Shown here: piece after piece, positions 1-64,000 of the stretch
Position numbering within the stretch: the stretch's first letter is position 1
Layout: each line of letters opens with the position of its first letter
Assembly (NCBI RefSeq): GCF_003855395.1
Contig: NZ_CP034015.1
Coordinates: 2,614,001-2,678,000, forward strand
Source of the DNA: Shewanella livingstonensis
Lineage (GTDB): Bacteria; Pseudomonadota; Gammaproteobacteria; Enterobacterales; Shewanellaceae
Direction: 5' to 3'
DNA: 64,000 bases
Program-made: the position numbers and the translations under genes
The notes under the pieces: model-generated
Seen by the model: the letters and a program-made list of their open reading frames with translations, nothing else
Told to the model about the DNA's origin: nothing
The model's database searches: none

Positions 1-910
1 ATAAACATTCTTTCTCGCAGCAGCAAAGACTCAAATACTTTGATTTTAGATTGATGTTAGTTAGGCATTTTACTCGATCAGAAATTGTTTAAAACTTTAA
101 GTTAGGTTTATCTTCTGCTACTCGTGATATCAACATATACAAAGACTTAGCAAGGCAGAACTTAACCCATGATAATGCGGAAAAAGGTACTTCATAACAG
201 AAACCTTTAAACCGTTATTTGAACACAACAAAGATATGTCTTGCCGTGAATTTGCGACTCAAATTCTCAGTGGCAGTAATAGTGACTCGCCAATTTCACT
301 TTCTTTTGAAAAGCAGAGCCAATTAGTCACTCCTAATATTCTAATCGTAGCCACAATCACGCAGGCAATGATTAACATCAAAGCTATCGAAATCGAATAT
401 ATCTCACCTCAGAGCGGATTAAGCCAGCGAGTTGTCATTGCTCATTCAATAGTTGATAACGGACTCCATTGGCATATTCGAGCATTTGATGAGAAAAGCC
501 AACAATTTAAAGATTTTGTTATCACAAGAATAATGTCCGCCAAACTGATCGATAAACCCATTTTAGACAATGCAAAAATATTGGCTGATCAACAATGGAT
601 GCGCATAGTTCATTTAGAGTTGGTTCTGCATCCAACTAACGTTAGATACACTCAAGCTATTGAATGTGACTATGGCATGGATCAAGGTTTACTTAAATTA
701 GAAGTGAGATCAGCATTAACAGGTTATATACTTCGGCGCTGGAATGTGGACTGCTCAGAAAACGCGACACAATACTCCCCAGAACATCACTTATGGCTAC
801 GTAATCGAGCCACACTGTACGGTGTTGATAACCTGCATCTAGCTTCCGGTTATGATGAACTTAAACCAGCAACAAAAAGTACAGTTTTAAAGGACCACTT
901 AAATGACTGA
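1..910 (+). pseudogene. brxR: brxR-like WYL-domain regulator, 5'-truncated by the window edge, with an in-frame stop and a frameshift
   Basis: The stretch from about 236 codes for a WYL-type sensor domain (IEIEYISPQSGLSQRVV, then a WHIRAFDEKSQQFKDF strand), as in the transcriptional regulators that head BREX loci. Reading upstream, frame 3 from position 3 gives RLKYFDFRLMLVRHFTRSEI, then a TAA at 90-92, then DINIYKDLARQNLTHDNAEK. The same protein continues one frame over as KRYFITETFKPLFEHNKD. The frame change falls in the A-run at 181-185, where one extra A would restore it. With both a stop and a frameshift this is most likely dead. An ATG at 236 could still give a 224-residue WYL fragment. 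It overlaps brxA by 8 bases. BrxR identity is inferred from family features and the brxA/brxB context. Confidence 0.75.
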
Positions 911-1499
911 CCACAAAAAATACTTAGGCGACCTTATCGGCGGAAGCTTAATGATAAGAGAAAGTCAGATCATTGCTGATTTATTATTAAAAGCCACAAC
1001 AAGCGAGCAATGGAACGAAGCGATTATCGAAAATAATATCCTTCAAAAACCTTCAGCAGCTTCTGCAAAACGTAATGCAGCCACCATAAAAAAGCGTTTA
1101 CAGGGCTTAGATAAAGCATTCTTAGAAAAATTGGCTTACAGCGGTACTGAGGAAGCGACACAACTCATGTTTGCAGCAACTTTAATCAATTCTACATTGC
1201 TTGCAGACTTCATGAGAAGCATAGTAAGCGATGCCAAACGGATGTTTAGAGAAACGTTAAATGTAGATGATTGGCAACATTTTTGGGAAGGAAAAACAAG
1301 GCAGTACCCAACACTTGGTGATATATCAGTATCTTCAACATATAAGGTGTCTCAAGTAGCATTTAAGCTATTAGTAGATGCAGGGTATTTAGAAAGCACC
1401 CAACATAAGCGTTTCCTCAATGTTTATATTTCTCCAGATGTAAGGCAGATACTCTTAAACCTTAATCGTGATGATATCGTAAGAGCAATGGAGCCATAA
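903..1499 (+). CDS. brxA: BrxA-like protein (DUF1819), BREX phage defence
   Basis: This 198-residue protein matches the size and character of BrxA (DUF1819), a small helical DNA-binding protein found second in many BREX loci. Visible marks are the N-terminal GDLIGGSLMIRESQIIADLL segment, the central KRLQGLDKAFLEKL helix and a C-terminal winged-helix-like stretch ending LNVYISPDVRQILLNL. The reading frame is intact and overlaps the end of the broken brxR. Since brxB is truncated and no brxC, pglX, pglZ or brxL follows, the gene is probably an orphan. The assignment comes from recalled family features, not a search. Confidence 0.75.
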   Translation: MTDHKKYLGDLIGGSLMIRESQIIADLLLKATTSEQWNEAIIENNILQKPSAASAKRNAATIKKRLQGLDKAFLEKLAYSGTEEATQLMFAATLINSTLLADFMRSIVSDAKRMFRETLNVDDWQHFWEGKTRQYPTLGDISVSSTYKVSQVAFKLLVDAGYLESTQHKRFLNVYISPDVRQILLNLNRDDIVRAMEP

Positions 1500-1505
1500 T
1501 CAGGT

Positions 1506-1853
1506 ATGCAAACTTTACAACAATTACAACAACGTCTTGACCAAGTTCAAGAAAAGTTAAAAAGTGATGCATTTCTGACAAACAAAGAACTTGGTGGAGA
1601 AATCGGCTTTTACATTTTTGATTATGCACCAGAGCATGAACTTGCAGTAAGAGACCATTTAGCGCTGATTACGAAAAAGTTAACCACTCGAGCAGAAATC
1701 ACCGGTAAGCAATTTGTCTGCATTAACTTATTCGAAATGATAATTGAGTTACTTAAATCACGAAAATTGTTAGATAGGGCCTATCAAATGCAATTTGAAA
1801 AAGGTGATGATGCACTTTTCAAGGCGAAGGCTTACTCACACAACGAACAATAG
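1506..1853 (+). pseudogene. brxB: BrxB-like (DUF1788), 3'-truncated
   Basis: The first ~105 residues read like the N-terminal part of BrxB: FLTNKELGGEIGFYIFDYAP, then CINLFEMIIELLKSRKLLDRA and a QFEKGDDALFKA segment. The family usually runs to about 185-200 residues. Here the frame stops at 115, six bases before the convergent ABC permease gene. The missing C-terminal third, and the absence of all later BREX genes, indicate that a deletion or replacement joined this point to the next gene. It starts 7 bases after brxA. Confidence 0.72.
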
Positions 1854-1858
1854 GGGGC

Positions 1859-2842
1859 TTAGTTCCACTTAAAACGCCAGCTAGCCAAACCAAGTGTGAC
1901 ACATGTGATTAATGCTAATGGCCATAAGTGATGAAATATCGCAAAAAAGTCAGCGCCATCAATAATCACTGCACGGTTCGCGTCGTTCATGTGCGTTAAT
2001 GGCAATAAGTCTGCAATAGCTCTCACCCAAGGTTTTGCGCCTTCTAAACTAAACCAAATACCCGAGAGCAACATCATCGGCCAGGAGAATATATTGAGTA
2101 TGCCATTACTAAATTCTTCAGAATCGGCTCTGCTGGCTACCAATAAGCCTATGCCTAACATCGCAGCGCCCCCTAAGGTAATGTTTAATAATAACAATAA
2201 TGGGTTGCCAACAATATTGACCGAAAAAATCACACAAACAACCATAAAGACAATGATGGATGTGACCACAAGCGTAAATAAACGGCTGAGTAACTGCGAC
2301 AGTAAAAATTGCCAAGGTGCTAACGGGGTCACTTGCATGCGTTTTAGTACACCGGTGCGGCGATAGCGCACAATCACATAACCCACACCGTATAGTGCCG
2401 AGAACATCATATTCATGCCAATAATCCCCGGTAAAAGCCAGTCAATGTGACGCACAGCGTCACCCTCAATAAGCTGCTTTTGTAGCGTAGGAATGCGGGT
2501 TAACACCAATTGTTCAATAATATAGCCGCGGCTCGAGTCGGCATTTACCCAGTAGTTATCGTTATCAATGATTATATCAACAAGGTGGCGTGACACTTTA
2601 TGCTGAGCAGTTGCAAGATCGGGGTATTGAATAAACTCTACATGCTTAAGGGTTTGTTGTATTTCACTCACCGATGTCGCATCTATATAACCAACTTGGT
2701 AGATACTTTTTTCTTCGTCATCGAAAATTAAACCTAGGGCTAGGATAAGAATAAGTGGGAAAAATAGCGACCAGCCTAGTGCTGAACGATCTCGAATAAA
2801 CTCAAGATTTCGTGAATGGATTAAGGCCCATAATGCTCTCAT
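1859..2842 (-). CDS. ABC-2 type transporter permease
   Basis: This 327-residue integral membrane protein has the ABC-2 exporter layout: one N-terminal membrane segment (LGWSLFFPLILILALGLIF), a ~130-residue external domain, then a cluster of five membrane segments from about residue 135. The RRTGVLKRMQVTPL coupling motif and the GNPLLLLLNITLGG segment are typical. It overlaps the upstream ATPase gene by 4 bases, so the two form one export system. The substrate is unknown. The facing BtuF-like gene hints at a corrinoid or metal-chelate link, but nothing here proves it. Confidence 0.85.
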   Translation of the reverse strand: MRALWALIHSRNLEFIRDRSALGWSLFFPLILILALGLIFDDEEKSIYQVGYIDATSVSEIQQTLKHVEFIQYPDLATAQHKVSRHLVDIIIDNDNYWVNADSSRGYIIEQLVLTRIPTLQKQLIEGDAVRHIDWLLPGIIGMNMMFSALYGVGYVIVRYRRTGVLKRMQVTPLAPWQFLLSQLLSRLFTLVVTSIIVFMVVCVIFSVNIVGNPLLLLLNITLGGAAMLGIGLLVASRADSEEFSNGILNIFSWPMMLLSGIWFSLEGAKPWVRAIADLLPLTHMNDANRAVIIDGADFFAIFHHLWPLALITCVTLGLASWRFKWN

Positions 2843-3729
2843 ATGGCGAATGAACTCCCGGTTAACTTAAGGTACAGGTCTTCAAGATTTGGCGGTCTTA
2901 TATTTAATCCCGTAATTGGAATGTTAAGGCCATTTAACCAAGTAATGGCTTGTTGGGCATCATTGCATTCGACAATATAATGTCCGCCCTGATTTCGAGT
3001 CCGAAATGTTTGAGGTACTGCACTGTCCACAGGGCAATTAACATTAAAAGGTAAGGTTAAGATATGATTTAAAAAATGCGCTTTTAAAAGTGTTTGTGGT
3101 GGTTGTTTGACCACAATTTCACCAGCATTGATGATCGCGACTTTATCGCATAGATGTTGAGCTTCTTCCATGTAATGGGTGGTTAATACTATGGTTTTAC
3201 CCTGTTTTTTTATATTCGACAGTAATTGCCAAAATGCCATTCGCGCATTGGGATCTAAGCCTGTTGTGGGCTCATCAAGAAAAATCAGTTGTGGGTCATT
3301 GATTAAACTTAACGCCAGTAACAACCTTTGCCGCTGACCGCCTGAAATTTGGTAATGAAACTGATCGATTGCATCGTCGAGTAAACACAGGCTGATAAGT
3401 TGCTCAATATCGACTGGATTGTCATAAAAGCTGGCAAATAAATGTAAGCAGTCTCTCACCTTTAAATAATCAGGTAACGCTGTCATTTGAAACTGAATAC
3501 CGATGTGTTTGCTGTAACTTTTGCTTAACGGCAAACCTTTATATAACACCTGGCCGGTAGCCGGATTTTTGATACCTTCTAATATCTCTAACGTAGTCGA
3601 TTTACCCGCGCCATTAGGACCAAGTAGACCAAAACACGAGCCTTGTTCCACATTAATACTCACGTTTTTAACAACGTGATGTTTTGCATAAGAATAATTA
3701 AGATTGTCAGCAATAAGAATTGAACTCAA
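2839..3729 (-). CDS. ABC-2 type transporter ATP-binding protein
   Basis: A 296-residue ATPase of the CcmA/DrrA type. Walker A is GPNGAGKSTT (about residues 37-46), the signature is ISGGQRQRL, Walker B is LIFLDEPTTGLDP and the H-loop is LTTHYMEEA. After the nucleotide-binding domain there is a ~70-residue tail (NLEDLYLKLTG) typical of exporters. It is transcribed first and overlaps the permease gene. Its promoter lies in the 3730-3931 gap shared with the divergent btuF-like gene. Confidence 0.88.
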   Translation of the reverse strand: MSSILIADNLNYSYAKHHVVKNVSINVEQGSCFGLLGPNGAGKSTTLEILEGIKNPATGQVLYKGLPLSKSYSKHIGIQFQMTALPDYLKVRDCLHLFASFYDNPVDIEQLISLCLLDDAIDQFHYQISGGQRQRLLLALSLINDPQLIFLDEPTTGLDPNARMAFWQLLSNIKKQGKTIVLTTHYMEEAQHLCDKVAIINAGEIVVKQPPQTLLKAHFLNHILTLPFNVNCPVDSAVPQTFRTRNQGGHYIVECNDAQQAITWLNGLNIPITGLNIRPPNLEDLYLKLTGSSFAI

Positions 3730-3787
3730 AAATGCCTCGACGAAGATCGCTTAGATAACTAAGCATTATCATCATTCGTTACACTGC

Positions 3788-3813
3788 AAACACTGTGAGT
3801 TATGACAGTGTTT
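3788..3813. promoter_or_regulatory. Inverted repeat in a divergent promoter region
   Basis: AAACACTGT at 3788-3796 is followed 8 bases later by its exact complement ACAGTGTTT at 3805-3813. It lies between the start of the ABC ATPase gene (minus strand) and the BtuF-like gene (plus strand), where an operator controlling both would sit. There is no cobalamin-riboswitch core here. The binding protein is unknown. Confidence 0.4.
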
Positions 3814-3931
3814 ATAATTACTTGTTATATTTGTGATTGAGTTCGGAATTCTGGTGTTATAGAGTACTTTTTAGGTGATTTTATGCGGTATTTTGAACAT
3901 TCAATACTGTGTTAATGGGCTAACTTTTACA

Positions 3932-4828
3932 ATGAAACACTTTACCAAGCCAATATATGTGGCAATTTGGGCGATATTTACGTCATTTTTACTGGTGGCG
4001 CAAGTCGCAGCTGCAGAACGTATTGTGTCACTGGCGCCCAATTGGAGCCATACGGTGTCATCGCTTGGCGCTGAAAATGAATTAGTTGGCGTGACTCGAT
4101 ATGCCCGCTTTCCGCAGAGCCTACCGGATAAAATTGCCAGAGGCGAATTGCCCGTCGTTGGAGGGTTTACCGATATTGATATTGAAAAGGTCATCGCATT
4201 GAATCCCAGCTTGGTGTTAACTGCTACGGGGCTACAGCTAAACCTTAAACGTGAGTTAGAAAAGCGCGGTGTAAAAGTCATCCACATGCAAGAGTCCAGT
4301 TTAGATGAAGTGTATCGAGGTATCGACGCATTGGGACAAACTATCAATCGCGCCGAGGCTTCAAGTCTGCTCATTTCACAAATAAAATCTCAGTTAGACA
4401 CGATTGAACAGCAATATGCCAACCAGCCTAAAGTTAAAGTCTATTATGAGATAAATTATTTTTATAAGTGTGTACCCGGCGCAGACTCTTACATTACAGA
4501 GTTAATTAAAATAGCTGGCGGGGAGCCCGTATTCGCTGAACGTTCAGGTATTGCGCCGATGGTGACATGGGATGAAATTGTTAACCAAAACCCGGATTTT
4601 ATTCTATTACCAATGTGGCCAGGCGCTACAGGTCCAATATTTAGTGGCACAGAGGCAGGCAGTGGTACCACCACTATCGATGAAGTGCGTGGACGAGTGA
4701 ATGCCAATAAAGTCACCGCTGTTATTAAACAACAGGTTAAGTTTATAGACTCAGCGGTCACCAAACAGGCTGGCCCTAATATTCCTAACTCAGCAAGATT
4801 ACTTGCTGAAGCCATCCACGGACATTAA
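3932..4828 (+). CDS. BtuF-like periplasmic binding protein of a cobalamin/Fe-siderophore-type ABC importer
   Basis: With the start at 3932 the 298-residue product begins MKHFTKPIYVAIWAIF and has a clear signal peptide ending near AAAERIVSL. In-frame sequence from 3875 would put a 19-residue extension before it and is less likely. The body has the two-lobe BtuF pattern: ERIVSLAPNWSHTVSSLGAE, DIDIEKVIALNPSLVL and the C-lobe VPGADSYITELIKIAGG. There is no FecCD permease or ATPase beside it, so it must use a partner elsewhere, perhaps BtuCD at 18-20 kb. Cobalamin or cobinamide is the likely ligand class, but haem or a siderophore cannot be excluded. It is one of three such binding proteins in the window. 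Confidence 0.75.
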   Translation: MKHFTKPIYVAIWAIFTSFLLVAQVAAAERIVSLAPNWSHTVSSLGAENELVGVTRYARFPQSLPDKIARGELPVVGGFTDIDIEKVIALNPSLVLTATGLQLNLKRELEKRGVKVIHMQESSLDEVYRGIDALGQTINRAEASSLLISQIKSQLDTIEQQYANQPKVKVYYEINYFYKCVPGADSYITELIKIAGGEPVFAERSGIAPMVTWDEIVNQNPDFILLPMWPGATGPIFSGTEAGSGTTTIDEVRGRVNANKVTAVIKQQVKFIDSAVTKQAGPNIPNSARLLAEAIHGH

Positions 4829-4840
4829 TTCATTTGCTAA

Positions 4841-4865
4841 TGAGCAGAATCTATTATTCTGCTCA
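4841..4865 (+). terminator. Hairpin after the BtuF-like gene
   Basis: TGAGCAGAAT at 4841-4850 pairs perfectly with ATTCTGCTCA at 4856-4865 around a 5-base loop, 12 bases after the stop codon. There is no T-run behind it, so it may stabilise the 3' end rather than terminate. Confidence 0.4.
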
Positions 4866-4928
4866 TCAAGCCTTAAAATAATTACCATCATACGTTTTAA
4901 TCTATTAGAGCATATAACATATCTGTTA

Positions 4929-4985
4929 GTGATTAAAAATCACCTTTGAACCATTCCAGATTCAATAAGTGAGATCTCATTATTT
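4929..4985. promoter_or_regulatory. Two palindromes upstream of the mtrA-like gene
   Basis: The 340-base gap 4829-5168 holds no gene. GTGATT-AAA-AATCAC at 4929-4943 is a perfect palindrome, and TGAGATCTCA at 4970-4979 sits in a near-symmetric AATAA...TTATT setting. Both resemble CRP-type half sites (GTGA/TCAC), but the spacing between half sites is one base off for the first and short for the second. They are candidate operators for the electron-transfer operon. Confidence 0.35.
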
Positions 4986-5168
4986 GCTTACACCTTACAA
5001 AGGCAATTTTTAAGCAAATTATTGGTGTTAACCAGCTCTCAAAAACTAATTTACTGTTAAAACTCCCAGAGTATTTCTCAACGTATTTCTCTATGTTTGT
5101 TTACGGATGATGATCCCTTACATTTTAAGGGGTTTATATAACAAAACTAACAAATAGTAGAGTCAACT

Positions 5169-6137
5169 ATGAATATGACGATTAAAAAAACTAGGCTATT
5201 TTACGGTGCAATTTTAACTTTTGCATTGGTGTTTACCTCTTATGTCGGTGCGGCACAAAGTGAAACCGCTAATAGTAAAGACGATTTAAAAACTCAACAA
5301 CTGGAGTTATTGCAACAGAAATTTACCGAAGGTAAGTATTCTAAATCGGGTGCTGACACTTGTATGGCTTGCCATAAAAAAACAGCTGGTGTTGCTGATA
5401 TTTTTAGCAGTGTGCATGGTAATCCAAATACTGTAAATGGTCCTATGGCGGGTTTGCAATGTGAATCCTGTCATGGTCCTAAAGGCAAGCATATTGGTAA
5501 AAATGAACCCATGATCAGTTTTGGTAAAAAATCACCTTTAACAGCAGAAATGCAAAATAGTGTGTGTCTAGCTTGCCATAACGATAGCGCTCGTCTCGAT
5601 TGGCACAGTTCAGTGCATGTTACTGAAGACGTAGCATGTGTTGATTGTCATCAATTGCATACACCTAAAGATAAGGTGCTCACCAAGCAAGGTGAAAATG
5701 AAAAATGTATGTCATGCCATACAAAAGAGAAAGCCGACAGCCATAAACGTTCAGCACATGACATTAAAAACAATGATATGAGTTGTAGTGATTGCCATAA
5801 TCCACACGGCACCATGGCTGAAGCAAGTATGAATCAAGACACGATTAATGACACTTGCTACCAATGTCATGCTGAAAAGCGTGGGCCGTTTTTATGGGAA
5901 CATGCACCTGTTATCGAAAATTGTGCCAATTGTCATGATGCCCATGGCGCAGTAAATGAACGTATGTTGAAAACACGTGTGCCTATGTTGTGTAAGCAAT
6001 GCCATGGTAATGATTATCACCCAAGCGGTATTCCAAGTGGTAACACTAGTATTCAAACCGCTGGACAGGGTTGTTTAAATTGCCATACACAAATTCACGG
6101 TTCTAATAATCCTGCGGGCAGAACGTTTCAGTATTAA
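5169..6137 (+). CDS. MtrA/DmsE-like periplasmic decaheme c-type cytochrome
   Basis: The 322-residue protein has a signal peptide (cleavage near YVGAAQS) and exactly ten CXXCH haem sites: CMACH, CESCH, CLACH, CVDCH, CMSCH, CSDCH, CYQCH, CANCH, CKQCH and CLNCH. The length and haem count are those of MtrA and DmsE, the periplasmic cytochromes that sit inside an MtrB-type porin and carry electrons across the outer membrane. It is followed 9 bases later by the mtrB-like gene, so the two make a conduit. MtrA itself, a DmsE-type and a paralogous conduit cannot be told apart here. The tetraheme lipoproteins downstream, rather than an MtrC/OmcA decaheme or a DMSO reductase, favour a paralogous conduit. 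Confidence 0.92.
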   Translation: MNMTIKKTRLFYGAILTFALVFTSYVGAAQSETANSKDDLKTQQLELLQQKFTEGKYSKSGADTCMACHKKTAGVADIFSSVHGNPNTVNGPMAGLQCESCHGPKGKHIGKNEPMISFGKKSPLTAEMQNSVCLACHNDSARLDWHSSVHVTEDVACVDCHQLHTPKDKVLTKQGENEKCMSCHTKEKADSHKRSAHDIKNNDMSCSDCHNPHGTMAEASMNQDTINDTCYQCHAEKRGPFLWEHAPVIENCANCHDAHGAVNERMLKTRVPMLCKQCHGNDYHPSGIPSGNTSIQTAGQGCLNCHTQIHGSNNPAGRTFQY

Positions 6138-6146
6138 GGTGTCGTC

Positions 6147-8168
6147 ATGATGAAAACTAAATTAAGCATAATTGCATTGCTGTTAATGACGGTAAATGCG
6201 CCAGTACACGCTTTTGATTTCGGGGTGAAAGCGGTTAACAGTCAAAATGCTAATACTACAAAATGGGCATGCAAAAAATGCAATGCACAAAGCACTACAG
6301 GTAATGTAGGGCTAAGTATTGGTGGTTCTATAAGTGATGATGATAACCACAGTGCCAATGCGCTCGGTTATGATGACGGTTTTGCAGGTGCGATTGATGC
6401 AAATGCTGCCACTGTGACTGATAGCGGGATACGAACCGAGTTTTATGCAAAAGAACTTGGCAGTAAACGTGGTGATGCTGCAATTGCTATCCGTCAGCCT
6501 GGTTTATGGAGCGTCGCTGCGGGTTATGATGCAAAATACCGCGTTGATAGCACTACGGCGTCATCAAACCTTGTGAGTGAAGGAAACACCCTAGTCGCTC
6601 AAGATGGTCTTGTTGTACAAACATTAGATCAAGATAGAGACCGCGTTAATATTGATGCCAAATATCGAGGCGATAATTGGAGCGGATTTGTCAGTGTTTC
6701 TAACGAAGAGAAAACCGGTAAAAGAGCAAGCAGTTATAGTTTAGGCTTATACAGTGCAACTAATTTTGTTCAACCCGTAAACAGTGAAACGACTAATTTG
6801 CATACAGCTATTAATATGTCTGGATCAAATTGGTTGGCAGAAGTTGGGTTTAAAGGGAGCTGGTTTGACAACGATGTTGATAATGTCTACTTGGACCAAA
6901 CTAACCCACTATTAATCCAAACAGGCTCTCCAGATAATAGTGCCATGAGTTTCTATATTTCTGGTCGTTACCGTTTTGACAACACGACTATCACAGGTAA
7001 GTTTTCAAATGGTGAACAGAATCAAGACGAATCATTTTCATCTTTACTAGGTGTTTCTGCGGGGTTAACTTCACAAGACTTAACGCTTAACACAACCGAT
7101 GCGAATTTGGCTTTTGTCACTCGTATCAGCAGCAAAGCAACGGTTAAAGGGAGTTTTGTTTATAGTGACAGAGACAATGACTCTCCTTCATATGAATTTG
7201 ATCAATACCAAGCCGATGAGTTAACGGGATTAATTGCTTATACCAACGCAATGGATCGTGAAAGTACCACATCAAAATTAAGTGCTGATTATCGTATTAA
7301 GTCTGGGCATAAATTATCAGCAGGCTTAGCTTATAAAGACTCGGAGCAAACAATAACCGTTCGTGAAGAAAAGGATGAAACAGAACTCTGGGTTAAATAT
7401 CGCTATGATAGCCTTGAAATGTGGGATATGCGCTTTAAAGCCAGTTACGCTGAACGTGATGGTGCTGAGTTTACTAAGTACATAACCAGTGATTATTTAC
7501 AAAATGAATTTATGCGTAAATATGACATGGCCGACCGCGAACGTACTGAGTTTGTTGTCGATGTTACTCATACACCTTTAGACAATCTAAGTATTGATTT
7601 TAGAGGCTATTATGCTTTAGATGATTACAATGATACTGACATTGGCCTAACTGAATCGAAAGATTATGGTTATGATGCAAGTGCAAATTTGCAACTAGCA
7701 GACACTCTAGATGTGACTGTGTATGGCGGATACCAATGGATTGATAATGACCAACTTGGCAGTACAACATCAAGCTATGCTGATTGGGCTGCAGAGAACA
7801 GTGATGAGTTTGGCTTTGTTGGATTATCGACTCAATATACTGGCTTAGCAGATTATGGTGTTTTACTTTCAGCAGAATATTGCTTTAGTTATAGTGAAGG
7901 CGATACTGCGGTAAGTGGTAGTATTGGTAATTTAGGTGAATACGAATCTGAAGAACATAGCTTTGAATTTAATGCCACTTATGCGTTAACACAAACCAGT
8001 ACAGTCGGATTGAAGTATCAATATACTGATTACCAAGATAGCGATTATGCAGAAATCCCAGTGGTGAATAAAGCCGGGGACGGAGTGACAAACCTCACTA
8101 CATTGGGTTATCTTTCACAAGATTACGATGCTCACCTCATTATGGCGACGTACAACTATACATTCTAG
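6147..8168 (+). CDS. MtrB-like outer-membrane beta-barrel of an electron conduit
   Basis: 673 residues with a signal peptide ending near VHAFDFG and a barrel rich in alternating strands that closes with MATYNYTF, an aromatic C-terminus typical of outer-membrane proteins. WACKKCNA puts cysteines at residues 42 and 45, the place of the conserved CXXC of MtrB. It overlays the MtrA-like decaheme to form the trans-outer-membrane sheath. An AAGG element before 6147 supports the start. A strong terminator follows. Residues ~55-112 are also encoded by a 96%-identical fragment at 12290-12461. Confidence 0.92.
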   Translation: MMKTKLSIIALLLMTVNAPVHAFDFGVKAVNSQNANTTKWACKKCNAQSTTGNVGLSIGGSISDDDNHSANALGYDDGFAGAIDANAATVTDSGIRTEFYAKELGSKRGDAAIAIRQPGLWSVAAGYDAKYRVDSTTASSNLVSEGNTLVAQDGLVVQTLDQDRDRVNIDAKYRGDNWSGFVSVSNEEKTGKRASSYSLGLYSATNFVQPVNSETTNLHTAINMSGSNWLAEVGFKGSWFDNDVDNVYLDQTNPLLIQTGSPDNSAMSFYISGRYRFDNTTITGKFSNGEQNQDESFSSLLGVSAGLTSQDLTLNTTDANLAFVTRISSKATVKGSFVYSDRDNDSPSYEFDQYQADELTGLIAYTNAMDRESTTSKLSADYRIKSGHKLSAGLAYKDSEQTITVREEKDETELWVKYRYDSLEMWDMRFKASYAERDGAEFTKYITSDYLQNEFMRKYDMADRERTEFVVDVTHTPLDNLSIDFRGYYALDDYNDTDIGLTESKDYGYDASANLQLADTLDVTVYGGYQWIDNDQLGSTTSSYADWAAENSDEFGFVGLSTQYTGLADYGVLLSAEYCFSYSEGDTAVSGSIGNLGEYESEEHSFEFNATYALTQTSTVGLKYQYTDYQDSDYAEIPVVNKAGDGVTNLTTLGYLSQDYDAHLIMATYNYTF

Positions 8169-8207
8169 TTTGTATAGAGTTTGTCATTGTTAAATTGGTG
8201 ATAAAAT

Positions 8208-8237
8208 TAAAAGGTTAGGGGAGACCCTAACCTTTTT
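8208..8237 (+). terminator. Rho-independent terminator of the mtrA-mtrB-like operon
   Basis: AAAGGTTAGGG (8210-8220), a GAGA loop, and CCCTAACCTTT followed by T's lie about 40 bases after the mtrB-like stop. It is a strong stem with a T-tail on the plus strand. Confidence 0.9.
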
Positions 8238-8633
8238 GTTGTAGATAGGGTTTGCTCTCTGAAACAACCTTGCTCTGAACCCTTCAATTTTCAAGACTAC
8301 CGTCTTATCTTAAAATGCCATTACTTATAAAGCACTGACCTGATACCAAGGTGAGCTAGATTTGTATAAAGTCTTTCGATATTCAATTCAAAACAGCGAC
8401 TTTACACTGAGTAAAAAATTTCCAGCTCCTTACTCTTTCTGTACATGTCATGGTTTTGAACATGAGTTAATAAAGAAAGTAGAAGAATAGAAAACCATTT
8501 GTAATTCAAAGGTCAGAATATGTAAATATTCTGGCCTTTTTTGACACTCAATTAGTTTGGATATTAATATAAGAGACTGGTTCATTAAGTTGGTAAAGAT
8601 CTCTGTTCCAACATTGAGATAGTGGTGTACTTG
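8238..8633. other. Intergenic region with a two-way hairpin, partly duplicated at 12466-12657
   Basis: No gene is seen. AAGGTCAGAATA (8509-8520) pairs with TATTCTGGCCTT (8527-8538) and is followed by T's; it probably ends transcription from the left and may also serve the convergent luxR-type gene. From about 8442 the sequence is repeated near 12466 next to the second regulator gene. Confidence 0.6.
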
Positions 8634-9392
8634 TTAGATAATACACTCATGAGTCGCTTTGTAAATGAGCTCCGCCTTGTTCTTTGCATCCAAGACTTCT
8701 TTAGCCAAATCAATGTGATAGCTTACACCTCTTTCTGTGAGATGTAATATATTACTGATTTCACTGACGTTAAATCCCATCGCAGTAAGCTCAATCACTT
8801 TGTGCGTTTTAGGTTTAATTGTGCCGTTATGCGAACTAGGGTGGATAAGCTTGGGGTATTTTTGAGTCATGTAGAGATGTAACAGTTCGAGGTATTCAGC
8901 GACCTTGTTGTCCTCAAGGTAGCTTAACAATTCGTCTTGTCTTATTTTATCGCTAAATATGCAGAATGCACCAACAAAATCTTGTTCCGCGTGACCAACA
9001 ACTACTGTTAGGTATGATTTTCTGTCTAAATCGAATTGCGCTTCTATGGTTTTAGACCAAGGCTTATTACTGTCTTGTGACATCCAGCTTAAGAGTGGAA
9101 CATAACCAGTAGGCCAATCACCATTTAGAAGGAAATTAGGCATGGGCATATTTTGTGTAATTGCGAATGAGAGTACCGGAGAAACTAGGTCTAATAAACT
9201 TGTATTTGAAACTAACAATGGATACTTGTTATGAATTGCAAATGCTTTTGAATTAGTTAATTTTTTAGCTTTTAAATGGCCTAGACCCTTTCTAGGGTAT
9301 ATTTTATATGCTATCTCCAAATCGTCAAATCGAGCCATTTTACTCTTGAGATCAGCCATGATGGTTAATGTTTCTTTTGAGGATAAAATCAT
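8634..9392 (-). CDS. LuxR-family transcriptional regulator, copy 1
   Basis: The 252-residue protein ends in a LuxR-type helix-turn-helix: KVIELTAMGFNVSEISNILH, then LTERGVSYHIDLAKEVLDAK. The first ~175 residues have the size of an autoinducer-binding domain, but I do not see the usual acyl-homoserine-lactone residue set, so the ligand is unknown. No luxI-like synthase is present in the window. It lies downstream of, and on the same strand as, the tetraheme lipoprotein gene at 10007-12103, with a terminator and a MITE between them. It is homologous along its full length to the regulator at 12658-13416, with the closest match in the C-terminal 60 residues. Control of the neighbouring cytochromes is inferred. 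Confidence 0.82.
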   Translation of the reverse strand: MILSSKETLTIMADLKSKMARFDDLEIAYKIYPRKGLGHLKAKKLTNSKAFAIHNKYPLLVSNTSLLDLVSPVLSFAITQNMPMPNFLLNGDWPTGYVPLLSWMSQDSNKPWSKTIEAQFDLDRKSYLTVVVGHAEQDFVGAFCIFSDKIRQDELLSYLEDNKVAEYLELLHLYMTQKYPKLIHPSSHNGTIKPKTHKVIELTAMGFNVSEISNILHLTERGVSYHIDLAKEVLDAKNKAELIYKATHECII

Positions 9393-9645
9393 GTAAAAAC
9401 CTCTTTAACAGCTAGACAACTAACAATGATAGGGCATTGATGTTCAATATTTGGGTTCGGTTGAAATCAATGCGCCTTGCACGTAAGTTATTAATAAACT
9501 TGTCTAATTAATAACATAAGTTATAAAGTGTAATGTATGAAATACTATTGTTAATCATTGTAAACTAAGGAGAATTATTGAAATGTGCGCTAGGTCATCA
9601 ATCGATATTTTTTATGATTAAATATTTATTGGCGGATCTAGCTCC

Positions 9646-9798
9646 CAGGGTAACCGCATGAGTGTGCGTTTTTTGTTCACAATAAAAAGTATCAATATAG
9701 AACTACTTCCAATCACTCATGAAATGATAACGTTCTGAACAAATGTAGTTTTAAAAATATACTGAATCTGTTCATAAAACGTTCGCGATCTCGCCCTG
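9646..9798. mobile_element. 153-bp MITE, copy 1, with 10-bp target duplication
   Basis: The element begins CAGGGTAACCGCATGAGTG and ends GTTCGCGATCTCGCCCTG. The direct repeat ATCTAGCTCC flanks it at 9636-9645 and 9799-9808. The same 153-bp sequence with its own flanking duplication occurs at 47622-47774, and an older copy lies at 48069-48222. Both ends match the ends of the IS at 57213-58451, so this is a non-autonomous relative that codes for nothing. Confidence 0.92.
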
Positions 9799-9908
9799 AT
9801 CTAGCTCCCTAGTTCGTAACCATCACTAACAGGCTGTGGGGTTTATTATTAAGGGCTATTAACTATTGTTATGGGTTAAACGATCAATGCGTCTTTGCAT
9901 TAAAGGTT

Positions 9909-9940
9909 AAAAGCAAACTCCATTTCTGGAGCTTGCTTTT
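9909..9940 (-). terminator. Terminator of the tetraheme lipoprotein gene, copy 1
   Basis: AAAAGCAAACTCC and GGAGCTTGCTTTT flank a 6-base loop. The stem carries one mismatch and T's follow on either strand. It lies about 65 bases downstream of the minus-strand cytochrome gene and separates it from luxR copy 1. Confidence 0.8.
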
Positions 9941-10006
9941 CGAGTATTTTACAGTGTGTTTAAAGTGAGGCGGTTAAACACGTTCCATACAAGATTTTAA
10001 TGTATT

Positions 10007-12103
10007 TTATTCAACAACATATTCTATAGGTTCTTTATCAACACCATGGCATGCTGTACATGAATAAGGGTCGGGATAGGTTTTACTTAAGTTATAATCA
10101 CTGTTATGACTTGGGAACCAAAGGTCATCATATGGCTTTTCGGTGCCATCAAAATCTAATTGTTGACCACTTGCGGTACGTTGATTGGAGACATTCTCTT
10201 CAGCGGGAACGAACTTAGCTAAACTTGCATCACCATGATTTTTCATGTGAAGGCCGTCAGGGTTATTGGTGTTGTGGCACCAGAAACAACGCGCGCCTCG
10301 GTTATGTCCCTCGGATGCACCGTTACTACCATGACAACTCGCGCAGTAGTATGGCTGAATATAATCAAAGCCATCAGCACTATTAGTTGGCCAACTTTGT
10401 CCGCCATGTCCTAAAGGTTGTTTATTTTCATTATGACATTGAGTACAGTCAGAAATATTCCAACCAAAGTGGGTCTGATCTAATATCTTAGCGTTTCCGA
10501 CGGTAGTGTCTTTTGTGGCGGCAACAACTTGGCGCAGTCTAGCCGTTTGAGTGGCATCCACAGTTGGATACAGGTCAAAATCACCAAGTGAATTTAATGT
10601 AGAGAATTGTAACTCGCTTTTAGCGACATACATTTCTTTACTGTCTCTATCACCATAATGCATGTCAATTTCATCAACATTGTTAAACGCTGTAGCACTT
10701 AGCGTTACCAACGCCATGTACTCTGGTGGATAAGATAATAAATTAGCACCAGCTACCTCACTGAGATTATTTCCGCCGATACCTTGAAAAGACAACCATT
10801 CTTGGTTGCATATGTCTTGGGGTATTTCGCCTTCACCTGCTGCAGTTGGCGAACCATCTAACTTAAAGTCACAAGTTGGAAAAGGTGCCATAGCAAAGTC
10901 AAGCGCCGCAACTAATTCGCCTTGATAAGGAATCGATGCCATCCAGCCACCATAGGGCCCTGAGTATGGGTGTTCCATTAAAGAAAAGTTATTGACAATC
11001 GCGCCAGAGCTCATAACAGGCCACCATGTAAAGCTATACCTTTCTCCGGTTTGCTCTGCAACGCTCATCCATACATCCATAGAGGTAATGTGCCCTGGTT
11101 GCCATACATCGCTACGTAAATTGAACGCTTTGACTTCAACGTTTGTCGCGATAATTTCTGGGGAAGGATTTCGTTGAGCTTGGAATTCAGGGATGGTTAA
11201 TTCGGCCCCCCCACTATGCATCAATATTGGGATAATAAACTTCCCATCACTAGCGGCTAAGCGGTCTTGCTCTTGTTTCCAAATCCAATGTCTGCGGTTG
11301 GTCATAGCTTCGTGATGGGGTAAAAAACGCACCTGTTGACCTTCACGTAACCATGTTTGGTCCATCCGGCGGTAGGTATAGTCTAGGCGTGATCCAGCAT
11401 AAAACGTATTCTGCCCTCTGCTATTTTCATATGCAAAATGCCAGTCATCACTATTATAATATTCTCCGTCTTTTTCATCAAACACACCATCTTGGTTTTG
11501 GTCCCAAGAAAGGTTGAATTCATAGGTATCATAGGCTGAGTCTTTGTAAGAAATGATATCCCCTTCAAAGCGTAAATCATCGTGAGTGCCGACGACAAAG
11601 CGTAAAAGATCGAAATGACTATAAATGCCTTCAACGAAAATATCTGGCCGTGAAGTCCCCGCGCCCAGTCCATCAGGATTGGTGGCTAAGTATTCACGCA
11701 TATCCTCAGTCTGAACATAAGAAATGGGTCCTGCTTCAACGTTCTTTATCCCTGCTAAGGTTGAATCACGGTGGTTAATAACACCATCACCGTTCATATC
11801 GCCAGAAAGATCACCGCTAAAAGAGCGCAGCAATGCACTGCTAACCCAAGGTTGAACATTGTCTTCCATCCTGCCCACGTACAGTTGGACTTGTCCTTTT
11901 AAGCTTGAATCACCGAACTCCATATAAGGGGAATCAATGTAATTCCAGGCTTCGTTAACCACTTTTCCTTCTGCAGGGGTTTGTGTAGTTGGATTATCAG
12001 TAACGGGTTGATCTAATGCGACTACTGTTTTGTCATCAGATCCACAGCCCCACATACCAATCATCAATAATGCGATTAATGTTTTGCTTTGTATTTTCAT
12101 CAT
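10007..12103 (-). CDS. Outer-membrane tetraheme c-type cytochrome lipoprotein, copy 1
   Basis: 698 residues. The N-terminus KTLIALLMIGMWGCGSDD is a lipoprotein signal with the acylated cysteine near residue 20. Four haem sites, CTQCH, CASCH, CFWCH and CTACH, all lie in the last ~140 residues. The ~530 residues before them have no CXXCH but carry Asp-rich EF-hand-like loops (DMNGDGVINHRD and DQNQDGVFDEKD), which suggest bound calcium. By position it is the likely cell-surface partner of the MtrA/MtrB-like conduit, a role filled by decaheme MtrC/OmcA elsewhere. I do not recognise the large N-terminal domain; a divergent cytochrome-associated beta-sandwich is possible. A paralogue is at 13799-15835. 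Confidence 0.82.
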   Translation of the reverse strand: MMKIQSKTLIALLMIGMWGCGSDDKTVVALDQPVTDNPTTQTPAEGKVVNEAWNYIDSPYMEFGDSSLKGQVQLYVGRMEDNVQPWVSSALLRSFSGDLSGDMNGDGVINHRDSTLAGIKNVEAGPISYVQTEDMREYLATNPDGLGAGTSRPDIFVEGIYSHFDLLRFVVGTHDDLRFEGDIISYKDSAYDTYEFNLSWDQNQDGVFDEKDGEYYNSDDWHFAYENSRGQNTFYAGSRLDYTYRRMDQTWLREGQQVRFLPHHEAMTNRRHWIWKQEQDRLAASDGKFIIPILMHSGGAELTIPEFQAQRNPSPEIIATNVEVKAFNLRSDVWQPGHITSMDVWMSVAEQTGERYSFTWWPVMSSGAIVNNFSLMEHPYSGPYGGWMASIPYQGELVAALDFAMAPFPTCDFKLDGSPTAAGEGEIPQDICNQEWLSFQGIGGNNLSEVAGANLLSYPPEYMALVTLSATAFNNVDEIDMHYGDRDSKEMYVAKSELQFSTLNSLGDFDLYPTVDATQTARLRQVVAATKDTTVGNAKILDQTHFGWNISDCTQCHNENKQPLGHGGQSWPTNSADGFDYIQPYYCASCHGSNGASEGHNRGARCFWCHNTNNPDGLHMKNHGDASLAKFVPAEENVSNQRTASGQQLDFDGTEKPYDDLWFPSHNSDYNLSKTYPDPYSCTACHGVDKEPIEYVVE

Positions 12104-12289
12104 TCTTACCTTTTTCTTATTTATAACAGCTTTTATTTACACGACTATGGTCAAACAAGCCCACAAATAAAACAGTGTTATTTAATGTAAAAAAGGTGTT
12201 TTTGATTGACAAATGTGACCGGTGTTACTTATTTATGCGTTAACAGTTAACTAAATCGAAAAAAGTCTTGTAAAAATTGGATAAAACTT
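12104..12289. promoter_or_regulatory. Promoter region of tetraheme gene copy 1, with a CRP-like site
   Basis: AAATGTGA-CCGGTG-TTACTT at about 12211-12230 has a perfect left half of the CRP consensus and a partial right half with the correct 6-base gap. It lies ~110 bases upstream of the minus-strand cytochrome start. CRP control of anaerobic respiration is well known in Shewanella; its action here is inferred. Confidence 0.45.
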
Positions 12290-12465
12290 AGGCTAAGTAT
12301 GGGGGGTTCTATTAGTGATGATGATAACCACAGTGCCAATGCGCTAGGTTATGATGACGGTTTTACAGGTGCGATTGATGCAAATGCTGCCACTGTGACT
12401 GATAGCGGGATACGAACCGAGATTTATGCAAAAGATCTTGGCAGTAAACGTGGTGATGCTGCGGT
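12290..12465 (+). pseudogene. Fragment of the mtrB-like gene (residues ~55-112)
   Basis: GGCTAAGTAT at 12290 onward repeats 6309-6481 of the mtrB-like gene with only about 7 differences in ~165 bases. At about 12462 the sequence jumps to a copy of the region that normally lies 270 bases after mtrB (GTACATGTCA at 8442 and 12463). Most of the barrel gene is therefore deleted. There is no start or export signal, so nothing functional is expected. It marks a segmental duplication of mtrB-luxR-cytochrome. Confidence 0.9.
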
Positions 12466-12657
12466 ACATGTCAAGGTTTTGAAAATGAGTAAAAAAAGAA
12501 AGTAGAAGAATAGAAAACTATCTGTAATTCAAAGGTCAGAATATGTAAATATTCTAGCTTTTTTTCGACATTCAATTAGTTTGGATATTAATACAAGAGA
12601 CTGGTTCGTTAAGTTGGTAAAGAACTCTGTTCCAACATTGAGATAGTGGTGTACTTG
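12466..12657. repeat. Duplicate of the region downstream of the mtrB-like gene
   Basis: This ~190-base stretch matches ~8445-8633 closely, including a hairpin at 12533-12560 with more mismatches than the original. It joins the mtrB fragment to luxR copy 2. No gene is seen. Confidence 0.8.
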
Positions 12658-13416
12658 TTAGATGATACACTCATGGGTCGCTTTGTAAATGAGCTCCATT
12701 TTGTTCTTTGCAACCAACACCTCCTTAGCTAAATCAAGGTGATAGCTTACGCCTCTTTCAGTAAGATGTAACATGTTGCTAATTTCACTGACGTGAAATC
12801 CCATGGCAGTAAGCTCAATCACTTTGCGTGTTTTAGGTTTTATAGTGCCATTATATTGGCTTGGGCTAGTCAAATTAGAGTACTTTCGGGACATATAAAA
12901 ATGTATTAAATCGAGATAATCAGCGATTTTATTTTTTTCTAAGTAGTCTTCCAAGTCATCTTGCTTTATTTGTTCGCTGAATATAGCAAAACCACCTACA
13001 AAATCTTGTTCAGGACTACTCACAATAATGGTTAGACACGATTCACAACCCAAATTAAATCTGTCTTTTAATGTATCAGACCAAGGCTTATTACTGTCTT
13101 GTGAAAACCAACTAGATAATGGTAAATAACCTTTCGGCCAGTCGCCTTTAAGTGCAAAATCAGGTAACGAAATACTATTGACAGATGCAAATGTCGTTAT
13201 TGGAGTTATTTTTCTCAATATCTTCAGATTAGTGACCAATAATGGATAATTATTTTGAATAACCAATGCCTTAGCAATAGATAGTTTTTTTCCTTTTAAT
13301 TCACCAAGGCCTTCTCTAGGATAGATTTTATAGGCAAGTTCTAATTTGTCATATCTGGATATTTTCTCCTTGAGGTCGCTCATTAAATCTAGTGTTTCTT
13401 TCAAGGTCAAACTCAT
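12658..13416 (-). CDS. LuxR-family transcriptional regulator, copy 2
   Basis: 252 residues, aligning without gaps to copy 1. The last ~60 residues (from NGTIKPKT through the HTH GFHVSEISNMLHLTERGVSY to the identical end KATHECII) are almost unchanged, while the N-terminal sensing domain has diverged strongly. That suggests the same DNA target with a different signal, or sequence exchange confined to the 3' half. It follows the tetraheme gene at 13799 on the same strand. No autoinducer synthase is in view. Confidence 0.82.
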   Translation of the reverse strand: MSLTLKETLDLMSDLKEKISRYDKLELAYKIYPREGLGELKGKKLSIAKALVIQNNYPLLVTNLKILRKITPITTFASVNSISLPDFALKGDWPKGYLPLSSWFSQDSNKPWSDTLKDRFNLGCESCLTIIVSSPEQDFVGGFAIFSEQIKQDDLEDYLEKNKIADYLDLIHFYMSRKYSNLTSPSQYNGTIKPKTRKVIELTAMGFHVSEISNMLHLTERGVSYHLDLAKEVLVAKNKMELIYKATHECII

Positions 13417-13746
13417 ACCAAACCTCTTACATAAATGTTGAGTAGCAATTAATTTACTTTTTACTGGGGAATAAGTTAACTATAAAATCGAAATTAGCAG
13501 ATTTATCTTTTTGTAAAGTTATCAAAATATAGACATTAATTTAGTAGCTTAATGCTGGTTACATTATAGTTTTGATGATAATAAAACACTGTTGTTTTAT
13601 GAAGTAAACCATTAGGCATTTGTTGATATGTGAACAAGGACATCATCTTGGGATTACCATATACAACCCTTTGCTGTTGATATGATCGTTTTTTGTTAAT
13701 GAATATAAGGATAATAGTTATCAAGATCTTATTAATAACATGATGA
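13417..13746. other. AT-rich intergenic region
   Basis: No convincing gene or RNA is seen. An 83-codon frame on the minus strand looks compositional. The region must hold the promoter of luxR copy 2 unless that gene is read through from the cytochrome gene. Confidence 0.5.
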
Positions 13747-13784
13747 TAAAAAAGCCCAGTCGTTATTACTCTGCAGGGCTTCAT
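13747..13784 (-). terminator. Terminator of the tetraheme lipoprotein gene, copy 2
   Basis: Read on the minus strand, GAAGCCCTGCAGAG is followed by a short loop, CTGGGCTTTTTT and a T-run. It begins about 15 bases after the stop of the cytochrome gene. Confidence 0.75.
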
Positions 13785-13798
13785 CAATTAAAGATAGA

Positions 13799-15835
13799 TT
13801 ATTTTACATTATATTTTTTCGGTTCATGGTTATAACCATGACAAGTACCACAAGTGTATGGATCAGGGAATACCTTACTTAGTGTGTAATCATTATTATG
13901 ACTCGGAACCCAAAGATCACCATACGGTTGATAATTGCCTAATTCGTTCACAGTAGCTGTACTTGCATGACGTTGATTAGAAACATTCTTTTCTTTAGGA
14001 ATAAACTTGGCTAAGTTGGAATCGCCATGATGTTTTTGGAGTTGACTTTCATTATTAGTATTGTGACACCAGAAGCAACGCGCCCCACGGTTATGACCTT
14101 CTGGCGCGCCGTTATTTCCATGGCAAGTTGCACAATAATTAGGTTGGGGATAATCAAATCCATCAGCACTGTTTGTTGGCCAGCTTTGCCCACCATGGCC
14201 TAGCGGATCCTTTTTATCATTGTGACATTCAGTACAATCGGCTATTTTCCAACCAAAATGAGTCTGGTCGAGAATTTTAGCATTACCTACTTGTGTTTCA
14301 CTCGTTGCTGCGGGGAGGTATCTTAATGTCCCTGTACCTGTTACATCTGCAGTTGGGTACATGTCGAAATCACCTAGGCTATCGAGTGTCGTATGCTGGA
14401 GTTCATCTTTTGCAATATAGACATCAATTTTATGATCTTTGTGTAAATCCACATCAATAGAGTTACGCTGTTCAAACTTAAATGATACTAATTGAAGATA
14501 TTCCCAAGGGTATGTCATTATTCTTGAGTCATAAGTGAACTCATTGTTTACCGCTCCAGTTCCGTTAAAAGTTTGCCATTCTTTTGCGCAAACAGCTGGA
14601 TTGATTGGGTCCATACCTGATGCCGGCGAAGAGCCATCTCGATTAAAATTACACGCAGGCGGTGTATATGTGAAATCACCTGCAGTCGCAAGTTCACCAC
14701 GTGATGGAGATGTAGCGGTCCAGCCACCATAAGGGCCAGTCCATTGGTCATACATCATTGCAAAATGTTCTACTACAGCCCCAGAACTCATGGTTGCCCA
14801 CCAAGTAAACCTAATGTCTGCGTCAATTTGTTTTGCAACAGACAACCAGGCATCCATTTCAGTCATAACTCCCTCTTGGAATACATCAGAGCGAAGATTA
14901 AAAGGGTGTACTTCTACATTTTGAGCAACTACCTGCAGTTCACCTGTAAAAGAATTAATATGAAATACTTTTGGAATAATGTATTTCCCATCATCAGCCG
15001 CTAGACGATCCTGTTCTTGCTGCCACACCCAATGTCGTCTATTGGTCATCTCATCAGTGAATGGTAAGAATCTAATTTTCATCTCTCGTTTCAACCAAAA
15101 TTGGTCGATGCGGTCATAACTCGTTTCAAACGATCGGTTTCCATATTGTCTATTTTGACCAATTGATGGGAATATTGAAAAATGCCAGTTTTCACTATTA
15201 AAGTGTTCACCGTCATTTTCATCAAACAGGCCATCACCGTTAGCATCCCAAGAAATTTTGTATTCAAACGTATTATATTGTGAATCTTTATAAGAGGTTA
15301 TATCACCTTCCCAGCGCATATCAGCACGGGTACCCACAATAAAACGAAGCAAATCAAACGGACTATAGTGACCTGGTTTAAAGATATCAGGTCTTGCAGT
15401 GCCCGCGCCAAGCCCATCGGGGTTAGTTGCAAGATAATCAATCATAGCTTGTGTATTTTGGGTGTAAGCAGGTCCCGTTTCTTTATTAACAATGCCTGCT
15501 AGTGCTGCATCGTTGAAAGCAACTCTGCCATCACCATTTATATCTCGAGAACTGTCACCAGTTGCTTGAAGATACAGGCCTGTGCCAACCCATTTGGTGG
15601 TATTGTCTTCAAGTCGGCCAATATTAACCCCAACATTTCCTCTTAATTCAAACCCTTTAATATCGAAATAAGGAGTTTCAATGTAATTCCAGGCTTCGTT
15701 AACGACTTTTGAGTCCGCAGGCGTTTCGGTAACGATTGGCTGTGGTGCATCGACCACAGTTTTGTCTTCTGAACCACAGCCCCATAAACTCACCATCAAT
15801 AAGCTTATCAGTGTTTTATTATATAATTTCATCAT
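13799..15835 (-). CDS. Outer-membrane tetraheme c-type cytochrome lipoprotein, copy 2
   Basis: 678 residues, paralogous to 10007-12103 throughout. It has a lipoprotein signal SLLMVSLWGCGSEDKTVVD, Asp-rich loops (DINGDGRVAFND and DANGDGLFDENDGE) and four C-terminal haem sites, CTECH, CATCH, CFWCH and CGTCH. The segment around the haems (ILDQTHFGW, LGHGGQSWPTNSADGFDY, GHNRGARCFWCHNTNN) is nearly identical between copies, while the N-terminal part differs more. The two may be alternative terminal reductases or surface electron outlets for one MtrAB-like conduit. Confidence 0.82.
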   Translation of the reverse strand: MMKLYNKTLISLLMVSLWGCGSEDKTVVDAPQPIVTETPADSKVVNEAWNYIETPYFDIKGFELRGNVGVNIGRLEDNTTKWVGTGLYLQATGDSSRDINGDGRVAFNDAALAGIVNKETGPAYTQNTQAMIDYLATNPDGLGAGTARPDIFKPGHYSPFDLLRFIVGTRADMRWEGDITSYKDSQYNTFEYKISWDANGDGLFDENDGEHFNSENWHFSIFPSIGQNRQYGNRSFETSYDRIDQFWLKREMKIRFLPFTDEMTNRRHWVWQQEQDRLAADDGKYIIPKVFHINSFTGELQVVAQNVEVHPFNLRSDVFQEGVMTEMDAWLSVAKQIDADIRFTWWATMSSGAVVEHFAMMYDQWTGPYGGWTATSPSRGELATAGDFTYTPPACNFNRDGSSPASGMDPINPAVCAKEWQTFNGTGAVNNEFTYDSRIMTYPWEYLQLVSFKFEQRNSIDVDLHKDHKIDVYIAKDELQHTTLDSLGDFDMYPTADVTGTGTLRYLPAATSETQVGNAKILDQTHFGWKIADCTECHNDKKDPLGHGGQSWPTNSADGFDYPQPNYCATCHGNNGAPEGHNRGARCFWCHNTNNESQLQKHHGDSNLAKFIPKEKNVSNQRHASTATVNELGNYQPYGDLWVPSHNNDYTLSKVFPDPYTCGTCHGYNHEPKKYNVK

Positions 15836-16204
15836 ACATACCTATTTATTATGTTTAAGTCTTAAACACATTTTTTTGCACAAGTATGGTGAGGTTAAGT
15901 TGATTAGTGTTCAGTGTTGTTTTCTGTAAAAAAAGCCGCGTGAGTTGTCAAATTATGAAGTGTGTCACTTAATTGTTTGAATTTCGTTTGACGTCTAGAG
16001 GATATTCAAACCCTTTAGCAACAATTGGGTATTGATTATAGAGCCAGAAATTCTTCGTGCCAGAAAAATGATTTGATGAAGATAGACCTAGATTTTCACA
16101 TAAAAGTCAGTCAAAAACCTTCAAAAGTACTGTAAGAAATCACACACTTTATTTGAAAAAAATGTATCTGTGATCTTGCTCCTAGGCGAATAATAAAACT
16201 GGGG
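15836..16204. other. Intergenic region between the cytochrome and cobalamin loci
   Basis: It holds the promoters of the minus-strand cytochrome and of the btuB riboswitch transcript. A perfect inverted repeat AAGTG-TGT-CACTT lies at 15958-15970, about 125 bases upstream of the cytochrome start, and may be an operator. No gene is seen. Confidence 0.45.
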
Positions 16205-16416
16205 GTAACTTGCTTGGCATGTAGAGGTGGACAGTAATATAAACAATATATAACTAGTTCATGGGAATGCGGTGAGATACCGCGGCTGTGCCTGCAACTG
16301 TAATCAGAGCAACATATTAATACCACTGGTCGACGATCGGGAAGGAATATGTTTAGACGCTGAGAGCCAGGAGACCGACCTCTATTAGACTTTGACTCAA
16401 GCGGGTTTCTTGAGCA
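16205..16416 (+). ncRNA. Cobalamin riboswitch 1, upstream of btuB
   Basis: The core reads ATGGGAATGCGGTGAGATAC, then GCTGTGCCTGCAACTGTAA, then ACCACTGG...GGGAAGG and the conserved GAGAGCCAGGAGACC at 16362-16376. A following hairpin (CTCAA 16396-16400 with TTGAG 16410-16414) has the loop GCGGG at 16401-16405. This can pair with CCTGC at 16291-16295 (one G-U), matching the L5-L13 kissing loop. The outer boundaries are approximate. High cobalamin should reduce btuB expression. Confidence 0.93.
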
Positions 16417-16583
16417 GACGACCAAGTATAATAGTGTCGGCAATTAGGGTGTATTTAACACTAGGCTTCACTCTCACTCGGTTTTATCTGTTGTGATCAG
16501 AATAAGATGAAACAACCTCTATTTTGATTATCTCCCCCAAAGGGAGCATTCCCGCGCTTTTAACTTTTTTCTAAGGAAAAACC

Positions 16584-18383
16584 ATGCAGTTAAAAACGCG
16601 CTTATCTATTGTTGCCTTAATGTGTGCAGCAAGTTTCCAGGTAGCCTCACAAGAAATGGATGACGTTATGGTGGTCACTGCTGATCGCTTTGACGCTTCC
16701 CCTGAACAACGTCTTGCCGTCGTCAATACCATTGAGCGGACAGAAATAGCACAGATTAATCCTAAATCTGTGGTTGATTTATTAGAACAATTACCCGGTG
16801 TGAGTGTTACCCGTACCGGTGGTGCGGGTCAAACCGCTAGTGTGAGTATTCGTGGTGCTAATTCAGATCATGTCTTGGTGCTTGTAGATGGTGCCCGTAT
16901 TAGTTCAGCAACCCTAGGTAGCGCTAGTTTTAATGGCCTATCACCAGAACAAATAGAACGTATTGAAGTGGTAAAAGGCCCGAGGGCGTCTATATGGGGC
17001 AGCGATGCCATTGGTGGGGTTATCCAAATATTTACTCGTAAATATGCACAAGACGAAGGCTTTGTTGGTGCTGAATTAGGTAGCGATAATTATTCTCGCT
17101 ACAGCGCTGGCGGCGGCATTTCACATGGTGATGGATTAACCAGTGTGACCGTGTCAAAAGAGCAAAGTGATGGTTTTGATGCTAAGCGTGACGCTGAGAC
17201 TGATGATGATGGATATGACAGACTGAGCGTGGGTCTTAATGGATTACAAAATATTACCGATCAATGGTTAATCAGCTGGAATGGTCAATATTCTTCAGGA
17301 AACTCTGAATACGACAGTTCTTGGGGCGGTAATGAAGCTGATTTTGATAATTACTACGTTAACGCAGCAGCGCAATACCAGTCAGATGCCTGGGAATCTA
17401 AGTTGTTAATTGGTCAGAGCCAAGATTCAAATGAAAATTTCCGTAATGGCGTTGAGGGCAAGTCGTTATACGAAACAACGCGTGACCAAGTGAGTTGGAT
17501 AAACCAGTTTACAGTAAACGACATGCTGACGTTTAATGCGGGTGCTGATTACATCTCCGAAGAAGTAGACGGCTATTACGCCCAAAATGAACGTGATATA
17601 ACAGCGGTTTTTGCTCTTGCTCGAGTTGATATTAATCAATGGTTACTTGAAGGCGTAGTTCGTTACGACGATGTCGAAAATATTGACAGTGAAACATCGT
17701 TCAATCTCAGTGCGGGTTATCGATTTGATGATAATTGGCGCATGAGTTTGGGCTATGGAACTGGTTTTAAAGCACCTACTTTTAATGACTTATACTGGCC
17801 CAATTCTGGTAACCCAGATCTTACGTCAGAAACCTCTACCAATGTCGACTTAACACTAAGTTACACAAACGAAGATTATAATGCTTATGTCAGTGTATTT
17901 GATACAGAAGTCGATGATCTTATTAACTGGGTGAACACGGGTGAAAAAGATCAAAATGATTGGGATATTTATCGTCCTGAAAATGTTGATGAAGCCTCAA
18001 TTAAAGGTGCTGAATTTGGTGTTAACTTTACGGTTAATGGCCTACAGCACACACTGAGTTATACCTACCTAGATACTGAAAATAAACTCACTAATGTAGA
18101 GCTAGAAGGCCGAAGTGAACATGAGGCTGACTTTTCTCTCGCCTACCCAATCGCGGATTGGGATTTAAGACTTGATTACCATTATCAAGGCAAGCGTAAA
18201 GATGGCGCCGAATACAACGATGCTTACCATAAAGTGGATGCAAGTATTGGTTACACATTGGCGCAAAACTGGCAGTTTCGGTTAAAGGCAAACAACCTAT
18301 TTGACGAAGATATTATATCAAATGCTGATTACTACGGCCCCGGTGCACAGTGGTATTTAAGTGTGAGTTATAACAAATTCTAA
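16584..18383 (+). CDS. btuB: TonB-dependent vitamin B12 outer-membrane receptor BtuB
   Basis: 599 residues. A signal peptide ends near FQVASQ, and a TonB box MDDVMVVTADRF follows at once, as in E. coli BtuB. Next come a plug domain (VDLLEQLPGVSVTRTGGAGQ, then VLVDGARI and ERIEVVKGPRASIWGSDAIG) and a 22-strand-type barrel ending YLSVSYNKF. It takes up cobalamin and other corrinoids across the outer membrane with TonB-ExbBD energy. AAGGAAAAACC before 16584 supports the start. It lies directly under a cobalamin riboswitch, and a terminator separates it from btuD. Confidence 0.95.
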   Translation: MQLKTRLSIVALMCAASFQVASQEMDDVMVVTADRFDASPEQRLAVVNTIERTEIAQINPKSVVDLLEQLPGVSVTRTGGAGQTASVSIRGANSDHVLVLVDGARISSATLGSASFNGLSPEQIERIEVVKGPRASIWGSDAIGGVIQIFTRKYAQDEGFVGAELGSDNYSRYSAGGGISHGDGLTSVTVSKEQSDGFDAKRDAETDDDGYDRLSVGLNGLQNITDQWLISWNGQYSSGNSEYDSSWGGNEADFDNYYVNAAAQYQSDAWESKLLIGQSQDSNENFRNGVEGKSLYETTRDQVSWINQFTVNDMLTFNAGADYISEEVDGYYAQNERDITAVFALARVDINQWLLEGVVRYDDVENIDSETSFNLSAGYRFDDNWRMSLGYGTGFKAPTFNDLYWPNSGNPDLTSETSTNVDLTLSYTNEDYNAYVSVFDTEVDDLINWVNTGEKDQNDWDIYRPENVDEASIKGAEFGVNFTVNGLQHTLSYTYLDTENKLTNVELEGRSEHEADFSLAYPIADWDLRLDYHYQGKRKDGAEYNDAYHKVDASIGYTLAQNWQFRLKANNLFDEDIISNADYYGPGAQWYLSVSYNKF

Positions 18384-18394
18384 GGTTACCAATT

Positions 18395-18435
18395 GAATGT
18401 GTTAATCCTGATTAAAAGGTTAACACATTCTTTTT
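18395..18435 (+). terminator. Terminator between btuB and btuD
   Basis: GAATGTGTTAA (18395-18405) and TTAACACATTC (18420-18430) form a perfect 11-bp stem followed by five T's. It should make btuB more abundant than the downstream genes through partial read-through, unless btuD has its own promoter in the 34 bases that follow. Confidence 0.88.
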
Positions 18436-18464
18436 CCCCAAAGGTTTGCTAACGCGAGGTTAAG

Positions 18465-19385
18465 ATGAACTGCCAATACGATAGCCATCACCACAGAACT
18501 CAATATTCTCACGTAACAGTGAAAGATGTTTGCTGGTCAACAGATAAAAAGTCGGTGCTTGATAAGGTATCATTTACGGTAAATAAAGGTGAATTCATTG
18601 GTATTCTTGGTCCAAACGGCGTGGGTAAGTCAACCTTATTACGGTGCCTATATCGTTATATAAAAGCGAGTGCGGGTGAGGTTTTTCTCAATGGACACAA
18701 TATTTCTAGCTATTCCCAAGCTGAGTTTGCGCGCCATGTGGCAGTAGTTACACAGCATTGTCCAACAGGATTTACCATGACTGTTCGACAATTTTTAAGA
18801 TCGGGTTTATTAGCCAAAAAGCCCTGGTGGAAAAGCGTTAACCAAGCAGATGAAACAACACAAATTAATGCGCAACTCAACCGAGTCAATTTACTCGACA
18901 AAGCTAACGATAATTTTGATTCATTATCAGGAGGGGAACAACAACGAGTATTAATAGCAAGGGCATTATTGCAACAACCACAGTTACTTATTTTAGATGA
19001 ACCGACTAATCATTTAGACATTCATTACCAAATTGAAACACTTAAATTAGTTAAAAGTTTGGGCATTACTGTAATTGCTTCAATACACGACTTGAACCTT
19101 GCAAGTGCGTATTGCGATAGTTTGTTATTACTTCATCAAGGTAAAGTCTCTGCATTTGGTACGCCCAATGACGTACTCACTCAAGAAAATATAAAACATG
19201 TATATCTTGTAGACGCAGATATTTACTACCACTCAAATAATGTTTACCCCAGTATTCGATTTAAATTTTCACAGCCCAGTAAGTCGTTATATCAATTCGC
19301 ACCTAAGCCAGTCACTGAAACTGAAAACAAAGATGAAAATGTAAATTCATCGGCCAGTGAACTCAAAGGGCAAATATATGCTTAA
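18465..19385 (+). CDS. btuD: Vitamin B12 ABC importer ATPase BtuD
   Basis: 306 residues with Walker A GPNGVGKST at 49-57, signature LSGGEQQRVL, Walker B LLILDEPTNHLD and switch ASIHDLN. This is the FecE/BtuD/HmuV type. The N-terminus contains a short HHH stretch, and the C-terminus has a ~50-residue tail beyond the usual end, of unknown role. A GAGG element precedes 18465. The last 8 bases overlap btuC, so the two are translationally coupled. Confidence 0.9.
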   Translation: MNCQYDSHHHRTQYSHVTVKDVCWSTDKKSVLDKVSFTVNKGEFIGILGPNGVGKSTLLRCLYRYIKASAGEVFLNGHNISSYSQAEFARHVAVVTQHCPTGFTMTVRQFLRSGLLAKKPWWKSVNQADETTQINAQLNRVNLLDKANDNFDSLSGGEQQRVLIARALLQQPQLLILDEPTNHLDIHYQIETLKLVKSLGITVIASIHDLNLASAYCDSLLLLHQGKVSAFGTPNDVLTQENIKHVYLVDADIYYHSNNVYPSIRFKFSQPSKSLYQFAPKPVTETENKDENVNSSASELKGQIYA

Positions 19386-20370
19386 ACCCAGCTGGCTATT
19401 ATTTATCTTAATTCCGATTTTTATTGTGTCGCCCATATTTGCCATCGCCATGGGAAGTGCCGATATTGCCCTTATTGAAGTGTTTAATTCCTTTAGTCGC
19501 TATGTGATGGGCCAAGAATACGGTTCGTTAACTGACCGAATTATCTTAGAACTTCGACTACCTAGAGTTGTGCTGGCAATGCTATGCGGTGCCGGCCTTG
19601 CAGTATCGGGTACCGTGTTACAAAGCGTGACACGTAATCCACTTGCCGATCCTTATTTATTTGGTATTTCATCGGGTTCAACATTGGGTGCTGTTATTGC
19701 ACTTACCATGGGGTTCAGTGGTGCAAGTCTACCTTTATATGCATTTCTTGGGGCATTAATTGCTGTTTTTGTGGTGATGATGATGGCTCGAGATGGTCAA
19801 GTTGAAGGGCTTATTCTTGCTGGTGTTGCCATTTCATTTTTATTGTCTTCATTGTCAAATATGGTGCTGTATTTCAGTGAAGATCAAGCTATTAAGTCGG
19901 TACTTTTTTGGAATATGGGCAGTTTTAGTCGCGCAAATTGGGATAACTTATTATTCCCAAGCATCGTTGTAATTGGTTCTATTTTCATTGTGTATCAATT
20001 TCAGCGGCCCTTACAAGCACTCATGGCCGGTGATGAAAGTGCTCACACTCAAGGCGTTGCCGTGGTGCCATTACGTTTAGGCATGTTACTGCTTACCGCA
20101 ATGATAACCGCATCGTTAGTGGCGAACTGTGGCGGTATTGGTTTTGTTGGGTTGATGGTTCCTCATATCGTCAGAATGCTCATTGGTGCAGCCAGCAGAG
20201 CAACACTCATAGCCACAGGCTTGTTTGGTTCAATATTAATGGTTTGGGTTGATTTGTTGTCCAGGCAAATATTGGACAATCAAGAATTACCCGTTGGCGT
20301 TGTGACATCAATTATCGGCAGCGTGTTTTTTATAGGCATCTTGATGAAGCGAAAAGGAAAAACATTTTGA
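19378..20370 (+). CDS. btuC: Vitamin B12 ABC importer permease BtuC
   Basis: From the ATG at 19378 the product has 330 residues, the usual FecCD-family length with about ten membrane helices. Family marks are LRLPRVVLAMLCGAGLAVSG, NPLADPYLFGISSGS and the coupling region GGIGFVGLMVPHIVRML. An earlier in-frame ATG at 19357 adds only seven residues inside btuD and is less likely. It forms the importer with BtuD (overlapping upstream) and BtuF (20921). Confidence 0.92.
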   Translation: MLKPSWLLFILIPIFIVSPIFAIAMGSADIALIEVFNSFSRYVMGQEYGSLTDRIILELRLPRVVLAMLCGAGLAVSGTVLQSVTRNPLADPYLFGISSGSTLGAVIALTMGFSGASLPLYAFLGALIAVFVVMMMARDGQVEGLILAGVAISFLLSSLSNMVLYFSEDQAIKSVLFWNMGSFSRANWDNLLFPSIVVIGSIFIVYQFQRPLQALMAGDESAHTQGVAVVPLRLGMLLLTAMITASLVANCGGIGFVGLMVPHIVRMLIGAASRATLIATGLFGSILMVWVDLLSRQILDNQELPVGVVTSIIGSVFFIGILMKRKGKTF

Positions 20371-20924
20371 AGCAACTCATTATAGGTGGCGCGAGATCAG
20401 GTAAAAGCACGTTGGCTACAAAAACGGCGCTAACGTGGCAAAACCTTTCAGGTGGAAAAATTACTTTAATCGTTACGGCTCAACCTGATGGTGTCATCGG
20501 CAGTGAAATGTCTAAACGGATTGTGCATCACCAAATGAATAGACCCAGTGACTGGGATGTTATAGAGGCTTGGACAGATTTAGCTGAGGCGATTGACCAT
20601 GCGCAAGCAGATAATACGCTTATATTAGTTGATTGCTTAACACTGTGGTTGGCTAATGAATTAATGAGTAACGAAGGCAAATGGTTAGCGGCTAAAGCAA
20701 GGTTACTTTCGACAGTGGCCAATAGCCATTGTCCCATCATCATGATTGGCAATGAGGTCGGCCAAGGTGTTGTACCTATGGGAGAGTTTAACCGTAAGTT
20801 TGTTGATGAGTTAGGTTGGCTGCATCAGCACCTTGGTGCAGTAGTGGATACCGTTACTGTGTGTATTGCGGGTTTGCCTATGATACTAAAAAGCAAACAA
20901 ATCAATAGCAGCAATAGCTTATGA
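20367..20924 (+). CDS. cobU: Adenosylcobinamide kinase / adenosylcobinamide-phosphate guanylyltransferase CobU, paralogue 1
   Basis: 185 residues from a TTG at 20367 that overlaps the btuC stop, with AAAAGGA nine bases upstream. Walker A is GGARSGKST (7-15). RIVHHQMNRP holds the histidine that is guanylylated in CobU. DCLTLWLANEL and GNEVGQGVVPMGEFNRKF are the standard downstream motifs. It phosphorylates adenosylcobinamide and adds GMP to make AdoCbi-GDP. A second cobU follows after btuF. This copy is the more canonical of the two. Confidence 0.92.
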   Translation: MKQLIIGGARSGKSTLATKTALTWQNLSGGKITLIVTAQPDGVIGSEMSKRIVHHQMNRPSDWDVIEAWTDLAEAIDHAQADNTLILVDCLTLWLANELMSNEGKWLAAKARLLSTVANSHCPIIMIGNEVGQGVVPMGEFNRKFVDELGWLHQHLGAVVDTVTVCIAGLPMILKSKQINSSNSL

Positions 20925-21862
20925 TGCAGATGACTTATAAACATAAATGGCAACTTAATCCCATTTTTATGGTTATATTTCAATTAACTAGCATCATCTT
21001 ATTGCTTACGTTATCAAGCTTAACGTTTGCTGCTGAGACTCATGTTATTGAACTATTGGATTTATCCAATACGCCTACTCACAAAACCGTCAATAGTATT
21101 GTTGCACTATCACCACATTCAGTTGAACTGCTTTATGAGATAGGCGTTGGGAATAAGATAATCGCCACCGTTGACTATGCAGATTTTCCTGAAGAAGCTA
21201 AAAATATTAAACGTATTGGTCATTCAGATTTCATCGATATGGAAGCATTGCTTGTACTTAATCCCGATTTAGTGGTGTTAAGTTTTGAAGATACCAGCCA
21301 ACCTTTAATCGATCAGCTTAACAATTTACATTTACCTTTATTAGATACCAGTGTCAGTAAGCTAGACGATATAGCAGATAAACTTGAAGAATTGGGTGCG
21401 GCTACTGGGCATTTTGAGGTCGGAAAACAAAAAGCCCAGGTATTTAGACACACTCTTAAGCAGTTACGCGAACGATACAGTCATAAAACGCCTGTAAAAG
21501 TCTTTTATCAAATATGGCCAGAACCGCTTACTACTGTGTCAGGTGGTTGGATGAATGATCTATTAACAGATTGTGGCGCTATTAATATTTTTGCTAACGG
21601 TGTTGCTGCATATCCTCAGGTATCGATGGAGCAAGTGCTAGTCAGAATGCCAGAGCTAATTCTTAAACCTCATTATCACGGTAACAGTAATCAAGAAAGT
21701 ATTGATTGGTCCATGTGGAACGAAATCCCGGCGGTTGCAAATCAGCAAATACAATTAATCAAAGGCGATCTTGTGCATAGAACTGGCCCTCGAGTCGTAA
21801 AAGGGATGGCTAAGGTATGTGAATTAGTTGATGCGGCACGAGAACAACGGGCGGCATTATGA
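20921..21862 (+). CDS. btuF: Vitamin B12 periplasmic binding protein BtuF
   Basis: 313 residues with a signal segment (IFQLTSIILLLTLSSLTFAA) and the BtuF fold: VNSIVALSPHSVELLYEIG, MEALLVLNPDLVVL, then VFYQIWPEPLTTVSGGWMND in the C-lobe. It overlaps cobU-1 by four bases and cobU-2 by four bases, so it is embedded in the cob operon. It delivers corrinoids to BtuCD. It is the most likely true BtuF among the three related binding proteins because of its operon with btuDC. Confidence 0.9.
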   Translation: MMQMTYKHKWQLNPIFMVIFQLTSIILLLTLSSLTFAAETHVIELLDLSNTPTHKTVNSIVALSPHSVELLYEIGVGNKIIATVDYADFPEEAKNIKRIGHSDFIDMEALLVLNPDLVVLSFEDTSQPLIDQLNNLHLPLLDTSVSKLDDIADKLEELGAATGHFEVGKQKAQVFRHTLKQLRERYSHKTPVKVFYQIWPEPLTTVSGGWMNDLLTDCGAINIFANGVAAYPQVSMEQVLVRMPELILKPHYHGNSNQESIDWSMWNEIPAVANQQIQLIKGDLVHRTGPRVVKGMAKVCELVDAAREQRAAL

Positions 21863-22431
21863 TCAGTCTATTTATTGGCGGCGCACGCAGTGGTAAATCA
21901 GGTTTAGCCGAAGCGTTTATTACGGCACAAGCTCAAGGCGAACCCATAATATATGTCGCGACCGCAGAAGCTGCACCAAGTATGCAACAACGCATTGCAC
22001 TGCACCAACAAAGACGTCCGAAAGAATGGGCCGTGATTGAAGAGCCTTATGCACTTGTCGATGTTCTACTAGACAATTCAGATGTAAATCAATGGATTAT
22101 TATTGATTGCCTTACTCTTTGGTTGACCAACCATCTTATAGCTGCAAGCGACCTTAAACAGCAAATAGCACGTCTTATTTATGGACTGCAACGCACCAAC
22201 GCTAATATTGTTTTGGTTTCAACAGAAACAGGGTTGGGATTAATTCCTGATGATGAGATGAGTCAACAATTTGTTATCGCAAGTGGTGAGTTACATCAAG
22301 CCGTTGCTACCTGTGCCGACAATGTCATTTTTTGCCAAGCTAATTTAGCCAACGTATTAAAAGGTAGAGATTATTTCGAGTTAACGTCAAACGCAGCACA
22401 AGCGCAATTGACGTTGGAGGCATTATGCTAA
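21859..22431 (+). CDS. cobU: CobU-like adenosylcobinamide kinase/guanylyltransferase, paralogue 2
   Basis: 190 residues with Walker A GGARSGKSG, the histidine segment RIALHQQRRP and DCLTLWLTNHL. The later motif that reads GNEVGQGVVP in paralogue 1 is STETGLGLIPDD here, so the usual N is T, and the FNRKF arginine region is replaced by SQQFVIASG. Nucleotide or corrinoid preference may therefore differ, or one of the two activities may be lost. It is overlapped at both ends by btuF and cobC. Confidence 0.85.
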   Translation: MISLFIGGARSGKSGLAEAFITAQAQGEPIIYVATAEAAPSMQQRIALHQQRRPKEWAVIEEPYALVDVLLDNSDVNQWIIIDCLTLWLTNHLIAASDLKQQIARLIYGLQRTNANIVLVSTETGLGLIPDDEMSQQFVIASGELHQAVATCADNVIFCQANLANVLKGRDYFELTSNAAQAQLTLEALC

Positions 22432-23033
22432 CTAAAATGACTTTACTTAGGCATGGTGAACCGCAAAACGCACATTTATTACTGGGTCGAACAAATCCGC
22501 AGCTAACCGCTAAAGGGTTTGAACAGATGAAAGCAAGATGCAGTAACGCTCAATATAACCGAGTAATTACGTCGCCTTTAATTCGCTGTGCAGATTTTGC
22601 CACTCAATATAGCGCCCAAAACAACACTCCACTGGTGATCGAAAACAGATTACAAGAGTTAGATTTTGGTGAATGGGACGGTGTAGCGTTGGCTGAACTT
22701 TGGCAAATGCCTACAAAAGCGTTTGAAACCTATTGGCACCAGCCCTGGCACCACATCCCGCCGGGAGGAGAGTCAACTAATGCTCTGTTACATCGCGTCA
22801 GTCAATTAATACATGAATTAAGCATACGTTTTACCGGAGAGCATATCCTCATGATTACTCACTCAGGTGTTATACGGGTCATCTTATCTTGGTTACTACA
22901 AGGGCTACAACAGGGAAATGCTCATTTAAGTCGTGTTGAGTTACAACATGGTGCCAGTTTGTCTATAGGGGTGTTTATAGACGATGAAGGTACTCAATGG
23001 CCTCAATTGATAGGCTTAAATAATTCACCTTAA
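22425..23033 (+). CDS. cobC: Alpha-ribazole phosphatase CobC (histidine phosphatase family)
   Basis: 202 residues with the phosphohistidine motif LLRHGEPQ near the N-terminus, ELDFGEWDG in the middle and MITHSGVIR towards the C-terminus. It removes phosphate from alpha-ribazole-5'-phosphate or from cobalamin-5'-phosphate. The start overlaps cobU-2 by seven bases. A second, more distant histidine phosphatase lies at 46777-47325. Confidence 0.88.
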   Translation: MLTKMTLLRHGEPQNAHLLLGRTNPQLTAKGFEQMKARCSNAQYNRVITSPLIRCADFATQYSAQNNTPLVIENRLQELDFGEWDGVALAELWQMPTKAFETYWHQPWHHIPPGGESTNALLHRVSQLIHELSIRFTGEHILMITHSGVIRVILSWLLQGLQQGNAHLSRVELQHGASLSIGVFIDDEGTQWPQLIGLNNSP

Positions 23034-23152
23034 AAAGGTTTAATAAAAAATATTGAAATAAATATCTGTTTACAAATGATTTTATCGATGAAATTAATTG
23101 ATTATTGTTTTATTTAATGATGAGCGTAAAAATAAATTACGGTGGATATGCT

Positions 23153-24349
23153 ATGAAATCAAGTCTTGGTGTTAAAAACAGTAATGGTTCAGCCTCGATA
23201 GAGTATGTTAATGAACAATCAACTTCTTCAGTAACAAGTGATAATAGGAAAGTGATTGTTTTTAATATTCTTAATGCTGCAGCTACACAACTTGAAGAGC
23301 TGCATGGCATATCAGATGCGGGGGCAGGTAAAAATTTAATGCACCTGACACCGACACGCGATAGCGAGTTTATTTCTACCGGAGCACATCAAACACCGCT
23401 CACTACTTTGCCAAATCCAACCCAACTTACACTCCAAGGCTTACTCGCCAACGGAGGGATTAGTCCTGCGGTGTTAACGCGTTCGTTATTAGCTTATTTC
23501 AATAGCTTAGGTTACGTCATTAAGTTTCGTAGTTATAACTTTGGGGTGCTTAAACCTACCGGAAAACCCAGTGATTGGATTAATTGTTGCGTTCATTATG
23601 GTGGTGAAAATGCCGCTGATAGTGATCAAACGCGTATGCATTTACAACGCGAGTTACAGCAGCAAGCTATTTCAGGTCATATTAGTGTCGTAGCTGAATG
23701 CGGAGTCGGTGGCACCACTTTTTCAACCCTGTGGTTAAGGCTACTCACAGGGTTAACAATATCACCTGCAGGTAGTACAAAAGATAGCAATAAGCTTGCT
23801 AAAAAATCAGCAATACTTCGAGATCTAGAATTAGAATATCGTCTTTTACAATCTGATTTTAATCCTGAAACCTTACTGTCTAACCCAAGATTTCACGACG
23901 AAATACAAGCAGCAATTTACACCTTGATGTCTCATTGGCCTGCCAATCTCCGTCTACCAAGATTTGCTGGCGGTATGATGTTTGTTGCCCCTTTAATCGC
24001 GGCTTTACAGCGCAATGATGCTGCCATGACCAATAAAATGCCAATGCAAGGAAACATCGATACCACGCGTTGGGTTTGTGGCGATGGCGTCGACATTGCA
24101 CCTGTGCTCAGGTTATTGCCATCGTCATGGACATTTAGGGTTAACCGAACTCATTTTGCGAAAAGTCGTTTTTCATGTTTACAAGTATTCGAACAAGGCA
24201 TAGTTGTTGAAGGCTGTGGCTTTGGTGGCTTGCTTGTACTTGCAGAAGAACTGGGCATAACCCAAGAAAACATTATAAGTGTTCTTGAAAATGCCTGTGA
24301 GCAGCACATTAAACAATCCACAGCAGCCCAAGATTCTAATGCTGCCTAA
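23153..24349 (+). CDS. cobT: CobT-like nicotinate-nucleotide:DMB phosphoribosyltransferase, archaeal/cyanobacterial type
   Basis: From the ATG at 23153 (GGTGG seven bases upstream) the product has 398 residues; in-frame starts at 23105-23120 are possible. It lacks the KPLGALGRLE-type hallmark of enterobacterial CobT. It does show the layout of the archaeal/cyanobacterial form: a HGISDAGAGKNLMHLTPTRD segment, ISVVAECGVGGTTFSTLWLR, and AGGMMFVAPLIAAL. It would activate the lower-ligand base for CobS, making alpha-ribazole phosphate. A 119-base gap separates it from cobC; cobQ follows closely. Confidence 0.7.
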   Translation: MKSSLGVKNSNGSASIEYVNEQSTSSVTSDNRKVIVFNILNAAATQLEELHGISDAGAGKNLMHLTPTRDSEFISTGAHQTPLTTLPNPTQLTLQGLLANGGISPAVLTRSLLAYFNSLGYVIKFRSYNFGVLKPTGKPSDWINCCVHYGGENAADSDQTRMHLQRELQQQAISGHISVVAECGVGGTTFSTLWLRLLTGLTISPAGSTKDSNKLAKKSAILRDLELEYRLLQSDFNPETLLSNPRFHDEIQAAIYTLMSHWPANLRLPRFAGGMMFVAPLIAALQRNDAAMTNKMPMQGNIDTTRWVCGDGVDIAPVLRLLPSSWTFRVNRTHFAKSRFSCLQVFEQGIVVEGCGFGGLLVLAEELGITQENIISVLENACEQHIKQSTAAQDSNAA

Positions 24350-24364
24350 TTACAGAGTTTTCAT

Positions 24365-25840
24365 ATGAATCGTTATAAATTAATGGTGCAGGGCACCACC
24401 AGTGATGCGGGTAAAAGTGTCATGGTTGCGGGGTTATGTAGAGTATTAGCCCGTAAGCATTTTGATGTGGCACCGTTTAAACCGCAAAATATGGCATTAA
24501 ATAGTGCCGTCACTATTGAAGGCGGAGAAATTGGCCGTGCCCAAGCTGTTCAGGCACAGGCAGCTGGTCTTAAACCCAGTATTCTAATGAATCCGGTATT
24601 GCTTAAACCCAATACTGACACTGGTGCTCAAGTGATTGTTCGGGGCAAAGTATTATCAGATATGGATGCGCGAGAATACCATGCCTACAAACCTAAGCTG
24701 TTGGCTATGGTGGTTGAAACCTTTGACGATCTCGGTAAACAATTTGAACATCGCATTATCGAAGGTGCTGGCAGTCCAGCAGAGATAAATCTACGTGATA
24801 ACGACATTGCCAATATGGGTTTTGCGGAAGCTGTTGATGCAAAAGTGGTCATTATTGCTGACATAGATCGCGGCGGTGTATTTGCCCATTTGTATGGCAC
24901 ATACGCATTATTGTCGCCAACTGAACAGGCTAGGGTATGCGGATTTATTATCAATCGCTTTAGAGGTGATCCAAGTTTATTGGATTCAGGCTTAACCTGG
25001 CTAACAGAAAAAACCGGCGTGCCTGTACTGGGTGTTATACCTTATTTAAAAGGATTATACCTAGAGGCTGAAGACGCTATTAATGTGCAGCAAACTGATG
25101 GTGATGCGCACTTTAAAGTCGTTGTTTTGGGTTTGCCTCGGATCAGTAATCACACTGACTTCGATGCTTTGCGGCTTCATCCAAAAGTCGACCTCACTTT
25201 TGTACGCCCTGGCGATCAATGGCCTAATGCCGATTTAATTATTGTTCCTGGTTCTAAAAGTACCCGTGGCGACTTAGCCGCGTTGCGTACTCAAGGTTGG
25301 GACAAACAGATTGCAAGGCATCTGCGTTTTGGTGGAAAAGTCATTGGCATTTGTGGTGGTTATCAAATGTTGGGCAATAAAATTTCGGATCCCAATGGCG
25401 TAGAAGGTCCTGCCGGGGAGTGTTTAGGTTTAGGTTACCTCAATATAGACACCAGATTACAAGGAACAAAACAACTTAAACAAGTCTGTGGAACCGTAGA
25501 AATTAACGGTAAAAAAGCCACTATATCGGGTTACGAAATCCATGTAGGCGAAAGCCATTCCAACGACTTACAACCTTTTACACTCAATGGCGTAAAAGAT
25601 GGTGCTATATCAAGTTGTGGAAACATACTTGGTGGCTATTTACATGGCATGTTCGATGATCCTGACGCGTGTAATTTATTGCTTCATTGGGCAGGTCTTG
25701 AAACCGCTCATTCTCAAGCATCCGATATGGATCAATTAAGAGAAGCAGGATTAGACAGAGTTGCTGACGCTATAGAGGCACACCTCGATCTTGATACCTT
25801 ATTTGCCGACATTAGAGGATCACTGTCATGGAAAAAGTAA
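24365..25840 (+). CDS. cobQ: Adenosylcobyric acid synthase CobQ/CbiP
   Basis: 491 residues. The N-terminal synthetase domain shows [20 protein letters not shown], the [20 protein letters not shown] segment and [13 protein letters not shown]. The C-terminal glutamine-amidotransferase-like domain has the catalytic-cysteine motif [13 protein letters not shown] and [11 protein letters not shown]. It amidates four side chains (b, d, e, g) of adenosylcobyrinic acid a,c-diamide using glutamine and ATP. The last 13 bases overlap cobB. Confidence 0.95.
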
Positions 25841-27156
25841 TGTGTCCGGCTTTGTTTATTACCGCCCCTTCTAGTGACAGTGGCAAAACTACCGTGGTTG
25901 CGGCAATGGCACGTTACTGGCGCAATAAAGGCAAAAAAGTCAGGGTGTTTAAAACTGGGCCCGATTTTATCGATCCTAAATTTCATGAAATTGCCAGTGG
26001 ACAACCTGCTTATCAACTTGATCTTGGCATGATGGGAGAGGCCATTTGCCGACGTCATTTATATCAAGCGGCTAAAGATGCCGATTTAATTTTGATTGAA
26101 GGTGTGATGGGCATGTTTGATGGCACAAGTAGCAGTGCCGATCTGGCCGCTAAATTTGCCATTCCAATGCTTGCGGTTATTCCAGCCGCTAAAATGGCAC
26201 AAACATTTGGTGCTATAGCTTATGGTTTGGCACATTACCGTAAGGATGTCACTTTGTTTGGTGTGGTTGCAAACAAAGTGGGTAGCGTTGGCCATGCAAA
26301 ACTGTTGCAACAAAGTATCCCCGACGGCATTGCTTATTGTGGCTATTTACCAAGAGATGAAGCGTTGGCGCTACCAGATAGACATTTAGGCTTAGTGCAA
26401 GCACAGGAAATTCCACAACTTGATAGTTGGCTAGATACTGCTGCATCGTTATTGGGTGAAAGTTGCGACATGACATTACCACAAGCTGTATCTTTTGAAT
26501 ACGAACCACAAAATAAGCACGTTTTAAAATGTAATCAATTACTAAAAGGTCAATCAATTGCTGTTGCGTGTGATGCTGCCTTTGCGTTTATTTATCATGA
26601 CAACCTTTCTTTACTACAGAATCTAGGTGCTGAGCTGTGTCTTTTTTCGCCACTAACTGACGCCTTACCAGATTGCGATTCGCTTTATTTACCGGGTGGT
26701 TATCCAGAATTACATGGCCGCACTTTACAACAGAATCACGTTTTGATGGCCAGTGTTCAACAACATGTTGCGAGTAATAAACCTGTTGTTGCTGAATGCG
26801 GCGGTATGCTGTTTTTACTTGATACGTTAACAGATAAGCAAAATGAAACATTTCATTTTGCCGGGGTGTTACCAGGCAATGCAACAATGAAAGATAAATT
26901 ACAAGGGATTGGTATTTTACAAGTTTCAATAGCTGATGAATTACTAAAAGGTCATTGTTTTCATTATTCTACTAGCGATATCAAGCTTCAACCTATTGCT
27001 ACAGCTATCAGCACCGGGCGTTTTGGTTCGAGTGAAGCCGTATACCAACACGGGTCGGTTATTGCCTCATATGTTCATTGGTATTTTGCCAGCGCTCCAC
27101 AAGTTGTTGCCAACTGGTTTTTAGGCAGCAGCTTACCAAAACATAAAATTTCCTAA
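25828..27156 (+). CDS. cbiA: Cobyrinic acid a,c-diamide synthase CobB/CbiA
   Basis: 442 residues with [32 protein letters not shown] and [11 protein letters not shown] in the ATP domain, and [12 protein letters not shown] plus [11 protein letters not shown] (nucleophile Cys) in the glutaminase domain. It amidates side chains a and c of cobyrinic acid. AGAGGA at ~25813 precedes the start inside the end of cobQ. It links the cbi operon product to the late genes. Confidence 0.94.
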
Positions 27157-27165
27157 TAGGTATTG

Positions 27166-27978
27166 ATGATGAGTAATAATCAATTAGCCCCAGAAAATAG
27201 TAAGGTTTATAGCGCTTGGCACCCTATATTAATTCTCACTGCTATCGGATTTTTAACACGTATTTCTATGCCTAAATGGGTTGGTTTTAGTCAACAAGAT
27301 GTTGCTAATGCTTCAAGATGGTTTTCTCTTGTTGGTTTATTGGTGGGATGTTTTCTCGGGTGTTGTTTATGGCTGTTAACACCGTTATTTGGTCAAGCGA
27401 TCGCGGTAGCCCTTACCATTATTATAGGTTGGCGCCTTACTGGTGGTTTTCATGAAGATGGACTTGCGGACGTGTGTGATGGATTTTGGGGGGCCTGGCA
27501 ACGTGATCGTAAACTCGAAATCATGAAAGACAGTCAAATTGGGGCTTATGGTGTACTTGCTTTAATCGGATCATTTAGCCTTAAACTCCTTATTCTGAGT
27601 CAATTACCCCTAATGTTGGCCGTATTTGGCCTAATATGTAGCCACACTGCTGGTAGAGCTGGCGTAGGGTGTATGCCTGCATTACTTCCTTATGCCCGAG
27701 TGGATGGTCCGAGTAAAACCCCGCAACGTAAATTAATTCCGTCTAATAGTGTATTAGTAATACTCGTGTTAATTGCAGCCATACCATTATGTTTATTCCC
27801 CATTAATGCATCATTTTTTTTATGTTGCAGTTGGATTATTGGGTTCTGGTTAATGTTTAGGTTGATGAAGCAGCATTTACAAGGATATACCGGAGATACA
27901 CTCGGGGCGACAGAACAAGTTATCGAAATAGTGACACTATTAACGTTGGTGTTATTAAATAATTGTGGGGTGTTATAA
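27166..27978 (+). CDS. cobS: Cobalamin synthase CobS (AdoCbi-GDP ribazoletransferase)
   Basis: About 270 residues of a polytopic membrane protein with GFLTRISMPKWVGF, ASRWFSLVGLLVG, and the conserved GGFHEDGLADVCDGFWG acid-rich motif. It joins AdoCbi-GDP to alpha-ribazole (phosphate). ATGs at 27166 and 27169 and a TTG at 27163 are all possible; AGG at 27158-27160 favours the first ATG. cobO starts directly after the stop. Confidence 0.93.
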   Translation: MMSNNQLAPENSKVYSAWHPILILTAIGFLTRISMPKWVGFSQQDVANASRWFSLVGLLVGCFLGCCLWLLTPLFGQAIAVALTIIIGWRLTGGFHEDGLADVCDGFWGAWQRDRKLEIMKDSQIGAYGVLALIGSFSLKLLILSQLPLMLAVFGLICSHTAGRAGVGCMPALLPYARVDGPSKTPQRKLIPSNSVLVILVLIAAIPLCLFPINASFFLCCSWIIGFWLMFRLMKQHLQGYTGDTLGATEQVIEIVTLLTLVLLNNCGVL

Positions 27979-28590
27979 ATGTCAGATGTAAATACAATCA
28001 GCAAACAAGCACAAGACCAAAAGCGTCGAGATGCACAAAAAGCCAAAGTTAACGAGGCTGTAGCAAAAGCGGACATTGAGCGGGGTTTATTACTCGTCAT
28101 TACGGGTAATGGTAAAGGTAAGTCAACTGCAGGTTTTGGTAACATCACCCGAGCATTGGGTCACTACCAACAAGTCGCAGTGGTGCAGTTTGTTAAAGGT
28201 AACCTTGCTTGCGGAGAACGCAATTTATTGAGCCGACTTGGAGTACCGTTTCATACCATGAATACCGGTTTTAGTTGGGATAGCAAAGATCCATCAAACG
28301 ATAAATTGGCTGCACAACAAGCTTGGGCGCAGGCTAAACTTTGGTTAGCTGACCCTCACTATGATGTGATTTTACTCGATGAACTGACCTATATGATTAC
28401 ATGGGGATTTATTGAATTAGATGATGTATTGAATACCTTGGCTAACAGGCCCACCGAGATGTCCGTCATCATCACCGGCCGTGCAGCACACCGGGATCTT
28501 AAGGATTTGGCTGATACGGTAAGCGAGGTAAGGCCTGAAAAGCATGCATTCCAACAAGGCCTTAAAGCGCGTATCGGGATAGATTGGTAA
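27979..28590 (+). CDS. cobO: Cob(I)yrinic acid a,c-diamide adenosyltransferase CobO/BtuR
   Basis: 203 residues with the P-loop LLLVITGNGKGKSTAGFGNI, the VVQFVKGNLACGERN segment, and LLDELTYMITWGF (Walker B-like). It transfers adenosyl from ATP to the cobalt of corrinoids. The ~35-residue charged N-terminal segment (KQAQDQKRRDAQKAKVNE) is typical of CobA/BtuR. It abuts cobS with no gap. Confidence 0.94.
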   Translation: MSDVNTISKQAQDQKRRDAQKAKVNEAVAKADIERGLLLVITGNGKGKSTAGFGNITRALGHYQQVAVVQFVKGNLACGERNLLSRLGVPFHTMNTGFSWDSKDPSNDKLAAQQAWAQAKLWLADPHYDVILLDELTYMITWGFIELDDVLNTLANRPTEMSVIITGRAAHRDLKDLADTVSEVRPEKHAFQQGLKARIGIDW

Positions 28591-28593
28591 TTT

Positions 28594-29568
28594 ATGCAGC
28601 AACTAATCAATATTGGTGTCGATCCTAAACCGGGGCATTTACTTCATAATTGGCAGCATGCTGAAACATTTCTGCAGCAATATGGCCTTGATGGTTTTGA
28701 AATCGCTCCACATGGTAATTTTGAATCGAGTTTATTACCCAAATCATTAGTGAAAGGACTTCATCTAACCTTTTTCCCTATCTTGTTGCCGTTTTGGCAG
28801 CAAGATTCTGAGGCATTATTATCAATATTTGGTGACTGGCTAACGGTTGAGCAATATTACGGCGGCCTAGAGCCACAATGTTTAGTTGACACTTATGTAC
28901 ATCAGTTAAATATGGCACAAGATCTTAATGTGCCTTATGTTGTTTTCCATCCGGTGAGTTGCGATATGGAACATTTATTCGATTTTGCATTTCCTTGGCA
29001 GTTACAAGACACGTTAAAAGCGAGTGCAGCTTTGATTAATGCTGCACTTAAACAAAGTTATTTTACAGGTAAGTTATTGTTTGAAAATCTATGGTGGCCA
29101 AGTAGTTTTCGCCTTGATAGTCGGGATGAGTATGATCAATTACGCAAATTGATTAACTATGACAACTGTGGTCTATGTTTTGACACGGGTCATATGATGG
29201 CAACCAATACCCAACTTATGAATGAAAGCGAAGGTGTTGCATTTCTAATGAAAAAACTCCACCAGCTAGACTTATGCAGTGAAATTGAAACGGTACATTT
29301 AAATGCTAATCTCAATGGGAGCTATATTAAGTCGGCTAAGCTAAACCAACAGCCGTATCTGCATTGTGATGATTTTTGGCATCAGCTCGAGGTCGCTTTA
29401 AAACATGTAAGCTTAATTGATAGTCATTCACCTTTCACTCAAGTCTCATTAGTGCCGCTATTAGAATTAATAAAACCTAATCATATTGTCCATGAACTTG
29501 GGCAACCGTCACTTGCTCATTGGCAGCGGTCTATTCATGCACAATTACCTTTGGTGACCCTATGTTAA
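28594..29568 (+). CDS. TIM-barrel protein of the AP-endonuclease-2/xylose-isomerase superfamily; candidate CbiR cobamide-remodelling hydrolase
   Basis: 324 residues with a TIM-barrel pattern and probable metal ligands: GLHLTFFPI, YVVFHPVSCDMEHLF, LLFENLWW, CGLCFDTGHMM, VHLNAN and IVHELGQPS. This is the xylose-isomerase-like/AP-endonuclease-2 layout. CbiR, described from Akkermansia, belongs to this superfamily and cuts the nucleotide loop from cobamides so that they can be rebuilt with another base. Here the gene lies 3 bases after cobO and overlaps cbiB by 7 bases. The superfamily is fairly certain from motifs; the CbiR role rests on context. A different sugar-phosphate activity is the alternative. 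Confidence 0.65.
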   Translation: MQQLINIGVDPKPGHLLHNWQHAETFLQQYGLDGFEIAPHGNFESSLLPKSLVKGLHLTFFPILLPFWQQDSEALLSIFGDWLTVEQYYGGLEPQCLVDTYVHQLNMAQDLNVPYVVFHPVSCDMEHLFDFAFPWQLQDTLKASAALINAALKQSYFTGKLLFENLWWPSSFRLDSRDEYDQLRKLINYDNCGLCFDTGHMMATNTQLMNESEGVAFLMKKLHQLDLCSEIETVHLNANLNGSYIKSAKLNQQPYLHCDDFWHQLEVALKHVSLIDSHSPFTQVSLVPLLELIKPNHIVHELGQPSLAHWQRSIHAQLPLVTLC

Positions 29569-30488
29569 TCAGTTTAATGTTTTGGCAAGTTTGCGCAGCG
29601 CTTGTTATAGCACTTACTTTGGATAAGTTGTTGGGTGAACCAAAACGTTTTCATCCACTGATAGGGCTTGGGAATGTTATTAGCTTTATCGAAAAAAAAT
29701 ATTATGCCAAACGCCGTATAAATGGTGTTGTTGCCGTTGTTTTATTGTCACTACCGGTGACATTATTGTATTGGGTCAACATTCCGTGGTGGCTACAAGC
29801 TGTTGTTTTATATTTTGTTATTGGTGGTCGTAGTTTAGGTGAACATGGCCGAGCGGTTGCTGATGCACTGCGTCAAAATGATTTATCTTTGGCGCGGGAG
29901 CGTGTGGGATATATAGTCAGTCGCCGAACAGAAAATTTGGATGAGTCTCAAGTCATTAACGCCACGATTGAGTCTATGCTTGAAAATGGAAACGATGCGG
30001 TATTTGGTGCGTTATTTTGGTTTATTGTAGGGGGGGCTCCAGCTGCCATAATCTATCGTATAGCCAATACATTAGATGCTAGATGGGGATACAAAAACGA
30101 TAAATACTTTCTTTTCGGTTGGTTTGCCGCCAATTGGGATGATTGGTTAAATTATATCCCAGCACGCTTATGTGTTCTGACTTATGCCATACAAGGAAAT
30201 GTGGCTGATGCGTTAACATGTGCCAGAGTTCAGGGGGCGCAATGTGCCAGCCCTAATGGTGGGCCTGTTATGGCTAGTGGCGCGGGTTCATTAGGTATTA
30301 CCATTGGCGGGGCCGCAGAATATGACGGCTATAAATGTGATAAACCTTTACTAGGTAAAGGGCCTAAGCCCGATTGGAACAGCATTAATAATGCGATTCA
30401 GTTGGTGGATCGCGGTGCAATATTGTGGGCTGTGTGTTTAGGGATTGTTTATTTTAGTTTGTTGTTATCACAAGGAATATCGCTTTGA
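29562..30488 (+). CDS. cbiB: Adenosylcobinamide-phosphate synthase CbiB
   Basis: From the ATG at 29562 the product has 308 residues; an in-frame start at 29520 would lie inside the previous gene. Marks of CbiB are ALTLDKLLGEPKRFHPLIG, GRAVADALRQNDLSLARERV, SRRTENLDESQVINATIESM and ENGNDAVFGALFW. It is a membrane protein that condenses adenosylcobyric acid with aminopropanol phosphate. The stop overlaps the start of cobD. Confidence 0.94.
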   Translation: MLISLMFWQVCAALVIALTLDKLLGEPKRFHPLIGLGNVISFIEKKYYAKRRINGVVAVVLLSLPVTLLYWVNIPWWLQAVVLYFVIGGRSLGEHGRAVADALRQNDLSLARERVGYIVSRRTENLDESQVINATIESMLENGNDAVFGALFWFIVGGAPAAIIYRIANTLDARWGYKNDKYFLFGWFAANWDDWLNYIPARLCVLTYAIQGNVADALTCARVQGAQCASPNGGPVMASGAGSLGITIGGAAEYDGYKCDKPLLGKGPKPDWNSINNAIQLVDRGAILWAVCLGIVYFSLLLSQGISL

Positions 30489-31567
30489 GCGGATTAATGC
30501 ATGGCGGCCGGCTGAGGCTTGCATCTGATAAATATCAAATTCCATTTTCCAATTGGCTAGATCTTTCAACTGGCGTGAGCCCTTGGACTTACCCATTTAC
30601 CAATGTCGACACATTATGTTGGAATAGATTACCAGAAGAGGAAGATGGGTTAGAAGCAGCGGCGCGGCAATATTATCAAACAGATTCTCTTTTAGCCGTG
30701 GCGGGCTCTCAAATGGCAATCCAATTGTTACCTAAAGTATGGTTGGATCACCTTAAGGAAAAACCGCAATATTTGTCTTCAAATATTAATCTAAAGGTTG
30801 GTTTGCCAAAACAAGGTTACAAAGAACATGAAAAAGCTTGGCTCAAAGCGGGTTGGCAAGTCGTTCATTATGACGGTGTCCCTAGCTCTACTATAGTTGC
30901 CGATGTAAATGCATTAGTTGTGATTAACCCTAACAACCCAAGCGGTTTATTGATCAGCAATAAACAACTTTTGGAATGGCACCAGTTATTATCAGCAAAT
31001 GACGGCTTACTGGTTGTTGATGAGGCGTTTGCTGATATTGATAATAACAGTAGTCTTAGCCATTTATGTCCAAAAAACAATCTCATTATATTAAGGTCTA
31101 TTGGTAAATTTTTCGGTCTAGCAGGCATTCGAGTTGGGTTCGTTATCGCCAATACTCCAATCCTACATCGTTTAGCTGCAGAGATAGGGCCGTGGATTAT
31201 AGCTGGGCCCTCTCGTGAAGTGACTAAGCAAGCACTTGAAGATAGCGGTTGGCATAAATTTCAATGTGCCAGACTCAAAAAAAGTACTGAGAGACTTGCA
31301 GTGTTATTAACTAAGATTGCTACAAATCAAATACAAGACCCTCACGATCTGTCTGGAAATACTGAAAGGTGGCGGATTTCTGGTTCTAGTCTGTTTCAGA
31401 CTTTGTACTTACCCAATGCAAAAGAAGTCCATGATAACTTATGTAAAGAGGCTGTTTTTGTCAGATTAACAGATGAAGAAGATGCGTTAAGGTTTGGTTT
31501 ACCACTGAATGAAGATCAATGGCTCAGGTTAGAAAGTGTACTGCCAAAAGTATTAACTCTTAAATAA
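30485..31567 (+). CDS. cobD: L-threonine-O-3-phosphate decarboxylase CobD (PLP enzyme)
   Basis: 360 residues of the class I/II aminotransferase fold. HGGRLRLASDKYQIPFSNWL and LDLSTGVSPWTYPF open it as in CobD/CobC. NPNNPSGL, VVDEAFADI and ILRSIGKFFGLAGIRVGF supply the cofactor-binding residues, with Lys in the last as the Schiff-base candidate. It makes aminopropanol phosphate for CbiB. A TTG at 30485 overlaps the cbiB stop; an ATG at 30497 is an alternative. No threonine kinase is seen nearby. It closes the operon. Confidence 0.9.
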   Translation: MSGLMHGGRLRLASDKYQIPFSNWLDLSTGVSPWTYPFTNVDTLCWNRLPEEEDGLEAAARQYYQTDSLLAVAGSQMAIQLLPKVWLDHLKEKPQYLSSNINLKVGLPKQGYKEHEKAWLKAGWQVVHYDGVPSSTIVADVNALVVINPNNPSGLLISNKQLLEWHQLLSANDGLLVVDEAFADIDNNSSLSHLCPKNNLIILRSIGKFFGLAGIRVGFVIANTPILHRLAAEIGPWIIAGPSREVTKQALEDSGWHKFQCARLKKSTERLAVLLTKIATNQIQDPHDLSGNTERWRISGSSLFQTLYLPNAKEVHDNLCKEAVFVRLTDEEDALRFGLPLNEDQWLRLESVLPKVLTLK

Positions 31568-31600
31568 TATAAATATCTCGAATAACGGCATAATTCAGCA

Positions 31601-31635
31601 AAAAAGTGCCATCAATTATATTGATGGCACTTTTT
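31601..31635. terminator. Bidirectional terminator between cobD and cbiK
   Basis: AAAAAGTGCCATCAAT and ATTGATGGCACTTTTT form a 16-bp complementary arrangement around TAT, with A's on one side and T's on the other. It can end both the plus-strand cob operon and the minus-strand cbiK gene. Confidence 0.93.
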
Positions 31636-31657
31636 AATTTCTATCACTTACTAAAAT

Positions 31658-32644
31658 TTAGTTTAATTGGATACCTAAATCATTTGCGGCATCATTAGCA
31701 TGTTGTATAAATATAGCCTGTACAGCAGGCTTTTCTCCTAACCCTTCGAGTACAGTGTTAACGTTTATTCCAAGTGTCGTTAACACCGTTTTCCATGAAT
31801 CTTTTTCATCGCCAGCCATATCGTTGTTGGCGTGATCGCCTGCAACAATCATTAATGGACGTAACATTATACTGGTTACATGTTGTGATTCTATTTGCAT
31901 AACGATGTTATTTAAATCAGGAAAACCTTCAACTAACCCCACAAAAGTTTTAACTTGGGGATACATTTTGTTCATCTCTATTTCGAACTCTTTGTACAAA
32001 CCCGTTGATAAATGTTCGTTACCGTGGCCCATATATACCAGAGCTCTATTTTGTAATTTTGCTTGAGCAACATCGTCTTTGAGAGCTATTGCAAGAGAAT
32101 GTATATCTTGATGGTAAGGATATTTAACGCCCCAAGTACCAAGTAACGGACGCCCAAGAGCAAGACGTTTAAAAGGTTTAAATTTGGGTTTTATTGTTTC
32201 AATATCTGCAAGGGCATCGACAATGGCTTTAGTGTCCATGTACTCTTCACCATGTGTTAAATGGGTAGGCTGTACAACAATATTACTAAAGCCTAAGTCT
32301 TGTAAATCAGCGAGAGTACCAAGAACATTTTTTACATTATATAAGGTTGCGGGTACATTCTGATGTTCTGCAATATAGGTTTTATCTGTTGCTCTTTTGT
32401 GCCATTTTTTTCTGATAAAATTAGAGGTAAACGCAAGTCTGACTTCTGTATTTGGATACCTGGTTTGCATTGACGATTTTATATCAAGTAGCGATGCAAG
32501 AGTCGAATCATAAGTGGTACCAAAAGCGGCTATAACGATAGCGTTTTGGGGTTTGTTATCCATATTTTTTTCCGCTGCGTAACTATTAGAGATGAGTAAA
32601 GTTGAACCAATAATGACAGCAAATACCTTATTAAATCGTTTCAT
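31658..32644 (-). CDS. cbiK: Exported CbiK-type sirohydrochlorin cobaltochelatase
   Basis: 328 residues. The first ~24 (MKRFNKVFAVIIGSTLLISN, then SYAA) form a signal peptide, so the enzyme is periplasmic, as with the CbiK(P) form known from Desulfovibrio; the Salmonella enzyme is cytoplasmic. Class II chelatase marks are VIAAFGTTYDSTLASL, the VQPTHLTHGEEY histidines, YMGHGNEH and IVAGDHANNDMAGDE. It inserts cobalt (or iron) into sirohydrochlorin. It is convergent with the cob operon and shows no riboswitch in its leader. Confidence 0.88.
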   Translation of the reverse strand: MKRFNKVFAVIIGSTLLISNSYAAEKNMDNKPQNAIVIAAFGTTYDSTLASLLDIKSSMQTRYPNTEVRLAFTSNFIRKKWHKRATDKTYIAEHQNVPATLYNVKNVLGTLADLQDLGFSNIVVQPTHLTHGEEYMDTKAIVDALADIETIKPKFKPFKRLALGRPLLGTWGVKYPYHQDIHSLAIALKDDVAQAKLQNRALVYMGHGNEHLSTGLYKEFEIEMNKMYPQVKTFVGLVEGFPDLNNIVMQIESQHVTSIMLRPLMIVAGDHANNDMAGDEKDSWKTVLTTLGINVNTVLEGLGEKPAVQAIFIQHANDAANDLGIQLN

Positions 32645-33310
32645 ATGTGGTCCTTATATTGTAAATCAATAGAACTTAATAAGCCTGTTCGGCTTCCAGC
32701 ATGAATTAACTGACAATAGATGATCAGCGGGTATTTCGACGTGGTCACTCTACTTATTTAGAAGTATTGAATGCAATATTAATTGTTATTGTTTATGCCA
32801 TAGGGCTCAAGTATTTATTTATTAATATGAGAAGTAATGTGCAAAAATGGTTCTTTATTAAAATTAGTGTTAATAATCTCATATTTTATCAATATTTTGT
32901 GTGATATGAGTTTTAATGAAACAGTTAATAACCCCATAATCAATATTTTTTTTACACAGTTAAATAACGCATTACTCCCTAATCTCTACAGGCTCAGGCT
33001 GAGAAGGTGCATGAAATTAAATTCATTAATAATTGCTAAAATAACAGCTCAGTTTTTAACAGATATGAGTTGATATTTAAAGGTCGTGGGGGAAGGTCGA
33101 AATCAAATTGGTTATGGCGGGATTTCCGGGAAACAGGTCAATATCCATTTAAGGTACACTACTTAAGGGAGAATATATAGAGATTGGGTCATTGTCCAAT
33201 ACGGTTTAGATCACAGAACCATAACCTTGCTAAAAAAGCTGTTAATTATCACAGTGCTTTACTCATTATATCTCAATACACTTGCGAAGTTGATTTGCCA
33301 TTTGGCCAGA
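32645..33310. other. Intergenic region with the cbiK promoter, no clear gene
   Basis: AT-rich. A 78-codon plus-strand frame at 32837-33073 has no ribosome-binding site or recognisable content. No B12-box is present on the minus strand, so cbiK is not under an obvious cobalamin riboswitch. Confidence 0.5.
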
Positions 33311-33312
33311 TT

Positions 33313-33525
33313 GTTGAATGAGTCTTAATATTTAATACTCATTCAACCCTAATTTGAGGGGGAACCAGATGTTATTTCTGGGCTGTACCCGCAACTGTAA
33401 CTGTTTACCTTTATGTACCTAGATTTATATTATAAATGAGTCGTATACATAGAGACAAATCAGAAGCCAGAGAACCCTAATCAACAAAAAAGCTGAATAT
33501 CGGGCGGGCCTATCCGAATCACAGT
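33313..33525 (+). ncRNA. Cobalamin riboswitch 2
   Basis: The core GGGGAACCAGATG...TTTCTGG is followed by GCTGTACCCGCAACTGTAA and by CAGAAGCCAGAGAACCCT at 33461-33478. GCGGG at 33504-33508, in the loop of an ATCGG/CCGAAT hairpin, can pair exactly with CCCGC at 33388-33392 (L5-L13 kissing loop). An 11-bp hairpin (GTTGAATGAGT with ACTCATTCAAC, ~33313-33347) lies at the 5' side. The outer limits are approximate. It precedes the five-gene transporter cluster. Confidence 0.93.
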
Positions 33526-33685
33526 TCAGGTAAGATTGGTATTATTATGTTAATTTATAAAGACATATCCTTAATACCACCTTTACTGGGAAAGAAGTAT
33601 ACCTTTTCTTCTTCAGCAAAATTTAACGTTCTTGGCCGGAACATCAGTTTTAGGATTTCTTCTTTTTGAAGAATAATTAAAATTT

Positions 33686-34585
33686 ATGCCAGTAAATAAT
33701 GTTATGTCAACTTCAGAAGTGCCTTTATCAATCAATACTCCTGTATTAGAAGGTAAAAGTTTACATCGAAGTTTTGGAAAACGAAAAGCTGTAGATAATG
33801 CAAGTTTTTGCATTAATCGTGGAGATATATGCGCTTTCTTAGGGCCTAATGGTGCGGGTAAAACAACGTTAATTAAGATGTTAACAGGCCTAATCTCCCC
33901 CGATTCTGGTGATATTTTATATGATGGTCATGCACATAGTACTGATCGACTAGCATTAAAACAGTTAATTGGCGTTGTTCCGCAACATAATAATATTGAT
34001 CGAGAATTAACCCCCGTAGAAAACCTTACCGTACACGGTTTGTTGTATAAAATGCGTGGCAAAGCACTCACACATAGAATTAACGAAAGTTTAGCCTTCG
34101 CCGAACTTGAAGAACACCGAGATATCCCTTCAGAGAAATTATCAGGCGGAATGAAACGTAAGCTCGTCATAGCTCGTGCGCTTATGCACAATCCTAAAAT
34201 TCTATTCCTTGACGAACCAACGGTAGGACTCGACCCTCATAGCCGACGTAAAATGTGGGATTTTTTATCCAAAATAAATAAAGAATTCGACTGTACCATT
34301 TTCCTCACCACTCATTATATAGAAGAAGCTGAAAGAATGGCCAGTAGGGTCATTTTTATCGATCGTGGCAAAATTATTGCAGACAGTAATGTAGAAACAT
34401 TAAAGCAAGATTTAGGTTCTCATGTACTTGAAGTAGGGCAAGATCGTCGACAAGAGTTTTTTGCCAGCCGTGGGCATGCCATGAACCGATTAGCCGAATT
34501 AGCTGAAACAGTGAGTATCAGACAGACAACCCTTGAAGATGCCTTTTTACAAATGACAGGACAAAGGTTGGTTAAAAATGCTTAG
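33686..34585 (+). CDS. ABC-2 type ATPase under cobalamin riboswitch control
   Basis: 299 residues of the NodI/DrrA exporter type. Walker A is GPNGAGKTT (53-61), the signature is LSGGMKRKLVIARAL, Walker B is ILFLDEPTVGLDP and the H-loop is LTTHYIEEAERM. A ~90-residue C-terminal exporter domain ends in TTLEDAFLQMTGQ. It starts ~160 bases after riboswitch 2 and overlaps the permease gene by 8 bases. Its cargo is unknown. Confidence 0.85.
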   Translation: MPVNNVMSTSEVPLSINTPVLEGKSLHRSFGKRKAVDNASFCINRGDICAFLGPNGAGKTTLIKMLTGLISPDSGDILYDGHAHSTDRLALKQLIGVVPQHNNIDRELTPVENLTVHGLLYKMRGKALTHRINESLAFAELEEHRDIPSEKLSGGMKRKLVIARALMHNPKILFLDEPTVGLDPHSRRKMWDFLSKINKEFDCTIFLTTHYIEEAERMASRVIFIDRGKIIADSNVETLKQDLGSHVLEVGQDRRQEFFASRGHAMNRLAELAETVSIRQTTLEDAFLQMTGQRLVKNA

Positions 34586-35318
34586 TGGAGTTGTAGGGAT
34601 TTATTACCGTGAAACCATGGTGCTTAGAAAGAAACTGTTGCGGGTTGTTATGGCTGCAGCCGTTCCACCTTTTCTTTATTTAATGGCATTTGGTTACGGT
34701 GTCGGAGAGGGAACATCTGTTAACGGGGTTGATTACTTAACATTTTTATTTCCAGGCTTACTCGCCATGGCCAGTATGAATCAAAGTTATAATATTGCGA
34801 CTGAGATCAATATTAGTCGCTTTTACCTGAAAATTTTTGAAGAGTTTTTATTAGCACCGAATCAACGCTGGCAGGTTGTGGCAGCCCAAGTGTTATACGG
34901 AATGACACGAGGATTAATTCCTGTTGGCGTTATCATCTGTTATAGCGTGATATGTGGGGTGAGTTTACATTATTCGCTCGGTTTTGTGATTGCACTGTTA
35001 ATGCACCTTATTGCATTCTCTTTAATGGGATTTATTGTTGCTTTAAAAATGCGTAACCACCGTGACCAAGCATCAATGACCGCATTTATTATTACCCCTA
35101 TGATGTTTTTATCTGGCACATTTTTCCCTGTCGATCAGATGCCAACGATTATTCAAGTTGTGGCCGCTATATCACCACTGACTTACAGTGCTGATTTAAT
35201 ACGTACTGCATTACTTAATAGTGGTGATTTTAATTTTATGTCGTTAATCATCCTTATTGGTTTTAATTTAGTCTTATGTGCTGCAGCGCTTCATATCGCC
35301 GAGCGAGTAGAAACATGA
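34578..35318 (+). CDS. ABC-2 type permease under cobalamin riboswitch control
   Basis: 246 residues with six membrane segments in the compact NodJ/DrrB arrangement and the ABC-2 signature stretches YLTFLFPGLLAMASMNQSYN, NRISRFYLK-like INISRFYLKIFEEFLLAPN and SGTFFPVDQMP. It has no large external domain, unlike the permease at 1859-2842. The final bases overlap the FecCD permease start, so exporter-like and importer-like parts are translated from one message. Confidence 0.85.
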   Translation: MLSGVVGIYYRETMVLRKKLLRVVMAAAVPPFLYLMAFGYGVGEGTSVNGVDYLTFLFPGLLAMASMNQSYNIATEINISRFYLKIFEEFLLAPNQRWQVVAAQVLYGMTRGLIPVGVIICYSVICGVSLHYSLGFVIALLMHLIAFSLMGFIVALKMRNHRDQASMTAFIITPMMFLSGTFFPVDQMPTIIQVVAAISPLTYSADLIRTALLNSGDFNFMSLIILIGFNLVLCAAALHIAERVET

Positions 35319-36265
35319 AAATAATCTGTTTGGCCTGCCTAGTGATATTAAGCTTGATCGCAACACTAGTGGGTCCACATTGGATTAATCCATTTCATAT
35401 GTCGGGTTTGGATGGCGACATCCTGACTCAGTTACGTGTACCAAGAGTACTTTTTGCCGCTGTCATAGGAGCAATGCTTGGGATCAGTGGCAGCATCTAT
35501 CAACTAACGTTAAAGAATCCATTGGCTGATAGTTTTACTACCGGTGCCGCATCGTCTTCGGCATTAGGCGCTGTATTGGCCATTTCGTTGGGTGTTGGTG
35601 GCTATTGGATACCGGTATGTGCTTTCGCAACGGGCATGACAGGCTTATTGTTGGTGTATCGATTGTCGCAAACACAAGGTCGGATAAATCCTATCACTAT
35701 GATTTTGGCTGGCGTGGTAATGAACATTATTGCTTCGGCAATAATCAGTTTCTCTAAGTATTACTTCGAAGATTCGCTTAATGCCATTGTCTATTGGCTT
35801 ATGGGCGGGATTTTTTTAGTTACTTGGGATCGTTTATTGCTCTGTGTTTTGCTTTTTGGCGTTATTTATCTATATCTTCAACGGCGGTCAATGGAACTGA
35901 ATATATTGGCTTTAGATGAACAATCAGCACAAAGTTTAGGTGTCGATGTTAAAAAGTTACGTTCGACTTCGTTTATTTTATCTACTTTGCTTGTCTCGGT
36001 TGCGGTGAGTTTTTCGGGCATTATCGGCTTTGTAGGCTTAATTGTGCCACATATTTCAAGAAGTTTGTTTGGAAGTGATATGAGGCACAACATTTTCTAC
36101 TCGTCTGTATTGGGCAGTGGGTTACTGGTCTTGTCAGATGCATTCTCACGAGTGGTTATACCGGGTGGCGCAGAGCTTCCTGTCGGCATTGTGACCGCAG
36201 TGCTTGGAGGCATGTTCTTTTTCTATCTTTTGCAATCTCGTCGGGAGCATTTTTGGAATGGTTAA
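35315..36265 (+). CDS. FecCD/BtuC-type ABC permease
   Basis: 316 residues from the ATG at 35315, which overlaps the previous stop; an in-frame start at 35276 is inside the preceding gene. Family motifs are LRVPRVLFAAVIGAMLGISG, NPLADSFTTGAASSSALGA and SGIIGFVGLIVPHISR. About ten membrane helices. It belongs with the ATPase at 36258 and the binding protein at 36946 as a corrinoid or metal-chelate importer. Confidence 0.88.
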   Translation: MKIICLACLVILSLIATLVGPHWINPFHMSGLDGDILTQLRVPRVLFAAVIGAMLGISGSIYQLTLKNPLADSFTTGAASSSALGAVLAISLGVGGYWIPVCAFATGMTGLLLVYRLSQTQGRINPITMILAGVVMNIIASAIISFSKYYFEDSLNAIVYWLMGGIFLVTWDRLLLCVLLFGVIYLYLQRRSMELNILALDEQSAQSLGVDVKKLRSTSFILSTLLVSVAVSFSGIIGFVGLIVPHISRSLFGSDMRHNIFYSSVLGSGLLVLSDAFSRVVIPGGAELPVGIVTAVLGGMFFFYLLQSRREHFWNG

Positions 36266-36995
36266 TATAAAAGTTAACAACCTCATTTATCAACGTGGTG
36301 ACTTTAGTTTATCGGTAGACAATTTAATGATTAAATCCGGTGAAAAGGTCGCACTTATGGGCGAAAACGGCTGCGGAAAGAGTACATTATTAGGATTGTT
36401 AACGGGTTTACTTGAACCTGAGTCTGGCAGTATTGTTTATGGGGATATGGCATTAAGCCAGTTATCTTTTCCTGCACGAGCAAAGACATTTTCATTGTTA
36501 GCACAATTTTCTGAGATTTCATTTCCTTTTACTGTCTTTGAGGTTGTTCGTTTGGGGTGTTATGCCCAAAATAGGTTAGGCGAGTTTAGTGCACAAGATG
36601 ATGCCCGAACATTAGCATTGTTAGACTTGCTCGACATTCGCCATTATGCCGAACGAAGTTACGCCGAGTTGTCTGGGGGTGAGAAACGTCGAGTGATGCT
36701 TGCAAGGGTCTTGAATCAGAACACGCCAATTATTTATTTAGACGAACCTAACTCTAGTTTAGATGTTCGGCATACGCTGGATATATTTGCACATTTAACC
36801 AAGCTTAATGCCAGTGTAATTACTTCGGTGCACGATATTAATTTGGCATTACACCATTTCGACCGGTTTGTTTTTTTCAAAAATGGTCGATTACTTTATG
36901 ACGTTAACCGCGCTGATGTCAGCGCTGAATTATTATCTGAGGTATATGATGTTTCGGTTTCTATTGATAATCGCAGCTTTAGCTTTTTCCACTAA
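36258..36995 (+). CDS. FecE/BtuD-type ABC ATPase
   Basis: 245 residues from the ATG at 36258, which overlaps the permease stop. Walker A is GENGCGKSTLLG, the signature is LSGGEKRRVMLARVL, Walker B is PIIYLDEPNSSLD and the switch is TSVHDIN. It is the energy subunit of the importer part of this cluster. The last 50 bases overlap the next gene. Confidence 0.87.
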   Translation: MVNIKVNNLIYQRGDFSLSVDNLMIKSGEKVALMGENGCGKSTLLGLLTGLLEPESGSIVYGDMALSQLSFPARAKTFSLLAQFSEISFPFTVFEVVRLGCYAQNRLGEFSAQDDARTLALLDLLDIRHYAERSYAELSGGEKRRVMLARVLNQNTPIIYLDEPNSSLDVRHTLDIFAHLTKLNASVITSVHDINLALHHFDRFVFFKNGRLLYDVNRADVSAELLSEVYDVSVSIDNRSFSFFH

Positions 36996-37725
36996 CAATT
37001 ATGCCTACGAAAGAGTGGTGTTACTTGCCCCTGCAGCTGGAGACTTATTTATTCAGTTGCAACAGCAGCATAAAGTCGTTGGGGTTACTCGTAATAATGA
37101 CGATTTTAAAGATGCACTTAAAATAGGTAGCCATATAAAGCCGAATATTGAATTGATTAAATCATTAAATCCCGATTTAATCATTATCGATTCGACTCGC
37201 TTTTTTAGTGATGAGATGGCGTCTTTATTAGGCGCAAAAACAGTCATTTATAATCCTGTAACCTTAAATGCTGTGTTAGAGCAAATTCATCATCTTGGCA
37301 CCTTACTCGATTGCCCAAATCAAGCTAATGAGTTAGTCACTACATTAACTCAAGTACTGCAAAAAATTAAGCCTCTGGTCAAAAAACCTTCTGTAATTTA
37401 CGAAGTCACTCAAATGCCCCTGACCATAGCGGGTAAAGGCAATATTGTCAGTGATATTATTCACTCTGCGGGCGGAGAATTAATGGCTCCTTCGACTCGT
37501 AAGCTGATTAAATTTAATGTGGAATCTGTGCTCGTTAGCCAGCCTGATTATTACCTTTATCAAATAGGTCCAATGAACCCCAATCCACAACCACCTGAAA
37601 CACGCCAATTATATAAGATGTTACCGAGCAAGTTTATACAAGTTGAACAATTATCCTACTCTAGAGCCAATAGCCAATCTTTTTATATTGCTGCAGAATT
37701 AAATCGTCAATTTAACAAATCATAA
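36946..37725 (+). CDS. BtuF-like periplasmic binding protein
   Basis: With a start at 36946 (or 36949) the product has 259-260 residues and begins MMFRFLLIIAALAFSTNNY, a signal peptide. The BtuF pattern follows: ERVVLLAPAAGDLFIQLQQ, IELIKSLNPDLIIID, then VIYEVTQMPLTIAGKGNIV and HSAGGELMAP. In-frame ATGs from 36868 would give a long extension inside the ATPase gene. It is the third binding protein of this type in the window and the most divergent, so its ligand may not be cobalamin itself. Confidence 0.82.
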   Translation: MMFRFLLIIAALAFSTNNYAYERVVLLAPAAGDLFIQLQQQHKVVGVTRNNDDFKDALKIGSHIKPNIELIKSLNPDLIIIDSTRFFSDEMASLLGAKTVIYNPVTLNAVLEQIHHLGTLLDCPNQANELVTTLTQVLQKIKPLVKKPSVIYEVTQMPLTIAGKGNIVSDIIHSAGGELMAPSTRKLIKFNVESVLVSQPDYYLYQIGPMNPNPQPPETRQLYKMLPSKFIQVEQLSYSRANSQSFYIAAELNRQFNKS

Positions 37726-37732
37726 GTTTTGA

Positions 37733-37760
37733 TGTGATCTGTAGACGGTTATAGATCACA
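37733..37760. terminator. Hairpin after the transporter cluster
   Basis: TGTGATCT (37733-37740) and AGATCACA (37753-37760) are perfect complements around 12 bases, just after the last gene of the cluster. There is no T-run. The half sites resemble CRP half sites, but the spacing is too wide for one. Confidence 0.35.
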
Positions 37761-37924
37761 ACTTGGTTTAACAATCTAAATTACTGATATTTCTCACACT
37801 GTTTTGCCAGCAATTAGTCCCTAAAATTAATCTTAGTTAAGGCGCCTTAAGGCGACTCTATTAGGTTATTAAAGCGATATTTACATCGATAATCACATCG
37901 GTAATTCCATCGTTTAATAATACC

Positions 37925-38108
37925 TATAAGAGTTAGGGGAACCAGATGAAATTTCTGGACTGTACCCGCAACTGTAAAAGATAAAGCGTAGATAAATACG
38001 CAGCTGAACTCAATACCACTGGCGCAAGCTGGGAAGGTGAGATTCAGTATAATCTTGAGCCAGGATACCCACTTTAACCATCATGATAAAAACTGGGCGG
38101 GCGTTCCT
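37925..38108 (+). ncRNA. Cobalamin riboswitch 3, upstream of the cbi operon
   Basis: AGGGGAACCAGATG...TTTCTGG is followed by ACTGTACCCGCAACTGTAA, ACCACTGGCGCAAGCTGGGA and TTGAGCCAGGATACCC at 38054-38069. GCGGG at 38097-38101, in an ACTGG/CCTAGT hairpin, can pair exactly with CCCGC at 37965-37969 (kissing loop). The core is very similar to riboswitch 2. Limits are approximate. High cobalamin should shut down corrin synthesis. Confidence 0.94.
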
Positions 38109-38164
38109 AGTGAGTTTATACCTCAGTGATAACAGCCCTTGATTCAGTACTCAATATTCGATGA

Positions 38165-38194
38165 ATTGCTTGAGTTTTATAAAGACTCAATTTT
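38165..38194 (+). promoter_or_regulatory. Hairpin between riboswitch 3 and cbiD
   Basis: TTGAGT and ACTCAA flank a 9-base loop (about 38170-38190) and are followed by TTTT. It lies just before the GTG at 38205 and may be the switched terminator or a ribosome-access stem of riboswitch 3. It is only 6 bp, so the call is weak. Confidence 0.35.
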
Positions 38195-38204
38195 AGGGTT
38201 AATT

Positions 38205-39359
38205 GTGGATATAACGTCAAAAAACTCACCGATGGAAGCTGATTTTCCTTCGCAAGTGACAAAGATAAAGAAAAGTCGAAATCGCAAGGAATTGCGAAAA
38301 GGCTATACTACAGGTGCCTGCGCAACTGCAGCTTCTTTAGGCGCATTATCTCAATTACTCACAAATGAATCTATATCAACTATTCAAATTACCTTACCAA
38401 CAACTGAACAAGTCACGTTCAATTTGCAGACAATCTTACAGACTCCTCAACAAGTCACTTGTTATGTCATCAAAGATGCCGGTGATGACCCAGACTGTAC
38501 CGACAAAGCACATATCACAACAACAGTCAGTTTAACCGACAAACCCGGTATAACATTTGTCGCAGGAAATGGCGTGGCCACTGTAACTTTACCCGGCTTA
38601 GAACTTGCTGTGGGCGAACCTGCAATTAATCCTGTGCCCCGTAAGATGATCCGAGAACATCTATTACCCTTACTTGCAAAATATAGTCAAGGTGGCGCAA
38701 GAGTAGAAATATCAGTGCCTAATGGCGAAAAGATGGCAGAAGAATCGATTGCAAAACGATTAGGACTCATTGGTGGCATTTCAATATTAGGTACTCGTGG
38801 AACCGTTTTCCCTTATTCAACCTCTGCGTATTCCGCTTCTATTAGACAAAATATCATGGTTGCCAAAGCACAAGGTCTAGACACTGTGTATCTCACCACC
38901 GGCAGCCGTACCGAAAAAGCTGCCATGGAATATTTTCCTCAACAACCAGAATTAGCCTTCGTTCAAGTGGGTGATTTTAGTGGTGTGGGGCTACGAGCGG
39001 CTGCCCGTTACGAAATGAAACATGTAGAACTTGTCACCATGATAGGTAAGTTGTGCAAGTTAACCGCAGGAAATATGTTGACCCATGTCAGTGGTAGGGC
39101 AATTAATTTCAACCATCTTGCAGACATCGCCGCCACTATGTGTAAAGAACAAGATGTAGATGCTATTCGTCATGCTTTAACAGGGCGGCATCTCCTGCAA
39201 ATGAAACCGCCGTTACCTGATGCCTTCTTTGAACAAATTTGTTTAGTTGCTGCAAAACACTGCATAGCTTATGCACATCATTCATATCAATTTAGTTTGC
39301 GCCTGGTTGACTTTAACGGCGCAACAATCGCACGCGTGACTCTGGGAGAAAAACAATGA
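38205..39359 (+). CDS. cbiD: Cobalt-precorrin-5B C1-methyltransferase CbiD
   Basis: 384 residues from a GTG at 38205, which has TAGGG six bases upstream; a TTG at 38139 or an ATG at 38232 are alternatives. CbiD marks are LRKGYTTGACATAASLGAL, KDAGDDPDCTDKAHI, INPVPRKMI, GTRGTVFPYSTSAYSASI and GVGLRAAARYEMKHVELVTM. It methylates C1 of the ring in the anaerobic (early-cobalt) pathway. It is the first gene after riboswitch 3 and overlaps cbiC. Confidence 0.93.
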   Translation: MDITSKNSPMEADFPSQVTKIKKSRNRKELRKGYTTGACATAASLGALSQLLTNESISTIQITLPTTEQVTFNLQTILQTPQQVTCYVIKDAGDDPDCTDKAHITTTVSLTDKPGITFVAGNGVATVTLPGLELAVGEPAINPVPRKMIREHLLPLLAKYSQGGARVEISVPNGEKMAEESIAKRLGLIGGISILGTRGTVFPYSTSAYSASIRQNIMVAKAQGLDTVYLTTGSRTEKAAMEYFPQQPELAFVQVGDFSGVGLRAAARYEMKHVELVTMIGKLCKLTAGNMLTHVSGRAINFNHLADIAATMCKEQDVDAIRHALTGRHLLQMKPPLPDAFFEQICLVAAKHCIAYAHHSYQFSLRLVDFNGATIARVTLGEKQ

Positions 39360-40012
39360 CAGCTATGTCACAGATGACGACACAAGGCCGCCAAATAGAA
39401 AATGATTCTTTTTCTATTATCGATCATGAAATACAGACGTTTCACGGTGGTCACCACTTTTCTGACGGTGAGTGGAATGTGGTGAGAAGAGCCATTCATA
39501 CCAGTGGTGATTTTGAATTTGCAACATTATATCAATTTAGTGATAAAGCGGTGGAAACAGGCGTTAACGCATTGAAAAATGGTTGTAATATTATTTCCGA
39601 CGTTACCATGATTACCGCAGGGCTAAGCGCCCAACGCAAAGCCGTATTTGGTAACCAGGCTTATTGTTTTATTAGCAACGAAACCGTGATTGAACGTGCT
39701 AAGGCAAGTGGTTCTACAAGAGCAATAGAGTCTATGCGATATGCACGAGATCAAGGCTTGCTCGACGGCGCAATTATTGGTGTGGGTAATGCGCCAACTG
39801 CATTACTAGAGGTGCTTACCATGATCCAAGCGGGTGAAATAAAACCTGCACTCATTATTGGTATTCCAGTCGGTTTTGTTAAAGCCGTTGAGTCTAAACA
39901 ATTACTCGTAGATCAAAACCAAGTTGACTATATAGCCTCTTTGGGCAGAAAAGGTGGCAGTCCTCTCGTTGTTTCTAGTATTCATGCATTATTAGTCGAG
40001 GCAGCTAAATGA
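39356..40012 (+). CDS. cbiC: Cobalt-precorrin-8 methylmutase CbiC
   Basis: 218 residues with VVRRAIHTSGDFEFATL (the catalytic His is in RAIHTSGD), a GCNIISDVTMITAGL segment and GAIIGVGNAPTALLEVLTMI. It moves the C11 methyl to C12 to give cobyrinic acid. It overlaps cbiD and cbiET by four bases each. Confidence 0.94.
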   Translation: MTAMSQMTTQGRQIENDSFSIIDHEIQTFHGGHHFSDGEWNVVRRAIHTSGDFEFATLYQFSDKAVETGVNALKNGCNIISDVTMITAGLSAQRKAVFGNQAYCFISNETVIERAKASGSTRAIESMRYARDQGLLDGAIIGVGNAPTALLEVLTMIQAGEIKPALIIGIPVGFVKAVESKQLLVDQNQVDYIASLGRKGGSPLVVSSIHALLVEAAK

Positions 40013-41247
40013 GAGGTCAATTACGTTTAGTCGGTATTGGCGATGATGGCTGTTTAAGCCTAACCAGTCGTGCAATGAATGCAATTTCTGAAGCTGAAGT
40101 TTTAGCTGGGAGCGAGCGCCATTTAGCATTTGTTCCGCAATACACAGGTCAGAAGCTTGCAATGACTTCGCCTCTTTCTGGTTTCATTACCCAAGTCGTT
40201 GAGCTTGCCAGCCGTCAAGATGTTTGTGTGCTCGCATCTGGTGATCCTTTGTTTTTCGGAATTGGTCAGTTATTGCTAAAAGCTGCTGCGAAAGCAAATG
40301 TCGACGTAGACATTATTCCATCACTATCAAGTGTACAACTTGCTTGTGCCCGTTATGGATGGTCAAGCCAACAATTGACCATGTTGTCAGTTCATGGCCG
40401 TTCATTAACTGGACTCGTTGCAAAATTACAGCAAGCTGATGAATTTGCACTATTAACCGATGGTGTTAATTCCCCTCAGGTTGTAGCCGCTCATTTATTA
40501 ACGTTTGCCGAAACACACTGGCAGATCCATGTCTGTGAGGCGCTAGGTGGCGTCGATGAACGTTGCCGAACATTCACAGTAGCTGAACTGGTCGCAGGGG
40601 AAGCAGGGGAAGTAAACCCTTTAAACTTAATGCTATTGCGCCGTGGAGATCAAGCCCCTTGGAATGGCAAACCGGGTCATGTTGCAGATGAAGAATATGC
40701 TAAACGGATTCCTTCACAAGGGCTCATTACTAAGGCGCCTATTCGTGCTGTAGCCATTGCTAATCTTAATTTAACACCCGACAGCATAATGTGGGATATC
40801 GGTACAGCATCCGGTTCGGTGGCGATAGAAAGTGCAAAGCAGGCATGGCGTGGTCAGATTTATGCCATTGAATGTAATAGTGATTGCTTTGAAATGTTAG
40901 CAGCAAATCGTGAACTGCATAAAGTCGATAATATGAACATCATCAAGCATAAAGCACCGGATGGTTTAGCTGATTTACCGGCACCAGATGCAGTATTTTG
41001 CGGCGGTAGCCGTGGTCAAATGAGCGCTATTTTCACCCATGTAATGCAAGTCTTGAAAACTGGAGGGCGTTTTATTGTGTCTGCCGTTACGCTCGACAGT
41101 GTCACTGAGTTATTTAACTTATGTCGACAGCATGAAATAGAGCCACAAATATTAATGCTTAATATCTCAAAGACAAAACCCTTAGCACATTACACCTGCT
41201 ATCAAGCAGAAAACCCTATTCATTTATTTATTATAGAAAAGAGATAA
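40009..41247 (+). CDS. cbiET: Fused CbiE-CbiT cobalt-precorrin-7 methyltransferase/decarboxylase
   Basis: 412 residues. The first ~215 are the CbiE C5-methyltransferase (LRLVGIGDDGCLSLTSRAMN, VCVLASGDPLFFGIG). The last ~190 are the CbiT C15-methyltransferase/decarboxylase (PDSIMWDIGTASGSVAIESA, the SAM-binding loop, then DAVFCGGSRG). This is the CobL-type fusion, used here in an anaerobic operon. cbiL follows after 7 bases. Confidence 0.93.
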   Translation: MRGQLRLVGIGDDGCLSLTSRAMNAISEAEVLAGSERHLAFVPQYTGQKLAMTSPLSGFITQVVELASRQDVCVLASGDPLFFGIGQLLLKAAAKANVDVDIIPSLSSVQLACARYGWSSQQLTMLSVHGRSLTGLVAKLQQADEFALLTDGVNSPQVVAAHLLTFAETHWQIHVCEALGGVDERCRTFTVAELVAGEAGEVNPLNLMLLRRGDQAPWNGKPGHVADEEYAKRIPSQGLITKAPIRAVAIANLNLTPDSIMWDIGTASGSVAIESAKQAWRGQIYAIECNSDCFEMLAANRELHKVDNMNIIKHKAPDGLADLPAPDAVFCGGSRGQMSAIFTHVMQVLKTGGRFIVSAVTLDSVTELFNLCRQHEIEPQILMLNISKTKPLAHYTCYQAENPIHLFIIEKR

Positions 41248-41254
41248 TCTACGT

Positions 41255-42010
41255 ATGACAACTAAAATTGGAAAATTATATGCCATTGGTGTCGGTCCTG
41301 GCGCGGGCGATTTAATGACATTACGAAGCGTGCGTCTACTTAAATCACTTGATGTAATAGCAATACCTGAAAAGACTCAAGGTGCACAAGATTCATTTGC
41401 ATGGGCGATTACTAAACAAGAAGTGCCCGCTGAAGAGGTAAGTGGCGAAAAGCTATTTCTTTGGTTTCCAATGAGTCGAGACCATACCATTACAGTACCT
41501 GCTTGGCACAGAGCTGCTGACGAAATTGTTGAACGGTTGAAGCAAGGTTTAGATGTCGGTTTTATTACCGAAGGGGATCCATCAGTATTTAGCACTTGGG
41601 CTTACCTTCAAGAAGAGATTGCAGAACGTTTGGAACATGTCGAAACAGAAATAGTTCCGGCAGTGAGTTCCATTACGGCAGTACCCTCTGCGACTCAAAT
41701 TCCATTAGCCGATGGAGAAGAAAGATTCTGCGTCGTGCCAGCGACTTATGGCATTGAAATGTTGCCGAGATTGATGGAAGAGTTCGATACCATTATTTTG
41801 ATCAAAGCGGGTCGAATGGTTGAGCCTTTGATTAAATTACTAGAGCCTATGAACATGTTGGATTGTGCAACCTATGTCTCGTATGCAACGGGTGAAAACC
41901 AACAAGTATTTACAGATTTACGTGATGTCCCTAAAGAACACAAATATTTTGCGATGGTACAACTCTCCATTCGTAAACGTAAAGGTATTTTACGTAAAGG
42001 TACTGCGTAA
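41255..42010 (+). CDS. cbiL: Cobalt-precorrin-2 C20-methyltransferase CbiL
   Basis: 251 residues of the tetrapyrrole methylase fold: KLYAIGVGPGAGDLMTLRSV, DVGFITEGDPSVFSTWAYLQ and EIVPAVSSITAVPSATQIPL. It adds the C20 methyl group. The last base overlaps the cbiG start. Confidence 0.93.
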   Translation: MTTKIGKLYAIGVGPGAGDLMTLRSVRLLKSLDVIAIPEKTQGAQDSFAWAITKQEVPAEEVSGEKLFLWFPMSRDHTITVPAWHRAADEIVERLKQGLDVGFITEGDPSVFSTWAYLQEEIAERLEHVETEIVPAVSSITAVPSATQIPLADGEERFCVVPATYGIEMLPRLMEEFDTIILIKAGRMVEPLIKLLEPMNMLDCATYVSYATGENQQVFTDLRDVPKEHKYFAMVQLSIRKRKGILRKGTA

Positions 42011-43575
42011 TGCGCATTGCCATTCACGCTATTACCCGTAAGGGGCAGTTGCTAGCCATGCAACTTGCCTCTAGGTTAGAAAATGCTGAAGTATTTGTTC
42101 TCGATCGCAGTGGCGAGTGGGGCGGAGATACCGCCTCAAAACAGACACTTAAAGATCATTTGAGTGATAGCTTTAGTCAATTTGATCAACATATTGGTAT
42201 TTTCAGTGTAGGCATTGCAACACGGTTACTCGCTCCATTGTTACAGGATAAACGCACTGACCCAGGGGTGATATGTGTCGATGAGGCGGGGCAGTTTGTC
42301 GTGCCAGTGTTAAGTGGCCACCGGGGCGGAGCCAATGAAATAGCCAAAAAAGTGGCAAAAATACTCAAGGCACAAGCGGTGATCACCACCGCTTCGGATA
42401 CATCTGAAACTTTAAGTGTTGATATGTTTGGCAAGCCACTAGGATGGCATTTAGCCGCCGAGTCTGAGGAGCATATAACGTCCGTATCGAGTGCTGTTGT
42501 AAATGGCGCAGCAACACTTATTTGGCAACAAAGTGGTCAAAAAAACTGGTGGATCTACGCTAAAAGAATGCCAGAGCACATTTGGGTAAGTGAAACTCAA
42601 CAGCAACCTGATTTATCTACTTATTCAGCTGCGATAATCATTAGTAACAAGCAGCATGTTATTGATACTGATTTACCTCATGTTATTTGGCGTCCCACCA
42701 ATATAGAAATAGGTATTGGTTGTGACAGAAATACTCCCCTACATGTTTTACAGCAAGGTTTAGCTTATTTTTTAGAAAAAAATAATTTACACCCTAATTC
42801 AATTGCAGGTGTGCACTCTGCAGAACTTAAAGCCAACGAGCTTGGCATTATTGAATTAGCCAAACAACTTAAATTGAATTTTCACTGTTATCCAGCGAAA
42901 ACGCTTGCTGAGGTTGAGGGGATAGAAAATCCTTCTGAAACTGTTCTACGTTGCATTGGGATTAGTTCTGTAGCAGAAGCGGCATGTTTGCATGGTAGTC
43001 AACGAAACAAACTCCTTATCCCTAAGTTTAAATTTAATGCCGACGGTTTCAACATGACATTGGCTGCATGTGAAAGGCATTTCAATGAACCCATGTTAGC
43101 AAAAAAGCGCAAAAATATTTGTGGTGAAACAATCGCTATTTCACACAGTTCACATAGAGCAAGTCATGGGCATAAGAAAGAAGAAAATAAGGGATTAATT
43201 AGAGAGACAAAAGCAAAGCCAATTAAACAATATGCCCATCATTTATTTGTTTGTGAAGGGGGTCGTTGTCAGGACGAAGGCGCCGCAGGGTTAGCACATT
43301 ATATTCGTCAAATTCTTAAATCAATGCAACTAAGTAGTGGCACTAGAAGGATTAAAGTTACCCGTAGTTATTGCGTTGGCGCTTGTAGACAACGTGCTAC
43401 AGCAGCCATATACGCTCGAAAGCAACAAGATCCCAATCATAGTGTGTGGTTACAATCTTTAGAATTATTAACAGAAGAAAAATGGCGGCAAGTATTACAA
43501 GCTATCGCTGACTCAGCACCATTGAATGAATTGTTAGATACTGATTTTATTGCAGAAGTAGAAGCATGTAATTAG
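42010..43575 (+). CDS. cbiG: CbiG with C-terminal thioredoxin-like [2Fe-2S] ferredoxin domain
   Basis: 521 residues. Residues ~1-375 are CbiG, which opens the delta-lactone of cobalt-precorrin-5A with loss of acetaldehyde: VGIATRLLAPLLQDKRTDP, VVPVLSGHRGGANEIA, IGIGCDRNTP and GVHSAELKANELGI. After a charged linker, residues ~408-521 form a thioredoxin-like ferredoxin with cysteines at 415, 420, 455 and 459 (CEGGRC and CVGAC). Stand-alone ferredoxins of this type occur in some cbi operons (CbiW of Bacillus megaterium). Fusion to CbiG is unusual to my knowledge. Confidence 0.9.
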   Translation: MRIAIHAITRKGQLLAMQLASRLENAEVFVLDRSGEWGGDTASKQTLKDHLSDSFSQFDQHIGIFSVGIATRLLAPLLQDKRTDPGVICVDEAGQFVVPVLSGHRGGANEIAKKVAKILKAQAVITTASDTSETLSVDMFGKPLGWHLAAESEEHITSVSSAVVNGAATLIWQQSGQKNWWIYAKRMPEHIWVSETQQQPDLSTYSAAIIISNKQHVIDTDLPHVIWRPTNIEIGIGCDRNTPLHVLQQGLAYFLEKNNLHPNSIAGVHSAELKANELGIIELAKQLKLNFHCYPAKTLAEVEGIENPSETVLRCIGISSVAEAACLHGSQRNKLLIPKFKFNADGFNMTLAACERHFNEPMLAKKRKNICGETIAISHSSHRASHGHKKEENKGLIRETKAKPIKQYAHHLFVCEGGRCQDEGAAGLAHYIRQILKSMQLSSGTRRIKVTRSYCVGACRQRATAAIYARKQQDPNHSVWLQSLELLTEEKWRQVLQAIADSAPLNELLDTDFIAEVEACN

Positions 43576-43657
43576 GCATTAAGTCACAAATAAATTCACC
43601 ACGATCATAGATTAAAGTTGTCAATTGTGGTGCCAATAAGAGTTTTTGGAGGTTTCT

Positions 43658-44488
43658 GTGAGTGGAACATTAGATGTAGTAGGTATAGGGCCAGGTTCAT
43701 TGTCTCTAATGACGCCTATGGCAAAAATTGCAATTAGCAATGCAGATTTTGTTGTCGGTTATAAACCGTACCTAGATATGATAAGCCCATTACTGGGGGG
43801 CAAAGAGACATCCGCCAGTGGTATGACACGGGAAGTAGACCGCGCAGCAGTGGCTGTTGATGCGGCATTAGCCGGACGTAACGTAGCGATTATTTCTTCA
43901 GGTGATGCAGGCATGTATGCCATGGGCCCACTTGTATACGAGCTGCTTGCACAAAAAGAATGGAAGAACGATGACACGGTAAAGGTAACAATGATACCGG
44001 GAATAACAGCTGCAAATGCTTGTGCATCTTTGGTCGGAGTGCCGTTAGGGCACGATAGTTGTACCATTTCCTTATCGGACTTACTCACACCAATGTCACT
44101 CATCGAAAAGCGAATTGAAGCTGCAGCAGTGGCTGATTTTGCAATAACATTTTATAACCCTAGATCTCGTCGTCGAACAGAGCAAATCTTAACAGCCCAA
44201 AAAATTCTATTAAAACATCGTCATGCAGATACGCCTGTTGCAATTGTTGACAATGCCTATCGTCCAGAACAATCAATTCAAATTTCAAAACTCAGTGAGT
44301 TTACAGATTGTGAGTTTGGTATGACTGCAGCAGTAATAGTCGGTAACAGTCAAAGTTATGAATTTGAGAATTTAATTATAACGCCTCGGGGTTATAGCAA
44401 AAAATACGACCTAGAAACTGGGTCAATTAAGGCGGGGCAAAAACGCGGCCGCTCGTTAAATGAAGTTCAGCTGGAGAAAGTTGTATGA
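43658..44488 (+). CDS. cbiH: Cobalt-factor III / precorrin-3B C17-methyltransferase CbiH
   Basis: 276 residues from a GTG at 43658 with GGAGG at 43648-43652, which clearly sets the start. Marks are LDVVGIGPGSLSLMTPMAKI, YKPYLDMISPLL, AIISSGDAGMYAMGPLVYEL and FAITFYNPRSRRR. It methylates C17 with ring contraction. It starts 82 bases after cbiG and overlaps cbiF. Confidence 0.94.
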   Translation: MSGTLDVVGIGPGSLSLMTPMAKIAISNADFVVGYKPYLDMISPLLGGKETSASGMTREVDRAAVAVDAALAGRNVAIISSGDAGMYAMGPLVYELLAQKEWKNDDTVKVTMIPGITAANACASLVGVPLGHDSCTISLSDLLTPMSLIEKRIEAAAVADFAITFYNPRSRRRTEQILTAQKILLKHRHADTPVAIVDNAYRPEQSIQISKLSEFTDCEFGMTAAVIVGNSQSYEFENLIITPRGYSKKYDLETGSIKAGQKRGRSLNEVQLEKVV

Positions 44489-45258
44489 CCGTATTTTTTA
44501 TTGGCGCAGGGCCGGGTGATCCAGAGTTAATTACCGTAAAAGGTGCTCGTTTAGTGGAAGAGTGTCCAGTGGTACTTTATACCGGTTCATTAGTGCCAAA
44601 AGAAGTCGTTGCTCGTGCTCATAAAGAGGCATTGGTATTGAGCTCTGAAGATATGGACCTTGATCAAATCATACAGGTTTGTGTTGACGCAGATGCCAAA
44701 GGCTTAGATGTTGCTCGAGTACAAACGGGCGATCTATCAATCTATAGTTCTTTGGCTGAAACCACCCGTCGGTTAGATGACTTAAACCTCGATTGGAAAG
44801 TCGTACCTGGGGTCAGTTCTTTCCAAGCATCAGCGGCAGCATTAGGACAAGAACTGACATTACCGGAACAGTGCCAAACCATTATCTTAAGTCGTGCATC
44901 GGGTAGAACACCAGTACCAGAAAAAGAAAACCTTAAATCACTCGCGGCTCATGAAGCAACCATGTGTCTATTTTTATCGGCAACCTTAATCCGTAAAGTT
45001 GCTCGAGAATTGAAAGAAGTCTATCCAGGTAATTGGCCAGTGGCGGTTGTTGAAAAAGCTTCACATCCAGAAGAGCGAATTATCCGAGGCACCTTGGATG
45101 ACATCGTTGAAAAAGTAGAAGCGGCTGGTATACGTTCAACAGCAATGATTATTGTCAGTAAAGTATTAAATCAAACCGAATTTAGAGATTCAAGACTTTA
45201 TGCAAGTGAGTTTTCGCATGGATTCCGTCGAGGTAACAAGGAAGAGGAGGTTATCTAA
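44485..45258 (+). CDS. cbiF: Cobalt-precorrin-4 C11-methyltransferase CbiF
   Basis: 257 residues with VFFIGAGPGDPELITVKGAR, VVLYTGSLVPKEVV, ARVQTGDLSIYSSLAETTRR and VVPGVSSFQASAAALGQELT. It places a methyl at C11. Overlaps of four bases with cbiH and one base with cobA show a single operon. Confidence 0.95.
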   Translation: MTVFFIGAGPGDPELITVKGARLVEECPVVLYTGSLVPKEVVARAHKEALVLSSEDMDLDQIIQVCVDADAKGLDVARVQTGDLSIYSSLAETTRRLDDLNLDWKVVPGVSSFQASAAALGQELTLPEQCQTIILSRASGRTPVPEKENLKSLAAHEATMCLFLSATLIRKVARELKEVYPGNWPVAVVEKASHPEERIIRGTLDDIVEKVEAAGIRSTAMIIVSKVLNQTEFRDSRLYASEFSHGFRRGNKEEEVI

Positions 45259-46619
45259 TGTCTAAGCCGGGGAAAGTATTTTTAGCAGGAGCAGGACCTG
45301 GAGATCCAGGTTTATTAACTCAAAAGACCGTTGAACTAATGAGTCACTGTGATGTGGTTTGTTATGATTTATTGATCGATCAAGCTGTACTCTCTATGAT
45401 CCCCGCAGATAAAACAATGTTGCCAGTGGGGTATAGAGGTTACTGTGGTGCAACGATAGAATATGGCATGCACCCTCTTGTAATTGAACAAGCTTTGGCC
45501 GGGAAATCGGTGTTGCGATTAAAAGCGGGTGACCCGTTTATTTTTGGTCGTGCAACCGAAGAATGCCGCAGCTTGCAACATCATGGCATTGAATATGAGG
45601 TGATCCCCGGTATTAGTTCAGCGCTTGGCGCAGCAGCCTATGCCGGATTTCCATTAACAAGTAATGGCATGGCTTCTGATGTTACTTTTGCAAGTGGTCA
45701 TAAGGTATCACCTACTATTAAATCTTGGGCATTAGCCGGTGATGCTGCCGGCACATTAATCCTTTATATGGGTGCAAAAAAATTAAAGAAACATACAGAA
45801 GAATTGATGCTTCTTGGTAAATTACCCAGCACGCCCGTTGCTGTTATTGCAGCGGCCACCAGTTTTAAGCAACGTACATTGATTTCAACTATCGATCAAA
45901 TCGGTGATCAGATAATTGAGTTTGATAATGGTGATCCAATGCTTGTTGCATTGGGAGAAGTAGTGAGTTTAGCCAACGAATTAAATTGGCGTGACGTATT
46001 ACCCCTAAGTCAACAGCAAGTATTAACCTGCTCTAATGACCAAGAAAGTCGTAATAAACTAAAATTACTTGGAGCAACCATAGTTGACGCACCAAAAATT
46101 GAAGTTAATTACCAGTTTGATAGCGAAGATTGGTTAACCATTACAACAAACAAACATTTATGGTTAGATTCTCAAGAAGCGGCCAAAAGCTTAATTGAAT
46201 GTTCTCGTAAACATAGATTAGATATTCGAGATTGGCATTGGAATATATCCGGCAGCCAAGATGCTGCTGATTATCTGCAGCATTTCGGTATTTTCATTAC
46301 GATAAATGACAAGCCTGTTGATCATGTTTGCATTGTAGCGTCAACGAAGAGTCATGGTATATGTGGTAGACAAGTTCGTTTGATACAACCAAATTATCAA
46401 CTGTCACCCTCATCATTTGCATTGACGAATGAAATCGTTGCTGTTGAATTTTTGATCAACAATAATTTATTGCTAGATGATGCCGTAGTATTTACGCGCA
46501 ATGTAGAGGTTGTAGAGTTTTTGTCTGATACGGATGTGAAATCATATTTGATCACTAAAAATGATTCTTTCGATGAATTAGACATTTCATCATTAATTTT
46601 ATGTTCCCGCGCCGCATAG
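45258..46619 (+). CDS. cobA: Uroporphyrinogen-III C-methyltransferase (CobA/SUMT) with HemD-like C-terminal extension
   Basis: 453 residues. The first ~250 are the SUMT domain: VFLAGAGPGDPGLLTQKTVE, LRLKAGDPFIFGRATEEC and VIPGISSALGAAAYAGFPLT, which makes precorrin-2. The remaining ~200 residues lack any CysG dehydrogenase motif. Their pattern resembles a degenerate HemD (uroporphyrinogen-III synthase) with two similar lobes, for example LKLLGATIVDAPKIEV and DAVVFTRNVEVVEFL. CobA-HemD fusions are known, but whether this extension is active is unclear. It is the last gene of the operon. Confidence 0.85.
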   Translation: MSKPGKVFLAGAGPGDPGLLTQKTVELMSHCDVVCYDLLIDQAVLSMIPADKTMLPVGYRGYCGATIEYGMHPLVIEQALAGKSVLRLKAGDPFIFGRATEECRSLQHHGIEYEVIPGISSALGAAAYAGFPLTSNGMASDVTFASGHKVSPTIKSWALAGDAAGTLILYMGAKKLKKHTEELMLLGKLPSTPVAVIAAATSFKQRTLISTIDQIGDQIIEFDNGDPMLVALGEVVSLANELNWRDVLPLSQQQVLTCSNDQESRNKLKLLGATIVDAPKIEVNYQFDSEDWLTITTNKHLWLDSQEAAKSLIECSRKHRLDIRDWHWNISGSQDAADYLQHFGIFITINDKPVDHVCIVASTKSHGICGRQVRLIQPNYQLSPSSFALTNEIVAVEFLINNNLLLDDAVVFTRNVEVVEFLSDTDVKSYLITKNDSFDELDISSLILCSRAA

Positions 46620-46647
46620 CAGTATAAGCTAAAACAGGTTAGTGATT

Positions 46648-46681
46648 AAAAAGTCGGCTTTATATTATCGTCGACTTTTTA
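46648..46681 (+). terminator. Terminator of the cbi operon
   Basis: AAAAAGTCG near 46649 and CGACTTTTT near 46671 form a stem with a T-run, about 30 bases after the cobA stop. Confidence 0.85.
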
Positions 46682-46776
46682 ATAATGTAATTTCCTGCAA
46701 ATTAATTAGGGCTGTTGTATTAACAGCTTTAATTTTTTTAATGTATAGACTTGCGACATGTAACAATATTTCCGCT

Positions 46777-47325
46777 TTAACGCTTTTCTATTTTTATTAT
46801 TTCGCAGTTATCTGGCAATACACTAAAATCTGACCAAGGATGATGACCATTATGAATATTGATAAAAATGCGTAACCATTCCCCGTGACCAATTAATAAT
46901 ACATTCCTATCTGTATTGTTATCACATAAAGATGAAATTGTACGAGCTATTCTAATTGCAACTTGAGATGCAGATTCAGAACCTTGAATATTCAATTCAT
47001 CGTTAAGGTGTTTATTGTCAAAAGCATCCCAGAGTTGGGGTTGTTCAGTACGAGAAATCCCTTGTAAAATACCGAAGCCTCGCTCTCTTATTTCAGGCAT
47101 TATTTCAAGTTTACTCCCTAAAAATGTCGACACGATAGTACCTGTTTCAACCGCTCGCCCTAAATCGCTGCATACGACATGCTCTATTTGATGAGTCTTT
47201 GCTTTATTCGCCAACGCTAAAGCTTGTGACTTACCAACATTAGTGAGTTCACTGTTAAATTGCCCTTGAATAAGGCCTTTTACATTCCAATGGGTTTGAC
47301 CATGACGACAAAAAAATACTGGCAT
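46777..47325 (-). CDS. Histidine phosphatase family protein (CobC/phosphoglycerate-mutase type)
   Basis: 182 residues with FFCRHGQTHWNVKGLIQGQF, the phosphohistidine motif, ERGFGILQGI and LLIGHGEWLRIF. The family covers alpha-ribazole phosphatase, phosphoglycerate mutase-like and other phosphatases. Its place next to the cbi operon suggests a second CobC-like role, but it is convergent to that operon, less like CobC than 22425-23033, and could act on something unrelated. Confidence 0.75.
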   Translation of the reverse strand: MPVFFCRHGQTHWNVKGLIQGQFNSELTNVGKSQALALANKAKTHQIEHVVCSDLGRAVETGTIVSTFLGSKLEIMPEIRERGFGILQGISRTEQPQLWDAFDNKHLNDELNIQGSESASQVAIRIARTISSLCDNNTDRNVLLIGHGEWLRIFINIHNGHHPWSDFSVLPDNCEIIKIEKR

Positions 47326-47621
47326 AAAAAATTCTTAACTTCAGATGGTTAACATATAAATTATAGCAAATTAGCATTGATTTGATTGTAACTATAATTA
47401 GATTTAGGCTAGAGATCACGCTATTAGTTTTACTAAATTATTTATCATCGGCTTAATTGTTCTACCGTGGTGTTGATAAGTATACTGTTGATCATGTATC
47501 ACTAATACCGTCTAAATTACTGAACGAAAGTCTTGGTCGCTCGCCGTACGCATAAACATTTTTATATGTTCTATACGAATATTTTAATATCATCTGGCCA
47601 AGGATTAGGGGCAAGTACATT

Positions 47622-47774
47622 CAGGGCAACCGCATGAGTGTGCATTTTTTGCTCACAATGAATGCTTTCAGTATAGAATCACTTCCAATCATTCTTGAGG
47701 TGATAACATTCCGAACAAATGTAGTTTGATAAACACACTCAACTTGTTCATAAAACGTTCGCGATCTCGCCCTG
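47622..47774. mobile_element. 153-bp MITE, copy 2, with perfect 10-bp target duplication
   Basis: It begins CAGGGCAACCGCATGAGTG and ends CGTTCGCGATCTCGCCCTG. CAAGTACATT flanks it at 47612-47621 and 47775-47784. It has the same length and ends as copy 1, so both are recent insertions. The flanking bases rejoin as continuous AT-rich sequence with no recognisable gene. Confidence 0.93.
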
Positions 47775-47784
47775 CAAGTACATT

Positions 47785-48068
47785 GTCAACTAACTCTATG
47801 TACTCTTCAATTGGAAATTGTGCCATTGAAAATAAAACCTTACCTTGATCTCTCGAGTTAATTGAAGAATATAAGGTTTAATGGGATTGAGATTAGTGAA
47901 GAATATATTGTGAATCTGACTATTTCTAATATAGTTCAATTTTTTGGGTCAAACATATGCCTTAAAAATGCAAATCACATCACCAGTTTGAAATAAATAA
48001 ATTAAAAAAACGCTTCAATAAAAAGCAATTTTGCCTAATTTAGAGCTTAAACTTACTTATTAGTCGAA
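47785..48068. other. AT-rich intergenic sequence between MITE copies
   Basis: No gene, RNA or strong hairpin is seen. A 30-codon minus-strand frame crosses the MITE copy 2 site but has no family resemblance. Confidence 0.45.
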
Positions 48069-48222
48069 TAGGGCAAACGTATGATTGTAGATTTTTTGAT
48101 CACAATGAATAATTTAATTATAAAATCACCTCCTATCATTCATAAACTGATAACATTCTGTACAAATGTAGTTTAATAAATACACGGAATATGTTTATAA
48201 AAACGTTCGCGATCTGGACCAG
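48069..48222. mobile_element. Degenerate MITE, copy 3
   Basis: About 154 bp, aligning along its length with copies 1 and 2 (GATAACATTCTGTACAAATG, then AAACGTTCGCGATCTGGAC) but with eroded ends. The flanks ATTAGTCGAA (48059-48068) and ATTAGGTGAA (48223-48232) match at 8 of 10 positions and are an aged target duplication. This is the oldest of the three copies. Confidence 0.85.
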
Positions 48223-48232
48223 ATTAGGTGAA

Positions 48233-48752
48233 TTAATTTGAGCATGTTGAAGAAATTTGTGAAGACAATAGTGCGAGAAAATGGGCTATTCTTCGTCAAA
48301 AGTATCTAATTATGCTTGGTAAGACACATTAATTGACCCTATCGGCACCAAAGGATGACGGGCTACACCTTGTACGGCAAAGCTGCACAAGGGATACGAT
48401 GGAACAATTTCAACTTGGAAAAATGTACGCGAATGTACTTCCGATTTCTTGTCCTGTAGGCGATTAATTAACCGCCTACCTTACTTTCATCTAAATATCT
48501 TTAGGCTTCAAGGGTATTCAGTATGGTGGTCATAGTCGGAATTGCTTAAAACATAGTTTGGGCACTTAGGCACAAATTTGGGCACAAATGCTGTTAACTA
48601 TTATTTTATTGACGTCTAAAGAATTTATTTTAGTGATGGCTTAAACGTATAATCTTGTTTGAATACTCAAAGGGGTTTTAGATTAGTATTCGGAGTAAGG
48701 CACACTTTTTAAAAAAAATCTAATAAATAAGTGATTGAATTTTATAGTGAAA
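48233..48752. other. Intergenic region with hairpins and GGCAC repeats
   Basis: No gene is assigned. CCTTGT (48369-48374) pairs with ACAAGG near 48388, and GTAGGCG pairs with CGCCTAC around 48457-48480. GGCAC-containing units recur at about 48562-48594 (TTTGGGCACTTAGGCACAAA, then TTTGGGCACAAAT). Such units beside tRNA genes can be leftovers of an integrated element, but no integrase frame is present. Confidence 0.35.
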
Positions 48753-48829
48753 TGGTACACCCGAGTGGACTCGAACCACCGACCCCTACCATGTCAAGGT
48801 AGTGCTCTAACCAGCTGAGCTACGGGTGT
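48753..48829 (-). tRNA. tRNA-Val (GAC), copy 1
   Basis: 77 nt on the minus strand including the encoded CCA (TGG at 48753-48755). The acceptor ACACCCG pairs with CGGGTGT. The D-arm is AGCTCAGCTGGTTAGAGC, the anticodon stem CTACC/GGTAG encloses TTGACAT with anticodon GAC, and the T-loop is GGTTCGAGTCC. Confidence 0.97.
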
Positions 48830-48877
48830 ATTGTTTACTTTTATTACAATTCCAATGTTTAGACTCTTTGAAAAGAG

Positions 48878-48954
48878 TGGTACACCCGAGTGGACTCGAA
48901 CCACCGACCCCTACCATGTCAAGGTAGTGCTCTAACCAGCTGAGCTACGGGTGT
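48878..48954 (-). tRNA. tRNA-Val (GAC), copy 2
   Basis: An identical 77-nt tRNA-Val(GAC), 48 bases upstream of copy 1 in transcription order. Both end in an encoded CCA. The bases just 5' of the two genes (ATTGTTTACTTT type) are also repeated, showing tandem duplication. Confidence 0.97.
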
Positions 48955-49002
48955 ATTGTTTACTTTGTAATAAAATCTCACTGTTTAAACTCTGTGAAAG
49001 AG

Positions 49003-49108
49003 TGATATAACTAAGTGGACTTCTATTATTTCAACAGAATACCAACGCCTAGGATTTGCATTTAAAAGAATGTAGTTCGACTCTTTCTAGCAACTGAGCT
49101 TCGAGTAT
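49003..49108 (-). pseudogene. Decayed third tRNA-Val copy
   Basis: GTGATATAACTAAGTGGACT here aligns with GTGGTACACCCGAGTGGACT of the true genes, and CAACTGAGCTTCGAGTATAT aligns with their 5' end (CCAGCTGAGCTACGGGTGTA). The middle, including the anticodon arm, is replaced by unrelated sequence about 30 bases too long. It cannot fold as a tRNA. Confidence 0.65.
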
Positions 49109-49250
49109 ATCGTTTCTTTTTTAATGAAACCAAAAACTTCAAAACATTTTGCTTCAAAGCGGTGGCTATAGTAAGTGGGATAGCCTACCGCTTGCAAGCA
49201 AAAAAAACATTTTTATGACTAAATGGTGATTTGCTGTGCAACTTGCTTCA

Positions 49251-49278
49251 ACGTTAAGCAAAATGAAACACTTAACGC
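49251..49278 (-). terminator. Inverted repeat downstream of the MATE gene
   Basis: CGTTAAG (49252-49258) and CTTAACG (49271-49277) lie just past the stop of the minus-strand MATE gene. It is a plausible but T-poor terminator. Confidence 0.35.
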
Positions 49279-49294
49279 TGACAAATTGCACTTG

Positions 49295-50656
49295 TTAACC
49301 TATCTGGTCAAATACCAAACCTTTCTTTTGAATGTACTTTAACCTTATTGCAAACAAAATTGCCGCTGATGTTAATCCTGCAATTAATCCAATCCAAAAT
49401 CCGTGTGCGCCCATAGGAGGTCGAATAATATCGGTATAGCCCAAGACATAACCAGTAGTCATGCCGATACACCAATATGAAAACAAGGTAATGTAAAATG
49501 CACTTCGAGTGTCTTTGTAGCCTCTAAGGGCGCCAGCAGCGACAACTTGAATAGAATCGGATATTTGGTAAAATGCCGCTAACATCATCAAGCTGCCCGC
49601 CAAGGCAACCACTTCAGGATTATCGTTATATAATAATGCTATTTCGTGTCTAAACAGTACTGTTAATAGGGCGGTTAAGACCGCTAACGATAAAGACAAA
49701 CCTAGTCCCACTTTAGCAACCAAAGCAGATATCTCAGGTTGACCTCGGCCAAGGTAATAACCAATCCGAATTGACACTGCAATACCAATAGATAAAGGCA
49801 ACATAAATACAATAGAAGAGAAGTTAAGCGCAATCTGATGACTTGCTACTACGTTTGCGCCCAGCGGGGCTAAGAATAACGCGATGATGGCAAATAGACT
49901 GACTTCAAAAAAGAGTGCCATTGCAATTGGCATTCCTAATTTTGTCATTGACCACATGCTCGCTAAGTGAGGACGATAAAATTGGTCAAACGGTTTAAGT
50001 TCTTTAAAGGTTTTGTCGACCAACATATAAATAATCATGGCGGCTAGCATTGCCCAAAAGACAAGTGCAGTAGCAACTCCACAACCGGCACCACCCATTG
50101 CAGGAATACCAAAGCCACCATAAATGAACACATAGTTGGCAGGTATATTGACAGCTAAACCAATAAAACCAATCACCATGGTTGGCATAGTATATGAAAT
50201 TCCCTCACTGCAACCGCGTAGTACTTGATACAACACAAAGGGCATTGCTCCCCATAAAATAGCATCTATATATCCAACAGTTAAGCCATGTAATTTAGGG
50301 TCTAAATGCATTAAATCCAGTAAATAAGTGGAAGATGCTAGAAAGAACATCACACCAATACCACCAATTATGGCAATATATCCAGCCTGAAACAGTATTG
50401 CAGGAATGGCTTGTTGATTATTTGCGCCATGATGTTGAGCAAATACAGGCGTAAAAGACATGAGCAAGCCTTGAACAAATAAGATTGCAGGTAACCAAAG
50501 ACTGGTCCCCACTGCTACAGCAGCCATATCAACTGCACTGACGCGGCCGGCCATAACTGTGTCAATGAAGCCCATCATGGTTTGAGTAACTTGAGCAATC
50601 AGAACTGGAAGCGCTAATTTTATCAAGCGTGATATTTGAAACCCTGTATTATTCAT
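49295..50656 (-). CDS. norM: MATE-family multidrug efflux protein (NorM-like)
   Basis: 453 residues with the twelve-helix MATE pattern: LALPVLIAQVTQTMMGFIDT, VMAGRVSAVDMAAVAVG, FVQGLLMSFTPVFAQHHGA and, in the second half, SHQIALNFSSIVFMLPLSIG. It exports cationic drugs by Na+ or H+ antiport. It is divergent from ribE with only 29 bases between starts, as in many gammaproteobacteria. Confidence 0.93.
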   Translation of the reverse strand: MNNTGFQISRLIKLALPVLIAQVTQTMMGFIDTVMAGRVSAVDMAAVAVGTSLWLPAILFVQGLLMSFTPVFAQHHGANNQQAIPAILFQAGYIAIIGGIGVMFFLASSTYLLDLMHLDPKLHGLTVGYIDAILWGAMPFVLYQVLRGCSEGISYTMPTMVIGFIGLAVNIPANYVFIYGGFGIPAMGGAGCGVATALVFWAMLAAMIIYMLVDKTFKELKPFDQFYRPHLASMWSMTKLGMPIAMALFFEVSLFAIIALFLAPLGANVVASHQIALNFSSIVFMLPLSIGIAVSIRIGYYLGRGQPEISALVAKVGLGLSLSLAVLTALLTVLFRHEIALLYNDNPEVVALAGSLMMLAAFYQISDSIQVVAAGALRGYKDTRSAFYITLFSYWCIGMTTGYVLGYTDIIRPPMGAHGFWIGLIAGLTSAAILFAIRLKYIQKKGLVFDQIG

Positions 50657-50685
50657 TAAAAAACCTATAACGGAACGAGAGAATT

Positions 50686-51300
50686 ATGTTTACTGGTATA
50701 GTTCAAGCCACTTGTGAAGTGGTATCAATTAACAATGCTACAGGCCTTAAAACCTTTGAAGTCGCTATGACACCAGCATTAACACAAGGATTAGTAACAG
50801 GTGCAAGCGTAGCCAATAATGGTGTTTGCCTTACTGTAACCAAGATACTAAATGATAAGGTTTTTTTCGATGTAATGGAAGAAACATTAGCCATAACTAA
50901 CTTAGGTAATACCAGTGTTGGCGATAAGGTTAATATAGAGCGCTCCTTAACTTTTGGGACAGAAATTGGTGGGCATATTTTATCTGGCCATGTGCACACT
51001 TTAGCCACGGTTAAAAATGTGAGTAATACTGCCGAGCATTACAATATCGAGCTTCAAGTAGATACACAGTGGATGAACTATATTTTCTATAAAGGATTTG
51101 TGGGGATTAATGGTTGTAGTTTAACCGTAGGAAAGGTCAATGACAGTGGCTTTATACTGCATTTAATCCCAGAAACCTTAAAGTTGACCAATTTAGATCA
51201 TTACCGCATTGGCGATAAGATTAATATCGAAATAGACAGCCAAACCCAAGTTATTGTTGATACGGTAGAGCGGATTTTAGCTAAAAAGCAACTCGCATAA
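50686..51300 (+). CDS. ribE: Riboflavin synthase alpha subunit
   Basis: 204 residues starting MFTGIVQATCEVVS, made of two similar lumazine-binding beta-barrels (residues 1-~97 and ~98-195), with SVANNGVCLTVT and GINGCSLTVGKV as matching segments and EIGGHILSGHVH at the junction. It dismutates two 6,7-dimethyl-8-ribityllumazines to riboflavin. GAACGAGAG precedes the start. No FMN riboswitch is present in the short upstream gap. Confidence 0.95.
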   Translation: MFTGIVQATCEVVSINNATGLKTFEVAMTPALTQGLVTGASVANNGVCLTVTKILNDKVFFDVMEETLAITNLGNTSVGDKVNIERSLTFGTEIGGHILSGHVHTLATVKNVSNTAEHYNIELQVDTQWMNYIFYKGFVGINGCSLTVGKVNDSGFILHLIPETLKLTNLDHYRIGDKINIEIDSQTQVIVDTVERILAKKQLA

Positions 51301-51327
51301 ATAGCCCATTGTAATTATCAGTCTTAA

Positions 51328-51355
51328 AGGCCTGCTCTATAGCTTAAGTAGGCCG
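51328..51355. terminator. Hairpin between convergent ribE and the CPXCG gene
   Basis: AAGGCCTGC and GTAGGCC near 51328-51354 form a short stem between the two convergent genes. It may end both transcripts. The T-runs are poor. Confidence 0.4.
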
Positions 51356-51362
51356 TGTCTAA

Positions 51363-51563
51363 CTAATAAACCTGTTCATCATCAGAATCGATATGAAGCT
51401 CTATTGTTCTGCGATTATCATCAAGATGCATTCTAATGTGTATTGGGTTGCAGCATATACGGCAGTCGTCATAATATTCTTGATCGCCTGAACTGGCATC
51501 TAAAATGACATATTGATTGTGTCCACAATGGGGACAGCAGATAGTATGCGAAAGTAGTCTCAT
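51363..51563 (-). CDS. CPXCG-motif cysteine-rich small protein
   Basis: 66 residues with two cysteine pairs, CCPHCGHNQY and CRICCNPIHI, a zinc-ribbon-like arrangement seen in a conserved gammaproteobacterial family (CPXCG motif). The C-terminal half is acidic. Zinc binding is likely; the function is unknown. It is convergent with ribE. Confidence 0.8.
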   Translation of the reverse strand: MRLLSHTICCPHCGHNQYVILDASSGDQEYYDDCRICCNPIHIRMHLDDNRRTIELHIDSDDEQVY

Positions 51564-52016
51564 TATTAATACTCCTCACAGACAAGATATCAATAAGTAT
51601 AGTGAGCATTTTATATTTTGGTTCATCCCTAAGAATGATTCTATTTAGTGAGAATTATATTCATCTTTTATTGATTTATAATTAACAAAATCAGCATAAT
51701 CTTTAGTAATCAATGACTTTTTGAGTGAACAATATTCATCAGATATGATTTACAGCACTCTCTTTCATCTGTAAAAGGTATCTCATTTCAAAACGATATT
51801 TATTCGTGCTACTTCTATTAATGAAGCATTGCGTTGTTAAAACATATCGACCCGCATAAACCGAAAAAATTATCATTAATTCATCATTGGGTAGTTGCGC
51901 GATAATCCGCTTATCGCATAAAATAGAGGCTTACGTTTTTGGGTAACTAAGACTCCTGTACTGTCTTGATTTCATTAACGTGTTTCTCGTTCAAATAGAA
52001 CATACTTAATTACCAT
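51564..52016. other. Promoter and leader region of thrS
   Basis: AT-rich, no gene seen. It must carry the promoter of the thrS-infC-rpmI-rplT operon and the upstream part of the thrS leader. I did not resolve a second tRNA-like domain. Confidence 0.5.
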
Positions 52017-52037
52017 GTGGCCCTACGTGTGGGTCAC
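52017..52037 (+). promoter_or_regulatory. thrS translational operator, a tRNA-Thr anticodon-arm mimic
   Basis: GTGGCCC (52017-52023) pairs with GGGTCAC (52031-52037) through seven pairs (one G-U) around the 7-base loop TACGTGT. CGT occupies the three anticodon positions, and CGU is a tRNA-Thr anticodon. It ends a few bases before the GGAAAAGGA ribosome-binding site. This is the layout of the E. coli thrS operator, where ThrRS binds its own mRNA to block translation. Confidence 0.8.
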
Positions 52038-52056
52038 CACTGGAAAAGGAAATTTC

Positions 52057-53985
52057 ATGCCTATTATTACACTGCCTGATGGTAGCAAACGTGAGTTTGC
52101 AGATCCCGTATCAACTCTTGATGTTGCATTAGACATCGGCCCTGGTTTAGCTAAAGCGTGTATTGCTGGCCGTGTAAACGGTGAGCTAAAAGATGCAACG
52201 GACTTAATCATTGTAGATTCAGAGTTAGCTATTATTACGGCTAAAGACGAAGAGGGTGTTGAAATCCTTCGCCATTCTTGTGCACATTTATTAGGTCACG
52301 CGATCAAACAAATGTGGCCAGAAACTAAAATGGCGATCGGGCCAGTAATTGATAACGGATTCTATTACGATATCGATTTAGACCATAAGCTAACGCATGA
52401 GGATATTGAAGCCTTAGAAAAGCGTATGCTGACTTTGGCTAAAACTAATTACGATGTCGTCAAAAAAGTAGTCTCTTGGCAAGAAGCTCGTGATGCATTT
52501 AGCGAACGTGGCGAAGAATACAAAATTGCCATTCTTGATGAAAACATCAGTAAAGACGCAACGCCTGCGCTTTATAACCACGAAGAATACATTGATATGT
52601 GTCGTGGTCCACATGTGCCAAACATGCGTTTTTGTCAGAACTTTAAATTAATGAGTGTCGCAGGTGCTTATTGGCGTGGTAATTCAGACAATAAGATGCT
52701 GCAGCGTATATACGGTACAGCATGGGCTGACAAAAAAGCCCTTAAAACCCATTTAGTCCGCTTAGAAGAAGCAGCTAAACGCGATCACCGTAAAATTGGC
52801 AAGCAATTAGATTTGTATCATATGCAAGAAGAGGCACCAGGAATGGTGTTTTGGCATAACGATGGCTGGAGCATATTTTTAGAGCTCGAAAAATTCATTC
52901 GTCAAAAGCTAGGTCAATACACTTATCAAGAAGTGAAAGGCCCACTAATGATGGACCGAGTGTTATGGGAGCGTTCTGGCCACTGGGATAAGTACGCAGA
53001 AGCGATGTTCACTACTAAAAGTGAAAACCGTGAGTACGCAATTAAACCAATGAACTGCCCTGGTCATGTACAGATTTTCAATCAAGGATTAAAATCATAT
53101 CGTGACCTACCGTTACGTATGGCAGAATTTGGTTGTTGTCATCGTAATGAGCCATCAGGTTCGCTTCACGGTCTAATGCGCGTACGTGGCTTTACTCAAG
53201 ACGACGCTCATGTTTTCTGTACTGATGATCAAGTGCAACAAGAAGTCAGTGCATGTATCCAAATGGTATATGACACATATGCGACATTTGGTTTCGACAA
53301 CATCGTGGTTAAACTGTCAACGCGTCCTGAAAAACGTATTGGCGATGATGACATGTGGGACCGAGCTGAAGACGCTTTAAAGCAAGCACTGGCCAATAAA
53401 AATATTAAATTTGAAATATTACCGGGTGAAGGCGCGTTTTATGGCCCGAAAATCGAATTTACTTTGCATGACTGTTTAGATCGTGCATGGCAATGTGGTA
53501 CAGTACAACTCGATTATGCATTACCGACTCGTTTAGGTGCCACTTACGTCGCAGAAGACAACAGTCGCCAGACGCCAGTAATGATCCATCGTGCTATTTT
53601 AGGTTCTTTAGAACGTTTCATAGGTATATTGATAGAAGAATACGCCGGTAAATTTCCAACATGGCTTGCTCCGATGCAAGTGGTTGTGATGAATATTACC
53701 GATAAACAAGCTGATTATGTTGAAGAAATCGTTAAATTCTTCAAAGAACAGGGTATTCGAGCATCTTTTGACTTGAGGAATGAGAAAATAGGCTTTAAAA
53801 TACGCGAACACACTCTAAGACGTGTGCCTTATTTATTGGTCGTTGGTGATCAAGAAATGGAAAATAAGGAAGTAGCGGTGCGTACACGTGACGGTATCGA
53901 TTTAGGCAAGTTAAAACTAGAAGATTTCGCCGCGATGATACGTCAACAGATTTCGCTCCGTAGTCTCAAATTGTTGGAGGAATAG
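52057..53985 (+). CDS. thrS: Threonyl-tRNA synthetase
   Basis: 642 residues from the ATG at 52057, the normal length. An in-frame ATG at 52015 would run through the operator hairpin and is rejected. The TGS domain ([13 protein letters not shown]) and the editing domain with [11 protein letters not shown] are followed by the class II core: [30 protein letters not shown] and [10 protein letters not shown]. The anticodon domain ends it. It starts the translation operon with infC. Confidence 0.97.
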
Positions 53986-53988
53986 GTC

Positions 53989-54531
53989 ATAAAGATCAAA
54001 AGAACAGCAGGGCGACAGCCAGCCCCTAATAGAATCAATGATGAAATCACTGGTGTACCTGAAGTCCGTTTATCAGGTTTAGATGGTGAGCCAATTGGTA
54101 TATTAACTATAAAAGACGCTCAGATCGTTGCAGATGAAGCCGGAGTTGATCTTGTAGAGATCAGTCCCAATGCTGAGCCTCCTGTCTGTCGCATAATGGA
54201 CTACGGTAAGTTCCTTTTTGATAAAGCGAAAGCTCAAAAGGAACAAAAGAAGAAGCAGAAACAGGTCCAGGTTAAGGAAATTAAATTCCGTCCTGGTACT
54301 GATGAAAACGACTATCAGGTAAAACTACGCAACCTGATTCGTTTTCTAGAAGATGGTGACAAAGCGAAAGTTACGCTGCGTTTCCGTGGTCGCGAAATGG
54401 CACACCAAAACCTAGGTATGGATCTTTTGAACCGTATCAAGGCTGATTTGGAAGAGTATGCGGTTGTCGAATCTTTCCCGAAAATGGAAGGTCGTCAAGC
54501 AATTATGGTGCTAGCACCTAAAAAGAAATAG
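53989..54531 (+). CDS. infC: Translation initiation factor IF-3, with a rare AUA start
   Basis: 180 residues, the E. coli length, if translation starts at ATA 53989, eight bases after GGAGG (53976-53980). The frame then reads [20 protein letters not shown], the standard IF-3 N-terminus, with no ATG or GTG in that segment. The first in-frame ATG (54196) would remove the whole N-terminal domain. IF-3 normally starts at AUU and discriminates against such codons to limit its own synthesis; AUA would serve the same purpose. It starts 3 bases after thrS. Confidence 0.92.
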
Positions 54532-54547
54532 TAGGGCAACCTAAAGT

Positions 54548-54573
54548 AGCAAAAGTCTCTCGAGGCTTTTGCT
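54548..54573 (+). promoter_or_regulatory. Hairpin in the infC-rpmI leader
   Basis: AGCAAAAG (54548-54555) and CTTTTGCT (54566-54573) form a perfect 8-bp stem. In E. coli, L20 represses rpmI-rplT by binding leader structure in this gap. This stem may be part of that site or an internal attenuator. Confidence 0.5.
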
Positions 54574-54613
54574 CGCCTTACGTTTATTAACGTCCCAATG
54601 CGGAGTTTTAGAA

Positions 54614-54808
54614 ATGCCTAAAATGAAAACAGACAAGGGTGTTGCGAAGCGTTTTAAGAAAACCGCTAATGGTTTCAAGCGCAAGCAAGCACACTTACGT
54701 CACATTTTGACCAAGAAAAGCACTAAGCGTAAGCGTCACTTACGTGCTAAATGTTTAGTTGCTAAATCTGACGTTCCAGCAATCGCGCGTCAACTACCAT
54801 ACGCTTAA
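54614..54808 (+). CDS. rpmI: 50S ribosomal protein L35
   Basis: 64 residues starting [20 protein letters not shown], the standard L35 N-terminus, with GCGGAG nine bases upstream. An earlier in-frame ATG at 54569 overlaps the leader hairpin and is not used. It precedes rplT by 15 bases. Confidence 0.97.
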
Positions 54809-54823
54809 TTTAGGAGATAAAAA

Positions 54824-55180
54824 ATGCCAAGAGTTAAGCGTGGTGTAACCGCACGTGCTCGTCACAAGAAAGTTTTAAAATTAGCTAAAGGTTATTATGG
54901 CGCTCGTAGCCGTACTTACCGTGTTGCTGTTCAGGCAGTAACTAAAGCTGGTCAATATGCTTACCGTGACCGTCGTCAGAAAAAACGTCAATTCCGTCAG
55001 TTATGGATTGCACGTATTAATGCAGCGTCTCGTCAAAATGGTCTGTCTTACAGCCGTTTCATTAACGGCTTGAAAAAGGCGTCTATTGAAATCGATCGTA
55101 AGATTTTGGCTGACATCGCTGTTTTCGACAAAGTTGTTTTTGCAATTTTAGTTGAAAAAGCAAAAGAAGCGTTAAACTAA
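54824..55180 (+). CDS. rplT: 50S ribosomal protein L20
   Basis: 118 residues with the L20 pattern [20 protein letters not shown] and [27 protein letters not shown] precedes the start. It is a primary 23S rRNA binder in early 50S assembly and the likely repressor of its own operon. A terminator follows 20 bases later. Confidence 0.97.
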
Positions 55181-55199
55181 GTAATTAGTTTATTGCTTA

Positions 55200-55229
55200 A
55201 AAAGAGGAACCTTCGGGTTCCTTTTTTTA
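55200..55229 (+). terminator. Terminator of the thrS-rplT operon
   Basis: AGGAACC (55205-55211), a TTCG tetraloop, GGTTCCT (55216-55222) and a T-run form a textbook rho-independent terminator. Confidence 0.96.
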
Positions 55230-55532
55230 TGTCTTTGTATCGCAATCTTTAAGCACAATATCGGTAGTACGAGCCACGGTAATCAATGTTATTGCTATTT
55301 GATATCTGCTACTAGTACAGAGCATACCTATAATGTATCGGTAAACTATCGAAACTTAAGTTAGCTGAGCGACATGGTTTATTGAAGTGATAGTAAAATG
55401 AACATAATTTTGAAGAATATCTCATTTATAATCAAATTTATGGCAACTATCAAAAGTCTCACTACTCACCACTGGTATACAGTGGTATAACTAAATAAAT
55501 TTTGTCCATTCACTTCACTTAGGATAGTAGTA
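55230..55532. promoter_or_regulatory. Upstream region of the aminotransferase gene with a palindrome
   Basis: CCACTG-GTATA-CAGTGG at 55469-55485 is an exact inverted repeat ~50 bases before the aminotransferase start, where an operator would act. TyrR control is conceivable for an aromatic aminotransferase, but this is not a TyrR-box match. No gene is seen in the gap. Confidence 0.4.
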
Positions 55533-56732
55533 ATGATCTTTTCTCAAGTCACACTTGCTCCAGCAGATCCCATTTTAGGCTTAACCGATGCATTTAAAGC
55601 AGATGTTCGCCCTCACAAAGTTAACTTAGGGGTCGGTATTTATAAAGATGAAGCAGGGCAAACACCTATTTTATCTTGTGTAAAAAAAGCTGAAGCTATA
55701 TTACTTGAGACCGAAAAGAGCAAAAACTATCTCGGAATTGAAGGTGTACAAGCTTACAACCAAGCGGTTCAAAAATTATTATTTGGTGAACAGAGCTCTA
55801 TTATTGCAAATAAACGCGCTGTTACTGCACAGGCTCCTGGCGGAACAGGTTCATTACGCGTGGCTTCTGAATTCCTGGTCCGTAATACGGGATCAACAAC
55901 GATTTGGGTAAGTAACCCTACTTGGGCGAATCACCAGAACATTTTTGAAACAGCAGGATTAACGGTTAAAGAATATCGCTACTACAAAGCTGAAACTAAT
56001 GATTTGGATTTTGCTGCTATGCTCGCTGATTTGGCGAATGCGAATGCAGGAGATGTAGTGTTGCTTCATGGCTGTTGTCATAACCCAACAGGTATCGATT
56101 TATCGATTGAGCAGTGGAAGCAAGTTGCAAATATTTGTTTAGAGAAATCATTGCTGCCGTTATTTGATTTTGCTTACCAAGGCTTTGGTGCAGGTATCGA
56201 CGAAGATGCACAAGGTTTACGTGCAGTGGCGGCCGTAGTTCCAGAGTTATTAATTGCTAATTCATTTTCTAAAAACTTTGGTTTGTATAACGAGCGAGTT
56301 GGTGCTGTGACTATCGTTGCTGAAGATCAAGATGATGCCATTAGAAGTTTTAGCCAAATTAAGAAAACAATTCGTGCCAATTATTCTAACCCTCCGGCAC
56401 ACGGTGGCTTAATTGTGAGTACAATTTTAGCTGATGCTTCACTGCATCAAGAATGGCAAGCAGAGTTAACGTCAATGCGTGAACGTATTGCAGAGATGCG
56501 CGGCTTGTTTGTTGCAAGTCTAAAAGCTGAAGGTGTCGAACAAGATTTTAGTTTTATTTCTCGTCAAAATGGTATGTTTAGTTTTTCTGGTTTAACTAAA
56601 AGCCAAGTAGCACGCCTAAAAGATGAGTTCGCGATTTATATTGTCGGTTCTGGTCGTATTAGTGTTGCCGGATTAACCAAAAATAACATGCCAGCAGTTT
56701 GTAAGGCTATTGCTCAAGTGATCTTGTCTTAG
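55533..56732 (+). CDS. tyrB: Aromatic-amino-acid/aspartate aminotransferase (class I, TyrB/AspC type)
   Basis: 399 residues with the aspartate/aromatic aminotransferase pattern: [59 protein letters not shown] and [17 protein letters not shown] (Schiff-base Lys). It exchanges amino groups between 2-oxoglutarate and aromatic amino acids or aspartate. Substrate preference cannot be fixed from sequence. It is a single gene with its own terminator. Confidence 0.88.
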
Positions 56733-56748
56733 ATTGTGGTATAGCGAT

Positions 56749-56777
56749 AAAAAGGTTGCGCCATGCAGCCTTTTTTA
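56749..56777 (+). terminator. Terminator after the aminotransferase gene
   Basis: AAAAAGGTTGC, a short loop and GCAGCCTTTTTT with T's lie about 18 bases after the stop. Confidence 0.88.
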
Positions 56778-56816
56778 TTACCTATTATATGACTCACTGA
56801 TGATTAACATTACCTA

Positions 56817-56841
56817 GCGGTTATGGTTAAACCATAACCGC
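56817..56841. repeat. 25-bp perfect palindrome
   Basis: GCGGTTATGGTT, one central A, then AACCATAACCGC. It lies between the aminotransferase terminator and the 3' end of yvcK. It could be a bidirectional terminator stem or an extragenic palindrome. No second copy was noticed in the window. Confidence 0.6.
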
Positions 56842-57202
56842 GTTTATTTATAGATTATTTATAGTTAAATTTTTTAGCTAATGCCGAGGACTTAACTAAA
56901 GTAGTAAGGAATTTTACAATGCCCTTATGACTAATACGCTGTTAACTAAATAGAGGCAGGTTATTTAGTTAATACCGCTATAACGATATTCAGTCAAATC
57001 AATCGGTTTACTATGCAAGCTGCAAACTTGGCTAATCGCTTCAGCTAATGCCATTTTGTCATGTAATCCTGGATGGTGTTGGCTGACTAACGGAAAGTGA
57101 TTAAAGCGAACGCCGTTGATCGCAGAGTAAGCGAGCTTAATCTCATTTCCATGTTGGATAACATCGGCAATAACTTCTTTACCTATAACTTGGTTAAACC
57201 AA

Positions 57203-57212
57203 GCAATTTTAT
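57203..57212. repeat. Target-site duplication, left
   Basis: GCAATTTTAT flanks the IS here and again at 58452-58461. The perfect match shows a recent, single insertion event. Confidence 0.96.
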
Positions 57213-58451
57213 CAGGGCGAGATCGTGAACGTTTTTCAATCAATTTAACATAAGGTTTGACGTTAACATCTCGCTATGATCTTATACTCCCTTTTTTTGG
57301 GAGCACACCATGCATATTGACCACTTCAAAGAGAATTTCCAAACAATAACAGACCAGCGTCAAGGGGCTAAAGTGACCTATTGCCTTTTTGAGGTACTGT
57401 TTGGTTCGCTATGTGCCGTTATCGCAGGCGCTAAAGGCTGGTTTGATATTCGCGAATACATTCTTGGGCATCATGATTGGTTTAAAAACAACAAACTATT
57501 CGTGAACGGCATTCCCGCTGATGACACGATTGCTCGTATCATATCAACCATTGAACCTGAGCAGTTTCACCAATGTTTTATCAATTGGATGTCTTCGATA
57601 CACACCCTTACTGAAGGCCAAGTTATTGCTATTGATGGAAAAACGCTTCGAGGGTCATACAATCGTGAAGATAGAGCCAGTACCATACACATGATTAGTG
57701 CCTACGCTTCCTCAAACAAATTAGTGCTTGGTCAGCTTAAAACAGAACAAAAAAGCAATGAGATAACCGCCATTCCTGAGTTGATAAAGATGTTAGATAT
57801 CAAAGGGGCGTTAGTGACTATCGATGCGATGGCTTGTCAAACAAAGATAGCCAAAACCATTGTGGACCAAGGGGGTGACTATCTGCTTGCCGTTAAAAGT
57901 AACCAGGGAAAGCTACGCGAAGCGATAGTACAAGCCTTCGCTTTCCAGCGAGCTAACAATACGGACAAATCAGTGATTGAACACGGTCACGGACGTACTG
58001 AGTGTCGCCAGTGCTATGTTATTGATAGTAAAAACTTACTCGGTGACTTTTCAAAGTGGAAGGGGCTAAAAAATATCGTTATGGTTGAAAGTTGTCGCCT
58101 TGAGAAAGGAAAGCCAATCGAGCTTGAGTATCGTTATTACATCAGTTCTAAAGAGTTAAGTGCCGAACAAGCAGCGATAGCCGTTCGAGAACATTGGGGC
58201 ATCGAATCGATGCACTGGGTGCTTGATGTCAGTATGAGTGAGGATGCATGTCAAATATACAACGCTCATGGGGCGGAAAATCTGTCATGCCTGCGTCATA
58301 TGAGTTTGAATATGTTACGTGCAGAGCCGACGAAGATAAGCATTGTTGGAAAACAAAAGCGATGCATGATGAATCCATCGATGCTTGAAGCAGTATTAAA
58401 GACTGGATTTAGTGGTTCGGTTAAAAATTAAACACTCATGCGGTGGCCCTG
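57213..58451 (+). mobile_element. ISAs1-family insertion sequence, 1239 bp
   Basis: The left end reads CAGGGCGAGATCGTGAACG. The right end, read inwards, is CAGGGCCACCGCATGAGTG; the two agree at 12 of 19 positions, including CAGGGC. One transposase gene fills most of the element. 10-bp target duplications flank it. The same two ends cap the 153-bp MITEs at 9.6, 47.6 and 48.1 kb. It is inserted in yvcK. Confidence 0.95.
57310..58431 (+). CDS. ISAs1-family (H-repeat type) DDE transposase
   Basis: 373 residues. The N-terminal DUF4372-like/H-repeat part has DQRQGAKVTYCLFEVLFGSL and AGAKGWFDIREYILGH. DDE candidates are D in VIAIDGKTLRGSYN, D in ALVTIDAMACQ and E in HWGIESMHWVLDVSM, in the usual order. 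The frame is intact, so the enzyme is probably active, and it may also act on the MITEs that share its ends. Confidence 0.94.
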   Translation: MHIDHFKENFQTITDQRQGAKVTYCLFEVLFGSLCAVIAGAKGWFDIREYILGHHDWFKNNKLFVNGIPADDTIARIISTIEPEQFHQCFINWMSSIHTLTEGQVIAIDGKTLRGSYNREDRASTIHMISAYASSNKLVLGQLKTEQKSNEITAIPELIKMLDIKGALVTIDAMACQTKIAKTIVDQGGDYLLAVKSNQGKLREAIVQAFAFQRANNTDKSVIEHGHGRTECRQCYVIDSKNLLGDFSKWKGLKNIVMVESCRLEKGKPIELEYRYYISSKELSAEQAAIAVREHWGIESMHWVLDVSMSEDACQIYNAHGAENLSCLRHMSLNMLRAEPTKISIVGKQKRCMMNPSMLEAVLKTGFSGSVKN

Positions 58452-58461
58452 GCAATTTTAT
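58452..58461. repeat. Target-site duplication, right
   Basis: GCAATTTTAT, identical to 57203-57212. Confidence 0.96.
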
Positions 58462-59439
58462 CCTCAATACTAAAGGTGCTAGCGGGTGAATATTCCGCTG
58501 TTAAATTATCAATCAGCATCACATGCGCGTTTGATTCACGAATACTCTTGGCTATTTGTGGCAGTAATAATGGCGGCAATATGCTGGTTAAAAAACTGCC
58601 GGGACCGATGATGATTAAATCAGCTTCAGCCAGTGCAATACAGGCTTCTGAGGTAGCTTCAACTTCGGGCTCTAATAATAATGCAATCGGTGCTTCAGTC
58701 ATGCCATCAACATTAAGTTCACCAAATACTTTATTACCACAATGCGTTAGCGCAACAAGATGAGTCGAAGCTTCAGACATAGGAATAATTTGCGTCTCAA
58801 TTTTAAGTAGGCCACGAATTAAATTAACTGCTTCAAGTGGTCTAACACATAGTTGATCAAGCGCATGCAAAACAACGTTGCCTAAATTATGACCCGAGAG
58901 TTCATTATTACCAGTAAAACGGTGATCAAATAACATAGATCCAAGTGATGGTCTATGAGCTAAGTGGGAAAGGCAATTCCGTAGATCTCCCCAAGCAATC
59001 GTTTGTTGGTCCTGCCTTAGTCGACCGGTAGACCCTCCATTATCAGTCGTTGCCACGATCCCGGTTAATCTTGGTCCTAAAAAAGATAATGCGGCTAGAA
59101 TACGGCCTAATCCATGTCCGCCACCTATGGCTACCACATGATGATAATTATTGAGTTTTTGATTCAACATCATTAGATCTCAAGTCCTTGAGTCGTTGAA
59201 CAAGACGATACACAGCCGATAAAAGACTGCCCAGATATCACATTCTATCGATTTTAACTGTATATAGTCATTAAAGTGTAATTATTTTAATGTTTTTCAG
59301 CTCATAGCCTGAACAACCGTGATCCATAGCCGATAAGGACTTTATTCACAAAAGCAGTTTGCTGTATCCTATCTGTCTTTAAGGTTATAATTACCAAGAT
59401 TAATAAGTTAGAAATGAATTTTAGATAAGGCAGGTACTA

Positions 59440-60249
59440 TTGAAAATAGGCAATATAGGTCAAGTGACATTTGCGTTAGGCTTAGCCGTATTTGCATTGT
59501 TGGCATTGAGACTATTTATCATTCCTAATACGACTCAAGTATCAGTATCGGGTCAGCTTAATTATATAGATCTTGGTGAGGTACCGGTCTTTGCTGAGAT
59601 AGACGATATAGCCACAAAAAAACAAACGTTCTTTGATTACTTACGACCGGTTATTGAAGCTCAAAATCAAATTATTATTCACGAACGTCAATTTTTATTA
59701 GCAGCAATCGAACAAATCGATAATGGTTTAGGATTAAGTGAGCCTGATAATGATAGGCTGAAATCGATTCTAGACAAATATCAATATGATATTAAATCAT
59801 TCACTCGCTATACCTTAATGCCGTTATTAAAGCGCATCGATATCATTCCAGTTGAGATGGTATTGGTACAAGCTGCCACCGAAAGTGGTTGGGGGAGTTC
59901 TCGTTTTGCTATCGACGGATTTAATTTTTTTGGTCAATGGTGTTTTACCGATGGATGTGGATTAGTACCATTCTCAAGAGGTGATGGCAAGAATCATGAA
60001 GTTGCAGTATTTGATTCACCTAAAGACTCGATTATTGCCTACATGATTAACTTAAATACCCATTCTGCATATAAATTATTTCGTTCTATTCGTGCCGATT
60101 TACGGGCTCAGAAAATTAGACCCACTGCTGAGAGATTAGTTTATGGATTAATTAATTATTCAGAACGAAGAGATCAATACATTGATGAATTACTCGAAAT
60201 GCTTAAACACAATAAGCCATATTTACAAGGAAACAACGCGAATGCGTAA
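59440..60249 (+). CDS. bax: Bax-like glucosaminidase-domain protein
   Basis: 269 residues from a TTG at 59440 with AAGGCAGG just upstream. An N-terminal membrane anchor (VTFALGLAVFALLALRLFII) is followed by a C-terminal glucosaminidase (Bax/FlgJ-type) domain: EMVLVQAATESGWGSSRFAI (the Glu in ATESGWG is the catalytic candidate) and FNFFGQWCFTDGCGLVP. It probably trims peptidoglycan in the periplasm. It overlaps the next gene by 8 bases. Confidence 0.9.
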   Translation: MKIGNIGQVTFALGLAVFALLALRLFIIPNTTQVSVSGQLNYIDLGEVPVFAEIDDIATKKQTFFDYLRPVIEAQNQIIIHERQFLLAAIEQIDNGLGLSEPDNDRLKSILDKYQYDIKSFTRYTLMPLLKRIDIIPVEMVLVQAATESGWGSSRFAIDGFNFFGQWCFTDGCGLVPFSRGDGKNHEVAVFDSPKDSIIAYMINLNTHSAYKLFRSIRADLRAQKIRPTAERLVYGLINYSERRDQYIDELLEMLKHNKPYLQGNNANA

Positions 60250-60889
60250 TCGTACGCTAGTGAACGGATTTATTTTTATATCGACTATTTTTATGGTTAG
60301 TAATAGTTTAGCTGAAACCGTTTCTTTAGAGTATAACGGTTTTTATGATCGATTAAAGCAAGTGAACAAGCAAAGCTATCCATTGGTTGAGTTGGCCTTT
60401 AGTGTTCCTATTACTCCTGATTGCACCATAGTATCTGGCAGTATCACGACCGAAAAAGAACAGTTTCCACTAACGTATACCAAGCAACAACGATTATTTA
60501 TTCCTTATGATCCACAGCTAAAATCTGACCGAGGTTTAGTCAATATTAATGTTATGGGTGCAGCTAATCAATGTGGTATAGCCATGCAGGTTCGAGCTAA
60601 AGAAACAAAACTGCAGTTTACTCAAGCAGAGCTACAAGCCTTAACAAATGATATGAATAATCTACTTGATGGATTGCAAGGTTTCCCGATGAAGTATTTT
60701 CGCAAACCGATTAATGGATTAACGTTTGATTTTGCTAAAACGCAAAACGAAATCATAAAGGTCGTTATTGATAATGTAGAAACTATTGCTGGCGAAGAAT
60801 TTACTTTAACAATTGAACAAATCAATCAACTGAAACAAATTTCATTTACTCAAAAACCTAGTGTAATAAGTCCTTTGGTAATGAATTAA
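60242..60889 (+). CDS. DUF2987 family periplasmic protein
   Basis: 215 residues from the ATG at 60242 with AAGGA nine bases upstream. The N-terminus RTLVNGFIFISTIFMVSNSL is a signal peptide. The body (SLEYNGFYDRLKQVNKQSYP and FSVPITPDCTIVSGSI) matches a conserved uncharacterised Shewanella/Vibrio family as I recall it. Pairing with a Bax-type hydrolase suggests an envelope role; the function is unknown. Confidence 0.8.
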   Translation: MRNRTLVNGFIFISTIFMVSNSLAETVSLEYNGFYDRLKQVNKQSYPLVELAFSVPITPDCTIVSGSITTEKEQFPLTYTKQQRLFIPYDPQLKSDRGLVNINVMGAANQCGIAMQVRAKETKLQFTQAELQALTNDMNNLLDGLQGFPMKYFRKPINGLTFDFAKTQNEIIKVVIDNVETIAGEEFTLTIEQINQLKQISFTQKPSVISPLVMN

Positions 60890-60917
60890 TAGTTACAAAT
60901 AATAAGCACCCAGTAAT

Positions 60918-60947
60918 AATAAAGGCGTTGATATCAACGCCTTTATT
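60918..60947. terminator. Bidirectional terminator (30-bp palindrome)
   Basis: AATAAAGGCGTTGAT and ATCAACGCCTTTATT are exact complements. They separate the DUF2987 gene from convergent ttcA. Confidence 0.92.
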
Positions 60948-60973
60948 GATCTATTACTATTATAATAACGTTA

Positions 60974-61918
60974 TTATGGTTTAAACGTCGCAACCACATC
61001 GATTCTATTACTGATGTCTAAATTAATATGACCATTATTATTGATATCAACAAAATCAAACGCAGGCAAATCAGCATCTGCAACATCACCAGTATTAATC
61101 ACATCGGGATTTCGTTTTAGTGATACAAAATCAAACTGTTCACGATCTACCCCCTGTGAAGGAGATGTACTTTGCATTGCCGTAAAAATTGTTTCTAGAC
61201 GACCCGGATGTTGTTTATCCCACATCTGCAGCATGTCTTTAACAGCGCCACGTTTTAAGTTTTCTTGCGAGCCACACAAGTTACAAGGAATGATAGGAAA
61301 TGATTTTAATGTCGAATATTCCTCAATATCTTTTTCACGACAATAAGCCAACGGACGGATCACTATATTGGCCCCATCGTCAGATAAGAGTTTCGGTGGC
61401 ATCGCTTTTTGTTTACCAGCAAAAAACATATTTAAAAATAAGGTTTCGATAATATCGTCACGATGATGGCCTAATGCAATTTTAGTTGCACCTATGTGTT
61501 GGGCAAAACCATAAAGAGTACCGCGACGTAGGCGAGAACAGAGTGAACATGTCGTTTTACCTTCGGGGATTTTTTCTTTGACAATGGAGTAAGTATCTTT
61601 TTCAAGAATATGATAAGCAACACCCAACTCATCTAAGTAGGCTGGTAAAACATGTTCAGGAAAACCAGGTTGTTTTTGGTCGAGGTTAACAGCTACAATT
61701 TCAAATTTAATTGGAGCACGTTGTTGAAGGTTTAATAAAATATCCAGCATGGTGTAACTGTCTTTACCGCCAGAAAGGCAGCACATAACACGATCACCGT
61801 CTTCGATCATATTGTAATCTGCAATCGCTGAACCTACGTCATGTCGTAGACGTTTTTGCAGTTTCTTAATACGAGTACTATTATTTTTAGAGAGGGTATC
61901 AACTTCAACTTCAGACAT
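60974..61918 (-). CDS. ttcA: tRNA 2-thiocytidine biosynthesis protein TtcA
   Basis: 314 residues with the PP-loop [14 protein letters not shown] and cysteine pairs [10 protein letters not shown] and PCNLCGSQ, which together with a further Cys hold the Fe-S cluster of TtcA. It thiolates C32 of certain tRNAs. Upstream on the same strand are uspE and etrA, an order common in Shewanella. Confidence 0.95.
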
Positions 61919-62008
61919 AAAAAATGCGCCCAGTAACCAAGTGTTTCAGGGCGCGTATTATTCCAGTATTCGAGGTCAGGGTAAAGTAGTTAACCTATTC
62001 TATTATGA

Positions 62009-62938
62009 CTAATCTTCTAAAGGTGATTTATATCCATCAGGTTTAATCGCTAACAAGTCGCAATTAATGCTATCGATAACATGTTCCGCAGTGTTACCAA
62101 TCAATGCTGCTGAAAAACCAGTACGGCCTACCGTACCCAGTACTACTAATTCTGCATCTAACTTGGTAGCCATTTCAGGAATAACATCTTCGGGTAAACC
62201 TTCTTCAACATGACAGTTTTCAAGTGGAATATTATAGGCCTGAGCTAAATATTGTACTCGTTGTTCATGCTGCATACGCACTGTGTTGTTATACACATTG
62301 GCATCAAAGTCGGGGAGTTCTATTGCTAAATTAACAGGTGTTCCAGGATAACCATTAACTAAATGTACGCTGGCAGAGAATTTTTTGGCTAAGTCGAGTG
62401 CATGATTAATGATTTTACCATTAAGTTTTTGATGATCTTCATCTTCAGATACGACATTAACCGCACAGACAATTTTACCTGCCACTGGCCAATCATGTTC
62501 TTTTACAAGTAACACCGGTACTGGAGATTTACGCATTAAATGCCAATCAGTTGGAGTAAAAATAACGGCTTTTAATTTATCGTGTTCATGTGTGCTTTTA
62601 ACAATTAAGTCATAATAACCTTTCATTGCATGGTTAATCACACTTTCAAAAGGTCGGTTATGCCAAACAACTTCAGTATTAATGTTTATATTAAACTTAC
62701 TAAAGCCACTTATTGCGTTCTCTAACCAAGCAACACGTTGATCAATCACGCCTTGGCGCATCGCTTCACGTTCTTGGCTAGACAAAATAGACGTCATTTC
62801 ATATGAGAAGTCAAAAATCGATAAAAAAGCAGTTATTTCTGCCTGACTTTTTGACGCTAATTCAACAGCACGTGCCAAAGCGGGTTGATGATCCGTTGTA
62901 GGATTAATCACCACTAATATCTTCTTATAATCCTTCAT
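62009..62938 (-). CDS. uspE: Universal stress protein UspE
   Basis: 309 residues with two tandem Usp domains. The first is KKILVVINPTTDHQPALARA onward; the second ends LDAELVVLGTVGRTGFSAAL and IGNTAEHVIDSINCDLLAIK. GGAGG seven bases before the start supports it. Tandem UspE proteins act in stress response and motility or adhesion control. It lies between etrA and ttcA. Confidence 0.95.
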   Translation of the reverse strand: MKDYKKILVVINPTTDHQPALARAVELASKSQAEITAFLSIFDFSYEMTSILSSQEREAMRQGVIDQRVAWLENAISGFSKFNININTEVVWHNRPFESVINHAMKGYYDLIVKSTHEHDKLKAVIFTPTDWHLMRKSPVPVLLVKEHDWPVAGKIVCAVNVVSEDEDHQKLNGKIINHALDLAKKFSASVHLVNGYPGTPVNLAIELPDFDANVYNNTVRMQHEQRVQYLAQAYNIPLENCHVEEGLPEDVIPEMATKLDAELVVLGTVGRTGFSAALIGNTAEHVIDSINCDLLAIKPDGYKSPLED

Positions 62939-63036
62939 ATAACCTCCAAAGCTGTTGAGTTTTTTATTTATATTATCTATTGATAGTATTACCGTTTCCT
63001 AATAAAGAAACCATGAGATAGATCATAAAATCCGAT

Positions 63037-63789
63037 TTAAGTAGCGATGCGAGCGTTGCCTGCCAGACGACTTAAGGTCAGATGATCAATAATAGAAATA
63101 TACTTACCTTTGACTTCAATTAAGCCTGATTTTTGAAATCGGCCTAATAAGCGGCTAATAGTTTCAACCGTTAGGCCCAAATAATTACCAATATCACCAC
63201 GAGTCATCGTAAGTCGAAATTCATGCGGAGAGAAACCACGATTACCAAAACGGTTAGCAAGATTATTAATAAATGCAGCTAAACGTTCTTCAGCATTTTT
63301 CTTTGACAGTAGGAGGATCATTTCTTGATCACTCATGATTTCATTACTCATCAAGCGCATAATTTGCTGACGCAATTTAGGCATAGAACCAGATAACTCA
63401 TCTAAGGTATCGTAAGGGATTTCACACACCATTGAAGTTTCTAATGCTTGAGCAAAACTTTGATGACGTTGGGCATGAATGCCATCAAAACCGATAACAT
63501 CTCCGGCTAGATGGAACCCAGTGATTTGCTCGTCACCTTGTTCAGTAATGGTATAGCTTTTAATGGTACCAGACCGAATTGCATACAATGACTTAAGCAC
63601 GTCTCCAGATTTAAAAATAAGGTCTCCTTTTTGAATGGGTTTTTTACGTTCAATAATATTATCGAGTTTATCAATCTCATCATTATTTAACGTAAAAGGG
63701 ATACACAGGGCTTCCATACTGCAGTCGTGACAGTGAATAGCACAACCGCTGGTTGATGGACTACGAGTTTTTAGCAAATCTGAAGACAT
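63037..63789 (-). CDS. etrA: FNR/EtrA anaerobic transcription regulator
   Basis: 250 residues if started at the ATG at 63789. With this start the cysteines fall at 20, 23, 29 and 122, exactly the [4Fe-4S] ligands of E. coli FNR, whose length is also 250. In-frame starts at 63795 and 63801 add 2-4 residues. The cAMP-type sensor domain holds GEQIFKSGD-like GDLIFKSGD and [20 protein letters not shown]. The HTH is [14 protein letters not shown], with ETISR reading the TTGAT half site. It controls anaerobic respiration in Shewanella and may bear on the 5-16 kb cytochrome genes. Confidence 0.95.
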
Positions 63790-63935
63790 ACCCATTCTCA
63801 ATTGGTGAAGACACTACTATGTTATACCATTCAGCACTAATAAGGTACTCCTCAACATGTGAGTCGTGCTGATAAATGAAGTGGTTAGTCTATGTAATAT
63901 TAGCAACAATAAACGTATGTAAAAGAGCGGTAACG

Positions 63936-63949
63936 TTAATCTGCATCAA
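63936..63949. promoter_or_regulatory. FNR-box-like site upstream of etrA
   Basis: TTAAT-CTGC-ATCAA matches the FNR consensus TTGAT-N4-ATCAA at 9 of 10 positions. It lies ~147 bases before the etrA start, so autoregulation is possible, though the distance is long. It may serve a divergent gene outside the window. Confidence 0.45.
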
Positions 63950-64000
63950 CACTTTGCTGCTGTAGATAAGCACTCTAGAAATTCATTCAACCTTTAAAAG

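What the first reader, a model, noticed from the sequence alone, without database searches (positions are those of the whole stretch)
33313..37725. Riboswitch-controlled hybrid of an ABC-2 exporter and a FecCD/BtuF importer
Five overlapping genes under one cobalamin riboswitch encode two complete but mechanistically opposite ABC systems. A true BtuDCF is already present at 18-22 kb. The set lies directly before the cbi operon, and the window has no recognisable cobalt importer (no CbiMNQO or NikR-type site). A cobalt-chelate or precursor importer paired with export of the emptied carrier is one attractive, untested idea. This is the best candidate here for an undescribed system.
Basis: partly seen in the sequence, partly recalled or inferred. 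Interest (0 to 1): 0.75.

Follow-up and report, generated by a model that had tools for sequence, protein, structure and literature searches.

The report
Cobalt inserted outside the cell membrane
A gene set under vitamin B12 control appears to push a B12 building block out through the inner membrane, where a secreted enzyme adds cobalt, and then to pull the cobalt-loaded molecule back in; if true, these bacteria could make B12 without importing free cobalt.

Summary
The five overlapping genes and their riboswitch are real. It is the only CbiK in this one-contig genome, which has no CbiX, CobN or CbiM/NikM hit. In 5 of 5 Ferrimonas loci the six genes form one riboswitch-led operon. Searching from the exporter permease alone, 16 of 18 close homologues in the order of Malonomonas lie within 3 kb of an exported CbiK; the other two end at contig edges, with an exported CbiK elsewhere; in 15 of 18 cbiL follows. 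The unit pairs with at least four diverged CbiK lineages, all apparently exported. Best explanation: ABC-2 exports metal-free sirohydrochlorin or precorrin-2, periplasmic CbiK inserts cobalt, FecCD plus binding protein re-import the chelate. The evidence is comparative only. Caveats: a Met8/CysG-like protein might insert cobalt in the cytoplasm; two distant exporter homologues accompany signal-less CbiK; most exported CbiKs lack this exporter nearby. Ten library searches found no description of such a unit.

The parts
31658..32644 (-). cbiK: CbiK-family sirohydrochlorin cobaltochelatase with N-terminal signal peptide (read from sequence), divergent from the five genes
   Evidence: PF06180 E 1.4e-72, 244.7 bits; residues aligned to the Salmonella catalytic set are H207, E239, H271; only PF06180 hit in the genome; first gene of the colinear operon in 5 Ferrimonas loci
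33323..33491 (+). cobalamin riboswitch aptamer upstream of the five genes
   Evidence: RF00174, 35 bits, cut-off 31.5, E 3.3e-5; stronger copies lie before homologous operons
33686..34585 (+). X1: ABC-2 exporter ATPase (NodI/DrrA-like)
   Evidence: PF00005 E 4.2e-35; best NCBIfam TIGR01188 drrA 266.5 bits, below its cut-off 312.45
34578..35318 (+). X2: ABC-2 exporter permease
   Evidence: PF01061 E 1.6e-23; 492 homologues at E<=1e-3; core clade of 31 rows, support 99
35315..36265 (+). X3: FecCD/BtuC-type importer permease (ORF open from 35276; start at 35315 inferred)
   Evidence: PF01032 E 1.1e-78
36258..36995 (+). X4: importer ATPase (ORF open from 36204; start inferred)
   Evidence: PF00005 E 9.5e-29; best NCBIfam is the heme ABC transporter ATPase NF010068, 189 bits against a cut-off of 261, not met
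36946..37725 (+). X5: periplasmic binding protein with signal peptide (ORF open from 36868; start at 36946 inferred)
   Evidence: PF01497 E 9.7e-17; profile of 24 homologues hits IsdE, a vitamin B12-binding protein and a heme-binding protein first in the PDB; His63 invariant in 24 of 24
37913..38090 (+). second cobalamin riboswitch, before cbiD (linked context)
   Evidence: RF00174, 71.5 bits
38139..46619 (+). cbi operon read as cbiD, C, ET, L, G, H, F, cobA (context); no gene between cbiG and cbiH, where three relatives carry a signal-less CbiK-family gene
   Evidence: comparison; Pfam of one relative's genes. cbi gene names in the window are mostly my reading; Pfam confirms CbiG

Best explanation
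The six genes form an export-metallate-reimport loop for anaerobic vitamin B12 synthesis. When B12 is low the riboswitch allows expression of X1-X5 (usual mode of this riboswitch, recalled). X1X2 (ABC-2) exports the metal-free ring, sirohydrochlorin or precorrin-2, into the periplasm (inferred). The exported CbiK inserts cobalt there (enzyme family and catalytic residues shown; location inferred from the signal peptide). X5 binds the resulting cobalt-sirohydrochlorin and X3X4 bring it back, where CbiL, the next enzyme, takes it on (family and gene order shown; substrate inferred). In effect the B12 precursor is its own cobalt carrier, and no free-cobalt importer is needed.
For: (1) The exported CbiK is the genome's only PF06180 hit, with 0 PF01903, 0 PF02514, 0 PF01891. 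(2) Colinear riboswitch-led cbiK-X1-X2-X3-X4-X5 in 5 of 5 Ferrimonas loci; same set on a Calditerrivibrio plasmid, another phylum. (3) Search from X2 alone: 3 of 394 genomes of the window's order hit, all three beside an exported CbiK; 19 of 136 genomes of the Malonomonas order hit, 18 close, of which 16 have an exported CbiK within 3 kb, 2 have it on another contig, 15 have a CbiL-like gene next to X5. (4) At least four diverged CbiK lineages pair with the unit, all apparently exported; one looks like a recent swap. (5) In 88 CbiK loci CbiM lies within 6 kb of 0 of 72 exported but 7 of 16 signal-less CbiKs; FecCD near 42 of 72 against 4 of 16. (6) Three relatives have a signal-less CbiK between cbiG and cbiH where the window has none; one of them (G128) has a riboswitch-led CbiM operon beside the cluster, while 8 of 8 PF01891 loci fetched from X+ genomes have neither riboswitch nor cbi genes within the 11-12 kb fetched. 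(7) The X5 profile hits tetrapyrrole binders first. (8) In 17 of 24 X+ genomes the exported CbiK is the only CbiK, CbiX or CobN found.
Against: No biochemistry. The genome has one Met8/CysG-N-like protein (PF13241, 303 aa; naming my reading) that might insert cobalt in the cytoplasm. PF01891 transporters occur in 27 of 35 CbiK-locus genomes, 8 of the 9 X+ ones among them, so loss of importers is not a rule. The riboswitch-CbiM contrast rests on one genome fetched (G128); the stretches of G002 and G102 show no CbiM. Two distant X2 homologues outside the core clade sit beside signal-less CbiK without FecCD (L083, L094). Four signal-less CbiKs have FecCD neighbours. 61 of 72 exported CbiKs show no X2 within 6 kb (some contigs short), among them L062, next to the window's CbiK on the tree and with neither X2 nor FecCD near. 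The window's cbiK is not behind its riboswitch. Export was judged by a hydrophobicity script and by eye, not a trained predictor. CbiK loci are not independent samples.
Confidence: 0.6

Rival explanations
1. Two jobs, merely co-regulated: X3-X5 is a second corrinoid importer, X1X2 is an overflow or unrelated exporter, and exported CbiK metallates precursors scavenged from neighbours rather than the cell's own.
For: FecCD and BtuF-like families include B12 importers; Rodionov 2004 names the system co-regulated with Desulfovibrio cbiK-cbiL btuCDF (PMC545781 passages); 61 of 72 exported-CbiK loci show no X2 within 6 kb.
Against: A separate BtuB/BtuD/BtuC/BtuF set is in the window behind its own riboswitch; X1-X5 stay with exported CbiK through partner swaps; with no other CbiK, CbiX or CobN found, the cell's own ring would need the exported enzyme, unless the Met8/CysG-like protein serves.
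Confidence: 0.2
2. Cobalt uptake by another chelator: X1X2 exports an unknown metallophore, X3-X5 import its cobalt complex, and CbiK is a periplasmic cobalt-handling step.
For: Exporter plus importer in one unit; no CbiM/NikM. Metallophore systems of the staphylopine type pair an exporter with an importer (recalled).
Against: No recurring gene that I could read as metallophore synthesis among the clustered neighbours; the recurring partners are CbiK and a CbiL-like gene, maker and user of the cobalt ring; the X5 profile hits tetrapyrrole binders first.
Confidence: 0.1
3. A heme or iron system like Porphyromonas Iht: exported CbiK-like protein handles heme, X3-X5 import heme or iron.
For: IhtB is a CbiK-like lipoprotein with a binding protein, permease and ATPase, thought to take iron from heme (PMC10913741 passages); the third PDB hit of window CbiK is FetB, a heme-binding protein; D. 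vulgaris CbiKP is called a haem-binding protein (a title in a reference list).
Against: Cobalamin riboswitch and cbi context; the two D. vulgaris haem histidines (positions recalled) align to Met136 and Asp143; among 17 aligned proteins these positions hold His once and never; no TonB receptor in the unit.
Confidence: 0.07

Closest known systems
Desulfovibrio vulgaris CbiKP (PDB 2XVX-2XVZ; that these entries are CbiKP is recalled)
   Same: CbiK family, periplasmic (PMC4063343 passage); in Desulfovibrio one B12 element controls cbiK-cbiL and btuCDF (PMC545781 passages; which of its CbiKs is meant is not stated there)
   Different: No ABC-2 exporter in the passages I saw; its haem histidines (recalled positions) are not conserved here
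Porphyromonas IhtABCDE
   Same: Exported CbiK-like protein plus binding protein, permease and ATPase (PMC10913741 passages)
   Different: Heme/iron setting, lipoprotein, TonB receptor; no ABC-2 exporter and no cobalamin riboswitch in the passages seen
Salmonella-type CbiK plus CbiMNQO
   Same: CbiK family and the catalytic residues
   Different: Signal-less chelatase next to CbiM; such comparators here are L059, L108, L111, L115, L120, L128, L136
BtuCDF corrinoid importer
   Same: FecCD permease, ATPase, PF01497 binding protein
   Different: X3 homologues in six loci are 47-76% identical to window X3 but 33-36% to window BtuC; Btu equivalog cut-offs not met
Metallophore export/re-import cycles (staphylopine type; recalled)
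   Same: An exporter and an ABC importer in one unit around a metal carrier
   Different: Here the proposed carrier is a pathway intermediate loaded by an enzyme and consumed after import

Membership tests
CbiK sirohydrochlorin cobaltochelatase | Match to the CbiK family model over full length | tested here: met
   PF06180, 244.7 bits against 26.2, model 2-261 of 262
CbiK sirohydrochlorin cobaltochelatase | NCBIfam equivalog cut-off NF047852 | tested here: not met
   166.9 bits against 400
CbiK sirohydrochlorin cobaltochelatase | Catalytic residues equivalent to Salmonella His145 and His207, with the Glu between (Glu175 recalled) | tested here: met
   H207, E239, H271; His, Glu, His in 17, 16 (one Asp) and 17 of 17 aligned unit-associated proteins, window included
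CbiK sirohydrochlorin cobaltochelatase | Cobalt insertion into sirohydrochlorin | not testable with these tools
   needs an enzyme assay
Periplasmic CbiK (CbiKP of D. vulgaris) | Signal peptide / export | tested here: met
   hydrophobic N-terminus with an A-x-A-like end before the core; script and reading, no trained predictor
Periplasmic CbiK (CbiKP of D. vulgaris) | Two haem-binding histidines | tested here: not met
   aligned positions are Met136 and Asp143; residue numbers in D. vulgaris recalled
FecCD/BtuCDF-type importer | FecCD permease, ATPase and PF01497 binding protein together | tested here: met
FecCD/BtuCDF-type importer | BtuC, BtuD, BtuF equivalog cut-offs (that is, a B12 importer) | tested here: not met
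   X3 205-206 bits against 334 and 461; X4 112 against 281; X5 34 against 234
ABC-2 exporter | ABC2_membrane permease plus ATPase, coupled genes | tested here: met
   PF01061 and PF00005; 8-base overlap
ABC-2 exporter | DrrAB or NodJ subfamily cut-offs | tested here: not met
   266.5 against 312.45; 96.4 against 223; 69.7 against 207
Porphyromonas Iht heme system | TonB receptor in the unit and lipoprotein CbiK homologue | tested here: not met
   no receptor among the six genes (BtuB as I read it lies at 16584-18383); no lipobox in window CbiK
Cobalamin riboswitch regulon | RF00174 upstream | tested here: met
   for the window; for relatives

The most novel reading that the evidence does not exclude
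Cobalt insertion outside the cytoplasm is a general second design of anaerobic B12 synthesis, found in several phyla (apparently exported or lipoprotein CbiK with a FecCD gene near it in loci named as Pseudomonadota, Desulfobacterota, Deferribacterota, Campylobacterota, Spirochaetota, Bacillota, Fusobacteriota and Planctomycetota), in which the pathway's own ring acts as a cobalt carrier; the X1-X5 unit is the version in which the exit door is visible. A biosynthetic intermediate that leaves the cytoplasm to receive its metal and then returns would be a new kind of pathway layout.
Probability: 0.35. Interest if true: 0.9.

Novelty: new variant of a known kind. Interest (0 to 1): 0.8.

Why it matters
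It offers a direct answer to a point left open in 2004: the delta-proteobacteria studied that had cbiK lacked homologues of any known cobalt transporter, and a candidate (cbtX) was only predicted (PMC545781 passages). It also gives a reason why some CbiK enzymes are periplasmic. A pathway that sends its intermediate out for metal loading would keep free cobalt out of the cytoplasm and make the two transporters obligatory B12 genes. It predicts simple phenotypes, so it can be tested, and it changes how genomes are read: some 'BtuCDF' or 'iron ABC transporter' genes beside exported CbiK may carry cobalt-sirohydrochlorin.

Tried and rejected
Strict replacement of CbiM by the unit: rejected as a rule, since PF01891 is in 27 of 35 genomes searched (36 asked for, one not held). 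It holds only as a regulatory contrast, on one comparator genome: no cobalamin riboswitch at 8 of 8 PF01891 loci fetched from X+ genomes, one at G128.

Linkage through CbiK-found loci alone would be biased, so X2 was used as an independent query. Four genomes (G538, G539, G540, G544) are in both sets. Shared contig lengths between the X2 and CbiK protein lists: 30 distinct lengths among the 119 listed hits each (query hit left out; 492 and 6289 found in all), 19 under 100 kb, against a jitter mean of 0.8 and maximum of 5; for long contigs this shows the same contig, not adjacency.

Dropped rows: L095 (N-terminus cut off) and L106 (at a contig end, N-terminus unclear) were left out of the 88-locus count; L095, L106, L131 and L065 out of the CbiK tree. 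Only the best CbiK of each locus was counted; a second, signal-less one in L019 was not. The signal-peptide threshold (1.6) was set so that weak but clear Ferrimonas peptides count; L137 is ambiguous and counted as signal-less. Weak PF01903 hits: those in Ferrimonas lie in frames that read as ferrochelatase, those in G539 and G943 lie in their CbiK, and that in G923 (32 bits) in a long lipoprotein-like frame; G923 is counted as an exception.

Structures of X5 and X2: never obtained. Papers on D. vulgaris CbiKP (Lobo 2008, Romao 2011) and on Vibrio BtuF are not held, so what I say of them is recalled. Searches behind 'not found in print': in a library without most subscription journals; of the hits I read passages of nine papers and no whole text.

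Full report
What is there. The five overlapping plus-strand genes at 33686-37725 are an ABC-2 ATPase and permease (X1, X2), a FecCD permease (X3), its ATPase (X4) and a PF01497 binding protein whose N-terminus reads as a signal peptide (X5). A cobalamin riboswitch lies at 33323-33491 (35 bits, cut-off 31.5); a second, stronger one at 37913-38090 precedes the cbi operon.

The missing member. The divergent gene at 31658-32644 is CbiK (PF06180, E 1.4e-72). Its N-terminus reads as a Sec signal peptide. The residues aligned with the Salmonella catalytic residues are His207, Glu239 and His271 (His145 and His207 of Salmonella from PMC7689651 passages; the Glu recalled). In 17 aligned unit-associated proteins, the window's included, these positions are His in 17, Glu in 16 (Asp in one) and His in 17.

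Only chelatase found. The window lies in a 4.84 Mb one-contig genome. It has 1 PF06180 hit (this gene), 0 PF01903 (CbiX), 0 PF02514 (CobN) and 0 PF01891 (CbiM/NikM). One 303-aa protein with a strong PF13241 hit looks, by my reading, like the Met8/CysG N-terminal part; it could make sirohydrochlorin and might insert cobalt. That is the main caveat.

Conservation in the family. Of 146 family genomes searched, 15 have a PF06180 hit: 6 full-length ones of the window type (the own genome among them), 1 fragment (G015) and 8 with a shorter, weaker match; G007 has both a window-type and a weaker one. In the five besides the own genome (Ferrimonas, identified by matching contig lengths), cbiK-X1-X2-X3-X4-X5 is one colinear operon with a riboswitch upstream of cbiK; in four of the five cbiD, C, ET, L, G follow on the same stretch, while G007's cbi operon lies apart. 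Of the genomes with only the weaker, signal-less CbiK I looked at three: G002 and G102 carry a SirC-like gene and the CbiK-family gene between cbiG and cbiH, G128 the CbiK-family gene alone; the window has nothing there (Pfam checked for G002 only).

Conservation beyond. A CbiK search of the plasmid collection gave Calditerrivibrio pCALNI01 (another phylum): ABC-2 pair divergent, then cbiA, cbiK, X3, X4, X5, cobA, cobI.

Test from the exporter side. Starting from X2 alone: in the window's order 3 of 394 genomes hit at E<=1e-30, all three beside an exported CbiK. In the order of Malonomonas 19 of 136 genomes hit at E<=1e-40; 18 are close (55% identity or more). Of these 18, 16 have a CbiK with a signal peptide within 3 kb; the other two clusters end at contig edges and their genomes have such a CbiK on another contig; 15 of 18 have a CbiL-like gene (28-32% to window CbiL) next to X5. 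Four of the 18 are the genomes of L061, L063, L064 and L077 above. The nineteenth (35% identity, 4.8 kb contig) shows X1, X2 and a BtuB-like gene only. In the plasmid collection X2 hits one record, the same Calditerrivibrio plasmid.

Partner swaps. On a CbiK tree built without the N-terminus, CbiKs linked to core-clade X2 fall in three separate well-supported groups; a fourth partner (L183) is only 25% identical to window CbiK while its X2 sits on a very short branch beside those of L179 and L077. All read as exported. The exported/signal-less label needs 7 changes on that tree, of which well-supported branches force 5.

Exported against signal-less CbiK. In 88 loci (72 exported, 16 not), CbiM lies within 6 kb of 0 of 72 against 7 of 16 (Fisher 1.8e-6), FecCD of 42 of 72 against 4 of 16 (p 0.025; well-flanked loci 34 of 48 against 3 of 15, p 7.5e-4), X2 of 11 of 72 against 2 of 16. 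FecCD and CbiM are never both near. These loci are related, so the p-values overstate.

Importers elsewhere. PF01891 is present in 27 of 35 genomes with CbiK loci, 8 of 9 X+ ones among them, so the unit does not strictly replace it. But at the PF01891 loci of those 8 X+ genomes no cobalamin riboswitch and no cbi gene was found in the 11-12 kb fetched, whereas the signal-less-chelatase relative G128 has a riboswitch (86.3 bits) before its CbiM operon, beside cbiB and cobD. A 2009 survey reports riboswitch- or cbi-linked NikKMLQO operons in five proteobacteria, Shewanella sediminis among them, and reads them as cobalt importers (PMC2667541 passages). The other eight look like nickel importers (my reading).

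Chelatase inventory of X+ genomes. Of 24 (6 Shewanellaceae, family name my inference; 18 of the Malonomonas order), 17 have the exported CbiK as their only CbiK, CbiX or CobN beyond weak superfamily matches. Exceptions: G007 (second CbiK), G544, G966, G964 (CbiX), G890 and G950 (CobN; G890 also a partial PF06180), G923 (a CbiX-domain hit in a long lipoprotein-like protein, itself perhaps exported). Some of these are draft or metagenome assemblies.

Binding protein. The X5 profile finds IsdE, a vitamin B12-binding protein and a heme-binding protein first in the PDB. His63 is invariant in 24 of 24; it aligns to a His in the B12-binding protein 5ysc and lies next to a position that is Met in IsdE. 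That these are metal ligands there is recalled, so this is only a lead.

Mechanism. Gene order (chelatase, exporter, importer, binding protein, CbiL), the apparent location of the chelatase and the lack of another chelatase fit a loop: metal-free ring out, cobalt in, chelate back, CbiL. Shown: families, order, conservation, riboswitch, catalytic residues. Inferred: export of CbiK, substrates and direction of both transporters.

Against it. L083 and L094 pair a distant X2 (39%, outside the core clade) with a signal-less CbiK and no FecCD. L073, L079, L093 and L137 pair FecCD with a signal-less or unclear CbiK. 61 of 72 exported CbiKs show no X2 within 6 kb; L062, beside the window's CbiK on the tree, has neither X2 nor FecCD near. 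The window's cbiK is not behind its riboswitch.

Known relatives. D. vulgaris CbiKP is periplasmic (PMC4063343 passage); in Desulfovibrio one B12 element controls cbiK-cbiL and btuCDF, and the cbiK-bearing delta-proteobacteria studied lacked known cobalt transporters (PMC545781 passages). Sulfurospirillum has cbiK next to BtuCDF-named genes (PMC7755780 passages). Porphyromonas Iht is a heme/iron relative (PMC10913741 passages). I found no description of an ABC-2 exporter with exported CbiK, or of sirohydrochlorin export, in searches (listings, and passages of nine papers).

Verdict. A real, conserved, B12-controlled six-gene unit. Export-metallate-reimport is the best explanation (0.6). It is a new variant built from known families; if the loop is shown, the layout of the pathway would be new.

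Noticed in passing
window 1859-4828: A second ABC-2 pair (1859-2842 and 2839-3729, minus) divergent from a PF01497 binding protein (3875-4828, plus), next to genes that read as multiheme cytochrome and MtrB-like; no Rfam match there.
   Followed up: partly
L143/L053 (G015): A CbiK remnant (C-terminal part only) lies directly before a fragment 68% identical to the window's second ABC-2 permease, near a transposase-like ORF.
   Followed up: partly
L103-L140 (Bacillota, Spirochaetota): Many CbiK proteins carry lipoprotein-type N-termini, some with an extra N-terminal stretch with a recurring DTGDASLDDPRN-like motif; many lie near FecCD or cbi genes.
   Followed up: partly
L083 5351-6274, L094 around 9700-12777: Distant X1X2 homologues beside CbiK without signal peptide; in L094 separate riboswitches precede cbiK and X1.
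   Followed up: partly
L217 1072-3255 (G923): A long lipoprotein-like protein with two CbiX-domain stretches (32 and 25 bits), perhaps another exported chelatase relative.
   Followed up: no
window 42010-43575: CbiG has a C-terminal extension with Cys-rich, ferredoxin-like motifs (my reading) that no Pfam model covered at E 1e-4.
   Followed up: no
window 28594-29568: A xylose-isomerase-like TIM barrel gene (PF01261) sits among the cob genes and is kept at 62% in two Ferrimonas loci.
   Followed up: no
window 20367-20924 and 21859-22431: Two CobU-like genes flank BtuF (my reading of the ORFs).
   Followed up: no
window 48655-48954: Two tRNA-Val genes (gac) of equal score on the minus strand; an HPnc0260 antisense RNA match overlaps one of them on the plus strand.
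   Followed up: no
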